Source: Chloranthus sessilifolius
Taxonomy: Eukaryota > Streptophyta > Magnoliopsida > Chloranthales > Chloranthaceae
DNA: 64,000 nucleotides
Direction: 5' to 3'
Assembly: GCA_021018995.1 (NCBI GenBank)
Contig: CM037590.1
Coordinates: 106,641,097 to 106,705,096 of the forward strand
Part shown: positions 1-64,000 of the stretch, one piece after another
How the letters are laid out: each line of letters starts with the position of its first letter
Numbering within the stretch: position 1 is the stretch's first letter
Made by a program: the position numbers and the translations under genes
Notes under the pieces: model-generated
Databases searched by the model: none
Told to the model about the DNA's origin: nothing
What the model saw: only the letters and a program-made list of their open reading frames with translations

Positions 1-247
1 TAGCGACATTATTAGCCGCCATCAATGCCGTCTACTAGACCAGTAACACAGTTTGCTACGTCTGTTGGGCCATTGTAGCAGCCATAGCCTCCATGGATAA
101 TGTGATACGATCCGTCGCATCACCTCTCCGATCCTCCCTTTCATGAGGATTTTCTTAGTCTCTACTAGACCCTGCTCGAAACTCCTCTCCTCCTCTCTGA
201 CTTCTATTCTGGCGACCTCTAGGTCGACCCCTCCTCCCAGAAGACAT
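1..247 (-). pseudogene. Partial gag N-terminus of Tekay/Del retrotransposon A
   Basis: This is the first part of gag of a minus-strand LTR retrotransposon that continues beyond the left edge of the window. The start is the ATG at 247-245, whose product begins MSSGRRGRPRG. It matches the start of gag in element B at 35776 (MSSRGIGRPRG), with the same leader spacing to the primer-binding site. Several in-frame stops follow, for example after SSRD and after MAQQT, so the copy is dead. The segment around MEAMAATMAQQ matches the second part of element B gag near 35520. The assignment rests on similarity to element B. The core gag, zinc knuckle and pol lie outside the window. Confidence 0.7.
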
Positions 248-339
248 CACGTTCTGCACATGAAACCAGAGTTTCATTAGCAGTAGATCCCTTCACTCTG
301 ACAACATCTATAACTTGTCAAAATTTTTTAAAGAAATAG

Positions 340-351
340 GCTCTAATACCA
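340..351 (-). other. Primer-binding site (initiator Met tRNA type), element A
   Basis: On the minus strand this reads TGGTATTAGAGC, one base away from the TGGTATCAGAGC complement of the 3' end of plant initiator methionine tRNA. It lies two bases from the inner end of the LTR at 354, the expected place for priming minus-strand synthesis. The C-to-T change is typical of an old methylated copy. Confidence 0.85.
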
Positions 352-353
352 AC

Positions 354-2719
354 TGTGACAGCCCGAATTTTGGCACCCTGAAACTCATGCCATCATCACG
401 ACCCTCAAGGTCGTGCCCCAAATAGTAAGTGGAACACTTGGTACAATCCCACAACCATATTCAAAACATAAACAAAAAAAAAATAGAACAAATCTCCAAT
501 TCTACTATTTAACACCAAAACAAGTACTCAAAAGATCGTTCTAATCTCATGCTCCCGCATGGGCAAAAGAATCAATCCGAGCCATCAGTGCAGTAACTAC
601 GATCACCCTAGATGGTTTGGTAAAAGAATATTACATGAACCATTATCCTTACAAAACATGGCTGGACGTACCAAGCCAAAAATATCTCTCTCTTAAGATA
701 ACATCAAAGCACGTAGAGGGTCTTCTAGAAGAACCTCTCAGGAGGGGGCTCAGACTCCTCCCCTAAAATATAGTCTGAGTCCTCAAGATCAACCTCTCCA
801 GAAGCAGCTCCTAATACAGCACCTGTGACGTATAGTCAAAGGGTGATCTACATCCTAGCTCAATAGGGACAATATCTGAATGAGTGCATCTTTATTACTC
901 ACATATATATCATGACAGAAATAAAGAATGAATTCATTAATGTAATTTATTTAAAATAGTTTGAGATGCAAGAAAATAAATAGGCTGCTTTTATTACTAT
1001 ATTCATGACATCAGACGTAAATTGTTCTTGTGATTGTAACCAGGCTAGTCTCATGACTTAAATGCTTAACTTAAATAATCCCCGAGTAATATAGCATCGA
1101 GCCCTGATGGAATACCCTCCATCATCGTCTAATCAGACTATTTCTCATTTAAACTGACCCATGTCCCTTTCTTGTAGGTGACGGGCACGTATCTACTACA
1201 CATCCCTAGGATGTCTACTGGTGTATGGATTGGCCGCCGTACCGGTCACGGATATACTGTCGAGTCAGTCACGGGTATACCGCCGTGTCGGTTGGGTATT
1301 CTACAAACCTTAAATCAATTGTGCGCTACATATAGTTATTCACCGTGTTAGTGTGCTAAATATATAATAATTCTCAGCCTGTTCAGTCCCATTCATGGAC
1401 CTTCTATTTTGTGGATCTTTACATCCACCCCACATGCCTGGGATGTCACCCATTTTGTTACATCCTTTAGATGTCCATAGCACATACGCATCCCTGGGAT
1501 GGTTGAACTCTTTTACCCGTTAATTTTCTCATATATCTGTGTATGCACACACTATTTCTTACAACGACTACTTTAACATTTTACATTTCAACTCGGCTTT
1601 AAAGAATCAAGCATTCATATATTATCATCAGACACATGTTCTCGTAATTAAGGGTACAAGTTCAGATATTCCCTACCTCTTACTTGATTACTATCCACGG
1701 ATCCTTCAATCTGAGCCGTACTCAACCATCATTATGTTTGGTATAACTAGGCCTAGCCAAACATATATAACCCATCACTATAATTGTAAAAATATTGGGT
1801 TAGAACCCTAACCCCAACAAAAGAAAAGTTCATATGAAAAACCCCACAAAACCTGAATTTGTCTAAATCGATTGAACGATTTTTAAATCGATCGAACGAA
1901 TTTATTTCGTTCAATCGATTTCCTCATAAATCCATTCTATCTCATTTATGTCCCCTGGCAAACCGATTGAATGATTTTTAAATCGTTCACACGGTTCTCA
2001 AATCGATTAAACGATTTCCAAAATCGTTCAAACGATTTCTTCAGAACTAATTTTTCACCTTATTTCTTATTGGTCAAAATCGATGGAACGAAATCTAATT
2101 TCGTTCGATCGATTTTGCCCATTCTCATATCTGAACATGTTCTTTCCTCTAAAACTCATCTCATCTTCATCCATCCCCTTCATCATCCATTTTTCATACA
2201 AAATAGTTTAGATTCTCTATGTAATAACCAAACAAACTTGAAATAGTGGATCTTACCATATCTAATGGTTGGATTTCCCTTGCTCCAAGATTTAGCTCAC
2301 TAGGGTTTCACTAACCCCCAAATCTTTACTCTCACATCGATCCCGATCTCGATCCGCTAGCTTTCTGAGCCAAGATCAACTGTTTGCATTCATTGCACTC
2401 TTCTCAATTTCACAAAAATCAATCTCTCATTAACTCTCTCTCACTCTTCTCAACTACTCATTCAAGTGAAATAACTCCTTCTCATCTTTTTCTTATCACC
2501 TACTACTTAACTAGGGTGTTAAGCTCATACATTCAACTAATGTGTGTGCGTGTATATATCTATGGATACCTAGTTCAACTAAGTGGTTTCTATCATACAC
2601 TTTATCTCACATATGATCTACTAAGTCAACCAAGTCAACATTGACTCGGTCGAAGATGCGACCAGTTAGTCCGCTTCCCAAGGTGTACTATTTAAGCACA
2701 TAATTTTTAAGACGTTACA
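354..2719 (-). repeat. 5' LTR of Tekay/Del retrotransposon A (2.37 kb)
   Basis: The plus strand starts TGTGACAGCCCG and ends GACGTTACA, so on the minus strand the LTR runs TGTAACG...GGGCTGTCACA, with TG..CA termini. It shares landmarks with the LTRs of element B and the solo LTR: a 'gtaccggtcacggatat' block near 1240, an 'atatagcatcgagccc' block near 1090, palindromes of the CATCCCTGGGATG type at 1198-1501, and an array of short CGAT palindromes at 1862-2117. The 5 bp outside the right end are TTAGA, but the partner copy is outside the window. The small ORFs inside are not genes. Confidence 0.88.
1862..2117. repeat. Palindromic array in LTR A (core ATCGATTGAACGAT type)
   Basis: About ten short imperfect palindromes are built from AATCGATT, CGTTCAATCGATT and AAATCGTTCAAACGATTT. 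They are spaced roughly 20 bp apart in two groups separated by unrelated sequence. The array sits 600-860 bp from the start of the LTR, the same relative position as different palindromic arrays in LTR B and in the solo LTR. Confidence 0.8.
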
Positions 2720-3299
2720 TTAGAACACTAAGTCATTTAGACTTCTAGTCAGGTTAGGAAGCCTAGTTGAATCAGGATTCCTTGATTAATTAAACTTTCA
2801 TTAAAATTAGGAAATTAATTAGATTCCTAATTAGAATAAGATTTCATTAGAAGTAGAATATTACTCAGAGCGGTAATTAAGGATATTAAGTCATTCAGAT
2901 TTCTAGTCGAATTAGCAAACCTAATGGAACTAGGACTCCTTAATTAATTAGACTTCCAATAGGATTAAAATTAGTTAGACCCCCGACAACACTCGGTAAT
3001 TAAAATAATTAAAAGCTATACTAAGAGTGGGAAAGGTAAAATAATTAGAAGAGAATTAGGAAAACTAGATTAACTAAACTTCTGAGTGACCCAGTGTTGC
3101 TGATATCGATCGGCCGATGATTCAGTAAAGAGAACAACCCATACCTCCATCCCGAAAGGCGTGAACAGTGATGTGTTGCAGTGTCGATATATATCTGTAG
3201 CTGGCGATCACAACAAACTAGGTATTTTCCTAGAATTTAACTCTTTATTTTCAGTACTTAGCTACCTTTAAAAATACCACCTTTGCGAGAGTCCACTTG
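2720..3299. other. Intergenic; one imperfect ~158-bp direct repeat
   Basis: No gene is visible. Two related AT-rich blocks start near 2730 and 2888 with 'aagtcattyaga' and continue to 'ccttgattaattaaactt' or 'ccttaattaattagactt'. They look like a decayed tandem repeat or an old repeat fragment. The stretch ends at the CACTA terminus at 3300. Confidence 0.5.
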
Positions 3300-3440
3300 C
3301 ACTACGTGAAAATGAGGGAAAAATGACTCTACCAACATAAAATAAACCACTGCTTAAAAGAGTAGTATAATATTCCACTGCTTAAAATAGTGGTGTAACT
3401 TATAAAACAGTGGTTTTTATAAGTTAAAATGCTATCACGT
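3300..3440 (+). repeat. CACTA left terminus with subterminal repeats
   Basis: After CACTACGTGAAAATG there are several copies of AACCACTGCTTAAAA, its inverse TAGTGGTGTAA, and ACAGTGGTTTTTATAA. Such motifs in CACTA elements are binding sites for the TNPA-type protein. A pyrimidine-rich, 5'UTR-like stretch follows from about 3450. Confidence 0.7.
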
Positions 3441-5999
3441 GCAACTCCATCGGGAACCCTAATTCCAAAACTCCTCTCTTGTCTCTCTTTATATCTATTC
3501 CCCCATTTTTTCTTTTCATCTTCAACCGTAGCCTCTCTCCCTCTCCCTCTCCCTCTCTAAAACATGAAACCCTAATCCATTTTCTCTGTTGATCCAGCGA
3601 AGGAATGCTCCGACTACGGATTCATTCGTTTGTTTATGAATTTGAGGAGGGGCGGATGTCAAATCCAATGGAATTGAAGGAGGTTTTTGTGGAAGGATTG
3701 GGGATTCAGACTGTGAGGAGTTGTAGAGGTGAGATCCAGCTACTCGAAGAGCAGATTCGGAAATGAGTTGGCTCCGTCTTCGAAGCTTGCTAAATCTGGT
3801 GGAGGCAAACAGAAAAGGAAGGTTAGTGGATCTAAAAAAACAGATTATGGGTTGGTTCTCCAACGACTTCTCTCTCGCTCAAACTCCCTCATCTTAGCAA
3901 TTCATCAAAGCATTTCTAAATCTTTTCGCTCTGCTATCTCTGTATTTCTGCAAAAAGCCTTCTCAACAGGTTTTTCTACCCTCTAAATTCGTTTTGATTT
4001 TCAATTTTTTTTAATATTGAATTTTGTTTTTTCAATCTTTTGTTGTTGTTTCGTTATTCACAGATTTCACACTCATCTTGTTTTTTGTTGCAATTACATC
4101 TCTATTTATCTGATTTCTTTCATATTCCAAAATTCTCAATAATTGTTGATCTTTAGCTTCCGTTCTGGGTATTCAATCCCAGGGTGGTCTAAATAGCAAA
4201 TTACTGGGGATGGTATTTTGAACTTTTTAGTTTCGTTAGGGATGTATTTTGTATAGGAAACATCCAATGAAATTTATGGTCACATTTCTTTCCTCTTACT
4301 TATTTCTTTTTTATTTTCTTTCTTTTTAGTTTCAGTTGAATTTATAGCTTTACTAAATCATGGAACCTATCGAGTAAGGAGCTGCTCCACCATGCTCTTT
4401 AGTCCTCAATAATATTCTATGCTAGATCCATTTTCAAATAGTTGCCATTTGTCGGTGCATGAAGGTGTTTCCTATTGAGGATATTATTGATGCTTCCCCT
4501 GTATTTTCTAGGGCCAAAGTTGGAGGCTGGTACATTCTGCTTCCAAAGGTTTAAAGATGGTGGGCTTTGTCATCTTTTTTCATCATAGAAAATGATGCAG
4601 CATTTGCATATATTTTCCTACAAAAGACAGATGAAAATTTGGTATTGTTGATTTCCTTAGTTCCTTTTGTTTTAGGCCAGTTGTGAGCCTTTGCCTACGC
4701 TATGTTGAGGGCTGGAAAAACTAGATCCTTGAAAACGATCTGCTATCAAATGTCTTGATATGTGGATGCTTAAAAGGTTCTATTTCAAACCTTCCCCATG
4801 GCTACTCCATGTCTGCAGATTTCGTAACTTGCTGACTCTTGCTATAAACTTTGTGTTACACAGCTCTTAACCCTATTTTATTTTTATTGCTTTGGATATG
4901 TGGAGATAACGCATAGCACTGGTATGATTGGACTATGATTAAGTGTCAATGGAGACTCTTTACCTTATAATAAAGAGCTAGGTGTTGTTAATCTAAAATT
5001 TGAAAGATTTTTTTTTGTTTTCAAAACCCAGCCTGAAGGTTCAAAGAAGTTTGTTCAGTTAATTGGGAACATTTTGACCCGTACGTTTTTCGCCTCTCCC
5101 AAATTTTCAATCTTTTATGTATTTATCTGTTTGTTTTTAAATATTAACTAGTTTTTTGCATTTAAATTTGTATATAATTTGTTCTTGTTTCCTTTTGTTC
5201 CACTTATTTTAGTAAGTAAATGAAAAAGAACAAATTTATGACATTTCAATGTTGAGATACAAAATTTGTTAGATTATTGCATAATCAATCCACACTAAAT
5301 TATCTAAATCTCGCAGAATCTTATTCCAGTGTTTCATATGTGTTGCCATCGGAAACTGCAAAATGGCTCATATAAGGGACGATCTATATTGGTGTGTTAC
5401 CTTGCTCAAAATTTTCCCATTCGGTTACTTAATAAAGCTGGAAGTGGCTGTGTTTCAATCTATATTACTTAATTCTCTCAATCACCTACCAAATCACTAA
5501 TTGGTTACAACCACTTTGCTGTTCGATTCGGTCCAATTTGGCCCGATAAGCGTATTGATTAGTTAATGCTAAGTTTTTTATTTAAAAAAAAAATTAGGGG
5601 AATTGAACCTAAGACTTCACATTTTTAAGTTTTATAACTAATCAAGTGATCATTTATATTTCTTTTAGTAAAGAATGTAAAAAAATTATATTATAAAGTT
5701 AATAGATACTTTTAAAACTCATCTTACCCCTACCAAATCGTGTTTGCTTGGTAGTATCAAATTTTGAATTGCGAATCTGAATTCGAATCGAGCGAACCAG
5801 CGAACTAAGTAACCTTGGTCCGGATAACATGTAAAAATATCTAATCATCTTAGTGTGGAACGCTCATTATTTTTTTTCGACTTGAGGTTTTTTAAGTGGT
5901 CGTATTACACTGACTTGTCTCATCTTTTAGGTGTCGGTGAAATAAGCAACAAAAAGAATCATTAGTTGCATCCTTTTCATGAGTTTGCTAGAAAGACTT

Positions 6000-6049
<50 letters not shown>

Positions 6050-6165
6050 CCATAAGTGAATTGATAATCTCATGTATTCTCTTGTGTTTGAGTGGGTTCA
6101 GTTTTAGATTCTTTTGTTTTTCCTTTATTTGTTAGTCCCTTGGTGTCTAACTAAGATCTTAACAG
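3441..6165 (+). other. Interior of CACTA unit: 5'UTR-like and intron-like sequence
   Basis: A CT-rich leader at 3470-3560 and short open stretches at 3600-3990 look like the 5' part of a plant gene, but I recognise no protein. The rest is T-rich, intron-like DNA. An open stretch at about 4440-4550 could be a captured exon, but I do not recognise it. A perfect (TA)n run lies at 6002-6048. Confidence 0.4.
6002..6048. repeat. (TA)n microsatellite
   Basis: Uninterrupted alternating TA of about 46 bases inside intron-like sequence. Confidence 0.95.
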
Positions 6166-6271
6166 GCTTGCATTGAAGTGCTTGATGAAGAAAACATCAA
6201 AATCCCATCTTGGATCTGCTTCAGCTCTGTAGATGGAGAACATGCCTTTGATCAGCTAGAACTTCCAGAAG
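6166..6271 (+). pseudogene. Exon fragment of homocysteine S-methyltransferase
   Basis: The 106-bp open stretch is preceded by a splice acceptor (..CTTAACAG) and followed by a donor (G/GTACC). It translates to ACIEVLDEENIKIPSWICFS followed by SVDGEH. This fits the part of plant homocysteine S-methyltransferases that reads roughly LLEEENVKIPSWICF-SVDGE. These enzymes make methionine by methylating homocysteine with S-methylmethionine. The zinc-binding cysteines lie in other exons that are not seen here, and the last residues (FDQLELPEG) do not fit the family well. It is a lone exon within a transposon-like unit, so I read it as a captured or relic fragment. Confidence 0.6.
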
Positions 6272-7257
6272 GTACCATTTCTTGAGTACTCTTTAATTGA
6301 AATGCAATGCACATTAAGGAAATATGATTTGACTTAATTTGGGTTTATTGGGTTTTATTTGGTTCGATATTTGGATTCTAACTGCTTAAAGGATTATGCA
6401 CTCCAAATCCTTTCTACACTAATGATCTTTGGGGTAAATTTGGGTTTATGAGTTTAATAATTGCTTTATATTGTTGCACATTTCACTCATACTAGTGAAC
6501 ATTGTTTATGATATTGTCTCCTTATCGCTGACTCTATGCTTGCTTACTTCATTTCCTACTTCCTAGAGTGGGTAGCTAATGATGTTTTTATGCTTCAAAT
6601 CTTATGCTTCATTTCCTACTTGCTAGAGTGGGTAGCTAATGAAATTTACAACTTTATGCATTTGCATTTTGAGGTTACAATATTCCCAGCCTTAGTAAAC
6701 TACTATTTTTTTTAAATGGGTAAGCTGGGCACAAACCTGTGACATTGAGGTTGCAATATTTCCAACCTTCATTGTGTTGCAGGCCCAAGCCCTATAGTAG
6801 ACTACTTTCTTATATTCTATAGACGTGTTGGTGATGATGGGCTCAAATCTATGACTGATCTTATTTCATATATTATATATGATGGTTCTATTTTCTTCAG
6901 TGGTTGATTGGGGATCATTTTGTTTGGTGTGTAATCATTACGTGTGCGTTTTGGAACAATTTCATTAGTTCTAACTATTGAAAATTAATTCAGTTCTATT
7001 AGCAATAGATGGAGTAAAAAAATTTTATTCAGTCATAAGTAGCGGTATACTGAAAATATTCAATGATTTTTACTGTTCTTGTGTACAATGTCATGTGGAA
7101 CTACATTCAGAGTATGGTCTAGCAATCTAGATCCTTGTTTCTCATCTGATGTGTGGTACATTTTCAGTTTTAAGCATTTGTTGCATTTTTAAATGCAAAA
7201 AATGAATCTAATCCTGTGAAATACATATAGTTGGTGTTGTTGTAACAAAAGTCCCCA
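6272..7257. other. Intron-like, no gene
   Basis: T-rich sequence with a short near-duplicate: 'cttcatttcctacttnctagagtgggtagctaatga' occurs at about 6547 and again at about 6607. No coding signal is visible. Confidence 0.5.
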
Positions 7258-7410
7258 CACTACAAAAAATAAGCCTATTAGCGGCAGTTTTTTTAACAAA
7301 AAACTGCTGCTATTAGTCTTGTTGCTACCAAAAATTGCCGCTATTGGTCTTGCCGCTACCAAAAATTGCCTTAACAACAAGTACCACTAAAACACCTTAT
7401 TTTTGTAGTG
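7258..7410. mobile_element. CACTA-type MITE, 153 bp
   Basis: The left end CACTACAAAAAATAAG and the right end CTTATTTTTGTAGTG are inverted copies, and CCA flanks both sides (7255-7257 and 7411-7413). The inside holds repeated 'ttgccgctattggtcttg'-like units, as in subterminal repeats of small CACTA elements. It has no coding capacity. Confidence 0.88.
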
Positions 7411-7950
7411 CCACAACACAATGTGGGCCTACCATCAGATGAAGGTAGAGCTCAATATGGTATTATGTATTCTTGGTTTATTAGAGGCCTTGAAATGTGT
7501 AAAAACAGCTCTTGCACAAATTATTAGATAAAACGGTATCTTCGCAAGCTATATCCTAGGATAATGGGCAATGCTTCCCATTAATTGATCTTTCCATGGG
7601 GCATAGCCAAGTAGAGGCTTGGGGCAGTTGCCTCCTAAACTTAAAAAAATGATTTCAAGTTGGTATTGAAATCCCCACAAACTATCTATGGCTTTCCAAT
7701 AGATTGCGATAAGTTGACTAGATCTACCCATAGTTTTTGTCTCTCAGAAGTTCAGTTCTAATCATAGATACATGTGATAAAAAATTGGAACTTGTCTCTA
7801 CTTCGCTCAACACACACTGAATATCAAATGATTTGAGCTTTTGGCATATCGATTATCAAATGTTTCCATTTTAGTTTTGACTACCAGAGCCTTTAGATTC
7901 TAATGGTGGTCAGAAATATGACATTCTATGTTATTCGATTATCTGGGCAG

Positions 7951-8088
7951 GTATTTGATGGCCATGGTGGTTCGGGTGCGGCATCATTCATTCGAAATAA
8001 CATTCTTAACTTCATAATTGAAGATGCCCATTGCCCCTCTTGTGTGAAGAAAGCCATCAGGAGTGCGTTTGCACCCTTATGTTAGGAA
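7951..8088 (+). pseudogene. Exon fragment of a plant PP2C protein phosphatase
   Basis: After an acceptor (CTGGGCAG) the frame reads VFDGHGGSGAASFIRNNILN and continues into IIEDAHCPSC and VKKAIRSAF. VFDGHGG is the metal-binding motif of the PPM/PP2C serine/threonine phosphatases, and the rest matches the same exon of plant clade PP2Cs (IEDxxFP..VKKAIxSAF). The frame ends at a TAG within 10 codons of SAF, where normal proteins continue with the Asp-rich segment. No other PP2C motif (GTTA, DGxWD) is seen nearby, so it is a fragment. A second CACTA-like terminus lies 100 bp downstream. Confidence 0.75.
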
Positions 8089-8186
8089 GGTGAGGACCTG
8101 ATTTCCAACCCTTTTGTACACCTAAAAGTGAAGTTTATTAGTGATCTTTATAGTTGGCATCATGGTACTTGCTTTCCGTTTTTGTG

Positions 8187-8345
8187 CACTACGTCAAAAT
8201 GACAAAAAAACCACTTTTGCAATATCAAAAGAACCACTGCCGAAGCAGTAGTATAATAATCCACGGTCAAAACCAATGGTTTATTATGTTAAAATAGTGG
8301 TTTATTTTGTTAACCCTCATCCCACACCCAAAAATTGATTGCTTA
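8187..8345 (+). repeat. Second CACTA-like left terminus
   Basis: CACTACGTCAAAATGAC is followed by AAAAAAACCACTTTTGC and several CCACTGC/AGTGGTTTATT units. It matches the inverted right terminus at 14758 at 24 of 29 positions. A TATA-like TATATAAAAG follows at 8364, then a pyrimidine-rich leader. This is either the real left end of the element ending at 14758 or the remains of a nested relative. Confidence 0.65.
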
Positions 8346-8515
8346 AAAAAACCACTGCAATGCCTATATAAAAGCTCCCTCGGGTGATGTTTTTTTTCTG
8401 CTCTCGATCTCTTTTTCTCTCGTCTTCCCTCCCTCGCCAAAGACCCTAACTATCGCCGACCACCCATTGCAAATCGATGAACTAATTCTATATCTCAAAT
8501 CGGGATCTCTAGATC

Positions 8516-8705
8516 TTCTTCTTCTCCTTCAAAGCTCTGCAAGACGACTCCATGGAAACCCTAGCTCGCCGGAAATCGAGGTTGCTCGATCTTTTGTTTC
8601 TCCTTCAAATCTCTGCAAGACAACTCCATGGAAACCCTAGCTCACTGGAAATCGTGGTTACTCGATCTTCTTCTTCTTCTCCTTCTTCAAATCACTGCAA
8701 AGGCA
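8516..8705 (+). repeat. Tandem 76-bp duplication in a leader-like sequence
   Basis: The block around 'ctctgcaagacgactccatg' at 8535 recurs at 8611 with about 90 percent identity, and a shorter third remnant starts near 8670. The duplicated unit includes an ATG in 'ccatggaaaccctagctc', but the 64-codon frame resembles no family I know. Confidence 0.75.
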
Positions 8706-9059
8706 CCATTCCACCCCTCCAAAACCCTAATTCCTTTCTTAGTTGAATGTAAGAGTAGATACTCCTTGGAAACCCTATTTCCTTTGTTGTGACTATTTTA
8801 TATTCAAAAACTTTTGGTTTTACCCCTATGGTACAATAATTGGTTTTGAAGTTATGACACTTTTACCAGTAATCTGAGTTCACATACCTTTCAATCGATA
8901 AAGAACAATATTGCAACAGATGGTTATAATATGCTTTGCATTGCTTTAATCTTTAAGATTTCTATGGATTAATTAGATCTTTAACCTTCCTTTTGTAGGT
9001 ATCCTACTGTTAGTGTGTACATAGGATATTCTCTGCATAAAGAGGCAGAGGAATATCTA

Positions 9060-11222
9060 TGTCACAACCCAGATTTTTGAGATCTGTGCACGGCACACTC
9101 TTTTTCTTTCTTGCACATAGGTATATGTGTTTCACAAGGAGACCAAAACACCCTAATACTTAAAGTGCGTATATGGGAAACACACTCGTATATTCCAATT
9201 CTGATAAATATAAAAGTGAAGAAGAGAGAGAGGAGTCCTTACGTAAAACTATTCTAACCTAAATAGAGAGGAGGAGATTATAGAGAAAAAGAAGAGAGGA
9301 GCCTGGGAGAACTAGGGTTTGCATAGACTTAGATCGGCAAGGAGGATCAGAGGTAATGACGGGAGGACGAACCAGGGAGGCCGGATAGCCGAGTTGGTTT
9401 ACAAATCTTAAATCGAACCTGTGCGTGATTCATCGTCAGAGGTACGTTAAAAACATGATAGATGCCTAGGAATGTTTTAAATAGTAGGAAGGATGTTGGC
9501 TTATGTTGCCTTATAGAAGATTAAGGTAAAATGAGGGATGGAAGCATGACCTCGATCGGACCAGGGACAAAAGGAATTGTTTCTCGCTCGAGCGGTCTAA
9601 AGAGGCTCGCTCGAGCGAGGATGAACAAGGAAAAGAAAGACTCTGGGCTCGCGCGAGCGGTCCCTTAAACTAAAGGAAGGCTCGCTCGAGCGAGGGTCCA
9701 CATCAAAAATTTGAAAGCTCGATTTAACCACTCGAGCGAGGTCAAGAGACCGCTCGAGCGAGGTCAAGTGACCGCTCGAGCGAGGGCTAATGACCATGCA
9801 GGTCCGTGACCATTCAGATATTGGTTTTCTAATGTGAGGAACTCGGGTGTCCTACACCCCAAATACCTTAGAGCATTCTAAAGTAAAATTCTTTAAATGT
9901 AGGTCGATGCATTATAACCCTCTGAGGACAAGCGTGATTGAGATTCGTCGAGGTAGGGAAGATTCTCGAAACATGTGCATTATTCTGTGAATTCAAATGC
10001 ATAGTATAGTCTTTTTAAATAATTGCATATACCATAAACTCTCATGATAAGTGTGTGTGTGTGTTACAATGAGAAAAATCCTGAGGTCCCCAGGGGACGA
10101 AAGATAATGTGGTTCAATCAAAGAAAGGTGAAATAGAAGTATGGGGCATCCCAGGGATGCGTAAGAAAACAATTAGAGAAACAAAAATAATGTGATAAGG
10201 CCTAATGTAATATATCTAGCACAATCACGGTGAATAACTATATGTAAAGCACATTGATATTTTTATTATTTAAGGTTGATCAGAATACCCCACCGACGCG
10301 TGGCGGGATACCCACGACCGACTCGGGATATCCGTGACTGCACGGCGCCAATCCAGATAGTTGAAACACATCCTGTGGATGTAGATTGAGAATAGACCCC
10401 AGCCTATGAGAAAGGGGCTTGGGCAGTATTCCCAGGGAATACACATAATAACTGTCTAGTTAGACGACGATGGTGGGTATTCCATCGGGGCTCGATGCTA
10501 TATCGCTCGAGGATTACTTAAGTTAAGATTTTAAGTGATTAGGCCAAGTTCACAACAAATTCATAAAGAGGTTAAACAGGAACTATGCTAAGAGGTGATT
10601 GGAACTCATTGAATTATTTTTATCCTTCAAATTGTTATATATAGAATGTTATCTTGGGAATCTATGATGTTGCTTTACTAACATATGTGTGGAAATAATC
10701 TATATGTTCTTTTGTTTTCCCTACGGAGCTAGGATGTAGCTCACCCCCCCTTAGACTATACGTCACAGGTCAAGGACTAGCGGCAGCGAGGACTTTGGGT
10801 GAAGTTAATCCAAGGGCATCGGTGTCCATACCCACAGAAGAGGCAGAACCTCCTCCTGAGGAATTTTTCTAGGAAACCCGCTGCATACCTTGATAGTGAG
10901 TTGAGAGAGTACTGTGTATGGCTTGGTATATCAAGCCTCTTTATTTTGAATGTTTTAAATACTGTCTCTTGGTAAACCATCTAGGAGGAATAAGTATCAT
11001 TAAACTTTCGGGTTGTCCTTATGTCCATGAATTGGCATGGGACAAGGACAGCTTTGCAAGGCCAAATATATTGTTTTTGAGAGGTTGATTTAGAGTAACT
11101 ACATGTGTTTAAATCACAATTATGGCTTGTATATGTAAATGTTTTGTAAAGAACCCAGGGCACGACCTTGAAGGTCATGCTGATGGCACGAATTTCGGGA
11201 TGCCGAAAATCGGGCTGTCACA
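9060..11222 (+). mobile_element. Solo LTR of a Tekay/Del-related retrotransposon
   Basis: The LTR starts TGTCACAACCCAG and ends GGGCTGTCACA, flanked on both sides by the 5-bp duplication ATCTA (9055-9059 and 11223-11227). The plus strand carries the reverse complement of blocks shared with LTRs A and B, such as 'gggctcgatgctatatcg' near 10490 and the ACATCC..GGATGT palindromes at 10144-10441. No internal region remains, so it arose by LTR-LTR recombination. Its variable palindromic array (9588-9790) uses the core CGCTCGAGCG instead of CGATTAATCG. Small ORFs inside are not genes. Confidence 0.9.
9588..9790. repeat. Palindromic array in solo LTR (core CGCTCGAGCGAG)
   Basis: About seven copies of a perfect or near-perfect CTCGCTCGAGCGAG palindrome, in part spaced about 20 bp apart and in part interrupted. 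The array lies 530-730 bp from the LTR start, the position at which LTRs A and B have CGAT-type arrays. Confidence 0.85.
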
Positions 11223-14200
11223 ATCTAGCTGCTAATGGGCTTAAGAATTCAATCTAATCCATCAGATCAGCAGATGTGAAAGAGGATCTATTTGGTAATC
11301 TTGTGCCTCGCCCTTTTACGGTGAGATTTTCATTCAACCCAAGTTTTTTGGATACCATTCTTTCAATGCAAGGCATTTTTATTCTGTTTTTTCTGTTATC
11401 ATTCTCTGTAGTAGATCTCTTTTCTTAATTTAAGGTTTTCTTGTTTGAAAGAAAGAATTCTGCATATTTGATCCTTTTTTTTTATGGAAGCAGATTCTAT
11501 ACAATGAACAAAATAAATAGTTAGATATGCTTTAAGGTTATAATACCTGCCCTGTATTTCCAACAGATTTGAAGAAGTTTTGTAAGTCGCTCAAAGATCA
11601 AGCTCACTTCATAGTTAGATATGCTAATCGAGTCTTGGTCCTCTGTGGAGGGATGTGATTTACATCCATTTAAGGCTATTGGCCAAAATCTTAATGTAAT
11701 TATTCAAACCATTGAAATTATTAACCTTTCAATGTACATGCTTTCTAATTGAAAGGTGGAATCTACTGAAAAATTGTGAGATATTTAGAGAATTACCCCA
11801 AGAGTATGGTCTTGACCCTACATTAGTTATTTGGTGAAACGGAAATGTGCCTGAAAATAGGTTGGTTATCTGATTAAATGTCAAGAAGATAACTACATCT
11901 GGAGATGCTATTTGACCAAGATGACGTCCATCAACAGTTTACAAAGTGATGAATGGAGACAATCAGACCATGTAGCAATGTGAGGGTCCGTCGAGAGACT
12001 AAGAAACACTAAACCAGTGACTAGAAGGGAGTCCTTTGTACTGCTGATACAACTTGAGAGCTCTCAAAATCTCTAAAGATGCACAAAAAACACATCACAT
12101 GGGATGCCCGGTCACCACACTGCACGTCAAATCACCCATCTAAGCAACTTGTTGGCCTATTTGTTTGCTTCTTTAAGAACATGCGAGGTGACTGACGATG
12201 ATTGACACAAATCTGCAATTTCATAAAGACACTGACAAGCCACCATGGATTACCTGTACCAGTGATTCCACCTCCACACAAGCAGGACCACTAGAAGCTG
12301 GAGAAAAAGGATGGATTAAAATCTACACAAAGGATAGGATCGTAAAAGTGGCTGATAATGAGTTAGCATATTTTTAGCCTCTAAATGCTAAAATTACTTG
12401 TTCTAAAAAACATGTTTTAAACTTTTGTAATAATGATAATTTGATGGTTATTTTACCTCTTAAGGTTCCATATTTATATTTTATTTGCAAACATTATTGC
12501 TCGAAATCTTATCGAGGCATTTTTTCCAGACTTTTTTCCAGTCCATGCAAGAAAACCAGACTTTTTTCCAGACTTTTTTCCAATCCAATTGATGGGTAAA
12601 GCTAACGATGTCGTTTTTCTTACCAGGGGTATTAGATACACTCTCTCTCTATGATATCAACTCAATAATTGGAAGGAGAGAAATTGAACGTACTATGAAC
12701 TTAGTGTGCATTTTATATCTATCAATCTTTAAATGGTTGGAAATTAAATGATACTCATATATGGATGTCTTTCAATAGATTTTTTTTCAAAGGGCAGCCT
12801 TACCTCTTTTCTTTTTCCAATCCTTCTCTCTCCCCATATTTTTTGCAGCAACAAAGAGCAGCAAATGTTCTTTTCTACTCTTTCAATCCGGTATGTGTAT
12901 GTACCAAATGGTATTTTCTGGTTCTGGTAATGTACTAGCCAATGCAATGCATTTTTATTAAGTTTTCTTTGTAGCAGTTGCTACATTGCAGGTACCTACC
13001 ATATCAATACATACCACCTGGCCCTCATAAATAACATGTCATGGTTACCTCAGTATAGATATGCGAATCAAGTATAGAAAGGAAAGGTGCATTAGATTGT
13101 CTAAACCTTGAAATCTTAGGCTAGGTATACAGGAAGGATTCTTTAAATTTTAATTCTAGCTTTGCTTTATTCTACATGTCTAGATTCTATTTACTTGTAG
13201 GTTCACTTCAGTAAGAAGTTTTAATGTTAGATTTATTTTTAGGCTCGAGATCGTCATCGTCCCATCGATTCAATTTATAGCAGTTTCTCAATTTATTAGA
13301 GAGTGCATTGTTCCTTTTTCGGTTAATTTTTCAATTGCTGCACTTTTAATCAACATTTGTCTTGTTATCACACGTCTTTATTCTGATTTTGGAGAAAAAA
13401 TATTTATCACACATCTTTATTCTGATTTTGTTACTACTGAAATTCTACTTACTTCACTTCGATTGTCCAATTCAATTATTTATATACCACTTATGTCAGT
13501 TGTCTAGCATGTGTTTCAAAAGGAGAAATTCAACTGGCTGAAGTAAGAATGCCAAATTTGTGTACGAGTGTGTTTTTGTGTGTGTGTGTGTGTGTGTGCG
13601 CGCACGTTTCTGATGGTCTATTTTGTAGTACATATTCTGCCCTAGAAGTCAACTTTCTTATAGTGGATTAGTCGGTCTCATATGAAAAAATATTGCAATG
13701 GCAAAAAATTTGTGAACCATTGATTTTGTGGTTGATTGATCGGTCTTATAGCAGCAGCAGGTGCACTAGACTACTAAGATAGTGTCTTTAATCTAAACGT
13801 CTATTCATTTCAGAAGTTTGGATTTTGACGTGCAAAATGACAGTCGATCTCTATGTTTATGTTGCGAACTGAAAATTTTATCTGTCTAAATTTTCTTTTT
13901 TATTATTATCTTGTGAACAAAGGTCATCTTGGAAAATAGTATGCAGTGATTAGTTTTCAATTTTTATTATTTGATTAATGATGTTCTCCTTTTGATTTCA
14001 GGCGAAGCTTTCCGATTTGAAGCTCACCTCAAACGGATCACTAGGGGTCGGGGACACTTGGTAGGAGACGCGAAGCAAATTTATTTATTTTTTTCTTTTA
14101 TTTTAAAAATGGGCCATGGGGTCCTTGTATTGTTAATTCTTTCTTTTCTTCTTTTTGTTTGAATAAAATGATTGGGCATTTAGAGTTTAAAATGTTTGGC

Positions 14201-14529
14201 TGATTTGAAAGGTTGGATCAAAGGTTGAGATGCAACCTTTTGTTTGAATAAAAGAATTAGGCATCTATTTTTTTTATTAATGACATTGAATGATTTGAAT
14301 TTGAGTTGAATGGATTTGTTTAAATATGAGATTAATAGTTTTTTTTCTTTATATAATTTTTTTTAAAGCATTAAAAAAAAAAATAAATTAATTGTATAAA
14401 AAAAAAAGCATTAAAAAATTGCGTTAAAAAAAAAGCATAAAAAAATTATTATTTACAAAAAAATTACATAAAAAATCGTCGACGTAATTTTTTTTTTTTT
14501 TTTAAATAGTATTTTTTTTAAAAAAATTT
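11223..14529. other. CACTA interior, no recognisable gene
   Basis: T-rich, intron-like DNA. Short exon-like pieces bounded by splice consensus occur, for example DVKEDLFGNLVPRPFT before a GTGAG near 11330, and KLSDLKLTSNGSLGVGDTW after TTTCAG near 14003. I cannot assign either to a family. A (GT)n run lies near 13574-13599. Confidence 0.4.
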
Positions 14530-14758
14530 GCATAAAAGAAGCACTGTTAAAAGCAGTAATTTTTTTCATGACTGTTAAGAGCAGTAGTTGTTGAAGTTCA
14601 TAAATCACTGTCTTCTATAGTGGTAAGAAAAAAATCACTGCTTTTTTTACAACTATTTAGGGCAGTGGTTTTTTTGAAAAAAACCACTGTCAAAGACAGT
14701 GATTTTAAAAAAAAATTATTGTTTAAGGCAGTGATTTTTTTGGCTTTTTTACTTAGTG
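14530..14758 (-). repeat. CACTA right terminus with subterminal repeats
   Basis: Six or more GCAGTGATTTTTT, GCAGTGGTTTTTT and inverse AAACCACTGTC motifs lead to the terminal TTTTACTTAGTG. The same motif family is seen at the left ends at 3300 and 8187. Confidence 0.75.
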
Positions 14759-14966
14759 TTGGATCTAATTGGGTCATTCTTTCTGGGGAACGAGGGGAAC
14801 CCAGAAAAAATGCATACCAACAACATCGAGACGTACTGTTCAAAGGTCAAAATTTTTTTGAAACATTAAAAAAAGAGTGTAGTGTGAAATGGCAAAAAAA
14901 ACAAAAAAAAAAGAAGGTATAACCTTGAGGTTTAATCCTAGCTATCCATTAAGATAATGAAGTGCA
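14759..14966. other. Spacer between CACTA unit and MULE-1
   Basis: About 200 bp with runs of A and no recognised feature. It begins with the TTG trinucleotide flanking the CACTA unit. Confidence 0.5.
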
Positions 14967-14975
14967 AAGTAAAAA
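14967..14975. repeat. Target-site duplication of MULE-1, left copy
   Basis: AAGTAAAAA, identical to the copy at 24163-24171. Confidence 0.93.
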
Positions 14976-15073
14976 GGGAAATTTACCTTACCGACCTTGT
15001 CAGATGTACCTTTTACTGCAGAGACCCTATAGTTTCACCTTTACCCGAATCGACCCGCTGTGCGCCGAACCAT
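14976..15073 (+). repeat. MULE-1 left terminal inverted repeat
   Basis: Starts GGGAAATTTACCTTACC and contains 'cctatagtttcaccttta' and 'cgacccgctg'. It is the inverse of 24065-24162. In MULEs these repeats act as transposase-binding sites and promoters. Confidence 0.93.
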
Positions 15074-15364
15074 CTACTGCCTTTAGAAAATACCGGATTT
15101 ACCCCCAATGTAATAAATAGCCGCCTTCACCAAACCCTACACTGTTTACCTTTTTACTTTTCTACTTTTTCATTCGAAGTCGGTGGAGAGGCGGTCGACA
15201 GTCGCTAGCATTCCGTTCTTCAATCCTCAAGCTACCAGACCTGTAAGTAGCTAGTAAATAATTAATTTTTGTTAATTTTTTTCTTCCTCTTTCGTCGGTG
15301 CACATTTTGAAGTAAATTTTATCGTTATCGATTGTCTATACAATCGATAACGATTTTGCCAACA

Positions 15365-15713
15365 TTTTCTTTTTCGTCCCAAAGGATCTGAAGAGGATCT
15401 AATTCTGGTGGGTCGTTTGACATTGGGAAATATGAATGTAGGGATAATGATGATTCATTTCATTTTGCTGCTGATGGTGGAAAATCATTTGCTGGTGATG
15501 GTTAGGGATAATAACGAAAGCGATTGCATATATATGCAATCGCTATTGATTGTATATGCAATCGCTTTCATTATTATCCCTAACCATCACCAGCAAATGA
15601 TTTTCCACCATCAACAGCAAATGAATCATCTTTATTATCCCAGTGGTGGTGGTGGGGAGGACCCACCACCACCACTAGAATTAAATCCTCTTCAGTTCCT
15701 TTGGGACGAAAAC
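15365..15713. repeat. ~350-bp foldback (two ~165-bp inverted arms)
   Basis: The left arm from 'ttcgtcccaaaggatctgaa' (15370) through 'ggttagggataataacg' (15511) is repeated in inverse as 'cattattatccctaacc' (15569) through 'cagttcctttgggacgaa' (15709), centred near 15542. The centre is a pair of GCGATTGCATATA palindromes. The arms match at most positions with small indels. The right arm is the likely coding copy (LYYPSGGGGED...LNPLQFLWDENDE), so part of the first exon has been duplicated head to head. Transcribed, this would give a long RNA hairpin. Confidence 0.9.
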
Positions 15714-16866
15714 GATGAAGTAATGAAAATTTTGGCGAAGGAAGAAAAGAATAAGAAAAAGAAGAAAAAAGGGAAAAAATTGGACAATTGTATATACTAT
15801 CGATTGTTAATGCGATCGACGTCGATTGATTCAACAATCGATGCCGATTCCCTAAACAATCGTCATCGATTGGGTACACAATCGGGAATGATCGCATTAC
15901 CAATCGGTAACGATTGTTTACACAATCGTCATCGATTGTTGAATCAATCAATGACGATTGTGTACACAATCGATGACGATTGTTTAGGGAATCGGCGAGT
16001 TTTTTTATCTAGCCTGATTATAAACATTCTCTTTCAATTTTATTACAGTTCATATACAGAAGCCAGCAAAATGGTTGTATAACGTGTTCTTGGCAAATGT
16101 TCTCCTGCTGGCATTTCGAAGATCTTCGAAGACGCTAGCCCGCAGCGGAAGGAGATGCTAAGTGCATCAATTTTTGGAGGAATATTCCAAATGCCAAAGG
16201 GTGTTAGTTTTGTTGGAGATGTTGTGGATGCCATGTTAAGTTTTTGGGTTGAGAAGAACCACTTCCGAATCGGGAGGAGAGATGTCTATCTTCGGGAGAT
16301 GGACGTTTCCTTAATTCTGGGCCTTGTAGTTGTTGAACCCCAAGAGCATTCCCCTTCCTTTAAAGCACCTGAAGTGGAAACAATTCGATACAAATATTTT
16401 CGGGGACTAGCGCCCTGGAAAATTGGCTCTTCTTTTTGTTAGTGGATTGAGGCTAGCGCAAAGTGATGAAGACTTCATCAAATTGGCTCTTCTTTTTGTT
16501 CTATGTACATTCCTTTTTCACAGGTCCCATCTTCAATTGTCGGAAGCCCACATTGAACTCGTCGATGACGTGGAAAATTTCAAAAAAACCCCATGGGGTC
16601 TCTACATCTTCAAAGACATGCTAGAGTATATAGAGAAGGGCATGGAAAATAGAAAGACAGCCGACAACGATAAAGCCCTTAAGCCATATAATATTTATGG
16701 CTGTATGTGTGTACTTCAGTGGTGGGCCTATGAGATGCTGCCTGACATCTCACCTCAAAGAACGTCAATGCTAAACCCTTTCCCCCGATTGTTGAAGTGG
16801 GCAGAGAAGCCCCAAACGAGGAATAAAGGCTACACTCTTGCGAAGATGGTCGACAGCAAGGTATGA
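15408..16866 (+). pseudogene. MULE-1 plus-strand gene, 5' part: PMD/DUF1985-like region
   Basis: The N-terminal exon around 15610-15780 encodes an acidic/Lys-rich segment (DENDEVMKILAKEEKNKKKK). After an array-bearing intron and an acceptor near 16048, a second exon runs to a donor at 16860/16861. It reads RVLGKCSPAG, IFGGIFQMPKG, SFWVEKNHFRIGRRDVYL and MDVSLILGL, then SDEDFIKLALLFVLCTFLFH, and ends PRLLKWAEKP. This layout (a Trp-Val/FRIGRR block, then DVSLILGL, then an FVLCTFLF helix and a C-terminal PRLLxW) fits the plant mobile-domain/DUF1985-like N-terminal regions of MULE-encoded ULP1 proteins. The two overlapping frames at 16423-16440 coincide with a direct repeat of 'ttggctcttctttttgtt', so there is a small frame-breaking duplication. 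Its function is unknown; related proteins include MULE-encoded anti-silencing factors. Confidence 0.6.
15795..15990. repeat. 22-bp palindromic array, MULE-1 intron 1
   Basis: Seven to nine head-to-tail units, mostly 22 bp, with consensus CAATCGNNNNCGATTGNNTANA, e.g. CAATCGGTAACGATTG. It lies between the first coding exon and the PMD-like exon. Confidence 0.9.
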
Positions 16867-16937
16867 CGTCATTTTAACTAATTCAAATATGTAAAGGTAA
16901 ACTTGTAACAACATTAAAGAGTAATATGAAGGATCCC

Positions 16938-17105
16938 GATTACCAAATCAATCGATATCGATTGCCTACGTAGTCGGAAACGATTGATTAAGCAATCGCT
17001 ATCAACTACCTACACAATCGGGATTGACTACCTACACAATCGGGACCGATTACCTACACAATCGGGATCGATTACCTACACAATCGGGATCAACTGTAAA
17101 TAGAA
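16938..17105. repeat. 22-bp palindromic array, MULE-1 intron 2
   Basis: Seven consecutive 22-bp units of the type ACAATCGGGATCGATTACCT, in the intron between the PMD-like and coiled-coil exons. The intron-specific variant is the CGGGA core with a 'cctac' linker. Confidence 0.9.
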
Positions 17106-17204
17106 TCAGTTTCCACTCTTTAAGCAGTCTTTAATTTAGAGTGATTTTTCAATTTCTGTAAATTTTTCTATGTTATTTTACAACCTGTCTTTTTTCGTAA
17201 CAGA

Positions 17205-17793
17205 TTAACGCTCCCCTCGAACCCGTTACCTTCTAGTTGGACATACCACTCATAAGGGATTATCAGCAGGTTTTAAAGGCTGTTGGGGGGGAAATTGCGG
17301 GGAAGAGGAAAGAGGTTAAGGAGGTCAAGAAAGCTGTGGAAGTTGATCTTCGGTCCAAGAAAAAAAGAAATATTCCTCTCAAAGAAATTGAAGAGGAAGA
17401 ATTTGAGGATGAAGCAACGTCTGACGAAGGCTCTTCGTTAGATGAGGTCCAAGGCCAATTAGACCGGCCTAAAAGGGTCGCCTCGAAGACAACCAGCAAT
17501 ACACCATCCTCCTCTAATCAAGAGTTGTTGAGGAGGATTGATGCTTTGGAGATGGATAACTTGAAACTCAACCAAAAAGCCAGTAATTTGGAAGAGTTAG
17601 TTAACCAATTGGTGGAAGGGAATAAGCGACTGGTGGAGGAGAATATGCTCCTCCGGACACAATGCAACTCCTTTGAAGAACGGCTCACTTCAAGGGATGT
17701 TCAATTGTAAACGGCGGATCACTTCAACAAGTTGATCCGAAAAGAGCAAGGAAAAATTATAGAACTCCTTCAAACGATAATGGAGGTGACACC
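17205..17793 (+). pseudogene. MULE-1 plus-strand gene, middle exon: basic/acidic region and coiled coil
   Basis: After the acceptor CGTAACAG the frame reads INAPLEPVTF, a TAG stop, then LDIPLIRDYQQVLKAVG, the Lys-rich KRKEVKEVKKAVEVDLRSKK, an acidic patch (EIEEEEFEDEATSDEG) and a heptad-rich coiled coil (NQELLRRIDALEMDNLKL, LEELVNQLVEGNKRLVEE). A second stop (TAA at 17708-17710) is followed in frame by HFNKLIRKEQGKIIELLQ and a donor near 17793. Basic and acidic stretches suggest a nuclear protein. Both stops interrupt otherwise continuous coding sequence, so the gene is decayed, unless the second lies in a spliced-out part. Confidence 0.55.
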
Positions 17794-17844
17794 CAAGGTA
17801 TGATTGGCAGTGTAGTCTGCTTTAATTTGATTTTTTATTTATTC

Positions 17845-18080
17845 GATTGTTTACCGATCGTATTTACAATCGATAATGATTGCATATACAATCGATACCG
17901 ATCGTATGTACAATCGGTAACCATTGCATTTACAATCAATATCGATTGCATTTACAATCGATACCAATTGCATTTACAATTGATATCAATCGCATTCACA
18001 ATCGATACCGATAGTATGTGCAATCGGTACTGCTTGTAAATGCAATCGTTAGGCGATCGGTACCGAATGTAAATACGATT
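17845..18080. repeat. 22-bp palindromic array, MULE-1 intron 3
   Basis: Nine to ten 22-bp units such as ACAATCGATACCGATCGTAT and ACAATCAATATCGATTGCAT. The linker variant is 'gcattt' or 'gtatgt'. Confidence 0.9.
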
Positions 18081-18147
18081 TATATTATTTTTAGAAGTCA
18101 TTCTGTTCTCTGTTTTCTTATTTATCAAATTTATGTCTTTCGATGTT

Positions 18148-18530
18148 CAGGATGGTGCTGTTTCAAAGTTGCTATCTGAAGTGTCTCTCGCTGCCGATAT
18201 TGGACCAGAACCTGCTGGTCCAGTCGACCAGGGATCAGCAGATGTGGCACCAGCTCCTCCCGCCCAAGAGGATTTGGCAGCAGCTGATAACCAATCCCAC
18301 GATGATGATGATAAGGGTGGTCCGACAGTTGATGAGCAATCCGAGCAGCCAGTAGATGCTCGCCTGAGGCCTAGGATTAAAGTTAAACAAGTTGCCTCGA
18401 AGTCTAGGACATTAAAGAAGCAGGCGATAAAAAAACTGCCAACAGTGACGATGCCCCCTCCTATGGAGGAGCTGACAGATGAGCAGAGGTTCATGAATGC
18501 CATCTAGACAGCTCCCGAAAAGGATGCCGA
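18148..18530 (+). pseudogene. MULE-1 plus-strand gene, Pro/Asp-rich linker exon
   Basis: After the acceptor GATGTTCAG the frame encodes DGAVSKLLSEVSLAADIGPE, a Pro/Ala/Asp-rich low-complexity segment, then KVKQVASKSRTLKKQAIKKL (basic, nuclear-signal-like) and PPPMEELTDEQRFMNAI. One TAG stop at 18505-18507 precedes APEKDAE and a donor. Low-complexity linkers between the N-terminal domain and the protease are usual in MULE ULP1 proteins. Identification rests on position between the coiled-coil exon and the protease exons. Confidence 0.55.
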
Positions 18531-18817
18531 GTAAGTTACATATATTACGAATTTGTCCTTTTTTCTAGTGATAGTAACAACTTAGTTACTTCATTTTGAA
18601 TTAAAACTTGGCCGTTATGTTTCATACAGCATCTACGTAAGCTCCGTGGGTGATTATACACTCCGGATGCATACGTTCAAATGTCTGGAAGGCACGACAT
18701 ACTTAGACAATCTTGTAAGTAACGAAATCTCTCATATTAAATTTAAAAAGTTATTTTCTTTTCAAGTTTTCTAAAAGTAACGACTGATTTGGAAAGGGAA
18801 CGATGGCCCAGATAGAC

Positions 18818-18958
18818 AAAATCGATTGTTTACACAATCGATGACGATTGTGTACACAGTCGATGCCGCCTCTCTACGCAATCGCTAACGATTGTCTGAG
18901 CAGTCGATACCGATTAGCTAGACAATCATTACCGATTGTCTGAACAGTCGATAACGAC
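18818..18958. repeat. 22-bp palindromic array, MULE-1 ULP1 intron
   Basis: About six units, CAATCGATGACGATTGTGTA and relatives, in the intron between exons 18630-18714 and 18991-19275. Confidence 0.88.
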
Positions 18959-19524
18959 TCCGCATTTACTGAAATTTGTTATCTTTTCAGATCATGGGAG
19001 TCTATCTAAGACTTTTGGAAGTCATGGATGACGCTGCTCATCCTGAACTTCGTGATAAGTTCTTTCTGATGAGCCCCACCGGTTTGTCATATATCGGCAT
19101 GAATTATAACGATTTCAGATTCTTTGTTGAAACTGAAAAACTCAACCAAAAACCGATGGCCACGCAAATTGAACGGTGGGCTGCTCTAAAGGAAGAAACC
19201 AACCCAGGTAAGAAGATGCTCCAAAACTTCTTCTTCAATAGGTGGAGGAATCTGTGGGCTCACCAATGCAACACGGTACATTACGCTCTCTGCAAACTTT
19301 GTTCATAATTTCCACCATAGTGTCCTCTAATATATTATATTATTCATTTCAGATATTTGTCCCAGTCCATAGCCGCTCCTTTGCATTGGGCCCTTGCTAT
19401 CGTTAAGGTTTTAGAACGATCGGTAATGATCGTTGATCTAATTTTGGATAGGCCCTCGAAGGACAAGTATCCCCTACAAATAAACATACTGGTAAGAATC
19501 GTCCACACCTTCAAAATTGTCTAA

Positions 19525-19730
19525 ACAATCGCTAACAATTGATTATACAATCAGTAACGATTGATTATACAATCGCTAGCGATTGCCAAAACGATTGACA
19601 ACGATTGATTATACGATCGACAACGATTGATTATACAATCGACAACGATTGATTATACAATCGCTAACGATAGATTACATGATCGACAACGATTGATTAT
19701 ACAATCACTGTCGATCATTTGGGCAATTGA
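19525..19730. repeat. 22-bp palindromic array, MULE-1 last intron
   Basis: Eight to nine units of 22 bp with consensus CAATCGACAACGATTGATTA, in the intron separating the exon with the catalytic His and Asp from the Cys exon. Confidence 0.9.
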
Positions 19731-20120
19731 TCACATATATTTCTTGATATTTTTTCTGCTTAAGTAGCTTATCTTATCAAACATTATCTGACATTAAACT
19801 TTTCTAAACAGACCAAATATCTTCCCGCTATTTTACATGTACACGGAGACTCCATTGCATTGGAAGCTGCGACTTATCCGTGGTCAAGTTCTGATTGCAA
19901 GGTCAAATCCGTGCCCCGACAGAGCAATGGTTGGGACTGTGGGGTATTTGTTTTGAAGTACATAGAGTACTTCATCTTGGGAAAGAAATTCGACTTCAGC
20001 CAAGGCAATATGAGTCAGATCAGGGCAAAAATTGGACAAGCACTCGCTAAATTTACTGCCGATGGAGAAGTCGAGAGAGCTATGGATGAAGAACCTACTA
20101 CTGATGCAGTAGCATCCTAG

Positions 20121-20537
20121 TTTATTTCTAACGTTAAAATTATATTAACTTGAAAGATTATTTGTAAATGAAAATTTTATATTTTAAGTGTAAAACAATC
20201 ATGTTTTTTTTAATTTATAATATAAAGTATGTAAAAATTTTATATGGGCTACTTAACATTAGGTGGAGGAAGCAATCGATGTCGATTGATTATGCTATCG
20301 ACATTGATTGCAGAAGCAATCGACTTCGATTGCAGAAGCAATCGATATTGACTGTCTACGTTTGAAAATTTTTAAGAGTACACAAATCTTGCCTTAAATT
20401 CAAAAATCAGGTTGGATACAACCCCAATGGAGTTACAATTCAAACCCAATTCTTACCAGGGCTATCTATCAACACTTCTTTACATTTTTAGGGGAATTTA
20501 CATCTAGTGGGAAATTTAGCTGACTTCTTGTACTGTA
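20121..20537. other. Space between convergent MULE-1 genes, with a short palindromic cluster
   Basis: About 400 bp with no coding signal lie between the two stop codons. At 20270-20352 there are four units of the CAATCGATGTCGATTG type. The rest is AT-rich and probably carries both polyadenylation regions. Confidence 0.6.
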
Positions 20538-23284
20538 TCAACCCATAGGACCAATTGCCGTGCAACTCCGGCGATTGTGACCATACTCTTTGCACCTGCC
20601 ACACTGTAGGGCCCTAACTTCACCCTTAGACATTATCCTTCTCTTTCTCGGACGTCCGGCTTGCTTTCGACAATTGTAGGGTGGTTTTACTTTCATATTT
20701 TTTGGCAGTTGCTCAGCTTGGAATGCCCATTGGCTTTTATCGAGGGTGGGAAGCCATTGTTCGTCATATGTTTGTCTAAAACAAGCAGTGAAAAACTACT
20801 TCTCACAGAAGTTATGGTAATCGTAACTTCTCCGATTGATAGCTGCCATGGCATGAGAGCAAGGCAAGCCATGAATAAGCCAACGACGGCAAGTACAGGT
20901 CTTGTGTTCTAAGTCGACGTGATGAGTGAAATTTCCAGAATTGACTTGAAATTGATCGCACCCGTATGGTTGAGCTCTCTTCCTACCGGCCCATTACAGT
21001 ACCTTCTTCATATGCTCATCTGCTTTTGGACGGAATATGGTGGTCAATTTCTTAGATATCTCTCTGCGCTTTTGAAAATGGTCGGCGACTTTCTCTCTAG
21101 TAGTTCTGATTAGGTTGATAATTGGTCTCTCTCGAGCTATCTTTAGTACGCTGTTTAAGCTTTCGGCATTATTCGTAGTCAAAGAATCATATTGCCTTCC
21201 TTTCATATGTGCGCGTGCCCAATGCTTTGGGTCTATTTTCAAAATATACTCTATGGCCCAAGGATCAGCAGGATCTTCCTTTATTTTGTTAATAAAATAA
21301 TCAAATTTCTCTATTGAATATGCAGGCACGGCGCACCACCATAAACCCTTCACATTGTTCTTTGGATACTTGTGTTGCAAATTTTGTGTCATATGTCACA
21401 TGCAATAGTTGCGGTGTGCGTTAGGAAAGATATGTTTGATCGCCTTAATTAAACCCTTCGACCTATCCGTGATAAAAATGAAATCTTCGGTAAATTCACC
21501 GATCACGAATGCACCTACTTGTTCAAGAAACCACATCCATGTATCCTCTTCTTCTAATTCGACGATGGCAAATGCTAATGGTAATATATGGCCATTACCG
21601 TCTTGCCCCGAGGCAATAAGTAGGATCCCTTCGTAACGTCCCCGTAGGTGTGTGCCATCTACAAGCAGTGTGTGACGAAGTGTACTACAGTAGCTACGAA
21701 TGCAGGGGCCGAAACTCTAAAATTTTTTTTGAAATTTACCGTCAAGCGTTAGTTGAAAGGATGTTCGTACATTAGGATCTACCCTCTCCATCTCCTTCAC
21801 GTAGGCTGGTAGATCCACAAATTGTCATTCCCAACTGCCTCTAATATCATTAAGGGCAAGTTCTTTCCCCCTCCAAGCCTTAGCATATGAGATTTATACA
21901 TTATAAGCTTTTGCAATATCAAATATTATCGGCGCCGGAGTATAGTCGAATCCTTCCATAAGTTTCTCCCGTATATAATTAGCTACGAACGAGATTGTTG
22001 CATTACGGTGACCGTGCGGTCCGATCTTAGCGGCCCCGCATCTGTGAGTACTATTGAACGTCTTGATTTGGAAAGTGTCGAGCCCATTTAATTTAGACGC
22101 ATGTATTCGCCATGAACAACCGGTTTCAGATACGCGGTCACACTCGATAATTAGCGGTTTTCAAAGGCCGAATTTGAAAGTTTTTCTCCACCGCGTGCTC
22201 TTTCAATGCTCTTTGAAATGTTTGTTTATCTCTGAAGATCTCTCCAACTTCAAACGTTCAATTCCGATATTCTGTTTCCACCTCTTGATCGGAAGACTCG
22301 TCCGATATCTCTGACACTTCGTAAGCTCCATCTACTAATGGATTATCAATGCCCCTCGTAAAACATTTCGGATCCTCTTTTATAAACCCATCCGGTTCAT
22401 CATCATAATCTTCGACGTTCTCTTCACTAGCAGTGTTTTAAGGTGGTTCACTAGATCCTTCTTCACCGGCGTTCATGTGGTTGACTAGGCCCTTTTACGG
22501 GCAGGTCATGACATGGCTGACTAAGCCCTTCACCGAACTGGTTTTGACATGGTTGACTAGTCCCTTCACCGAAGGGGTGATTATATGTATGGAAATAGGG
22601 TTGAGCTCCTTCGTTAATCCCCATCGATGGCATAGTAGAACATAATTCGTGAGTCATCCAATTTGTGAATCCACCGGAAAAGATATGATGAAAATCGTCT
22701 TCATCCCCCACTCTTAGAGACGTGTAGTCTAACTCTTGACTACAATGTGCCCCATGCATAATTTGCAGTGGGTCATCATATGATTCAATTGGGGCATGGT
22801 TTAGATCAATAGTCGTCTTCATGGTGGATATGTTTTCCGCAAAATTGTCGTCATCACCTAACTGAATAGTATCATACGTAAGTCCTTCCTCAAACTTATA
22901 TGGCTGGAAGGAATGGTTACTCACAAAATCAGTCTCACCTAGAGGTACATGTTCAGCTTTGAATCGGAAGGAGGATGGTTCTTTAATGATGAATACCTTT
23001 ATAATGTCCGACCCAAATTTATAAAACGAAAATAGGGTGGCCAAATCATCCGAATCCAAAACGTTGGCAAGCACAGGGGTGTTCACTATTTTCATAGAGA
23101 ACTTTATGGAAATTGTTTCATCTGCTCTCGCAAAACTGACAACAGAAATTCGCCTTCTGAACCGTTCATAAAATATACCCGTCGATATTGTAATAACCCT
23201 CCGGCGGCCACCTTGATACAAACCATCATCGTTTATAATATAGCCATCAAAGTGACAGAGAAGAGGAATTTCCACACCAGACAT
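20538..23284 (-). pseudogene. mudrA: mudrA-like transposase of MULE-1 (decayed)
   Basis: The minus-strand start is the ATG at 23284 (MSGVEIPLLCHF), chosen because it aligns with MDVPLLCHFD of MULE-2; the longer upstream frame runs into the palindromic array. The N-terminal mudrA domain (RRRVITISTG, DSDDLATLFSFYKF) covers about the first 90 residues. A spacer follows, then the MuDR DNA-binding domain near 22250-21950 (VGEIFRDKQTFQRALKEHAV). The DDE core has D in LLVDGTHLRGRY (~21670), D in FITDRSKG (~21470) and E in TNNAESLN (~21230). The SWIM zinc finger is CTCRRWLIHGLPCSH (~20850), and the C-terminal zinc knuckle is CGRCKEYGHNRRSC (~20570), stopping at 20538. Breaks include TGA at 21398-21396 where relatives have Arg (YCM-stop-HM), stops in the DNA-binding domain and a stop after MKKVL at about 20994. 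Confidence 0.88.
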
Positions 23285-23344
23285 CGCCTCTTTAAGAAGG
23301 AGAAGAAAGGAGTCATAAGACGGATGAATATGACAAATTGGTAG

Positions 23345-23725
23345 CAAAACAACTGATATCCAATCGGTACCGATTGAGTACTCAATTGGTGACGATTGAA
23401 TACTCAATCGGTAGCGATTGGTTAAGCAATCGGTAGCGATTGAATACTCAATCGAGAACTATTGAGTACTCAATCGAGAACTATTGAGTACTCAATCGTT
23501 AGCGATTGCATATTCAATCGCTACCGATTGCTTAACCAATCGCTAACGATTGAGTATCCAATCGGCACCGATTTCAAATAAATGCAGGAGTGGATATCCA
23601 ATCAATATCGATTGTTTATGAAGTCGTTGACGATTGGTTAATCAATTGGTAGCGATTGAATATGCAATCGCTAATGATTGGATAATCAATCGAGGTATAT
23701 CTTACAATCGACCAGCTCCTGCATT
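23345..23725. repeat. 22-bp palindromic array upstream of mudrA in MULE-1
   Basis: Ten regular 22-bp units (23358-23575), e.g. TCAATCGGTAGCGATTGAAT and TCAATCGCTACCGATTGCTT, then a shorter second group to 23725. It occupies the interval between the right inverted repeat and the mudrA start codon, i.e. the promoter/leader region. Confidence 0.92.
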
Positions 23726-24064
23726 TATTTACAATCGATATCTATTCACCTTTTCCAAAAATTAATTCGATATGGTTTACAGTGGATCTCAACATACCTC
23801 GCGTCGGAATGGGAAACTGCGCAGGATCTTCAGTTTAAACTACAGGATCTTCAGTTTACAGTGGATCTCAACTCCGAATGGCAAAATGCCGGAGCTTCTT
23901 CTCTCAAACCTCTGTTTTCTTCTTCTAGTTAGCAGATCTGAGGCAGAAGACGTCGTCACCTTCACCACCTCTTTAGCGCAAATTAAAATGAGGAGAAAGA
24001 GAACATATTTGGGTTAAAGAAAGTCAGAGAAGGGGGTAATATGGATTTTTTATTCTCCTTATGG
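23726..24064. other. MULE-1 leader region, short direct repeats
   Basis: 'ttacagtggatctcaac' occurs at about 23774 and 23857, and 'aggatcttcagttta' twice between them. This is likely 5' leader of mudrA on the minus strand. No ORF is convincing. Confidence 0.45.
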
Positions 24065-24162
24065 TCGGCTTGGCGCGCAGCGGGTCGATTCGGGTAAAGG
24101 TGAAACTATAGGGTCTCTGCAGTAAAAGGTACATCTGACATGGTCGGTCAGGTAAATTTCCC
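24065..24162 (-). repeat. MULE-1 right terminal inverted repeat
   Basis: Inverse of 14976-15073 with a handful of mismatches. It is presumably the promoter side of mudrA. Confidence 0.93.
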
Positions 24163-24171
24163 AAGTAAAAA
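24163..24171. repeat. Target-site duplication of MULE-1, right copy
   Basis: AAGTAAAAA, identical to the copy at 14967-14975. Confidence 0.93.
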
Positions 24172-25279
24172 TCCTTTGACAAGAAGATAGAAGTCCTATT
24201 GAAAGAAAGCTTGTCTATGAAAATGTGAAAAGAATTACTATTTTGGTGTAAAAGGAGGAAAAGATTTTGAGAGCAATTCAATCTTTTTGCCGTATCTTTT
24301 TGTCATATGATGTGACGCTCCCAAATCGAAGAAGGCATATTTAATGAATTATAGCCTCAAAGTGATGAAAAAAATTTCTCACAACCCCTCAGCACTTAAA
24401 TGTCTATTTTATTGACCATTCAGAAGCAAAGAGTTGATTAGATAGTTAAGAATTGTTCCAACAGTAAAATCATCGGCCGATGATCAATTCAAAATTCATA
24501 CCTTTGACCGACTGTTGAATTGAAGGCAGTGGAGATTTGAAAATTCTGATATTTATTTGATGGAGCTAAATAACATCATATCCAACTCAAACAAATCAAA
24601 GTCAAACCAATAGAAGTTGGATTGGGAGGGGGTAGTTCTGTCTTAACTTTGTTGGTGGTCCTTAGTACGGTTTTATGGTTGTGGGTGAGGAGGGTATTGC
24701 TCATTGTCTTGGAAGAAATGATGGTGTCTTAGCACCCTTTATTCTCTGATTTTAGTAGTTGAAATGAAAGGGTCCCGCAAATTCTTATACTCTATTAATG
24801 CATTAAAAAACTTTGGTCAAGATTTCTCTTTTATTTTCAATAATTGTCTTTTGAAGATTAAGCATGATGCACATAATCTCCATGGTGGGAGCATTAAGGG
24901 TAGTTATCATCCAGCTTAGCTATAATGTAAATAGAATACATAACAAATAGAATGGTGCACCAGCAGAATTTTTTTCCCTCGAAAAGTGTGAACAATTTAT
25001 GAGCTATATATGGCTCGTCCAAGATGTGTTTTGTTTGTTGGATGGTCCATCGATGATCACATTCATCGATTACGATGACGTGATTTTCTTGATAGCATTG
25101 TGCACGCTCTAATCTCCAGATGAATGGTATTAGATTAGTGTCCTCCATCACTTGTAATTTTGAATGCACCGCACATCACCTCACCTACTTTTTTTAATCA
25201 TAGCATTTAGGTACGACTTCCATTACTTACGGACATGGTTTAATTTCAATTTCAGCCATATCCAATATATATTGGCTTA
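24172..25279. other. Intergenic, no gene recognised
   Basis: Unique-looking, AT-rich DNA. A 91-codon minus-strand frame at 24894-25169 matches nothing I know. A perfect 16-bp palindrome ATCATCGGCCGATGAT lies at 24469-24484. Confidence 0.4.
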
Positions 25280-25534
25280 TACTACGTGAAAATGAAGAAT
25301 AAACAACACCAGTTGCTAAAACATAATCACAGTTTTTAACCGTTGTAAATAAATTAACTAATACAATGGCCCAAACCTGAGGTGTATCCGATGCAACGAC
25401 CCAGTTAAATGGGATTTTTGCATGGAAGTGGGATCGAACCTATGACCTTGGTTTCTAAATGATAGAAATATCAATTTCTAAACATAGGCGCGGGAGCCCT
25501 TTCTTCTTTCCACCAGAAACCCTTTTATCTGGTT
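25280..25534 (+). repeat. Third CACTA-like left terminus (degraded) and leader
   Basis: TACTACGTGAAAATGA differs from the CACTACGTGAAAATGA end at 3300 only in the first base. It is followed by 'accagttgctaaaacataa'-type decayed subterminal repeats and then a pyrimidine-rich leader ('cttctttccaccagaaaccc'), which resumes at 56098 on the far side of retrotransposon B. Its right end is not found in the window. Confidence 0.5.
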
Positions 25535-25539
25535 GTCTT
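25535..25539. repeat. Target-site duplication of element B, left
   Basis: GTCTT, matching 56093-56097. Confidence 0.85.
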
Positions 25540-26404
25540 TATGACAGCTCGGATTTTGGTACCCCGAAACCCGTGCCATAAGCATGATCCTCCAGACCGT
25601 GCCCCAAAACTATATACGGAGCATTGGTATAACAAGCAAAAACCAAACAAGTAAGGTATATAAACTGAAAGAAAAATATGCATTAATAATATATTATTCT
25701 CTAATTGAAAGAGCTCAAAAGCAGTTCTCATTCCATACCGAACACAAAAACAGGCCCAAACCATCGGTGATAAAACTAGGTCACCCCAGATGGTTCGCCA
25801 AAAAAAATATTCGAAGTAGAAATACATTGATTATCCAAAATAGAGGCTTGACATACCAAGCCGTACCAATATGCTCACAAAAACTCTCTCTCAAAGTACT
25901 CAGCAGAGTCTCCTACAAGAAGTCCTCGGGAGGAGGTTCCAACTCATCCCCAGGCACGTAATCCGTATCACCCGGATCTACGTCTCCCGAAGCCTCGGCC
26001 GCTGCTACCAATGGACCTGCGACATATAGTCTAAAGGGGTGAGCTACATCCTAGCTCAATAGGGAACAACACAATGAACATATAAGTCAAAATCTCACAT
26101 ATATTCCATGATATTCAAAGCATGATATGTCTATGCATTTCTCAGAAAACAGTTTAAAAGATGGTAATTTGCATTCAAGTTTACTGATAATTTGCATGTC
26201 TTACTTTACTGTTGATTTATCATGAATGACACTGAACAGACCTAAAGCAAAACTTAAATATTCAACTTAAGTAATCCCCATGCAATATAGCATCGAGCCC
26301 GGATGAAATACCCACCATCGTCGCCTAAATAGACAGTTGTTATATGTATTCCCTAGGAATACTATCCAAGCCCCTTTCTCAATGGGCGGCGGGATTAAAT
26401 CTCA

Positions 26405-26770
26405 TCTCAACATCTTTAGGATGTGCTTACTGTGTATGGATAGACCTCCGCACTGGTGTACGGATTGGCCGCCGTACCGGTCACGGATATCCTGTCGAGT
26501 CAGTCGTGGGTATCCCGCCACGTCGGTGGGGTAGTCTAATCAAACTTCAAATAACAAAAATAACATGTGCCTTACATATAGTTGTTCACCGTGTAAAGTG
26601 TTATCTTATATCAGTTAGGCCTCAACAGTAGTTATTCAATCATATTTACATCCCTGGGATGTCTAATTTACTCGCATCACACTGATGTCCTTATTACTTT
26701 CTCATCCCCTGGGGATGTCTCATTCTCATTTGATTACTTGGTCTCAGTTACTCGCATCACACAGATGCCT
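26405..26770. repeat. Conserved ACATCCCTGGGATGT-type palindromes in LTR B
   Basis: ACATCCCTGGGATGT (26649), CATCCCCTGGGGATG (26704), ACATCTTTAGGATGT (26409) and CATCACACTGATG/GCATCACACAGATGC variants are spread over 360 bp. Similar palindromes occur in LTR A (1198-1501) and the solo LTR (10144-10441) at the same relative position. Confidence 0.7.
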
Positions 26771-27058
26771 TTATCACACTCATGGTGTCACACACGCACC
26801 CTTTTCACAAAGATTTATACAGTTAAAACATTTTTAGTTTGAGTTCTATATCACTACATACATGCTCTTGCAAGCAAAGTACATGTTCAAGGGGTAAAGT
26901 CCAAGCCTCAAGGTCCCACGCGGCTCCTTGTGCTTGCTTTCACACGTACCACTTATGGTATATCACAACATATGCAACACATCACCAAAGATGTAATAAA
27001 GAAAGTTCTAGACCCTCCATGAACCTCAAGGTCCAACTAAGAAGTTAAGTGAAACTGC

Positions 27059-27425
27059 CAAAATCGATTAATCGATTCCCAAAATCGATTAATCGAGATT
27101 CAAAATCGATTAATCGATCCTAAATCGATTAATCGAAATCCCTAACATAGTAAAGTCGATTCTCAAATCGAGTGGTCGAAAGTCTGAAATCGATTAGTCG
27201 ATCCCAAATCGATTAATCGAAATCCAAAATCGATTAATCGATTTCCCCCGGTCTTGTTTCTCCAGCCACTGGAGGTACCCAGTCGATTAGTCGATTTCTA
27301 AATCGATTAATCGACCTTCAACATCGATTAATCGATTTCCAAATCGATTAATCAAAATCGGGCATCCTTGACTTTTCAACTTCTAGACCAAATCGATTAA
27401 TCGAACCTCAATTTCAATTATTCGA
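27059..27425. repeat. Palindromic array in LTR B (core ATCGATTAATCGAT)
   Basis: About 18 copies of AAATCGATTAATCGATTYCC and close variants, mostly 20-21 bp apart, broken by a short unique piece ('cttgtttctccagccactgg'). The same array is in the other LTR at 37383-37550 and 55300-55500. Confidence 0.92.
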
Positions 27426-28020
27426 TTTGGCCAGATTCAGCCCCCTTTCGGGCTGTTCTTCCAAATATTTTTCTTTTCTATTTTCTTTATTTTCTAAGTC
27501 TTTACTCTACCATTTTAACCATACTTGACTGAATTTAACCATCAAACATCAATGCATTTAATTCTAATAAAACTCACCTCAATAATCTCTTTAAAGAATT
27601 GATTTGTTGGGTTTGATGGCTAGGGTTCCAGCTTTTCGCTTCAACGATCTTTCACACATCGAATCCGATAATCAATGCTTGACCCCCTCTTGATTTGCGT
27701 TAACTCTTGGGTCAATAACTCCTCTTTACTCCATCTCTCTCTCTCTTCTTAACTCTCTCTTCAACAACCCAAACAAAAGGATTCTAGGGTTATTAAACCC
27801 TTATATCCTCTCTCTGATTTCAATGTTAAGCACATACACTAGAGATAGGTGTATGTGGCTCAAAGCTAATACCATTCATTACACTTAGGTCACATATGCA
27901 CCACGTCAGTTTATCATTCCATGAGTTCATTGTTTGACCATCACTTGGTCAAACCTACGACCAGTCGGGCACGAATCCCGAGGTCACTATTTAACTATCA
28001 AATTTTCGAGATATTATATT

Positions 28021-28326
28021 CTCCCCACCTTGGAAATTTTTGTCATCAAAAATAACCCAAAGGTGCGTCGCTTGGGTACCCCACACATTGGGGTGTCGCG
28101 TGCCCGATCATGATAAGTTACTATGTATCATTCAATGCAAAAAAAAAACTGTCACGTATTGCAAGGGAATATAAAAAAATTTGATGTATATTTCACTATG
28201 TAATTTGCAAAGTTTACAATTTGCTCTTCCCTACCCCCAAAATTTCATTTGTATTCCCCCCAATTACAAGACAAACTTCCAAAACAAATCATCATAATGA
28301 CGCTCCAAAAAGTGATCCAGTCCCGC
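28021..28326. other. Element B 3' internal end: purine tract and untranslated DNA
   Basis: It contains the minus-strand purine tract at 28021-28033 next to the 3' LTR. The rest is untranslated sequence downstream of the extra ORF. Confidence 0.6.
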
Positions 28327-29843
28327 TCATGCGGTCCCCTCTCCTGGCTGATCTGGTGCTAAAGCAGGCTGCTCTGTCTGGGCTGGCTGCTCTGGTGGTG
28401 GCTGGCTCGTCACAGCAGGCTGCTTTGGCTGCTGGGGCACCGAGCCAAATGCATCAGCGGTAGAGGTACTCGCATGAAAAGCGGCACCTGTATGAAAAGC
28501 TGTCTGGCCCGCAGTCCACGTCTCCTCCTGCGAGAGGCGCTGCTGGTAATCCAACAGATAGATGTACCGTAGGGTGTGGTACATCAAGAAGTTCATCCAC
28601 CGATTCATCCTCTCGTTGTTGGCTTCCATCCGAGCCAACACGTCCTCTACAGTAGGCGCCGAGCGAGCCGTTCCCCAGCGGTATGAAGAAGTGGGTGTGG
28701 TGGTCTCTAACTACGACGGTGGCGTAGGCGATGCGGTGGAATGGGAGGGTGCCCCCTTGGCTGGTGGATAAATGGGGTGTGCTCCCCCCACAGGTGGGTC
28801 CTGATGTGGTGGTGGGGGTGGTGGTGGTGCTACTGGTGCTGGTGCTAGTGCTGGGCCCTGAGTTGGTAGGGTCCGCTTTAGCAACCGATAACTATGACCC
28901 CATGAAGCGATCGAGTAATGCTTCAGGTGGTCTGTAGCTTGCTCCTCATGAGGCGGATAGCGTATCCTGGAGCGTCTGAGTAGCATTCTAGCATGCTCGA
29001 AATGAGGCGAGCATATGGCATCTTCTCTTTGGGCCTCAAATTTCCCTTCATCAACTTCCCCTTTATATAGACCATCCCCTCCAAGATGATCTTGGTAGCG
29101 TCAAACCAACGACCACAGAAGGCCGCGTACAAGGCATGTTGAACTAACTCCACCCTCTCGGTGTCGTGACGCATCAGGTAGAGTTTGCACTTGATTATGG
29201 AATCAAGCATCCACATATAATGGGGTAGATCGACCCTCTGAATGGACGATCCGGACCCCTTCTTCCCATTGGTCATCCGAGTCATAATCTCTTCAAATCT
29301 CACCTCTTTCGTAAATGGTGGGAAGAGAGTGGTCTCGGGCACGAAGTCCAAATAACATTCTAGGGCTTCGTGGATGTGTCAACTGGTGAAGGTATAGTCA
29401 CGACCATCAATCATGGTCGTAACAATGTCGTCGGTAGGACCCTCCGCCAAGCCTTGGTAAAACAGGCCGACCAGCCTAGGGTAGTAAGACCCGTGGAGTG
29501 GCTTTAAGAGATTGCCGAGGCCCGCCTCCACCAAGTAATTTCGAGCCCATTGGGTCTCACCCTCAACGTCGGGGTTGGTAAACAATTCCACATCGAAGAT
29601 AAATTCATCTTCGAAGGTCTTAGCGGCCCACCATTCATTTGGTTAGGGGAAGTTTACGGGTGGTGGTGGAATTGGTGAAGACTCGCTCGAAGACGCGCTC
29701 GTCGAACCAGATGTGGTATCCGATGCCGACGGGGATGGGGTCCTCACAGGTGATGGGGTAGGTGGTGGCGGTGCGGCGTTCTTACGCCGGACTGGGAGCT
29801 TGGATGTCGCCTTCTTCGAAGACAACTGGATTCTAGGCGGCAT
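28327..29843 (-). pseudogene. Additional ORF of element B (plant 'putative transposon protein' type)
   Basis: Downstream of pol and in the same sense lies a second coding region starting at ATG 29843. It opens with a basic, Pro/Ser-rich stretch (PPRIQLSSKKATSKLPVRRK). The conserved part follows: NEWWAAKTFEDEFIFDVEL, YYPRLVGLFYQGL, RVDLPHYMWMLDSIIKCKL, RPKEKMPYARLISSMLE. The Pro-rich tail (APAPVAPPPPPPP) ends in a helical segment, MEANNERMNRWMNFLMYH. The order (aromatic/charged start, YPxLVxxFY, a long helical part, MPYxRLI) resembles the plant 'putative plant transposon protein' domain seen in extra ORFs of retrotransposons. Function is unknown. It is broken by stops at about 29645, 29377 and 28709 and a frame change near 28950. 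It has its own upstream TATA box. Confidence 0.65.
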
Positions 29844-30072
29844 TTTGGTGAAAATATAACAAAACTAGGTTTTAATGGCTTGAAACAAAAAGAAACTCGA
29901 AATCTAGGGTTTTACCTTAGGTATTCGATCCGAATGCAATTGATTTCGATCCGAAATCGATCCCAAACCGTAAAAACCCTAGGTCGCCAAGTCGCTCGAG
30001 AAGAAAATTGAAAAAGGCGCGCAAGAGAAAAAAAAATCAAACTGATTTCGAATGGGGAGAAATCCCTATCAA

Positions 30073-30085
30073 TTTATATATATAG
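30073..30085 (-). promoter_or_regulatory. TATA box for the extra ORF of element B
   Basis: The minus strand reads CTATATATATAAA, a good plant TATA box, about 230 bp upstream of the ATG at 29843. The interval has no upstream ATG-rich frame and looks like a 5' leader. Directly upstream begins the palindromic array, in the place of proximal promoter elements. Confidence 0.5.
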
Positions 30086-30087
30086 CC

Positions 30088-30575
30088 CCCGATTCGATTA
30101 ATTGATTTCTAAAATCGGTTAATCGATAATCAAAACCTAGTTCAGCCACGCAAAATCGATCAATCGATTTCCAAAATTGATTAATCGAAACTCAAAATCG
30201 ATTAATCGAATTCATTTCGATTAATCGAAATCGTGGTCACTTAAAACTCTAACTTTTCCAGCTCACTGGCGCATGCCAGTCGATTAATCGAAATCCTAAA
30301 ATCAATTAATAGAATTTCACTTCGATTAATTGAAATCGTAAAGTTCTTCAAATTTTCCTAAATTTCTCAAGTCACTCGATTAATCGAATTTCCAATATCG
30401 ATTAATCGAAATCTAAAATTGATTAATCGAAACCCGAATCGATTAATCAAAATTTCATTTTATTAATTTCCTGTATCTCCATTCAATATCCACTCACTGG
30501 CGTATGTCAGTCGACTAATTGACCAAAATCGATTAATCGAATTCCCAAATCGATTAATCGATTTTGATCAGATTT
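30088..30575. repeat. Internal palindromic array of element B (CGATTAATCG)
   Basis: More than 20 copies of ATCGATTAATCGAAAT-like units occur in groups, interrupted by 'ctcactggcgcatgccagtcg'-type pieces. It shares the core of the array in the element's own LTR, although it lies between pol and the extra ORF. Confidence 0.9.
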
Positions 30576-30829
30576 CTAAATTTTTGTTATTTTTATGTCT
30601 CTTTTGGTTTCTTAATAAAACATGACCAGTTGGTCACTAGTTTTGCGAAACATGTCATCATGGTCATGTCATGGCTATGATGATTTCTAAGTACGCATTC
30701 GACATTGTATTAAGAACACTATGCAGATTAAAATTGTTTATATTGAACAAATTGATCAGCAGATCGACATTGGATTACAACATATGGTTTAAATCCGCAA
30801 CCATGCTTGCGGTGATACAATTTTGACTC

Positions 30830-33800
30830 TCAAGCTATCGCAAACAAGTCCGGATACTGTTCTTTTACGTCGGCCTCTCATTCCCACGTAGCTTCTTCAG
30901 TCGGATGATTCTTCCATCGAACAAGCACTAACGGAATCACTTTTGTCCGCAACACTTGTTCCTTTTGATCCAAAATCTCCACCGGCTCTTCGATCATAGT
31001 CATATCCTCGTGCATCTCAAATGATTGGTCACTCAACACGTGATCAGGGCCATTAAGATATTTCTTGAGCATCGATACGTCAAACACATTGTGTACCTGA
31101 TCAAATAATGGTGGCAATCCAATGCGGTAAACAACTTTCCCTACTCGACCTAGAACCTCAAATGGTCCAAGATAGCAGGGACTTAGGTTCCCTCTCTTTC
31201 CAAACCTCATCATGCCATTCATAGGTGATACCTTCACGAACACATGTTCACCCACCTTAAAGTCTACACTCGTCTGCTTGATATTAGCGTAGCTTTTCTG
31301 TCTGCTCTGAGCCGTTTTGAGTTTGGCCCTTATCATCCGAACATAGGTGGCATTATCTTCAAGTATCTCAGGTCCCAAAACAAATTTCTCACCGGTTTCC
31401 TCCCAATTAATGGGCAATCTGCATCGCCGTCCATAAAGAGCTTCATATGGTGCCATGCTGATGCTTGTTTGAAAACTATTGTTATATGCAAACTCAATCA
31501 ACGGTAGGTGCTGATCCCATGATCCTTGTAGTTCTAACATACACGCCCTAAGCATGTCCTCGATAATCTGATTGACCCTCTCTGTCTGACCATCGGTTTG
31601 CGGATGGAATGCTGAACTGAAATCTAGTCGCGTTCCCATTCCTTCTTGATATTTCTTCTAAAACTTTGATGTGTATAATGGGTTACGGTTAGAAACAATG
31701 CTACTCGGAATCCCATGCAAACGGACGATCTCTTTCATGTATAGATCTGCAAGTCTTCCCGCCGTGTACATCGTGTTATATGGAAAGAAGTGCGCTGACT
31801 TTGTCAATCGATCGACTACCACCCAAATGGCATTGTACCTCTTTACAGTACGTGGTAGCCCAATGATGAAGTCCATAAAGATCGATTCCTACTTCCATTC
31901 CGGTATAGGTAGAGGCTACAATAACCTTATGGGGTGTCTATGATCGATCTTCACTTGTTGGCACGTCAAACATCGTGACACGTACTCTGCCACGTCCTGT
32001 TTCAAACCTCTCCACCAGTAATTCTTTTTCAAATCTTGATACATCTTTGTGCTTCCCGAGTGGATAGCATAGCTTGATTTGTGAGCCTCATCAAGGATCG
32101 TTCGTCGTAGGTTGGCATTGTCCGGAATGCAAAGACGGCCCTTGAACAATAAGGAACCATCCTCCTTGACTGAGAACTCAGATTTGATGCCTTCAGTTAC
32201 ATCTTGATGAATTTTGGTTAGCGTCGGGTCTTTTATTTGTAGCTCGTGGATATGCTCAAATATCACTGGTCTCCCTGATATGTTAGCCAAAAAGGCTCCT
32301 GTAGCTTTCGACTCAATATTCGCATCATACAGTGTCAGGTCCTCAAACAACTTCCATCTGTGCATACCCAAAACCAAACTAGCCAATTGAGCTGAACCCT
32401 TTTGACTCAAGGCGTCGGTATTACATTAGCCATGCCTGGATGGTACTGTATAGAGCAGTCATAGTCCTTGAGGAACTCCATCCATCTGCGTTGCCTCATG
32501 TTTAGTTCCTTTCGTGTAAACAAATATCTGAGGCTTTTATGATCGGTGAAAATCTCAAAGGTCTCACCGTACAGGTAATGTCTCCAAATCTTCAACGCAA
32601 AAATGACTGCTGCTAATTCCAAGTCATGTGTCAGATAATTATTCTCATGCTCTTTCAACTATCTCGATCTGTAAACTATCACCTTTTTGTGTTGGTTAAG
32701 CACACAGCCCAAACCACTATACGAAGTATCATTGTACATTGCAAACCCTCCACTACCTGAAGGAATCATAAGTACTAGAGCTGATGTGAGTCTCTTCTTG
32801 AGTTCTTGAAAACTCTTCTCGCATGCCTCACTCCATTCGAACCTTGCATCTTTTCGTGTAAGTCTAGTGAGTGGTCCTGATATCTTTGAAAACCCCTCAA
32901 CGAAACGTCGATAGTAACCTGCTAATCCAAGGAAACTACGGATGTCAGTGACGGTCTTTGGCTGCTCCCAATTGACCACTGCTTCTATCTTCGCTGGATC
33001 TACAGTGACACCATGCTTTGAGATAACGTGTCCCAAAAAGATAACTTCTTCTAACCAAAACTCGCACTTTGCTAAGTTTGGCATACAGTTGGTGTTCACG
33101 TAGAGTCTGTAGGGCTATTCTCAAGTGCTTCACATGCTCTTCCTCTGATTTTGAATAGATCAGGATGTCGTCAACAAACACTACAACACAAGAGTCTAGG
33201 TGTGGTTTAAACACCCTATTCATCAGATCCATGAATGACGCCAGGGCATTAATCAACCCAAACGGCATCACTAGGAATTCACAGTGTCCGTATCAAGTCT
33301 TGAATGCAGTCTTCTGAATATCCTCTGCCTTGACTCTCAACTGATGGTATCCAGATCTCAGATCGATCTTGGAGAAATACCTAGCTCCTTACAGTTGATC
33401 AAACATGTCATCTATTCTAGGCAAAGGGTATCGATTCTTAATGATAAGTTTGTTCAATTGCCGATAGTCAATGCACAGACACATTGACCCATCCTTCTTC
33501 TTTACAAACAAGACCTGTGCTCCCCATGGAGACACGCTCGGTCTAACAAACCCCTTGTCCATTAGCTCTTGTAACTGCTCCTTCAACTCCTTCAACTCAA
33601 CAGGAGCCATTCTATATGGTGCTTTAGAAACAGGCTCCATTCCTGGTGCTAAGTCGATGGCGAACTCCACTTCTCTCTCTGGAGGTAATCTAGGTAACTC
33701 CTCCGGAAATACATCAGCGAAGTCTCGCACAACTGCTATCTCAGAGATAACATTCTTCTCCTCCTTATCTTCCTTCAAGAATGCCAAGTATCCATTGCAC

Positions 33801-34245
33801 CCCTTTCTGATCAAGCGCTCAGCCCTGACTGCCGAGATAAGTGGCATATGCGTCGACCTCTCTCCTAGAAATTGAAATGATCTCCTCATGTTGGGTCTGA
33901 AGATGACGACCTTGTTCTTACAATCTACCGTCGCACAGTGAGTCGACAACCAATCCATGCCAAGGATCACGTCGAATCCTTGCATATCTAACAAAATTAG
34001 GTTTGCGGGTAGTTCAAAGTCGTCTCCATCCATGATTTTCATGATCACAGAGTTGCAACCTTTCTCAGTATCAACCGATTTCCCAGTCGGAATAATTACA
34101 GTTAACACAAAGTCTAACTCTTCTGGGTCAACTTTCATCTTCTTTGTGAAGCGAGGGGTAACGAATGAGTGGGTAGACCCCGGGTCTATCAACACTTGAG
34201 CTTCATATATCACATCGCTTCCCTTCTTATAAATTTGTAATGTAC
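30830..34245 (-). pseudogene. pol: pol of element B (PR-RT-RH-INT-chromodomain), decayed
   Basis: From the acceptor at 34245 the frame reads [12 protein letters not shown], then the protease [15 protein letters not shown] (~34180). RT follows with [16 protein letters not shown] (~33520) and FVDDILIYS (~33160), then RNase H ([12 protein letters not shown] ~32530). The integrase zinc domain (~32080) and core follow, with C-terminal HPQTDGQTERVNQ (~31590) and GPFEVLGRVGKV. The chromodomain-type tail is VRWKNHPTEEATWE. The end is FAIA-stop at 30830. Breaks include stops near 33389, 33287, 32656, 31914, 31655 and 30875, and frame changes near 33070 and 32410. The integrase motif reads SNRNP where the family has SDRDP, so a catalytic Asp is lost. 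Confidence 0.93.
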
Positions 34246-34390
34246 CTAATCATACATACACATTTATATAATGTCTATCATCATATTAGAATTTATTACA
34301 TGCAATTTCTCTTATATTTTCTATATGGATGCACCTTCTCTATCTAAAAATTTTCAAGAATTAAAATTCTTTATTTAAAAGAAAACTCAC
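34246..34390 (-). other. Probable 145-nt intron between gag and protease of element B
   Basis: The minus strand has donor CAAG/GTGAGT at 34391/34390 and acceptor TATGATTAG/GTACA at 34246/34245. The segment is 75 percent or more A+T with many stops, unlike the flanks. Removing it joins NDVIQ (gag) to GTLQIY (protease) in one frame, because 145 is not a multiple of three and the two flanking ORFs are offset accordingly. The V-(x)-GTL join is what related elements show in uninterrupted form. Confidence 0.75.
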
Positions 34391-35776
34391 CTTGGATCAC
34401 ATCATTTATATTCTGAGCCTCTTGAGCTGTGACTACGTAGGCTCTTCCTTGGACGATCGGCTTCCTTGCTTGTATGGGTCGTGGCATAGGAGCTGAAGTC
34501 GTCTTCCCTTTATTCACCTCGGGGCAATCTTTGATCAGGTGGCCCATCTTGCCACATCTAAAATAACCCCAAGTTCCCTGCCTACAGCCAGCTGTACTAT
34601 GAGATTTTCCACACTTGGCACACATCTCACGAGGTGTGGAAGAAGCTGCTCGAGAAACACCTTGTGTGACTGTAGCTCCGGTAGTGATAGCAGGGCTCTC
34701 ATAGCGTATCGGTCTCCCCGATGCTAGCAATGAAAATCTCTGCTGGTTGGTCTGCTGTGCTGGTCTCCCACAACCTCCCTGGAATGGTGGTTTCTGATTG
34801 CCTACTATGAATCTTGGCTTTTTGTTCACCGGCTCGTAGTTCCCTGTTCTACTTTGGTCTGTATTCCACCTTCCTTGCTACTCCCTCTGGCGGTACTTGT
34901 TATTATTTTCTTCCTCTACCACTAAGGCCTTGCTCATGACCTCGCCATAAGTCCTCAGCTGGAATGGTGCTACTCCTCCCCTCACGTCCGATTTCAATCC
35001 TTGCTGAAACCTCTTCGCTTTCATCATCTCCATGATGACGTAGTCAGGCGTGAAGCGAGCGAGTCGCATCAACTCCACTCCATACTCTCTAACAGTCATC
35101 TTCCCTTGAACAAGCTGTAGAAATTGAATCTCCATTTGGTTCCTCACCACTTCAGGGAAGTACTGTTTACTGAATTCCTCAATGAACTCATCCCAAGTCC
35201 ATGGAAAATCTGGAGTCTCCTGAGCCCTAGTCTGTGAAACAGACTTCCACCAAGGCCCAACCTCTCCATCCAACATATAGGCTGCCCAACGGACGCTCTC
35301 GTCCTCCGTACACGTGAGAACACTAAACACCTTCTCCATTTCACTCAGCCAGTTCTCGGTTGCCATGGGCTCTGCCTACCCCGAAAAGCTAGGAGGTCTC
35401 ATCCTCCTAAACTCAATAAAAGTAGGAGACACCTGGCGTTTGAGCCACCGGAGGTGTTTGGTGGGCGTCTTCATGATGGCTACCAAGGATGCTGCCTGTT
35501 GGGCCATAGCAGCCGCCATGGTCTCCATGGTGTGCATCATTCTCTGACACTCCTTTCTATCTTCGTTTCTTTCTCTAACCCTCTCTTGTTCTCTTTGATC
35601 TTGATCCTGACGATCTCGATCTTGGTTCTCCCCCTGTCCGTGGCCCTCTTGACTCCACTACTCGAAGCACCTCCGTGTCCCAAAGGTACTCTATTGGTAT
35701 CCGAGATGAGATCATCTCGACTACGAAAATTTCTATGATGACCGCCCCTGGGTCGGCCTATTCCTCTAGAAGACAT
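34391..35776 (-). pseudogene. gag: gag of element B, decayed
   Basis: Begins MSSRGIGRPRGGHH at 35776. The capsid domain contains ATENWLSEMEKVFSVL, VRWAAYMLDGEVGPWW, FIEEFSKQYFPEVVRNQ and FLQLVQGKMTVREYGVEL (35366-34878), the Retrotrans_gag pattern. The nucleocapsid zinc knuckle is the C-x2-C-x4-H-x4-C of FRCGKMGHLIKDC (about 34540), preceded by a second Cys cluster, CAKCGKSHSTAGC. There is a frame change between 35537 and 35366 and a TAG near 34875. It ends at the splice donor, so gag and pol form one frame after splicing. Confidence 0.9.
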
Positions 35777-35864
35777 AACGGTCTGCATGTGAAACTAAGG
35801 TTTCGTTAGCAGAATTCTCTATGCTCTAACTAAAGAATGATTGTCAGAATTTCTAAAAGAAAAT

Positions 35865-35876
35865 GCTCTGATACCA
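35865..35876 (-). other. Primer-binding site of element B (initiator Met tRNA)
   Basis: The minus strand reads TGGTATCAGAGC, an exact match to the standard plant iMet-type primer site, 2 bases from the LTR. Confidence 0.93.
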
Positions 35877-35878
35877 AC

Positions 35879-37553
35879 TGTGATAGCCCGGATTTTGGCA
35901 CCCCGAAACCAGTGCCATCAGCACGATCCTCCAGACCGTGCCCCAAAACTATATACGAAACATTAGTATAACAAGGCAAAACCAAACAAGTAAGGTATAT
36001 AAACTGAAAGAAAAACATGCATTAATAATATATTATTCTCTAATTGAAAGAGCTCAAAAGCAGTTCTCATTCCATACCAATGTATGGACATAAGAACAGG
36101 CCCAAACCATCGGTGATAAAACCAGGTCACCCCAGATGGTTTGCCAAAAAGAATATTCGAAGTAGAATTATATTGATTATCCAAAATAAAGGCTTGACAT
36201 ACAAAGCCGTACCAATATGCTCACAAAAACTCTCTCTCAAAGTACTCAGCGGAGTCTCCTAAAAGAAGTCGTCGGGAGGAGGCTCCAACTTGTCCCCAGG
36301 CACGTAATCCATATCACCCGGATCTATGTCTCCCGAAGCCTCGACCGTTTCTAACAATGGACCTGCAACGTATAGTTTAAAGGGGTGAGCTACATCCTAG
36401 CTCAATAGGGAACAACACAATAAACATATAAGTCAAAATCTCACATATATTTCATGATATTCAAAGCATGATATGTCTATGCATTTGCTAGAAAATAATT
36501 TAAAAGATGGTAATTTGCATTCAAGTTTACTGGTAATTTGCATGTCTTACGTTACTTTTGATTTATCATGAATGACACTGAACAGGCCTAAAACAAATCT
36601 TAAATGTTCAACTTAAGTAATCCTTGAGCAATATAGCATCCAACCCTGATGGAATACCCACCATCGTCGCCTAAATAGACAGTTGTTATATGTATTCCCT
36701 GGGAATATTACCCAAGCCCCTTTCCCAATAGGCGGCGGGGTTAAATCTCATCTCAACATCCCTGGGATGTGCTTACTGTGTACGGATAGACCTCCGCACT
36801 AGTGTACGGATTGGCCGCCGTACCGGTCACAGATATCTTGCCGAGTCAGTCGTGATATCCCGCCATGTCGGTGGAGTATTCTAATCAAACTTCAAATAAC
36901 AAAAATAACATGTGCCTCACATATAGTTGTTCACCATGTAAAGTTCTATCTTATATTAGTTAGGCCTCAACAGTAGTTATTCAATCATATTTACATCCCT
37001 GGGATGTCTAATTTACTCGCATCACACTGATGCCTTTATTACTTTCTCATCCCCTGGGAATGTCTCATTCTCATTTGATTACTTGGTCTCAGTTACTCGT
37101 ATCACACAGATGCCTTTATCACATTCTTGGTGTCACACACGCACCCTTTTCACAAAGATTTACATAGTTAAAACATTTTCAGTTTGAGTTCTATATCACT
37201 ACATACATGCTCTTGCAATCAAAGTACATGTTCAAGGTGTTCCCTACCTCAGGTCTCCGAAGGTCCAAGCCTCAAGGTCCCATGCGGCTCCTTGTGCTTG
37301 CTTTCACACGTACCACCTATGGTACCTCACAACAAATGCAACACATCACTAAAGATGTAATAAAGAAGGTCCTAGACCCTCCAAAATCGATTAATCGAGA
37401 TCTAAAATCGATTAATCGATCCCAAATCGATTAATTGAAATCCCTAACATAGTAAAGTCGATTCTTAAATCGAGTGGTCGAAAGTTCGAAATCGATTACT
37501 TGATCCCAAATCGATTAATAAAAATCCAAAATCGATTAATCGATTTCCCAACT
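35879..37553 (-). repeat. 5' LTR of element B, inner part
   Basis: Starts TGTGATAGCCCGG on the plus strand and aligns with 25540-27240 of the other LTR, including the conserved palindromes and the first half of the ATCGATTAATCGAT array. It is interrupted at the duplication CAACT (37549-37553) by element C. Confidence 0.92.
37549..37553. repeat. Target-site duplication of element C, left
   Basis: CAACT, matching 55295-55299. Confidence 0.9.
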
Positions 37554-37890
37554 TGTAGACACCCAAATTCGGCCCAAGGCATGATCATTCTTTACTCCGA
37601 GAGAGATGTACTCCTGTGCTTCCGATGGCGCCCCTGAACCCTTAGGAACCTACCTAGACCTTTAGGAATCACCCTGAACCCTTTAGAACCATCCCCTAAC
37701 CCTTAGAGATCACCCCTGAACCCTAGATTCCCTTCCCAGACCTAACTTAAACCCTTCTGAGTAGTTGATGGGAGAGGAGCTATAAAACTTTATACAGACC
37801 ACCATCATGGATGAGCCATATACCTTTGGAAAGAGGACTTCTCCAGCTTTCCAACAAGCCAAAGATCACCCAATTTGGAGCTACAGTTCA
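37554..37890 (+). repeat. Truncated extra LTR of element C
   Basis: The first 337 bp of the LTR. It then switches at a shared GTTCA to sequence identical to the 3' internal end. See the three-LTR finding. Confidence 0.9.
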
Positions 37891-38197
37891 GATTAATACT
37901 CAGCATCACAAATCTATAATTTCCCTCAGGAAGTTGATGATATCCCAGCTAGCGGGCTTACACTTTTTGTGATCATCGCAATTATGCCCAGTAATGTCGC
38001 AATGCGCTTGGGGACTGTTAGGATTGAGGTATAGACGATATCCTGAAATGAGAGGGCTTACGTACACTCACCATCACCATGGATGTTTGAGAATTGAGTT
38101 GAACCAGGCGGACCCATCAAACTTGCCTTGGACCTCTTCGGATGTCTCTTGTCTTTGGCATTCGATCATTAGTGATCGAATACCAAAGAGGGGCATC
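37891..38197 (+). repeat. Duplicated 3' internal end of element C
   Basis: Nearly identical to 53401-53707, including the purine tract CAAAGAGGGGCATC just before the next LTR. It shows that another copy of the internal region once lay here. Confidence 0.93.
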
Positions 38198-39758
38198 TGT
38201 AGACACCCAAATTTGGCCTAAGGCCCGATCAGTCTGTACTCCGAGAGAGATGTACTCCTGTGCTTTCGATGGCACCCTTGAACCCTTAGAAACCTACCCA
38301 GACCTTTAGGAATCACCCTGAACCCTTTAGAACCATCCCCTAACCCTTAGAGATCACCCCTAAACCCTAGATTCCCTTCCCAGACCTAACTTAAACCCTT
38401 CTGAGTAGTTGATGGGAGAGGAGCTACAAAACTTTATACAGACCACCACCATGGATGAGCCATATACCTTTGGAAAGAGGACTTCTCCAGCTTTCTAACA
38501 AGCCAAAGATCACCCAATTTAGAGCTACGGTTCAAAAGTTTTGGCCGATTGAAGTCCCACATAAAATGACAACCTTTTTACTCAGGCGTATGTATTACAT
38601 ACGCCCGGCAAATCTGGCCCAATTTTGGTCAGGCGTATATATTATATACGCCTGACATTTTAAACGCCTAGTATAGGTTGGACCCACCACGGGCTTCATC
38701 TTCCCAAAACTCCCTTAATTTTTGTAGAGGACACTGTACATAAATTGGGCGTATCTAATATATACGCCCAACTTAGCTACAGTAACTGTCATCAGTTGCT
38801 TGAAATTCCTTCATCTGGTTTGACCCTTTAACCCTCCCCTTGTTTAGGGTGGGTGTCTTGATCTTGGTTACACCCCCTTTGAGCTTATTGGCAACCCTTA
38901 AGTTACCCATGGTCTCACCCCATCATCCGTCATTAAAATCAGTTTCCCAAAACCCTAGGACTTTGAAAACCTAGAAAACCATAGATAGGGGATTACCTAA
39001 TTGCTAAACCAATTAGCTCTTAAGTAAGCCCCTAACCCACCTCTTCTCTATAAATAGAGAGGCCCCCCTCTTCCCAAAGGGTTGAAAATTTTGGTTGAAA
39101 GATTAGAGAGCTTAAGAGAGAGAGCCCTAGTGAGAGAAAATGCCATTTATTTTCCAGAATTCCAGCAGGCTTAGATCACCTATTCCACTCCATTTCAACC
39201 ATTAGATCACTCCCTTTAGCTAAAGTCTAGCCTTCAGCCTCACCCTACACTTCCTATTTTATTGAATCCTTGCATTAGAACACATTTTCACTCCATTTAA
39301 GCCATCGGAAGCACACCAAAGCGAAGGACTTCCACGGTGCAACAAGGGCCCGTGAGCTTCGGCTCACCCCTCTCTTCCTCTACCTTCTTGGTGTCTCCTC
39401 CGTCCAAGGATTCAAGCCTTTACGCTGCCAAAATTTCGGTTTGGCTCAAAGCTTGATAGGACCGTATTGCCTTCGGGCAAGGGGAAACTCCACCCTTTTA
39501 TTTATATTTTTGGCCATAGATGGAGACCGCTACGTGCGGGTTGATCGGGTGCCTAAACCCTTCCCGATCGATAACCAAAGCCCCTACCCTAGAGCCTTTG
39601 GCAAAAACCGGTAAATCAGAGTCATATTTAGCACTTCGGTGCTCAAAATATCGATTTGAAGGTTTCCCGGGTCACCAAAAGCTCTGGGTGGCGACTCTAC
39701 ATTTCATTCATAGCGAGCGCATCGCCGCGACGGGTTTGAGAGGATCCATGGTCGCCCA
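38198..39758 (+). repeat. Full left LTR of element C (1.56 kb)
   Basis: TGTAGACACCC to TGGTCGCCCA. It contains three GCGTATA palindromes (38585-38606, 38630-38654, 38746-38770). A TATA-like 'ctctataaatagag' at about 39047 precedes 'gcccccctcttcc', a likely transcription start. It matches 53708-55294 apart from small differences and one missing palindrome. Confidence 0.93.
39047..39060 (+). promoter_or_regulatory. TATA box in left LTR of element C
   Basis: CTCTATAAATAGAG, a strong plant TATA box in the 3' half of the LTR. An identical copy lies in the right LTR at about 54583. Confidence 0.7.
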
Positions 39759-39760
39759 GA

Positions 39761-39778
39761 TGGTGACTCCGCTGGGGA
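39761..39778 (+). other. Primer-binding site of element C
   Basis: TGGTGACTCCGCTGGGGA lies 2 bases after the LTR. It is close to the TGGCGACTCCGCTGGGGA site I recall from Tat/Ogre-group elements, usually attributed to tRNA-Arg. Confidence 0.75.
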
Positions 39779-41280
39779 GATCACCCTAGCGCTTCCCCTC
39801 TTGTTGGCCTTTCTTTTTGTTACTAACCGTTGCTATTTTTTTTCTTATTTTCTGCTATTTTTTCTATATTTTTGTTATTTTTACTAATGTACTTACCCCT
39901 ACGATTTAATCCTTTAAGTGCCTTAGCCGATTGGCGGGCCTAAGTGCGCCTTTAAATTCCTGTTTTTTCGATTCTTGTCATTTAAGCCACCTTAGCCGTT
40001 TGGCGGGCCCGCTCGCATTTACTTTTACGTCATTTAAATTTCAGTCATTTACGAGCCTACGTGCACTTTTCATTTCAGTCATCATATCTCACCATTGAAC
40101 GCCGGCCCGTTGAGGTGGCACGGGCTTGTCATCCCCGACCCGATTTTTGGACTTAATTTCACTCCCCTTTAAAAATCTATAATTAAAAGTGAACCAACAG
40201 TGTGGGGACATAATTGAATTTATTTTTGCATTTTTGGGTAGTTTTCGGGGGGTTTAGGCGCAGATATATTTTACCCGGTTCCCAGTAAGGCGGCAACCCT
40301 TGTGGTGATGATCCTGAAAAGAACCACCCCTTCTAGTACATGAGAAGGCGCTTGTGCCAGAGGTATATTGGTTGGGTTGCCAATTCCGATAAAGCCGTAA
40401 AATCCGCTTTGGTGAGAGCGTTAGACAACCCAAAATTCAGCCGTGTATCCCTAGGAAGCGGAAAGGAGGGACCCGATAACGTACACAGCAGTCCCCGGGA
40501 GCATCCCTCCCAGGAAACCAATTCAAAGACCCACATTCTGCCATCGCTCATCACAAACTTCATCGATAGAACTGTTTTGCGAGAGATATATATATAAAAA
40601 CCCCAGATTTAAGCCATGCGTATATAATATATACGCCCAGCCAAATCTGCCTTTTTTTGGTCAGGCATGTATAAAACATACACCCAGTGTATACTGGGTC
40701 ACAGCAACCCGATCTGAGGCCCAATCCACCACCCCAATTCCCCGATTAGCGGTATTAGTGCCCGCAGTAGCTTCCCCCATTCTATAACACCCAACATGCC
40801 CCCGCCCAATCAAAAGAAGGTGACTTCTCATTGATTTGCTCCGGGGGATCTAGTCGTTTGCGTGGATTCCCTCACCTTCAATAGAACGAAAGGGGTCCCT
40901 TTCGCTTCTTCCGAAGTGTGTCGGATCCCGCCGTGGGACCTACTAAAGGTACATATATCGCCCGAAACGGGAGTTGACCCTGGGCACTAAGTCATCATTC
41001 ATCTAGGTAGAGGCGAGTTAATTTCCATCTAGAAAAGAAAAAAAATCCTTATCTTCAAAAAAAACAAACAACAAAAAAAAACAAAAAAAAAAATCATCTT
41101 CAAAAACCAAAAAAAATCGTTTTCCAAAAAAAAAAAAAAAACACAAAGAAAAACAATAAAAAAAATATATATTTTTGTGTAACCGTCACTACGGCAACCT
41201 CAAACCCGGCCCGTAGAAGGAGAACCAGGAAGGTATTCGGCCCCCATCCGAGACATTGATACACCACTCGTCAGCGGATC
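39779..41280 (+). other. 5' untranslated leader of element C
   Basis: 1.5 kb with no credible gene. It includes an A-rich stretch (41030-41170) and another GCGTATATAATATATACGC palindrome at about 40619. Tat elements often have long leaders. Confidence 0.6.
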
Positions 41281-44200
41281 ATGTCAAGAGCCGATACATC
41301 CCCGCCGTCATCCCCATCCCATTTTCATATCGAAGAAGACCCGATCTCCGACACCTTCGCCCAAACCCGGTTCGATATCACGGGTCCCTTTAGGGCACCC
41401 GTGTTCACATCCACCCCACCCCCCTCCCTTACATTCTCCCAACATACCCCCTTTCCATCCCCTACTGAAACCCCTCATTTCCCAACCGACCCTTACATCC
41501 CCATTTCCCATCCATGCACCCTTACCGCACCCCCATACTCCCAAAGACCCCATAGGGAGCCCCATCCCCCGCCTACTTCTCACGCTCCATCCATCTCATC
41601 ATCCATGCCCCCTACATCCCACATCCCATCGACCTCATCTCACATACCATTCCCACCACATGGCCCATCCACATCCCAACATACCCCCATTTACCTGTGT
41701 CCCTAACTTTTCCCGTGGATATGACCAATAACCCACCATCTACCATAGCCATACATCCATACCCCCCAAGCACAATTATCCATACCCCCCATACCCGGGT
41801 CATGCCCAATTTATCCCAACCCCCTCAATGGAGGACATGAGAACGATGTACGCCCTATGGGCTGCTTCCCAGAACCCTACATCTCAAACCCCGCATCCAA
41901 ATCTCCAAAACCTCCATACCCCATTCCCTCCTAACCATGCCCAACCACCCATCGTCCATACCTCCCAAAATCCCCCACCTCAATTCCAGGCCCAAACCCA
42001 TACAAATCCATGGATCCAAGCCCAAACACCTCAAAACCCATGGGCCCAAGCCCACCAGACCCAGGTCCAGGCCCAAACCCATACAAACCCATGGGCCAAA
42101 GACCAAGCCCATCAGACCCAGGCCCAGGCCCAAAACCCTCAAAACCCATGGGCCCAAGCCCATCGACCCAGGCCCAGTTCCAAGCCCCCCAGAGCCCTTG
42201 GGCCCAAACCTATCAAGCCCAAGGCCAGGGCCCATGGACCCAAACCCAATCCCCTCATGGCCCATTAGCCCAAACCCAACAAGGCCCATTGGTCCAAAGT
42301 CATACTAACCCCCACACCCAGGCCCAAGGCCCATCAACCCAAGCCTTCCAAAACCATCAAGCCCAAATCCCTCAAACCCAAGGCCCATCCACCCACACTC
42401 ATCAAGGCCCATTCATTAACCCCATACCCCCCCACCAGGACCCTTCATTCACCTATACCCCCTACGCCCCCATCCCGCCTCCAACAGAAAATCCAATCCA
42501 TCCCATTCCTCAAACCCACAACTTCCCGCCACATCAACCACACCCCCATCACCCCCAGAATATGCACCCGGCTCAGCACATCATTCATCCACAAACCACC
42601 CATCCATTCATCCCTTCCCATCCCCTACAAACCTTATGGCCCCACCAGTCATCAAACCCCTCACCCCCCAAGTCCAAATAGCAGACCTCGCCCCTCACCA
42701 ATACCATGACCAACAGTACGAGGAGGATGAGATCCGCAACAGTGGAGGAGTTGCCAACTTCAACCCTCTCGGGCCCACCATCATCACACCTAGGGTCGAA
42801 CAAAACCAAGGGGGAGCAGTCCCCGCTACAGCCTCAAAAGAACCAGAACAATTGAAAGAAATAAATAGACAGAATACAGAAGCAGCTGATGAAGATGGGA
42901 GGAGTAGAACTGCATTCAACAGACTTTTCAGACTTATGTCTGTTCTCTGATGTCCCCATGCCACAGAAATTCAAGATGCTATCAATTGATAAGTATAATG
43001 GCACTGGCAACCCCATCGCCCACTTAAAATCTTACTGTGGGGATATGTGCCAGTATGGCAAAGATGAACGACTCCTCATCAAAGTGTTCCAAAAGAGTCT
43101 AACAGGCCCAGCTCTAAGATGGTTCACATCCCTGGAACCGTCCATGATAAAAAATTGGAAAGATCTGACACGCTTATTTCAAGAACAATATGTCTATAGC
43201 ATGGACATAGAGCCAAGGAAGTCAGATTTGGCCCGTTTAAAGCAAAGATACGATGAAGCTTTCAGTGTTTACTTGGGAAGGTGGAGGGCATTGGCCGCTC
43301 AGGTAACTCACTGGATTTCAGATGATGAACAGATTGAGTTGATAACCAAAGGAGCCCTCTCGGTCATCGTAGATTTTTTAGTATATCAGCAGTAGTCTAG
43401 TGTTGCTGATTCGGTCAGAAATGCCAACCGTTGCGAAGATGCCATTAGAGAAGGCAGGCTAGGGAGAAACATGGCCAGCGGGGCCACCGAGGTTTGAAAA
43501 GCTGCTGAACCAAGAAGTGAAAGAAGACCAGGGACGGAGGTACAGAACATTCTTTACCCCCAGGCCAATACCAATGCCCCCCCAATACAGCTCCAGGTCA
43601 CACAACCACCCCCAGCCCATTTCGAGCAAGCACCAAGGCTAAACAACTAACCAAGAGCCCCGTTTACCCAGGAGCAGATGAAAGCACGATTTGAATGAGT
43701 GTTCACGCCATTGGGGCAATCCTTAAGTGTCTTACTGCCAGTATTGCTACAGAAAGGTCTGGTCAATCTGCTCCAGCCTCGCCCACCACCCCATCCCATC
43801 CCAAGAAACTATGACTCGAATCTCCATTGCAATTTCCACCAAGGACCGGGTCACCCTACGGACCGATGCTTCCCCCTGAAGCACGCGATTCAAGATTTAA
43901 TAGAGGCAGGAAAAATTATTCCCCCGCCTCTTCCTCAAGGGCAGAACCAGAACATCCATAAATCCCCTCTGCCACTGCATCCAGGAGGCCCCAGGCCTAA
44001 CATCCATTGGATAGAGGAGGAGGAAGAAGATTTTGACCCCTCAGATTATATCAGTAATGAGGAGGAGTTTTCATTCCCTAGGATGAATGAAGGAGAACCA
44101 TTCGTTGGGGTTATTGAGCCGTTGTATTTGGCTGATTATTTCCCCGTGTCAGCATACCAAGAGGAGCCCTTAGATTTAGGGCAATATTTTTCTACTCCCG

Positions 44201-44868
44201 CTCCCACCTATCAAATCCAAATGGGCGCACCCCCGCAGCAATCATACACATATCCCCCCAACGCCTAATTTACCCCATACACCACCCCGTCATACCCGAA
44301 TCATCCCATACCATACATAACTCCGCCATCCCCATATTATCCTACCCCATACACACCTCCAAATATCTCCACCCAATATACTACTCTGCCATCCCCAAAT
44401 CACCCCGCGCCATGCACAACTCCATCATCCCCAATCTACCCAATTTCATCCACAAACCCATCATCACCCCACCATGCCACCCCCTATACAAACCCTTCAT
44501 ATCCCCATCACCCCACTCCACCTGCACCTTAGACGTCTCCCCATCCCTCCATCTCAGTCACACTCCCGCCATCCCTTCGTTATTTTGGCCCCAACCCAAC
44601 TCGACTGCCACCCAAGCCAGCAACCCTTCACCCGATCCCCTTACCACCAACTCCCAATCACCACTGGTCTTACCAGGCCCAGGTAATACCTGTACAAGCC
44701 CCCTCCGTACCCACAAATCCAACCTCGCCAATTCCCGCCACTACCATTCCGCCCCCTATTGGAGTCAACCTGATGGGACCCGAGAAACTGGTGTGTCCAA
44801 CCCAATCCTCCCTAGAATTACCATACACTCCTTTCCTCATCCCGAAACCTGCCTATAACCCGCATTAG
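41281..44868 (+). pseudogene. gag: gag of element C with long Pro/Gln-rich region, decayed
   Basis: The start is taken at MSRADTSPPSSPSHFH (41281). A Pro-rich part follows in which blocks such as PMGPSPxDPGPGPxP repeat (41828-42680). The capsid core is at 42889-43395: PMPQKFKMLSIDKYNGTGNP, AHLKSYCGDMCQYGKDE, ALRWFTSLEPSMIKNW, RLKQRYDEAFSVYLGRW, the Tat gag pattern. A CHHC knuckle, CNFHQGPGHPTDRC, with LKHAIQDLIEAGKI lies near 43830. Frames change several times (near 41706, 42640 and 42890) and TAG stops occur, e.g. at 43393. Antisense Gly-rich ORFs over this region are composition artefacts. Confidence 0.85.
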
Positions 44869-45080
44869 GTGCCGTTAAGCTATGAACAGATGGACATGAA
44901 TGCTGGTTGCAACCAAGAGGAGGCTGTTGAATTTGTTACCAAGTTAGGCCAGGTTTCTGCACAGCCAGAGGCATCAGGGGCCGTCAGAGGAGAAGAGAAG
45001 AAGAAAGAACAGGCTGCAAGGAATCCCTTTAAAAAAATGGCCAGAGAACACAACTCAAGAGAACACCCGCGCATATTAGT

Positions 45081-46442
45081 GTGTGGGATTTGTTAATCAC
45101 GTCCCCGCTCCACTTCCAAGCCTTAATGGGAGCACTCAAGGACGCACACGTCTCCACCCACGTAGCTCCAGATGAAGTAGGAGAAATAATAGGGCAAGTG
45201 TTGGCCTCAAATGCCATCTCATTCACTGATGTAGACCTGCCGATCGAGGGGAATGACCACTCTAAGCCCTTGAATATAACAGTGGAAATAGGAAACCTAG
45301 TGGTGCCGTTGGTCTTAATAGACAACGGGTCGACGCTGAACGTGTGCCCTCTAAGGAAGGTAATCAAAATTGGTGAGAACTCCGACACCTTCCGGCCATC
45401 CATATCAAGCGCCAGGGGATTCGATAACACCAGAAGGGAAATCATAGGAGAAGTAGACCTCGACCTGATCCTCGGGCCGCAAACCTTCACCACCCCCTTT
45501 CAGGTGATGAACATTAAGTCTACATTCAATCTACTGTTGGGTCGGCCATGGATACATAAGCTCGGAGCAATACCGTCAACTCTACACCAAAAACTCTGAT
45601 TTATTTCAGAGGGAAAGATCATCACCATCTTGGGTGAGAGCAGAGACGACAGGGAAAGAAGCACTCTGCATATTGAAAATCTGAAAGTGCTAAACATACT
45701 GCACACAGCAGATGACGCCGATCTCCACTGATTCGAGTATGACTTCTCAGTAGTTACACTCGGGCCAACTGAGAAAACTCCTGACAAAATGGGAGGAGAA
45801 ATGGATGCAACTGTGTTCATGCTCCACAAATGGGGCCACCAGAAAGGAAAGGGGTTGGGCCCACGCCTTCAAGGAAGAAGAGACCCCGTCAAGGCCAAGG
45901 GGCAGCAAACCAAATTTGGCCTAGGCTACAGGCCCGATGAAGAAGAAGTCAGAGAGGCCAAAGAGAAGAGTAGCCTCAGGGCCAGGGGAATCGACCTGGA
46001 AGAAGAGCCTCCCGCCCGACCCCACATCCGCGAAACCTTTGTGAGTGTCGGGGTAGTGAAAATTGATCTGAATGGGGAGACGAGGGTAACCCCACATAAG
46101 CCTACTCCAATCCACCCCACCAATCCCTACATCATTCCCACAGACTTCGAGATGGACTTAGCCGCTCTTTCCTTATTTGAGGAAGAAGTCCCCGGGTCCA
46201 CCCATCACTCCAGCACCAGCCACTCTCGGCCCATCTTAACCATGGAGGACAGGGTCCCAGAGGATCCCTCTATAAATATGCTGAGGGAGGAACTGCAAGA
46301 GCCTACTGATGCCGCTGCCAACCAAAGAGGTAAAGGCCAAGCCTCGCAGATGAGTAACTGGGCATCCTTGCCCCAACTCCTGGGAGCCGCCAAATATCGT
46401 GAAAACAGCACCGAGTCTCCAACAAAAAAAAATAACCTGTAA
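45081..46442 (+). pseudogene. Protease and G-patch region of element C
   Basis: The aspartic protease is seen in VVPLVLIDNGSTLNVCPL (catalytic Asp in DNGS, ~45320) with the C-terminal STFNLLLGRPWIHKLGAIPS (~45540). A stop at 45599 interrupts the frame, which continues with KIITILGESRDDR. At 45820-45940 a G-patch-type segment occurs, MLHKWGHQKGKGLGPRLQGR then FGLGYRP. This Gly-rich domain is known after the protease in Tat-clade polyproteins and is otherwise an RNA-processing domain. An acidic and Pro-rich spacer leads to RT. Confidence 0.82.
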
Positions 46443-46765
46443 AAAGTGAGGTTAGCCTCTGGACCACCCTACCCTGTATATATAGAGATCCACCTCGCCA
46501 GGGGCTGCCCTCCAAAAAAATGCAAAAAGCCATAAAAATAGAAAAAATACCAATTCTAAAAATATTATCCTTTAAAATTCCCAATAAAATTAAAATTGAT
46601 GTCGTGATACCCGTCCCACGTGAAGCCGACCCCTTTCCTATAGAAATATAAGAAGAGGTAGGAGTCACGGGTCTGGACGAGGAAGGTCAAACCGATGAGC
46701 TCCCCAATGAGCTCCTCAAACAATTTGCCAAATTTGAGCATGGCCCTACCCCGATCGCCGAAGAG

Positions 46766-48180
46766 ATGGAGGATGTTAATTTCGGCACCAGAGAGGCCCC
46801 TAGAATCACCAAAATTGGAACATCGCTGTTCCCTGCAGAGAGGAAAGGTATGATAGACTTCCTTCGGTCATATCAGGACGTCTTCGCATGGTCGTATGAA
46901 GACATGCCTGGTTTGGATACCGATCTGGTTGAGCATGAGTTGCCACTCTACCCTGATTGCAAGCCAGTTAAACAGAAGCTGAGACGTCTCCGACCAGAGT
47001 GGATGTTGAAGGTAAAGGATGAGGTCATTAAGCAGTATGCCGCGGGTTTCCTCATGGTATCCAAGTACCCCCAGTGGCTGGCCAATATCGTCCCCGTACC
47101 GAAGAAGGACGGAAAGGTTCGAAGGTGCATTGATTTTCAGAATCTCAATAAGGCGAGCCCTAAGGATGACTTTCCATTACCCCACATCGATATCTTGGTC
47201 GATAACACTGCTAAGCACGAAATGCTCTCATTTATGGACGGGTTCTCGGGCTACAATAAGATTAAAAAGGCAGAGGTTGATCGCGAGAAGACAGTGTTCA
47301 TTACCCCCTGGGGAACCTTTTGCTATCGAGTCATGCCATTTGGGTAAGAGAGTAATGATATCGCACTATTTCACGACATGATGCACAGAGAGATTGAAGT
47401 GTATGTAGACGACATGATAGCTAAATCACCAGAGCGAAGCGACCATCTGGTAAACCTTCAGAAGCTGTTCGAAAGACTAAGGAAGTACCGACTACGTCTG
47501 AATCCACAAAAGTGCGCATTTGGTGTTATGTCAGCAAAACTATTAGGGTTCATCGTCAGTAGGAGAGGCATCGAGGTCGACCCGACCAAGATCAAGGCCA
47601 TCATGGAAATGCCATCACCATCTACAGAGAAGGAAGTCAGAGGCTTTTTAGGCAGAATCCAGTACATCAGCCGGTTCATTGCACAGTTAACTCCGATATG
47701 TGCACCAATCTTCAAGCTACTGAGAAAGGACTCACCAGTTGAGTGGAATGATGACTGCTAAGCTGCATTTGATAAGATTAAAGGTTACCTCCTAAATCCT
47801 CCAATATTGGTACCGCCTGTACCTGATAGACCCTTGATAATGTACCTGTCCATGACAGAGTTTTCCATGGGCTGTGTGTTAGGATAGCTTGATGAGACAG
47901 GAAGAAGAGAGCACGCCATCTATTACCTAAGCAAGAAGTTCACTGACTATGAGACGTGCTACTCTCATCTGGAAAAAGCATGCATGGCACTCGTTTGGGC
48001 TACTCAAAGACTTCGACACTACCTGTTATCCCAAGCCGTTCTATTTCTAGCATAGATGGATTCGTTGAAGTACCTATTCGAGAAACCTGCTCTCACTGGT
48101 CAAACTGCACGATGGCAACTACTCCTATCCAAATTTGACATTACTTATGTCACCCAGAAATCGATTAAGGGGTAGGCACT
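46766..48180 (+). pseudogene. Reverse transcriptase and RNase H of element C
   Basis: RT motifs are KQKLRRLRPEWMLKVKDEV, PVPKKDGKVRRCIDFQNLNK (~47090), FMDGFSGYNKI and EVYVDDMIAKSPE (YVDD intact, ~47400). The thumb follows (CAFGVMSAKLLGFIVSRRGI, ~47515). The connection has GFLGRIQYISRFIAQLTPIC and RNase H has YLSKKFTDYETCYSHLEKAC. A stop right after VMPFG (47345) and a missing piece of the usual GLKNAGATYQR block sit between two otherwise good stretches. More TAG stops are at about 47759, 47885, 48051 and 48172. Confidence 0.9.
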
Positions 48181-48279
48181 CGCTGATCATCTTGCTGAGA
48201 ACCCACTGCCGGACTATGAGCCTCTAAGGATCGAATTCCCCGATGAGGACATTCTGTTCACGACTGACGAGGATACTGA

Positions 48280-48670
48280 GGAAATAAAGGAGCCCTGGGT
48301 AATGCACTTCGATGGAGCATCGCATGTTGAAGGCCAAGGAGTTGGCGCCATTCTTATCTCGCCAAGAGGATCACAAGTACCCATCTCAATCAAATTGAAC
48401 TTCCCATGCACTAACAATATGGCTGAGTATGAGGCCTATACAGCTGGTTTACGGCGGCTCTTGATCTAAATATAACTCACCTTAGGGTCTTTGGAGATTC
48501 ACAGCTAATTATATGCCAGACCAACGGAGATTGGAAGACCAAGGATGAGAAACTGATCCCATACCATGAACATCTGGAGGATCTAATTGTCTGCTTTGAA
48601 GAGGTCACCTTCTCCTATGTACCACGAGCAAGGAATCGGTTTGCTGACGCCCTGGCTACCTCGGCCTCTA
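48280..48670 (+). pseudogene. Second (archaeal-type) RNase H domain of element C
   Basis: WVMHFDGASHVEGQGVGAIL, then LNFPCTNNMAEYEAYTAGL, IYNSPL-like 'VFGDSQLIICQTNGDW', and VPRARNRFADALATSAS. The carboxylates (D in FDGA, E in AEYEA, D in FGDSQ, D in FADALA) match the extra RNase H found only in Tat-clade plant elements, next to the normal retroelement RNase H. One TAA stop at about 48467 follows GLRRLLI. Confidence 0.85.
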
Positions 48671-50034
48671 TGGTTGAGATTCCATACGGAGTTGTGATGA
48701 AGCCGATCATGATAGAGCAGAGGAACGAACTGGCTTTCTGTCACCTAATCGAGGGACCTACAGAGGTAGATGATGAACCACCCTGGTTCTCAGACATCAA
48801 GAATTTCCTTGAGACCCGAACTATCCCAGAAGGAACATCAAAGGTAGACAGACGCACCATCCAGCGATTGGCAACGAACTACGTCATCTGCGGTGATCTC
48901 CTGTACAGATGGTCTGATGACAATATTCTGCTCCGATGCCTAACCCGAAAAGAAGCCGGTGAGATTATGAAGGAGATCCATGAAGGAGTCTGTGAGGCAC
49001 ACGTCAGTGGACACATGCTTGCTAAGAAAATTCTAAGGCAAGGATACTTTTGGACCACATTGGAGACCGATTGCTTCAAGCACGTGCAGAAGTGCTACAA
49101 ATGCCAAGAGCACTCCAGTCTAATACATGCTCCGGCCATTGACTTGCACAGCATGGCCACTCCTTGGCCGTTCGCCACCTGTGGTCTCGACGTCATCGGC
49201 AAGATCAATCCTAAGGCTTCCAACGGACATCAGTTCATCCTGGTCGCGGTGGAGTATTTTACTAAGTAGGTAGAGGCAGCCTCCTACATGAGCATTAAGG
49301 CTAGTCATGTTGAGAAGTTCATCAAGAACAACATCATTTGTAGATTCGGCGTACCCAAAGATATCATCACTGATAATGGCACTAATTTCGCCAATAGGCG
49401 CATCCGGGCTTTGTGTGAGCAATTCCAGATCAAGCATCATCGATCATCCCCATACAGGCCGCAGACGAACGGAGCTGTGGAAGCAGCCAACAAAACTCTG
49501 ATCCGCATCCTAGAGAAGATGGTAGTCACTTATAGAGATTGGAGTGAGCAGTTACCCTTCGCACTTTGGGCCTATAGAACGTCTATCCGCACTGCTACGG
49601 GGGCAACGCCATTCTCCCTCGTGTACGAAACCGAGGCCGTGCTACCTGTTGAGGTCGAAGTACCGTCACTCCGTATCCTTCTGGAATCCCATCTAGCCGA
49701 GGCTGAGAGGGAAAGAGCCCATTTTGAGTAGCTAGATTTAATTGATGAGAAGAGACTCCTAGCCTTGTGCCACACCCAGATCTATCAGAGAAGAATTGCA
49801 CGTGCTTACAGTAAGCGTGTCTGCAATCGAGACCTGCAGGTAGGAGAAACTGTGCTGAATAAAATTTTCCAATCTCTCCACGCCGATCCGAGAGGGAAGT
49901 TTAGGCCCAATTGGGAAGGACCCTATGTCGTCCAAGAGGTTTTGGCAGGGTACGCCGTTCACCTCGCCACCATGGACGGAGACCACTTTCCTGAGCCAAT
50001 CAACGTTGGATACCTCCGCAGGTTCTACTCATAG
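48671..50034 (+). pseudogene. Integrase of element C
   Basis: The HHCC zinc domain is EIHEGVCEAHVSGHMLAKK ... CYKCQEH (~49000-49110). Core residues are D in CGLDVIGKI (~49185), D in DIITDNGTNF (~49370) and E in NGAVEAANKTL (~49480), all present. The C-terminal part has GPYVVQEVLAGYAVHLATMDG and ends LRRFYS at 50034. Only two in-frame TAGs interrupt it (about 49267 and 49729). No chromodomain, as expected for Tat. Confidence 0.9.
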
Positions 50035-50661
50035 GTCTTGAGACAAGGTAAGTTTTGATAAAAGTAGATGCGTGACCGCTTAAGGACCCCATAAAAGAGG
50101 CCATCATTTCAAAAACAAGTAGCCCAAAAGAAATATTCCCTAAAAACCTTCCCCCTTTTTGCTACACACGTCGGGCCAATAACCATTTCTTTCATATACC
50201 CCTCCCAAAATTCCAAGAATAAGAGAAAAGAGAAAAGAGGAAAAATCCAAACCAAAAAAAAAAGGAAAAAAGAAGGAGAAAGCAAAACCCTCCAAAAAAA
50301 AAAAAAAAGAGGGGGACCAAGAAAGAAGAAATGACTGGGGCATAAAAAGCCTTTGGAAAGAAAGAGGAGTCATCAAATCTAGAATTCACTCAAAACCTAG
50401 ATCCAAATCCCCCCAAAAAAAAAACCCAACCCATTTGAACCCCGGCCACATTACAACCCGGAAGAAAGACCTCTTTAAGGTCCACAAGCGGCCATAGCAT
50501 CTATTGCATCAGAACAAGCTGAGTTAACAAACCACGCAGAACTTCATTCAGTTGGCTATGATGGAATCGACGTCCATGTCGTGGCCTTCTGGTTCTTGAA
50601 AAAAAAGAAGAAAAAAAAAAAGAAAAGAAAGAAAATTAATTTGAGTTCAAAGCAAGATGGA

Positions 50662-50842
50662 CGTGGTGAAAACCCGAAAGGGCACCACGGGTAAAAACAG
50701 CGAACTCATGCGGACCAGGTGAAAACTTGAAAGGGCACCTGGGGTAAGAGAGCGAACCCATGGACGTAGTGAAAACCTGAAAGGGTGCTACGGGTAAAAA
50801 CAGGGATGACGAGCATAGCGAAAACCCGTCTTGGGCGCTATG
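50662..50842 (+). ncRNA. Four tandem covarying hairpins in 3' region of element C
   Basis: The units lie at 50662-50689, 50715-50742, 50765-50792 and 50814-50842, about 50 nt apart. Each has a 7-bp outer stem (CGTGGTG/CACCACG, CCAGGTG/CACCTGG, CGTAGTG/TGCTACG, CATAGCG/CGCTATG), an AAAA bulge on the 5' side and an inner stem. In the first three the inner stem carries a GAAA loop (CCC-GAAA-GGG, CTT-GAAA-GGG, CCT-GAAA-GGG). The fourth has CCC-GTCTT-GGG. Stem sequences differ but pairing is kept, and (G)GGTAAAAA or GCAAAAA follows. This looks like a selected RNA structure; its role is unknown. Confidence 0.6.
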
Positions 50843-51175
50843 AGCAAAAATGTCAAGAAGAGAGAGATTAGGAGAAGACCTGTTCTGGCCCACCCATTTC
50901 AGTTTGAACCCCTTGAGCCCCTTTCTCCCCTTTGATGGGCCACTCATAATAAAAATTGGATCGGATCCCAATCAAGTATGTCGTCTCTACCGTAGCGTCT
51001 GACGCGTGACCAAAGGGAAAGACAGAAGACTAGACCAATCCCAGGGAAGCTGACCTTCCCATGTTTAAAGGAAAAACCTATACCTCATGAACAGGGTTCG
51101 ACCATGCTCAAAAAAGGGGGGGGGACCCACTGGTTTGGCCTCGTAATTACCGACATCGTAAAAAATTCCAAAGGG

Positions 51176-51420
51176 AGAAAATTTCAAAAAAGATAATAGA
51201 TTTTCTTTTTCCATAAAAAGCCCCACACTGTGGAGGAGAAAATTTCAAAAAAGATAATAGATTTTCCTTTTCCATAAAAATCCCCACACTGTGGAGGAGA
51301 AAATTAAAAAAAAAAAAGATAATAGATTTCCCTTTTCCATTAAAAGCCCTACACTGTAGGAGAAAATTTTGAAAAAAGAGATAATAGATTTTCCTTTTCC
51401 ATGAAAAGCCTTACATTGCG
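51176..51420 (+). repeat. ~61-bp tandem repeat, four copies, in 3' region of element C
   Basis: The unit runs 'agaaaatttcaaaaaagat' then 'aatagattttcctttt', 'ccataaaaagccccacactg', 'tgg'. Copies begin near 51176, 51236, 51297 and 51360. Tat/Ogre elements are known for variable tandem repeats in this region. Confidence 0.9.
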
Positions 51421-51570
51421 AGACGTACGAAAGAAAAAGTCAAAAAACAAAAAATATATGTATGAATAGATTTCATTCCATTTCTTACAGTATTACGTGC
51501 GGAGTGTCACGTCCCAAAAAGATAACGACATGACACGCTTTCTATTTTTCTGCCTTCTTTACAAGTAAAA

Positions 51571-51572
51571 AC

Positions 51573-51606
<34 letters not shown>
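51571..51606. repeat. (AT)n microsatellite
   Basis: About 36 bases of alternating AT. Confidence 0.9.
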
Positions 51607-51607
<1 letters not shown>

Positions 51608-53707
51608 CAAAAACAGCAAAAAAAGAAAGTAACCCAAAAAGAGATCTCTGTTATGGGGCATGTCCTCCCTCTGTGTATATGATCTATGGTATGTGTAGGA
51701 ACAGGTCAGGGGCAGGAACCACGCTTCAAGGCACCTCATGAATATTTCGATTGGTCAACCACCTACCATGAAGACTCTTTTGCCACCTCCGTGAAGCGTC
51801 AGCTGCACTGCGAGACTCAGTCAAAAGCCGGGTCCCTCTTAGAAGCTCACGTGCCATCAAGCGATGGTGCACGCATCCCCAAATGACCCTTCGAGCTCTC
51901 TTCAACTGGCCGAAAGGGACCGTGCCATAATAAACGGATCTAGATCTGTAAGCACCCGCTAAGTGCTCCATAAAATCATAAGATCGAAGAAAAAAGAGAA
52001 AAAGGAAAAAGGCTGAGAAATGACACTAGTTCTCAAAAGAGCGTCGCAATGACCATTTGCGCCACTCCGAGAACCGTGTTAAATCAATTCGGAATGATTG
52101 GGTTCACCCGAAAGTTCTCGATCCCCGTTTTATACAGGGACACCTAATACCTGATCCAGTAGGCAAATGAACCTCATCCATCACCGGTCACTCCTAGGAA
52201 CATACACCTAGCCCCAGATCTTCCCCAGCAGAAGTCGAGGCCTGATCCGGCAGGCAATCCAAGGACCCATCACCGGAATGCACACGTCCTTAAGGTATAT
52301 CAACATGGCAAGTTGATTCGCCTAAGGATACGTATAGAAATAAAAGCAGTTTGAGCATGCTTCGAGTCTCGAACTGACATGAAAGAAGAAAAAAGAAAAA
52401 GAAAAAAAGAGAGGAAATAACGACCTTTTGTTATAAAATAAAAATCCAGTGTAGGTTGACCCCACCTTCCATGCACTCGCTCTAGTCATCCACCTTCGGA
52501 TTGGTGTTGACCAAGAGTGCCCCCTACTTCAGACCATTCGAAAAGTCTATTGTCAGTCAAAACTGACTAGCCAAAAATGAAATTACAACCGACCAAACTA
52601 TGTGCAAACATACAGACCGAAGGGCTCATTCCCTTTTATTTCCTTTTACACAGGCTTAAAACCTGTATAGGCATGGTGTCCCTGTTGAATGTACGCACTT
52701 GCGTCTAGGTATCCGCAGGATGGTAGTTTGTCCTCGTAAATTGTACCTTAGGGTCGAGGCTTCCGTTCGCGCCTATTTACTGCTTATTGCCCCTGATGGG
52801 TGTCTGTTTGTGCATAGTTCGTAAGATGTGATTTCATTAGGGACGGAGGCTAGAATTGACCATCTCTTTCGAGGGATGTTTGGTTCTAGTCCGATCCTTT
52901 TTAGCTTTGTCTCAAGTTAAGGCACTCCGGTTCATGTGAATCAGGAGCACCCCGCCACCGGAACGAGCACATCCCCAAGGTGCACCCATCCTCGGAAGAG
53001 CGCACGCACTCTTAAAAGCGTATCAACTGGCATTTGATCCACTTAAAGAGTTGTGCAAGAATAAAATTGTCAGAGGTCCTTGAGCTTTGCTTAGAGGCCT
53101 CGAAACAAAAGAAAAACAAAAACCCAAAAATTTTACTCAGAAAATGGGCATGCATTCTCAAGAAGTGTTGCGACATCAATATTCGCTCCACTCGGGTAAA
53201 TCATACTAAAGCAACCTCGAGGTTGATGGGTTTGCCCAGAAACTCCGAGCGTTACCTAGGTAAGGGCACCCGTGACCAATCCAATGGAGCTGTCAATGAC
53301 CCATAGGATTGGACATATTGTTTAGGCCTTCGCTTTGTGTGCTTCGCATCAATTCCAAAGCATAGATCGATCACCCCATTTCATGGAGCTGTCTGGTTCA
53401 GATTAATACTCAGCATCACAAATCTATAATTTCCCTCAGGAAGTGGATGATATCCCAGCTAGCGGGCTTACACTTTTTGTGATCATCGCAATTATGCCCA
53501 GTAATGTCGCAATGCGCTTGGGGACTGTTAGGATTGAGGTATAGACGATATCCCGAAATGAGAGGGCTTACGTACACTCACCATCACCATGGATGTTTGA
53601 GAATTGAGTTGAACCAGGCGGACCCATCAAACTTGCCTTGGACCTCTTCGGATGTCTCTTGTCTTTGGCATCCGATCATTAGTGATCGAATACCAAAGAG
53701 GGGCATC

Positions 53708-55294
53708 TGTAGACACCCAAATTTGGCCTAAGGCCTGATCAGTCTGTACTCCGAGAGAGATGTACTCCTGTGCTTTCGATGGCACCCTTGAACCCTTAGA
53801 AACCTACCCAGACCTTTAGGAATCACCCTGAACCCTTTAGAACCATCCCCTAACCCTTAGAGATCACCCCTAAACCCTAGATTCCTTCCTGACACCTAAC
53901 TTAAACCCTTCTGAGTAGTTGATGGGAGAGGAGCTACAAAACTTTATACAGACCACCACCATGGATGAGCCATATACCTTTGGAAAGAGGACTTCTCCAG
54001 CTTTCTAACAAGCCAAAGATCACCCAATTTAGAGCTACGGTTCAAAAGTTTTGGCCGATTGAAGTCCCACATAAAATGACAACCTTTTTACTCAGGCGTA
54101 TGTATTACATACGCCCGGCAAATCTGGCCCAATTTTGGTCAGGCGTATATATTATATACGCCTGACATTTTTGGGCCAAATTTGGCCGGGCGTATATAAT
54201 ATATACGCCTAGTATAGGTTGGACCCACCACGGGCTTCATCTTCCCAAAACTCCCTTAATTTTTGTAGAGGACACTGTACATAAATTGGGCGTATCTAAT
54301 ATATACGCTTGACTTAGCTCGAATCCCATCAGTTGCTTGAAATTCCTTCATCTGGTTTGACCCTTTAACCCTCCCCTTCTTTAGGGTGGGTGTCTTGATC
54401 TTGGTTGCACCCCCTTTGAGCTTATTGGCAACCCTTAAGTTACCCATGGTCTCACCCCATCATCCGTCATTAAAATCAGTTTCCCAAAACCCTAGGACTT
54501 TGAAAACCTAGAAAACCATAGATAGGGGATTACCTAATTGCTAAACCAATTAGCTCTTAAGTAAGCCCCTAACCCACCTCTTCTCTATAAATAGAGAGGC
54601 CCCCCTCTTCCCAAAGGGTTGAAAATTTTGGTTGAAAGATTAGAGAGCTTAAGAGAGAGAGCCCTAGTGAGAGAAAATGCCATTTATTTCCAGAATTTCA
54701 GCAAGCTTAGATCACCTATTCCACTCCATTTCAACCATTAGATCACTCCCTTTAGCTAAAGTCTAGCCTTCGGCCTCACCCTACACTTCCTATTTTATTG
54801 AATCCTAGCATTAGAACCCATTTTCACTCCATTTAAGCCATCGAAAGCACGCCAAAGCGAAGGACTTCCACGGTGCAACAAGGGCCCGTGAGCTCCGGCT
54901 CACCCCTCTCTTCCTCTACCTTCTTGGTGTCTCCTCCGTCCAAGGATTCAAGCCTTTACGTCGTCGAAATTTCGTTTTGGCTCAAAGCTTGATAGGACCG
55001 TATTGCCTTCGGGCAAGGGGAAACTCAGCCCTTTTATTTTTATTTTTGGCCATAGATAGAGACCACTACGTGCGAGTTGATCGGGTGCCTAAACCCTTCC
55101 CGATCGATAACCGAAGCCCCTACCCTAGAGCCTTTGGCAAAGACCGGTAAATCAGAGTCATATTTAGCACTTCGGTGCTCAAAATATCGATTTGAAGGTT
55201 TCCCGGGTCACCAAAAGCTCTGGGTGGCGACTCTACATTTCATTCATAGCGAGGGCATCTCCGCGACGGGTTCAAGAGGATCCATGGTCGCACA
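53708..55294 (+). repeat. Right LTR of element C (1.59 kb)
   Basis: TGTAGACACCC to TGGTCGCACA, next to CAACT. It has four GCGTATA palindromes (54094-54116, 54140-54164, 54187-54210, 54287-54309), one more than the left LTR. Confidence 0.93.
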
Positions 55295-55299
55295 CAACT
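55295..55299. repeat. Target-site duplication of element C, right
   Basis: CAACT, matching 37549-37553. Confidence 0.9.
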
Positions 55300-56092
55300 C
55301 GATTAGTTGATTTCCCCCAGTTTTGTTTCTCCAGCCACTGGAGGTACTCAGTCGATTAGTCGATTTCTAAATTGATTAATCGACCTTCAACATCGATTAA
55401 TCGATTTCCAAATCGATTAATCGAAATCGGGCATCCCTGACTTTTCAACTTCTAGACCAAAATCGATTAATCGAACCTCGATTTCGATTAATCGATTTGG
55501 CCAGATTCAGCCCCCTTTTGGGCTGTTCTTCCAAATCTTTTTCTTTTCTATTTTCTTTATTTTCTAAGTCTTTACTCTACCATTTTAACCATACTTGACT
55601 GAATTTAACCATCAAACATCAATGCATTTAATTCTAATAAAACTCACCTCAATAATCCCTTTAAAGGATTGAATTGTTGGGTTTGATAGCTAGGGTTCCA
55701 GCTTTTGGCTTCAACGATCTTTCACACGTCGAATTCGACAATCAATGCTTGACCCCCTCTTGATTTTCATTAACTCTTGGCTCAATAACCCCTCTTTACT
55801 CCCTCTCTCTCTCTCTCTCCTCTTAACTCTCTCTTCAACAACCCAAACAAAAGGATTCTAGGGTTATTAAACCCTTATATCCTCTCCCCGGTTTCGGTGT
55901 TAAGCGCATACACCAAAGATAGGTGTATGTGGCTCAAAGCTAATACCATTCACTACACTTAGGTTACATATGCAACACGTCAGTTCATCATTCCATGAGT
56001 TCATTGTTTGACCATCACTTGGTCAGACCTACGACCAGTCGGGCACAGATCCCGAGGTCACTGTTTAACGCTCAAATTTTTGGGATATTACA
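55300..56092 (-). repeat. 5' LTR of element B, outer part
   Basis: Continues the LTR after element C ('cagccactggaggtactcag' matches 27262) to GGGATATTACA. The total split length is 2468 bp against 2481 bp for the intact partner. At the join this copy has about 19 bp more of the array than the partner. Confidence 0.92.
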
Positions 56093-56097
56093 GTCTT
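56093..56097. repeat. Target-site duplication of element B, right
   Basis: GTCTT, matching 25535-25539. Confidence 0.85.
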
Positions 56098-57171
56098 GTT
56101 CTTCGTTCTCTATTCTTCTTCCCACCAGAAACCCTCTCTTCGTTTGATCGTCTTCTTCTTTGTTCCCAATTCTTCTTCCCACCAGAAACCCACTCTTCGT
56201 CTGAGTCTTTTTCTTCGTGCATCTTCATTTACGTGAAACCCTAATGCATCTTCTTTGTCTTCTTCATGCTTGTCGTTTGATCGTGGTCATAACTTTTAAT
56301 CCCGACCCAGCAAGGCATCGAAACCCACCACCAAAGATAAAGGGAAATCGAAATAACCCCAAAAGGCCGAGGAGGAGCCCGAGAATGATGGCGGAGCTCA
56401 GTCGACCATCGTGGTCGAAGCCTGGTGAGCATACAAATTCGAGAATATGTTCATGGATTTTGTTTTATTTCCTCTATTTTTAGGGTTTTTTATAGGTTAT
56501 CTCTTTGTTATATCTTTCTCTGTGTTAAATATGTTTGGTGTATTGATTAAAATCTGTCAGATTAAGACTTTGCATTTTATGAACGTGTGCCATGTGATAC
56601 CCTATCTCTCCTCTTCTTCAAATGAGACGAACCAGTTAATTCATTAGAGCACTAGTTGTTGTCTTCCATGTTCTAAACAGGGTATAAAATACCTCATTTT
56701 CTACAACTCTAAAATCCAGTTATAGAAAACATTGCCGAAATCAATGATCTTATCGTATCAATTTTGTAGAATAAGTTATGTAGCATATGGATATAACCTA
56801 TAGCTAGTAGCAACCAACAAATTTTGGCACTGCTGTCGGAGATTGGCAACGGTTTGATATTGGGTCTAGGAGGATCTACCCATAATTGGTCCAAATCTAT
56901 ATTAGATTTAGTTATGTTTGTCAATCTGATTTATAGTAGTCCTTTAATTTGAGTTTGTTCTATTTTAGTTGTAATTTCTATGAATTTGAGAGGATCTAGA
57001 TACTACTATAGTCTTTGTTTTGCTTTCCATATTAGAAGAAGAGAAGGACCTACTATAGCCCTGCTGGAGAGATTAAGAAGGGTCTGAAATTCAGCTATGG
57101 TTTTATTCCCTGTGACCCTTCTAACTGTTTCTATTTGTTTTTATAAGTGTAGAATATTTTGTTTGTGATGA
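56098..57171 (+). other. Leader-like sequence and unassigned DNA
   Basis: Continues the sequence interrupted at 25534. It has a 'cttcttcccaccagaaaccc' unit twice (56112 and 56166) and once at 25505. An open, Lys/Glu-rich stretch (KAEEEPENDGGAQSTIVVEA) lies near 56360-56425 before a GTGAGC donor. This could be a first exon, but the frame has a stop upstream and I recognise no family. Confidence 0.4.
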
Positions 57172-58112
57172 ATGCATGGTAGAAGATCTTTAAATCCTAG
57201 GATTGAACCTTGTAATCTTGAGATTCAAAGAGCCCTTAAAGGAAGCAATTCATCCTGTTCTTTTGCTGGAAATCAGAGTTTCCAACCCCATTGTGCTGAA
57301 GTAGACCCTAATCATTGTGTCCCTATTAAAAGTGAAAATTTTGTTGAAATGTAAGAACAACATAGGCCTCTTAGGCCCTTGGGACTTATTCTTCGCCATT
57401 CTGTATTCAATTGTCTCCTGCTATTGATCACTATGAGATCAAGCCACAGACCATGCAAATGTTACCATCTTTTCATGGCATAGTTCATGAGGACCCTTAT
57501 AAGTACATTGATGAATTTCTAGGCTTTTACACCACATTCAAGATTGTTGGCCTGAATGATGAATCCACCAAGCTTAGGCTGTTCCCATTTTTCTTCAAAG
57601 AAAAAGCTAGGCATTGGCTTGGTACCTTATCTGAGAATTCCATTACTTTATGGAAAACCATGCAAGGGCATTTCTTGGCAAAGTTCTTCCCCACGGGGAA
57701 GATCAATAAACTCAGGAAAGAGATCATTTCCTTTAACCAATAGTCTGGTGAGGAGTTCCATGATAGTTGGGACAAATTTAAAGAGATGATGAAAAAGTGC
57801 CCACACCACCAAATTTCTAAGTGGCAGCTTGTCCAAAGCTTCTACCAAGGATTGGACCCAAAGAATAGGCACATGATTGTTGCCTCATGTGGTGGCACTT
57901 ACTTCAATAAAAGTGATGAGTCAGCTAGGGATCTGTTTGAGGTGCTAAGTGAGAATTCAATGCAACAAGAGGCATTGAATAGAAGCGATAGAGAGCCTAC
58001 TGTAAAAGAAAAAATCTATGAGGTGAATGGATATAATGAGTTATCTGGAAAGACAGGTGCCTTGACTAAAAAGCTCAACCAATTGATGAGTGTAGTGTTG
58101 CCCAAGTTATAG
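57172..58112 (+). pseudogene. gag remnant of an Athila-like retrotransposon
   Basis: Two frames joined near 57405 give RPLRPLGLILRHSVFNC, then YEIKPQTMQMLPSFHGIVHE, DPYKYIDEFLGFYTTFKI, LRLFPFFFKEKARHWLGTL and FLAKFFPTGKINKLRKE. After a TAG at 57741 come CPHHQISKWQLVQSFYQGL and ARDLFEVLSENSMQQ. This is the Retrotrans_gag pattern of the Athila group (EIKP..ML..FHG, LRLFPF..K.KA..WL, CPHHQI). No knuckle, pol or LTRs were found nearby, so it is an orphan remnant. Confidence 0.75.
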
Positions 58113-61100
58113 CTCAAGTGGAGGAGGCATGCCTCATATGCCAATTTCACACCGATAGTACACAATTTGTGCTAGGTTCATCCAACCATCTTCCCCTCAA
58201 GCGCAGATTCTCTGACTGCCTCCCATGCTCCAGACTTTGACAACTGTCATGTGCAGGCCTCTGAAGCTAGGAGAATAAACTATCTACAATCCATTGGGTC
58301 AACTCAGCAATCCCTTAACAGAATTATTAGTCCACTGCCCAGGGAAACCCTACTCCCAGAGGGTATTTAAGGAAGAGAAGGTATTTAGTAGAAGGGGGAT
58401 TTTTGGAGGACCCTCTCAGCACCTTTCTGGGTTAGTAGAAAAGTATTTTTTCCTTTGTATATTGAATTAATAGAATGCACCTTTGTGGGTTAAAAAATCA
58501 CTCATCGAAAAAATAAAAAATGAAGCAAGAAAGAAAAGAAGAATTGTGGGCTCTCCTCAATTCTGCTTGGTCTATGAGTTCAAAGGGAGTAACGGTAGTT
58601 TCAATTTTATTTTTTCTTTTGTACACTATGAATTAACAGTATGCTCACTTTATTTTAAAGAACTTAAATTATATGGTTGTACCTTCTTATTGCCATGATT
58701 TTAAAGAATTGAACTCTGAGGCGAATGCTTTAGCAGGAGGGAATTACTATTCTTCTCAGTGTATAAGTGATTTGATTCCTCAATGATGTTAATTTTTCAT
58801 TTTATCATTATAAGTGTTAATAAAAAACAAATCTCTCCTAACCCCACAAGTCAATGGAGTATGGACATAGTTGATTTTTTTCATAATAGATTGTCTCACA
58901 TTAACTAGAAACACTTGCTCTCAATCTCACAGATTTTATGCTCATTAAAAACGCACCTTGATTTTCGTGACACCCAACTGGTTCAAACTTAGCATCCTAG
59001 GTTGTGTTCAAACATGCACACATTAAAAAAACTTGTGGTTGGAATGACAAGTGTCCTGTACATCTCCACATTGTCTGCATTGATTTTTTTTTTATTAGCA
59101 ATTTATTAATTCAAATGGTTCCTCATAACATATGCTGAAAAGCCAAACGAAGTCTAATCTTTTTTCTCGTCTCTATAGTTTTATATGTTGAAGATTACAC
59201 GGTGGCAAGCACAATTCTGATTGGTGAATGCCTTGTTTTTTGCTGTGTTCATTCTTCATTTTAGATATGATAGCATGATATCAGTATCCTTGTAATATGT
59301 AGTGTAAAGAGGGTTGCTAAGGCAGTTTTTATTATAGAGCAGGCTGCTTCATATATGTATAGGTGATCAAGTGTATTTTAGAACACTACCTAGTACTTAT
59401 AAATGGACTTCCAATTTTCGATCCATGGCTCACTGTTAATGATATAATTCTGCAGATATTTTTTCCTCCAAGCTTCTATGAGATTCATCATCTTTCTTTA
59501 ATCTTGATACATACCAAGTTTTTTGCTTAACTCCAACATTGTTTGGGGACCAACCTGGGATTTTCATGGTAATAGTTTTTAAAAATTAAACTTAGCCAAT
59601 ATATCCTTAATTTCATTTAAGGATTTTCTATCAAAATTTTGAGTGACAAGCATTTCATTAAAGGATTTTCGAATAAAAAGTAAAGGTACTTGGATATTTC
59701 CCTAGAACATTCTCTGCTGTCATATGTATAAAATTTCAAGGATATCTTTGATGATGTGGCTCCCTGATGGTTCTATGAGTGTACATAATATTTTCCTGGA
59801 ATAAAACTTTAGAAACCTTATTTTACACAACTTCTTTCCTAGATTCCAGAGACAGAGAGAATGAGAATTTCAAAATTTATTATCATTAAGGCATAAAGTG
59901 AGTATTATAATTTTTTTATTTTTTTAATTATAGCTTTTTGTTATTATTACATAGGTACCAAGAATGCTAACCTCACATCCTTCATGGTGAGATGTTAATT
60001 GATGCATCCGCAACAAAAATAACTTGTTGGCATTTTCATAAAAGATAATGGCTTTTTAGGTACACTAAATGCTAGAGTAGTGGTTTCTCCTTAAAGGTAC
60101 ACTAAATGATAGAGTAGGGGTTTCTCTATAAAGGAGGGGCCCTTTTTGATAAATGACAACATGACTTGTCAACCATTCTAATAACAAACACTCTTCATTG
60201 TTTTTTTTGATCGCTAAGTGGGTACCCTAAGAATTCCCTACTTTGTTAAGAAGAGGGAATACAAAGAATACAAAGCAATAAATAAAAAATCCCACATGTG
60301 TTGGCAGGACAAAGCCAAAAATCGATCGATACTGATATGTATCAGTTTCTCGGCAAACCAATATGTATCGGTATCTCAACTAGGAAACTGATATCATACC
60401 GGCCGAAACCTTTATTTTTTATATTTTTTTAAAAGGCCAATACGTATCGTCCGAGTTGTATCGATCCTCCAAGAACCGATTACCCAATACCGAGTCCGAT
60501 TTGGACACCTTGCTAGTGACGTGGAGTGGAGAAAGGCCTACTCTTAAACCATGAAAAAGTTGTGCATTCAACTCAAAACCAATTGGCAATGCATGAAGAG
60601 GCCCATGATATTATAAGGAGAGAGACAAGGTTAGAATTTATGAGACTAAACTTCAAAAAAAGGGATGTTCACTCATGCATTTGGTTTGCTATAAGGCACA
60701 CTTCCTTGACGAATCCAAGTTGTCCACATTGAAAATCATGATGTAAGCTGATGTTGGCCTAAATTGGTGCCCATCAAAGGATTCTAACCATTCGATCCAG
60801 GCACTTTAATATAGACAGTTGTTTTCATATCTACTTTGGGGTCCATATTGAAGCACTTTATATTTTTTTGGTGGGTTATTGAAGTGCTTAGATTGGATGG
60901 TACCAATATGCTAATGGGTGTATTTTTTGGCTAAGTGAAGTTCACACGTTGGCTATTCACGTGGATGAAGTGGGTTGATTAAAGATGTGTGACATGTGGC
61001 AAAACAAGTCATCAATTGATGCAGGTGACCAGAGGAGATCTCTGTTTATATACTACGTAGAGGATTGGTTCTACATATTGTATATGAATTATCATGTAAC

Positions 61101-61137
61101 TATTCAATCATGATTCAGCACTTTAGTTTTTTTCTTA

Positions 61138-61185
<48 letters not shown>

Positions 61186-61201
61186 AACATATATATATGT
61201 A
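58113..61201. other. Intergenic, repeats only
   Basis: AT-rich DNA without a supported gene. A 37-bp direct repeat ('aggtacactaaatgctagag' and 'aggtacactaaatgatagag') lies at 60058-60132. Degenerate 'atatgtatcggtatc' repeats occur at 60320-60490, and (CT)n followed by (CA)n at 61141-61187. Short ORFs at 58483 and 60526 match nothing I know. Confidence 0.5.
61141..61187. repeat. (CT)n(CA)n microsatellite
   Basis: CT repeats followed by CA repeats, just outside the MULE-2 end. Confidence 0.9.
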
Positions 61202-61526
61202 GGGAAATTTGCACTTTCGGCCCTATATGTTTGCGTATTTGCAGAAACGGCCCTATAGTTTCAATCCTTGCATAAATGGCCAGCTCCAAGCCTAGCCGCG
61301 TGCATGTCAGATATCTATATATATGCTTCTCTATGCAAGCATTGAATCTAGAATTTTTGTATCATTTTTTAACAATTTTTATCTCTCTTTGAAAGCGATT
61401 TCGAGATTCCACTAAAGGTCGTATAACATAGAGAATACAACAGGCTAGGTAAGATATCGAGTACAATATCTTTTAAGTTATTGTTTTCCCAATTTCTCAA
61501 AACATTGTAGGTAGTGCAAGATATAT

Positions 61527-61781
61527 AATTTATCGGTCGATAACTTAAGATATCGGTCGATATCTTAAGATATCGTCCGATATCTTAACTTATCGACCGA
61601 TATCTTAAGATATCGACCGATAACTTAAGTTATCGACCGATAACTTAAGATATCGGACGATATCTTAAAAGAGGTTTTTTTTTTTAGTTTTTGGATTATG
61701 GTTTACGTTAAAAGTCCATCCATTGGCTATATATCTTAGGATATCGGCCCGATATCTTAGGATATCGAGCGATAACCTATG
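61527..61781. repeat. 20-bp palindromic array upstream of mudrA in MULE-2
   Basis: Seven exact 20-bp units run from 61531 to 61670. Each unit is TATCGRYCGATA, a palindrome, plus an ACTTAAGA or TCTTAAGA palindrome. Two looser units occur at 61726-61781. The array ends 135 bp before the mudrA ATG. Confidence 0.95.
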
Positions 61782-61915
61782 ATTGACAAAAACGCTAAAG
61801 TTTTCATTCCTTTAATTTTTTAATAATATTTTTAAACAATTGTAGCGCTAAGTCAAGTATAACTCTTTATAAACAACTAATTTTAATTTTAATTTTGTAA
61901 ATATTGTAGGTTGAA

Positions 61916-64000
61916 ATGGATGTTCCCCTTCTTTGCCATTTTGATTTCGTACGCGTGAGAGATAATACTTACAACGGAGGACATCGGAGGATTGTCACTG
62001 TCACGGAGAATATATCATTTGATGAGTTTATAGAGAAAATGTACAAAGTCAGTCGGACACGACCGGAAGAACATTCTATTACACTTACTGTTTCATTACG
62101 CATAGGGAATGAGCTTGTATTTGCCGAATTGTCTGACTCTGATGATCTTACAAACTTATTTAGAGCATATCGTATCGGTGATGGTGTTATAAATATTTAT
62201 ATCAAAAAATCATTAGTCACTACTGTAGCAGAAATTTTGCCGTCTTTAGAAACATTTCAACCGTTTAAGGAAACAAACGAAGATGATCATGGTGTGGGAA
62301 CAGAACATTTGATTGAAAATCAAGGAATACGGTATGAAGAGGAGAACATTGTTGCACCGATAATAGCCGACGATGATAGAAATATAAATATAGGATTTCG
62401 CCCCTACAGTAAACTTCCAGAGCAACCCTATTCAGACATTCCGATGAGTGAAGACGATGAAGATCAAGGATATTCTCATCAAATGAATCCGATGCATGAT
62501 ACATCTCAGTTCAACTTCGATTCGGTAAATCAGTGGGAAACGTTTTTAGTCGGCCTTAGTCCATATCAATGGCCTTCCGAACAAATAGCTTCGGAGCCAA
62601 CGATAATCGAGCCTTCAACAGAACAGCCTCTCATACATCAAACATTCCCGCATAGGCTAACATCAATCCAAACAACTGCACATCAACTAAGCGTACATCG
62701 ACGGGCTCAATCCCAATCACGTAATAACCATCCAGTCGATGACAGTGATAGTGATCCTGAAAATAATGAAGCCCCGCCGTCTCCCACTTCGCGTGTTTAT
62801 ACTAATAGGGGAATTGATCAACCTCTGGTAGACGAAGACTATCAGCTTAATGACTCGGAAGGGGAGTATATGGATTCAGACAATGAGGAACTGTATGAAG
62901 GGGGAACGATTACCATTGGTCAGGCGTTTAGAAATAAGAAATCATTTCAAAAAGTTCTTAAAGAATTTGCGATGACAAATAATTTTCAGATTAAACTAAT
63001 AAAAACCAGTCCTCTTCGAGTAACTGCGAGGTGTGTTGAAGTAGGATGTGCTTGGCGAATACATGCATCGAAATTAGTAGGCGTAGACACGTTTGCGGTG
63101 AAAACTTTCCACCCGGAACACACGTGCGGAATGCCAGCTTTTGGAAGCGGACATCGCCAATGTACAATATCGTGGATAGCTTCATTCGTTAGAGATAAAC
63201 TATTAAAGGGTTTTGACGAGACTCCTGCTTCAATAATTTTTTATATTGAAAAAAAATACGGTATAACAGTAGGTTACTGGAAAGCATGGAGAGGAAAAGA
63301 AATGGCATTGAATGACATCCGAGGTAGCTGGAAGGAGCAATTTAAGATGTTATATATGTTGTCAATTACAAATTGGTCGATCCGCATATATGAGACCAAT
63401 TGTGTCTCGAACCTGATAATGCATTGAAGAGATTCTTCGTGGCATTCGGACCTTGCATTTGAAGCTTTCGTAATACTTTACGAAGAATAATTGCGGTAGA
63501 TGGAACGCATTTGCGTGGACGATATAAGGGAGTGTTGTTAATAGCTACGGGGATAGACGGGAATAGACATTTATTTCCTATAGCGTTGACGAAAAAGAAA
63601 ATGAAGACCATTGGACATGGTTTCTTGATCTATTAGGGAGACGTGTAATTGGTGAATTTGAAGAACAGTTTGTTTTGATATCAGACAGACAGAAAGGTTT
63701 GATGGAAGCAGTGGAAAAAGTTTTTCCTAATGCCTTTCACAGCTACTGTATGCGACACCTGACTCTAAATCTGTTTGATAAATATAAGGATACAATCTCT
63801 AGACCGCTCGGGTTGTCATTGCGTGCATTTTCAGAAGCAAAATTTAAAAGAATTATGCAAAAAATAGAAGACGACGCCCCGCCGGAATGTACAAAATGGA
63901 TTAAAGAAATTGGTGATCATTTCTGGGCACGCGCTTCTTTCCAAGGGAGGCGTTATGATATGTTGACAACTAATATAGCTGAAAGCATAAATAGTGTGTT
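61916..64000 (+). pseudogene. mudrA: mudrA-like transposase of MULE-2 (decayed, runs off window)
   Basis: A 503-codon frame (61916-63427) starts MDVPLLCHFDFV. It has the N-terminal mudrA domain (RRIVTVTENISFDEFI, LSDSDDLTNLFRAYRIGDG, residues 1-100) and an acidic/Ser-Pro spacer. The MuDR DNA-binding domain (about residues 328-430) has GQAFRNKKSFQKVLKEFAM, C..VGCAWRIHASK and FHPEHTC, then GITVGYWKAWRGKEMAL. Near 63360 the frame shifts; after it the DDE core is recognisable in broken frames: IIAVDGTHLRGRYKG (~63500), VLISDRQKGLMEA (~63680), SYCMRHLTLNL and TTNIAESINSV (~63980). A stop interrupts FGPCI-S, and a second frame shift occurs near 63590. All three catalytic acids are still encoded. 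Unlike MULE-1, the Arg of YCMRH is kept. Confidence 0.88.

Follow-up and report, generated by a model that had tools for sequence, protein, structure and literature searches.

Phased palindromic arrays in a MULE of Chloranthus sessilifolius: candidate binding sites of a self-encoded VANC-type anti-silencing protein

In a 64,000-nt stretch of the Chloranthus sessilifolius genome (hereafter the window), the element at 14976-24162 is a MULE whose non-coding parts carry phased arrays of a palindromic site. Judging from the sequence, these arrays probably represent (at a probability of roughly 0.7) clustered binding sites of a sequence-specific anti-silencing protein encoded by the MULE itself, as part of an Ulp1-bearing VANC-type system. 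This interpretation, put forward as self-recognition or anti-silencing in the original prediction, is well supported because the sites, the gene and their placement match the VANC anti-silencing systems of Arabidopsis.

The element has a mudrA-type transposase with MULE (E 7.1e-19) and SWIM (E 5.8e-11) domains, and is flanked by a 9-bp target site duplication (TSD; Table 1), within the 8-11 bp expected for a MULE. The main mudrA frame contains six in-frame stops (at 21896, 21827, 21719, 21398, 20996 and 20798), with one more where it begins (22163), and the gene with DUF1985/PMD-like and Ulp1 domains on the opposite strand (hereafter the VANC-like gene) has also decayed through stops and frame changes. 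Like the window copy, all five copies checked on contig C1 are broken.

Table 1. Features of the two MULEs in the window (positions are those of the window).
Feature	Position	Strand	Remarks
Left TSD, AAGTAAAAA	14967..14975		same 9 bp as right copy
Left TIR, 91 bp	14976..15066	+	88/91 identical to right TIR; no array sites
Foldback	15323..15356		CGATTG-TCTATA-CAATCG dyad; half-site matches
Long imperfect inverted repeat, intron 1	15368..15715		78% over 364 columns; array-type site near apex (15537)
Array, intron 1, 22 bp	15795..15995		VANC-like gene
Exon 2 of VANC-like gene	16083..16860	+	DUF1985/PMD-like in second part; frame change near 16411-16500
Array, intron 2, 22 bp	16938..17105		VANC-like gene
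Exon 3 of VANC-like gene	17204..17798	+	charged stretch, probable coiled coil (weak coiled-coil family matches)
Array, intron 3, 22 bp	17845..18080		VANC-like gene
Array, intron 5, 22 bp	18818..18960		VANC-like gene
Exons 7-8 with intron 7 between	19353..20120	+	Ulp1 (C48) protease; frame change in exon 7
Array, intron 7, 22 bp	19520..19730		VANC-like gene
Array, 22 bp	20265..20360		between 3' ends of both genes
mudrA transposase, decayed	20541..23286	-	MULE and SWIM domains
Array, mudrA leader, 22 bp	23345..23750		largest array
Right TIR, 91 bp	24072..24162	-	pairs with left TIR; no array sites
Right TSD, AAGTAAAAA	24163..24171		same as left copy
Second MULE	61202..64000	+	cut by window end; runs on to L022:4948, about 7.7 kb in full
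20-bp palindrome array, CGATAWCTTAAGWTATCG	61538..61668		leader of second mudrA (ATG 61916)
Second mudrA, N-terminal reading frame	61916..63427	+	DBD_Tnp_Mut

A search of the window for CAATCGNNNNCGATTG, allowing up to two mismatches, gave 56 matches versus 2.05 expected (100 shuffles, largest value 6), and 55 of the 56 fall inside the first MULE. All 55 lie outside its modelled coding exons, the non-coding part being 41.9% of the element length, with the stretch 14976-16059, including the unmodelled first exon, scored entirely as non-coding. The original prediction had described seven clusters and one foldback, located outside the conserved domains; each was recovered in its place. Gaps shorter than 70 bp between sites are exactly 22 bp in 40/46 cases. 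Arrays occupy five introns of the VANC-like gene (1, 2, 3, 5 and 7), and its two short introns contain none.

The site of this first family is CGATTG-nnTAnn-CAATCG (CGATTGnnTAnnCAATCG), i.e. two CGATTG half-sites arranged as a palindrome with TA at the centre. The core proposed originally was incomplete with respect to this full site. The repeat unit reads CAATCG-nTAn-CGATTG-nnTAnn, with TA conserved at both dyads, 11 bp apart, and with half-site starts spaced alternately by 10 and 12 bp. Genome-wide, the site was counted 4772 times, its AT-centred form 118 times and the reversed pattern three times. As a possible record of methylation, CpG wear showed no clear difference, transitions affecting 22/220 CpG letters and 8/110 non-CpG C/G letters.

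The arrays recur in copies selected without reference to them. At 29 other element ends picked by TIR alone, for which the first 1.5 kb inside was compared with the flank, 277 sites were found inside and four in the flank; at least one 22-bp pair was present at 28/29 loci, and short gaps were exactly 22 bp in 188/206 cases. These counts are not independent events, because the copies share descent and two of the loci (L028 and L042) resemble two ends of one copy. Thus, neither of the outcomes named beforehand as speaking against the idea, arrays absent from related copies or an ordinary satellite outside transposable elements, corresponds to what was observed. On contig C1, arrays were present in 8/8 related regions, which had themselves been chosen via the motif. 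One of the 29 loci, L031, has two sites inside and three outside.

The exon model of the VANC-like gene was drawn by eye. Its exon-2 piece 16411-16866 matches PMD (E 4.3e-6) and DUF1985 (E 8.5e-6), both under the Pfam cut-off, as are the DUF1985/PMD matches in a second copy; the piece 16083-16442 matched no Pfam family. The heptad score of exon 3 was equalled in 16/1000 shuffles. The Ulp1 assignment gave a C48 score of 38.1 bits for one exon (cut-off 20.7) and of 62.2 bits for the joined exons, and the His/Asp/Gln/Cys catalytic positions can be aligned to SENP2. Of the 7992 candidates scored in a homologue search with the 848-aa joined query, none reached E<=0.001; a search of viral contigs gave two single matches, near chance, and the structure predicted for an exon-2 piece from its single sequence had a pLDDT of 49.8, too low for use. 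The ratio of mean dN to mean dS was 0.50 (25 copies) and 0.27 (five copies) in the first family and 0.19 (six copies) in the second; all are below the non-coding control (0.86), which argues for selection on the VANC-like protein. Scored by eye and for one exon only, about 82/150 exon-piece matches of the first family and about 142/150 of the second are free of stops.

A second MULE in the window, with TIRs 93.8% identical over 97 bp and the TSD ATATATGTA, carries a different word, CGATAA-nnTAnn-TTATCG (CGATAAnnTAnnTTATCG), joined as TTATCG-2-CGATAA to give a period of 20 bp and counted genome-wide 5312 times versus 8. It holds a diverged relative of the VANC-like gene, with exon pieces 48% and 36% identical to the first family; an Ulp1 exon was not found in this element. 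The words are kept apart: the five loci of the second family contain no CGATTG pair, and the 29 loci of the first contain CGATAA-6-TTATCG in no case and TTATCG-2-CGATAA once. In the two families compared, motif and VANC-like protein thus differ together.

If the arrays are indeed protein-binding sites, the DUF1985/PMD-Ulp1 product appears a likelier binder than mudrA, because the TIRs are devoid of sites and the gene for that product contains most of them in its introns. This protein would bind each TA-centred dyad as a dimer, for which its probable coiled coil would be suited, and adjacent dimers, 22 bp or two turns apart, could cooperate on one face of the helix. A loaded array might then block or reverse DNA methylation of both genes, acting in cis as well as, in trans, on copies that are decayed or non-autonomous. 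With units expanding locally, linkers would change fast while the recognized letters are kept.

Two alternatives dispense with a dedicated binding protein. Neutral slippage, by which one old minisatellite would have spread through the element, accords with the local homogenization of linkers: each intron has its own variant, as had been noted at the outset, and linkers are more alike within than between clusters (p 0.0005, the lowest value attainable with 2000 permutations), with identities of 0.468 and 0.275, respectively, in a further comparison (random 0.263). It also accords with the comparison of the window copy with three other copies, in which core identity (0.82-0.86) exceeds that of linkers (0.60-0.65) but is no better than that of ordinary non-coding element sequence (0.81-0.89). 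However, neutral drift should wear all letters evenly, whereas between clusters, with units cut by phase alone, the core retains an identity of 0.847 against the random-like 0.275 of the linkers, and a TA centre prevails over AT by 40:1 genome-wide; slippage alone is therefore a very improbable account. Between copies, the core letters stand out only relative to their own linkers, which also counts against the binding-site reading. Even less credible is a role of the palindromes as RNA hairpins or DNA cruciforms (in splicing, as a small-RNA source or in recombination), in spite of the perfect dyads and the long inverted repeat of intron 1. Over 55 units, half-site changes are one-sided in 55 cases and two-sided in one, and this lack of co-variation points to a function at the DNA level rather than in RNA or a cruciform. 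Moreover, the TA at the dyads is conserved whereas the spacers are otherwise mostly variable, the exception being the spacer pair 18-21, which pairs more than in shuffled sequence (P 0.003).

The other two alternatives concern the identity of the binder. A role of mudrA as the binder, in transposition or in the control of transcription, could be suggested by the largest array lying in the mudrA leader and by the array in the second mudrA leader, but it is improbable considering that a transposase has to act at the TIRs, which have no sites, and that most arrays belong to introns of the VANC-like gene. As a counterpoint on this choice, the mudrA sequences of the two families likewise differ (47% and 62% identity in two aligned blocks, 37.5% at the N-terminus). 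A host transcription factor or chromatin protein, recruited by several types of element for promoters or insulators with no part played by the VANC-like gene, is unlikely, yet has more to recommend it. LTR elements in the window have other palindromic arrays with a period of about 20-22 bp, and a scan of the window placed VANC-like matches nowhere but in the first MULE (elements B and C being visible only as LTRs); in addition, foldback-like repeats with no match to the TIR or the protein of the first MULE carry the first-family motif (3/3 places inspected). Against a host factor stand the joint change of motif and VANC-like protein between the two families, the intronic position of most sites, away from gene starts, and the looseness of the LTR lattice (gaps below 70 bp: 12/30 at 21 bp, five at 20 and four at 19) compared with the strict MULE lattice. 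The foldback-like repeats run partly against a VANC-like reading and, together with the LTR arrays, are left unexplained by it; since the repeats are unrelated to the MULE and the LTR elements come with no VANC-like match, something else may account for some of the pattern.

VANC systems, in the 2022 EMBO J work of Sasaki et al., are said to have diversified across eudicots with DUF1985, DUF287 and Ulp1, and their specificity is reportedly set by motif density and helical periodicity. VANDALs are described with degenerate TIRs, unlike the first MULE (91 bp, 97% identical) and the second (93.8%); because of its long, near-identical TIRs, the element was assigned neither to VANDAL nor to KI-MULE. 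The comparisons that follow extend to parts of the texts cited. In VANDAL21, motif arrays lie in VANC/VANB introns and upstream of the transposase gene, and the first MULE similarly has tandem arrays of short motifs within introns and before its transposase gene (PMC5735166). Further parallels with that system are the DUF1985 of VANC proteins, to which the DUF1985/PMD-like match under the Pfam cut-off may correspond, the shift of motifs between related families with fast array turnover, and the presence of the VANC6 motif in the unrelated element AT9TSD1, as the first-family motif is present in foldback-like repeats (PMC5735166). In contrast, the Arabidopsis motifs YAGTATTAY and AGTTGTCC/AC differ from the CGATTG/CGATAA palindromes, the main text does not describe the VANC21 and VANC6 motifs as palindromic and lacks 'palindrom', 'inverted', 'dimer' and 'Ulp1' altogether, and binding and demethylation are proven for VANC21 (PMC5735166), whereas for the Chloranthus elements they are predicted from the sequence.

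A Ulp1-bearing VANC gene in a MULE is also the mark of KI-MULE/KIU, which shares with the first MULE the reverse orientation of the Ulp1 gene to mudrA but is described as non-TIR; according to the part of this review considered, KIU-carrying Vandals recognize non-coding motifs of other KIU-carrying Vandals (PMC13317346). TIRs and a ULP domain, in either orientation, are combined in ULP1-bearing TIR-MULEs of grapevine and melon, for which the passages considered mention neither arrays nor a recognition function, 'tandem' being absent from the main text (PMC2528002). Some VANDAL-clade elements of Brassicaceae do have TIRs, again with no arrays mentioned in the passages considered and 'tandem repeat' absent from the main text (PMC6446971). 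A titles-level search found no literature describing ULP-bearing MULEs with arrays of palindromes, which does not prove its absence. Relative to the texts compared, in the parts covered, what appears new is that MULEs with TIRs carry palindromes centred on TA and spaced by two helical turns, and that a single genome has two such codes. VANC-type systems would then extend to more TIR-bearing MULEs, and targeted demethylation in plants could use the arrays as ready-made sequence tags.

We tentatively propose, as a conjecture more doubtful than probable, a palindrome code in which DUF1985/PMD dimers read CGATxx-nnTAnn-xxATCG dyads two turns apart. New codes would arise through the outer dinucleotide (TG/AA) and the inner spacer (4/2 bp, hence the 22/20-bp period), so that MULE families within one genome are addressed separately; other elements would have borrowed a MULE code, as in the foldback-like repeats, or evolved LTR arrays of their own, one beside an accessory gene, and addressing may reach beyond MULEs. 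Both families are large and have numerous open copies of exons, and their words are set apart by two letters in each half-site and by two bases in the spacing, so that a swap experiment would be simple.

The long imperfect inverted repeat of intron 1 had been overlooked in the original prediction; it lies between the foldback and the first array (Table 1).

Within the window, the palindromic word of the first MULE (14976-24162, with a minus-strand mudrA and a plus-strand VANC-like gene) is almost confined to that element: a search for CAATCGNNNNCGATTG with at most two mismatches gave 56 sites where 2.05 are expected, and 55 of these lie within the element. All 55 are outside the modelled exons, in introns 1, 2, 3, 5 and 7, the intergenic space and the mudrA leader. 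Where successive sites are less than 70 bp apart, the gap is exactly 22 bp in 40 of 46 cases, and a tandem-repeat search returned period 22 in each cluster named in the original prediction. The observation of phased arrays is confirmed and extended. Helical periodicity of VANC motifs was reportedly described in a 2022 EMBO J paper, and no novelty is claimed for the two-turn spacing.

The aligned unit is CAATCG-nTAn-CGATTG-nnTAnn, which holds two dyads 11 bp apart, both with a conserved TA centre, and half-sites starting 10 and 12 bp apart in alternation. Between clusters, 46 units picked by phase alone, match not being a criterion, showed an identity of 0.847 for the core, 0.639 for the TA and 0.275 for the linker (chance, 0.263). 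In the half-sites, 55 cells show a one-sided change and one a two-sided change, which is at odds with selection on base pairing, whether of RNA or of cruciform DNA; one of five spacer pairs (positions 18-21) pairs above the shuffled level (P 0.003).

Both termini of the element read GGGAAATTTACC..., its terminal inverted repeats (TIRs) are 91 bp long and 97% identical, and the target site duplication (TSD) AAGTAAAAA is found on either side. The mudrA gene encodes MULE and SWIM domains, and its main frame in the window copy has six in-frame stops and one more at its start. A by-eye model of the VANC-like gene, based on the splice signals and open reading frames of the sequence, has a presumed first exon followed by seven coding exons; stops and frame changes are present in the window copy. 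The first part of the DUF1985/PMD-like exon matched no family among the Pfam profiles, and the second part matches both DUF1985 and PMD at E about 1e-5, below the Pfam cut-off. One exon has a probable coiled coil (heptad score reached by 16 of 1000 shuffles), and the C-terminal Ulp1 protease has His, Asp, Gln and Cys positions that align with SENP2. Intron 1 also contains a long imperfect inverted repeat (15368-15715; 364 columns, 78%), a possible source of hairpin RNA, whose apex has an array-type site close by.

Family copies were chosen by the left 100 bp of the element, without use of the motif; 40 of 1518 candidates were scored and 30 loci were cut, which leaves 29 besides the window copy. 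These contained 277 sites in the outermost 1.5 kb of the element (43,737 bp) against four in the 1.5-kb flanks (43,500 bp), three of the four belonging to one locus (L031) with only two sites inside. Of the 29 loci, 28 had one or more pairs spaced by exactly 22 bp, the exception (L041) having five sites, so the predicted occurrence in related copies was borne out; short gaps were exactly 22 bp in 188 of 206 cases. The 29 loci are not independent events, because they are close relatives (at least 94% to the query) and because two of them (L028 and L042), 9.6 kb apart, look like both ends of one copy. All eight regions on one contig (C1), a sample biased by its selection through motif matches, held family members or deeper relatives with period-22 arrays, the longer mudrA matches showing identities of about 49-87%; the five copies checked there for stops, exon 4 being left out of account, were all broken. 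Compared with three close copies, exons were 0.90-0.92 identical, other non-coding sequence 0.81-0.89, core letters 0.82-0.86, TA letters 0.73-0.80 and linkers 0.60-0.65; gaps affected 15-38% of the unit columns. Conservation of the core is therefore similar to that of the element's ordinary non-coding sequence, and the core's own linkers change much faster, their low identity being due in part to misaligned units. One C1 stretch (G000:C1:5452886-5456290, in L009) has several 22-bp arrays, TIR-like matches at L009:1886, at 3070 and, short and inverted, at 3038-3072, and no tblastn match to mudrA or the VANC-like protein; it likely represents non-autonomous copies that keep the arrays.

In the genome (2.17 Gb, 32 contigs), the exact core occurs 5850 times, against 613 for the reversed control pattern, and the TA-centred dyad CGATTGNNTANNCAATCG 4772 times, against three for its reversed control and 118 for the AT-centred version.

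A second MULE begins at 61202 and is about 7.7 kb long when followed past the window end; its TIRs share 93.8% identity over 97 bp, and its TSD is ATATATGTA. Its VANC-like relative is 48% and 36% identical to the first over two exon pieces, with a PMD match below cut-off (E 3e-5); a search for an Ulp1 exon found none. The arrays that stand out most clearly in it are those of the mudrA leader and those 5' of the VANC-like gene, with a period of 20, and two less regular ones lie between them; the half-site of the leader array in the window is CGATAA or CGATAT. Five of five further loci, picked by protein, had 20-bp arrays, with CGATAA/TTATCG facing inward across 6 bp (central TA in 38/38) and standing back to back across 2 bp, whereas in the 29 first-family loci CGATTG/CAATCG face across 6 bp (TA in 108/125) and stand back to back across 4 bp. 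No CGATTG pair was found in the five second-family loci; the first family's 29 contained no CGATAA-6-TTATCG and a single TTATCG-2-CGATAA. The genome contains 5312 copies of CGATAANNTANNTTATCG, against eight of its reversed control.

The presence of the gene, the placement of the arrays, their recurrence in copies and the joint change of motif and gene in two families support the VANC-type reading of the original prediction, in which, by analogy with the anti-silencing proteins of Arabidopsis VANDALs, the element's protein would bind the arrays and counteract silencing. The contrast between element and flanks speaks against an ordinary satellite. Three loci from the motif list (L060-L062) do not fit the VANC-type reading: they are non-coding, foldback-like repeats that carry the motif of the first family (for example CGATTGTGTAGACAATCG), partly at 22 bp, and they matched neither the TIRs of either MULE (blastn) nor the proteins (tblastn). 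Some genomic copies of the motif thus lie outside the MULE. Similarly, Arabidopsis AT9TSD1 is unrelated to VANDAL and carries the VANC6 motif (PMC5735166). L060 and L062 also contain CGATAC-rich palindromes.

The window also contains three LTR families, related to one another, each with its own palindromic arrays at 425-512 bp beyond a shared LTR block.

LTR elements of the window and associated features
Feature	Position	Strand
Ty3/gypsy-type LTR element	LTRs 25542-28022 and 35881-37549 + 55296-56096	-
TCGATTAATCGA palindromes, spaced mostly 19-21 bp, in both LTRs and the interior of that element	27058-27404, 30094-30561, 37380-37543, 55352-55495	
Two related LTRs with palindromes AAATCGNTYRANCGATTT and CTCGCTCGAGCGAG	1865-2115 and 9583-9784	
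Accessory ORF between pol and 3' LTR of the Ty3/gypsy-type element	28910-29845	-
Second LTR-type element, nested in an LTR of the Ty3/gypsy-type element	37554-55294	

With at most one mismatch, the window holds 37 copies of TCGATTAATCGA (0.15 expected), and 36 of these belong to the Ty3/gypsy-type element. In their main shared blocks the two related LTRs have a DNA identity of 65-73%, and the palindromes lie at similar distances past the shared block, 512 (AAATCGNTYRANCGATTT), 425 (CTCGCTCGAGCGAG) and 464 bp (Ty3/gypsy type). The words of the LTR arrays are different, two of the three being similar in their AATCG ends, and the spacing is looser in the one family measured. The accessory ORF, which adjoins a further array of that element, has a weak Transposase_32 (PF20167) match below cut-off (E 1.9e-4); no VANC-like match was found in the window elsewhere than in the first MULE. 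The LTR arrays may have arisen in parallel, may be sites for host factors, or may have nothing to do with the MULE system. The repeated end sequence of the nested element contains palindromic CAGGCGTATATATTATATACGCCTG units (54093-54210).

Arabidopsis VANC21 binds YAGTATTAY, arrayed in VANC21 and VANB21 introns and upstream of VANA21, and the VANC6 motif is different (PMC5735166); KIU, the Ulp1-bearing VANC genes, are said to act likewise, their Ulp1 capture being dated to the monocot-eudicot separation (PMC13317346). TIR-bearing MULEs with ULP are known in grapevine and melon, arrays not being mentioned in the passages covered (PMC2528002). Degenerate TIRs mark VANDALs (PMC10398659), from which the first MULE differs in its well-matched ones, although TIR-bearing members of the VANDAL clade are reported (PMC6446971). 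The system would thus work like VANC and is structurally neither VANDAL nor KI-MULE; the label that suits it best is that of a new variant.

Finally, mean dN/mean dS was 0.50 for part of exon 2 (25 copies, 16 without stop), 0.27 for another part (five copies) and 0.19 for the second family's exon (six copies, all without stop), against 0.86 for a non-coding control stretch read as codons (27 copies), which fits a VANC-like protein that kept working during the spread of both families.
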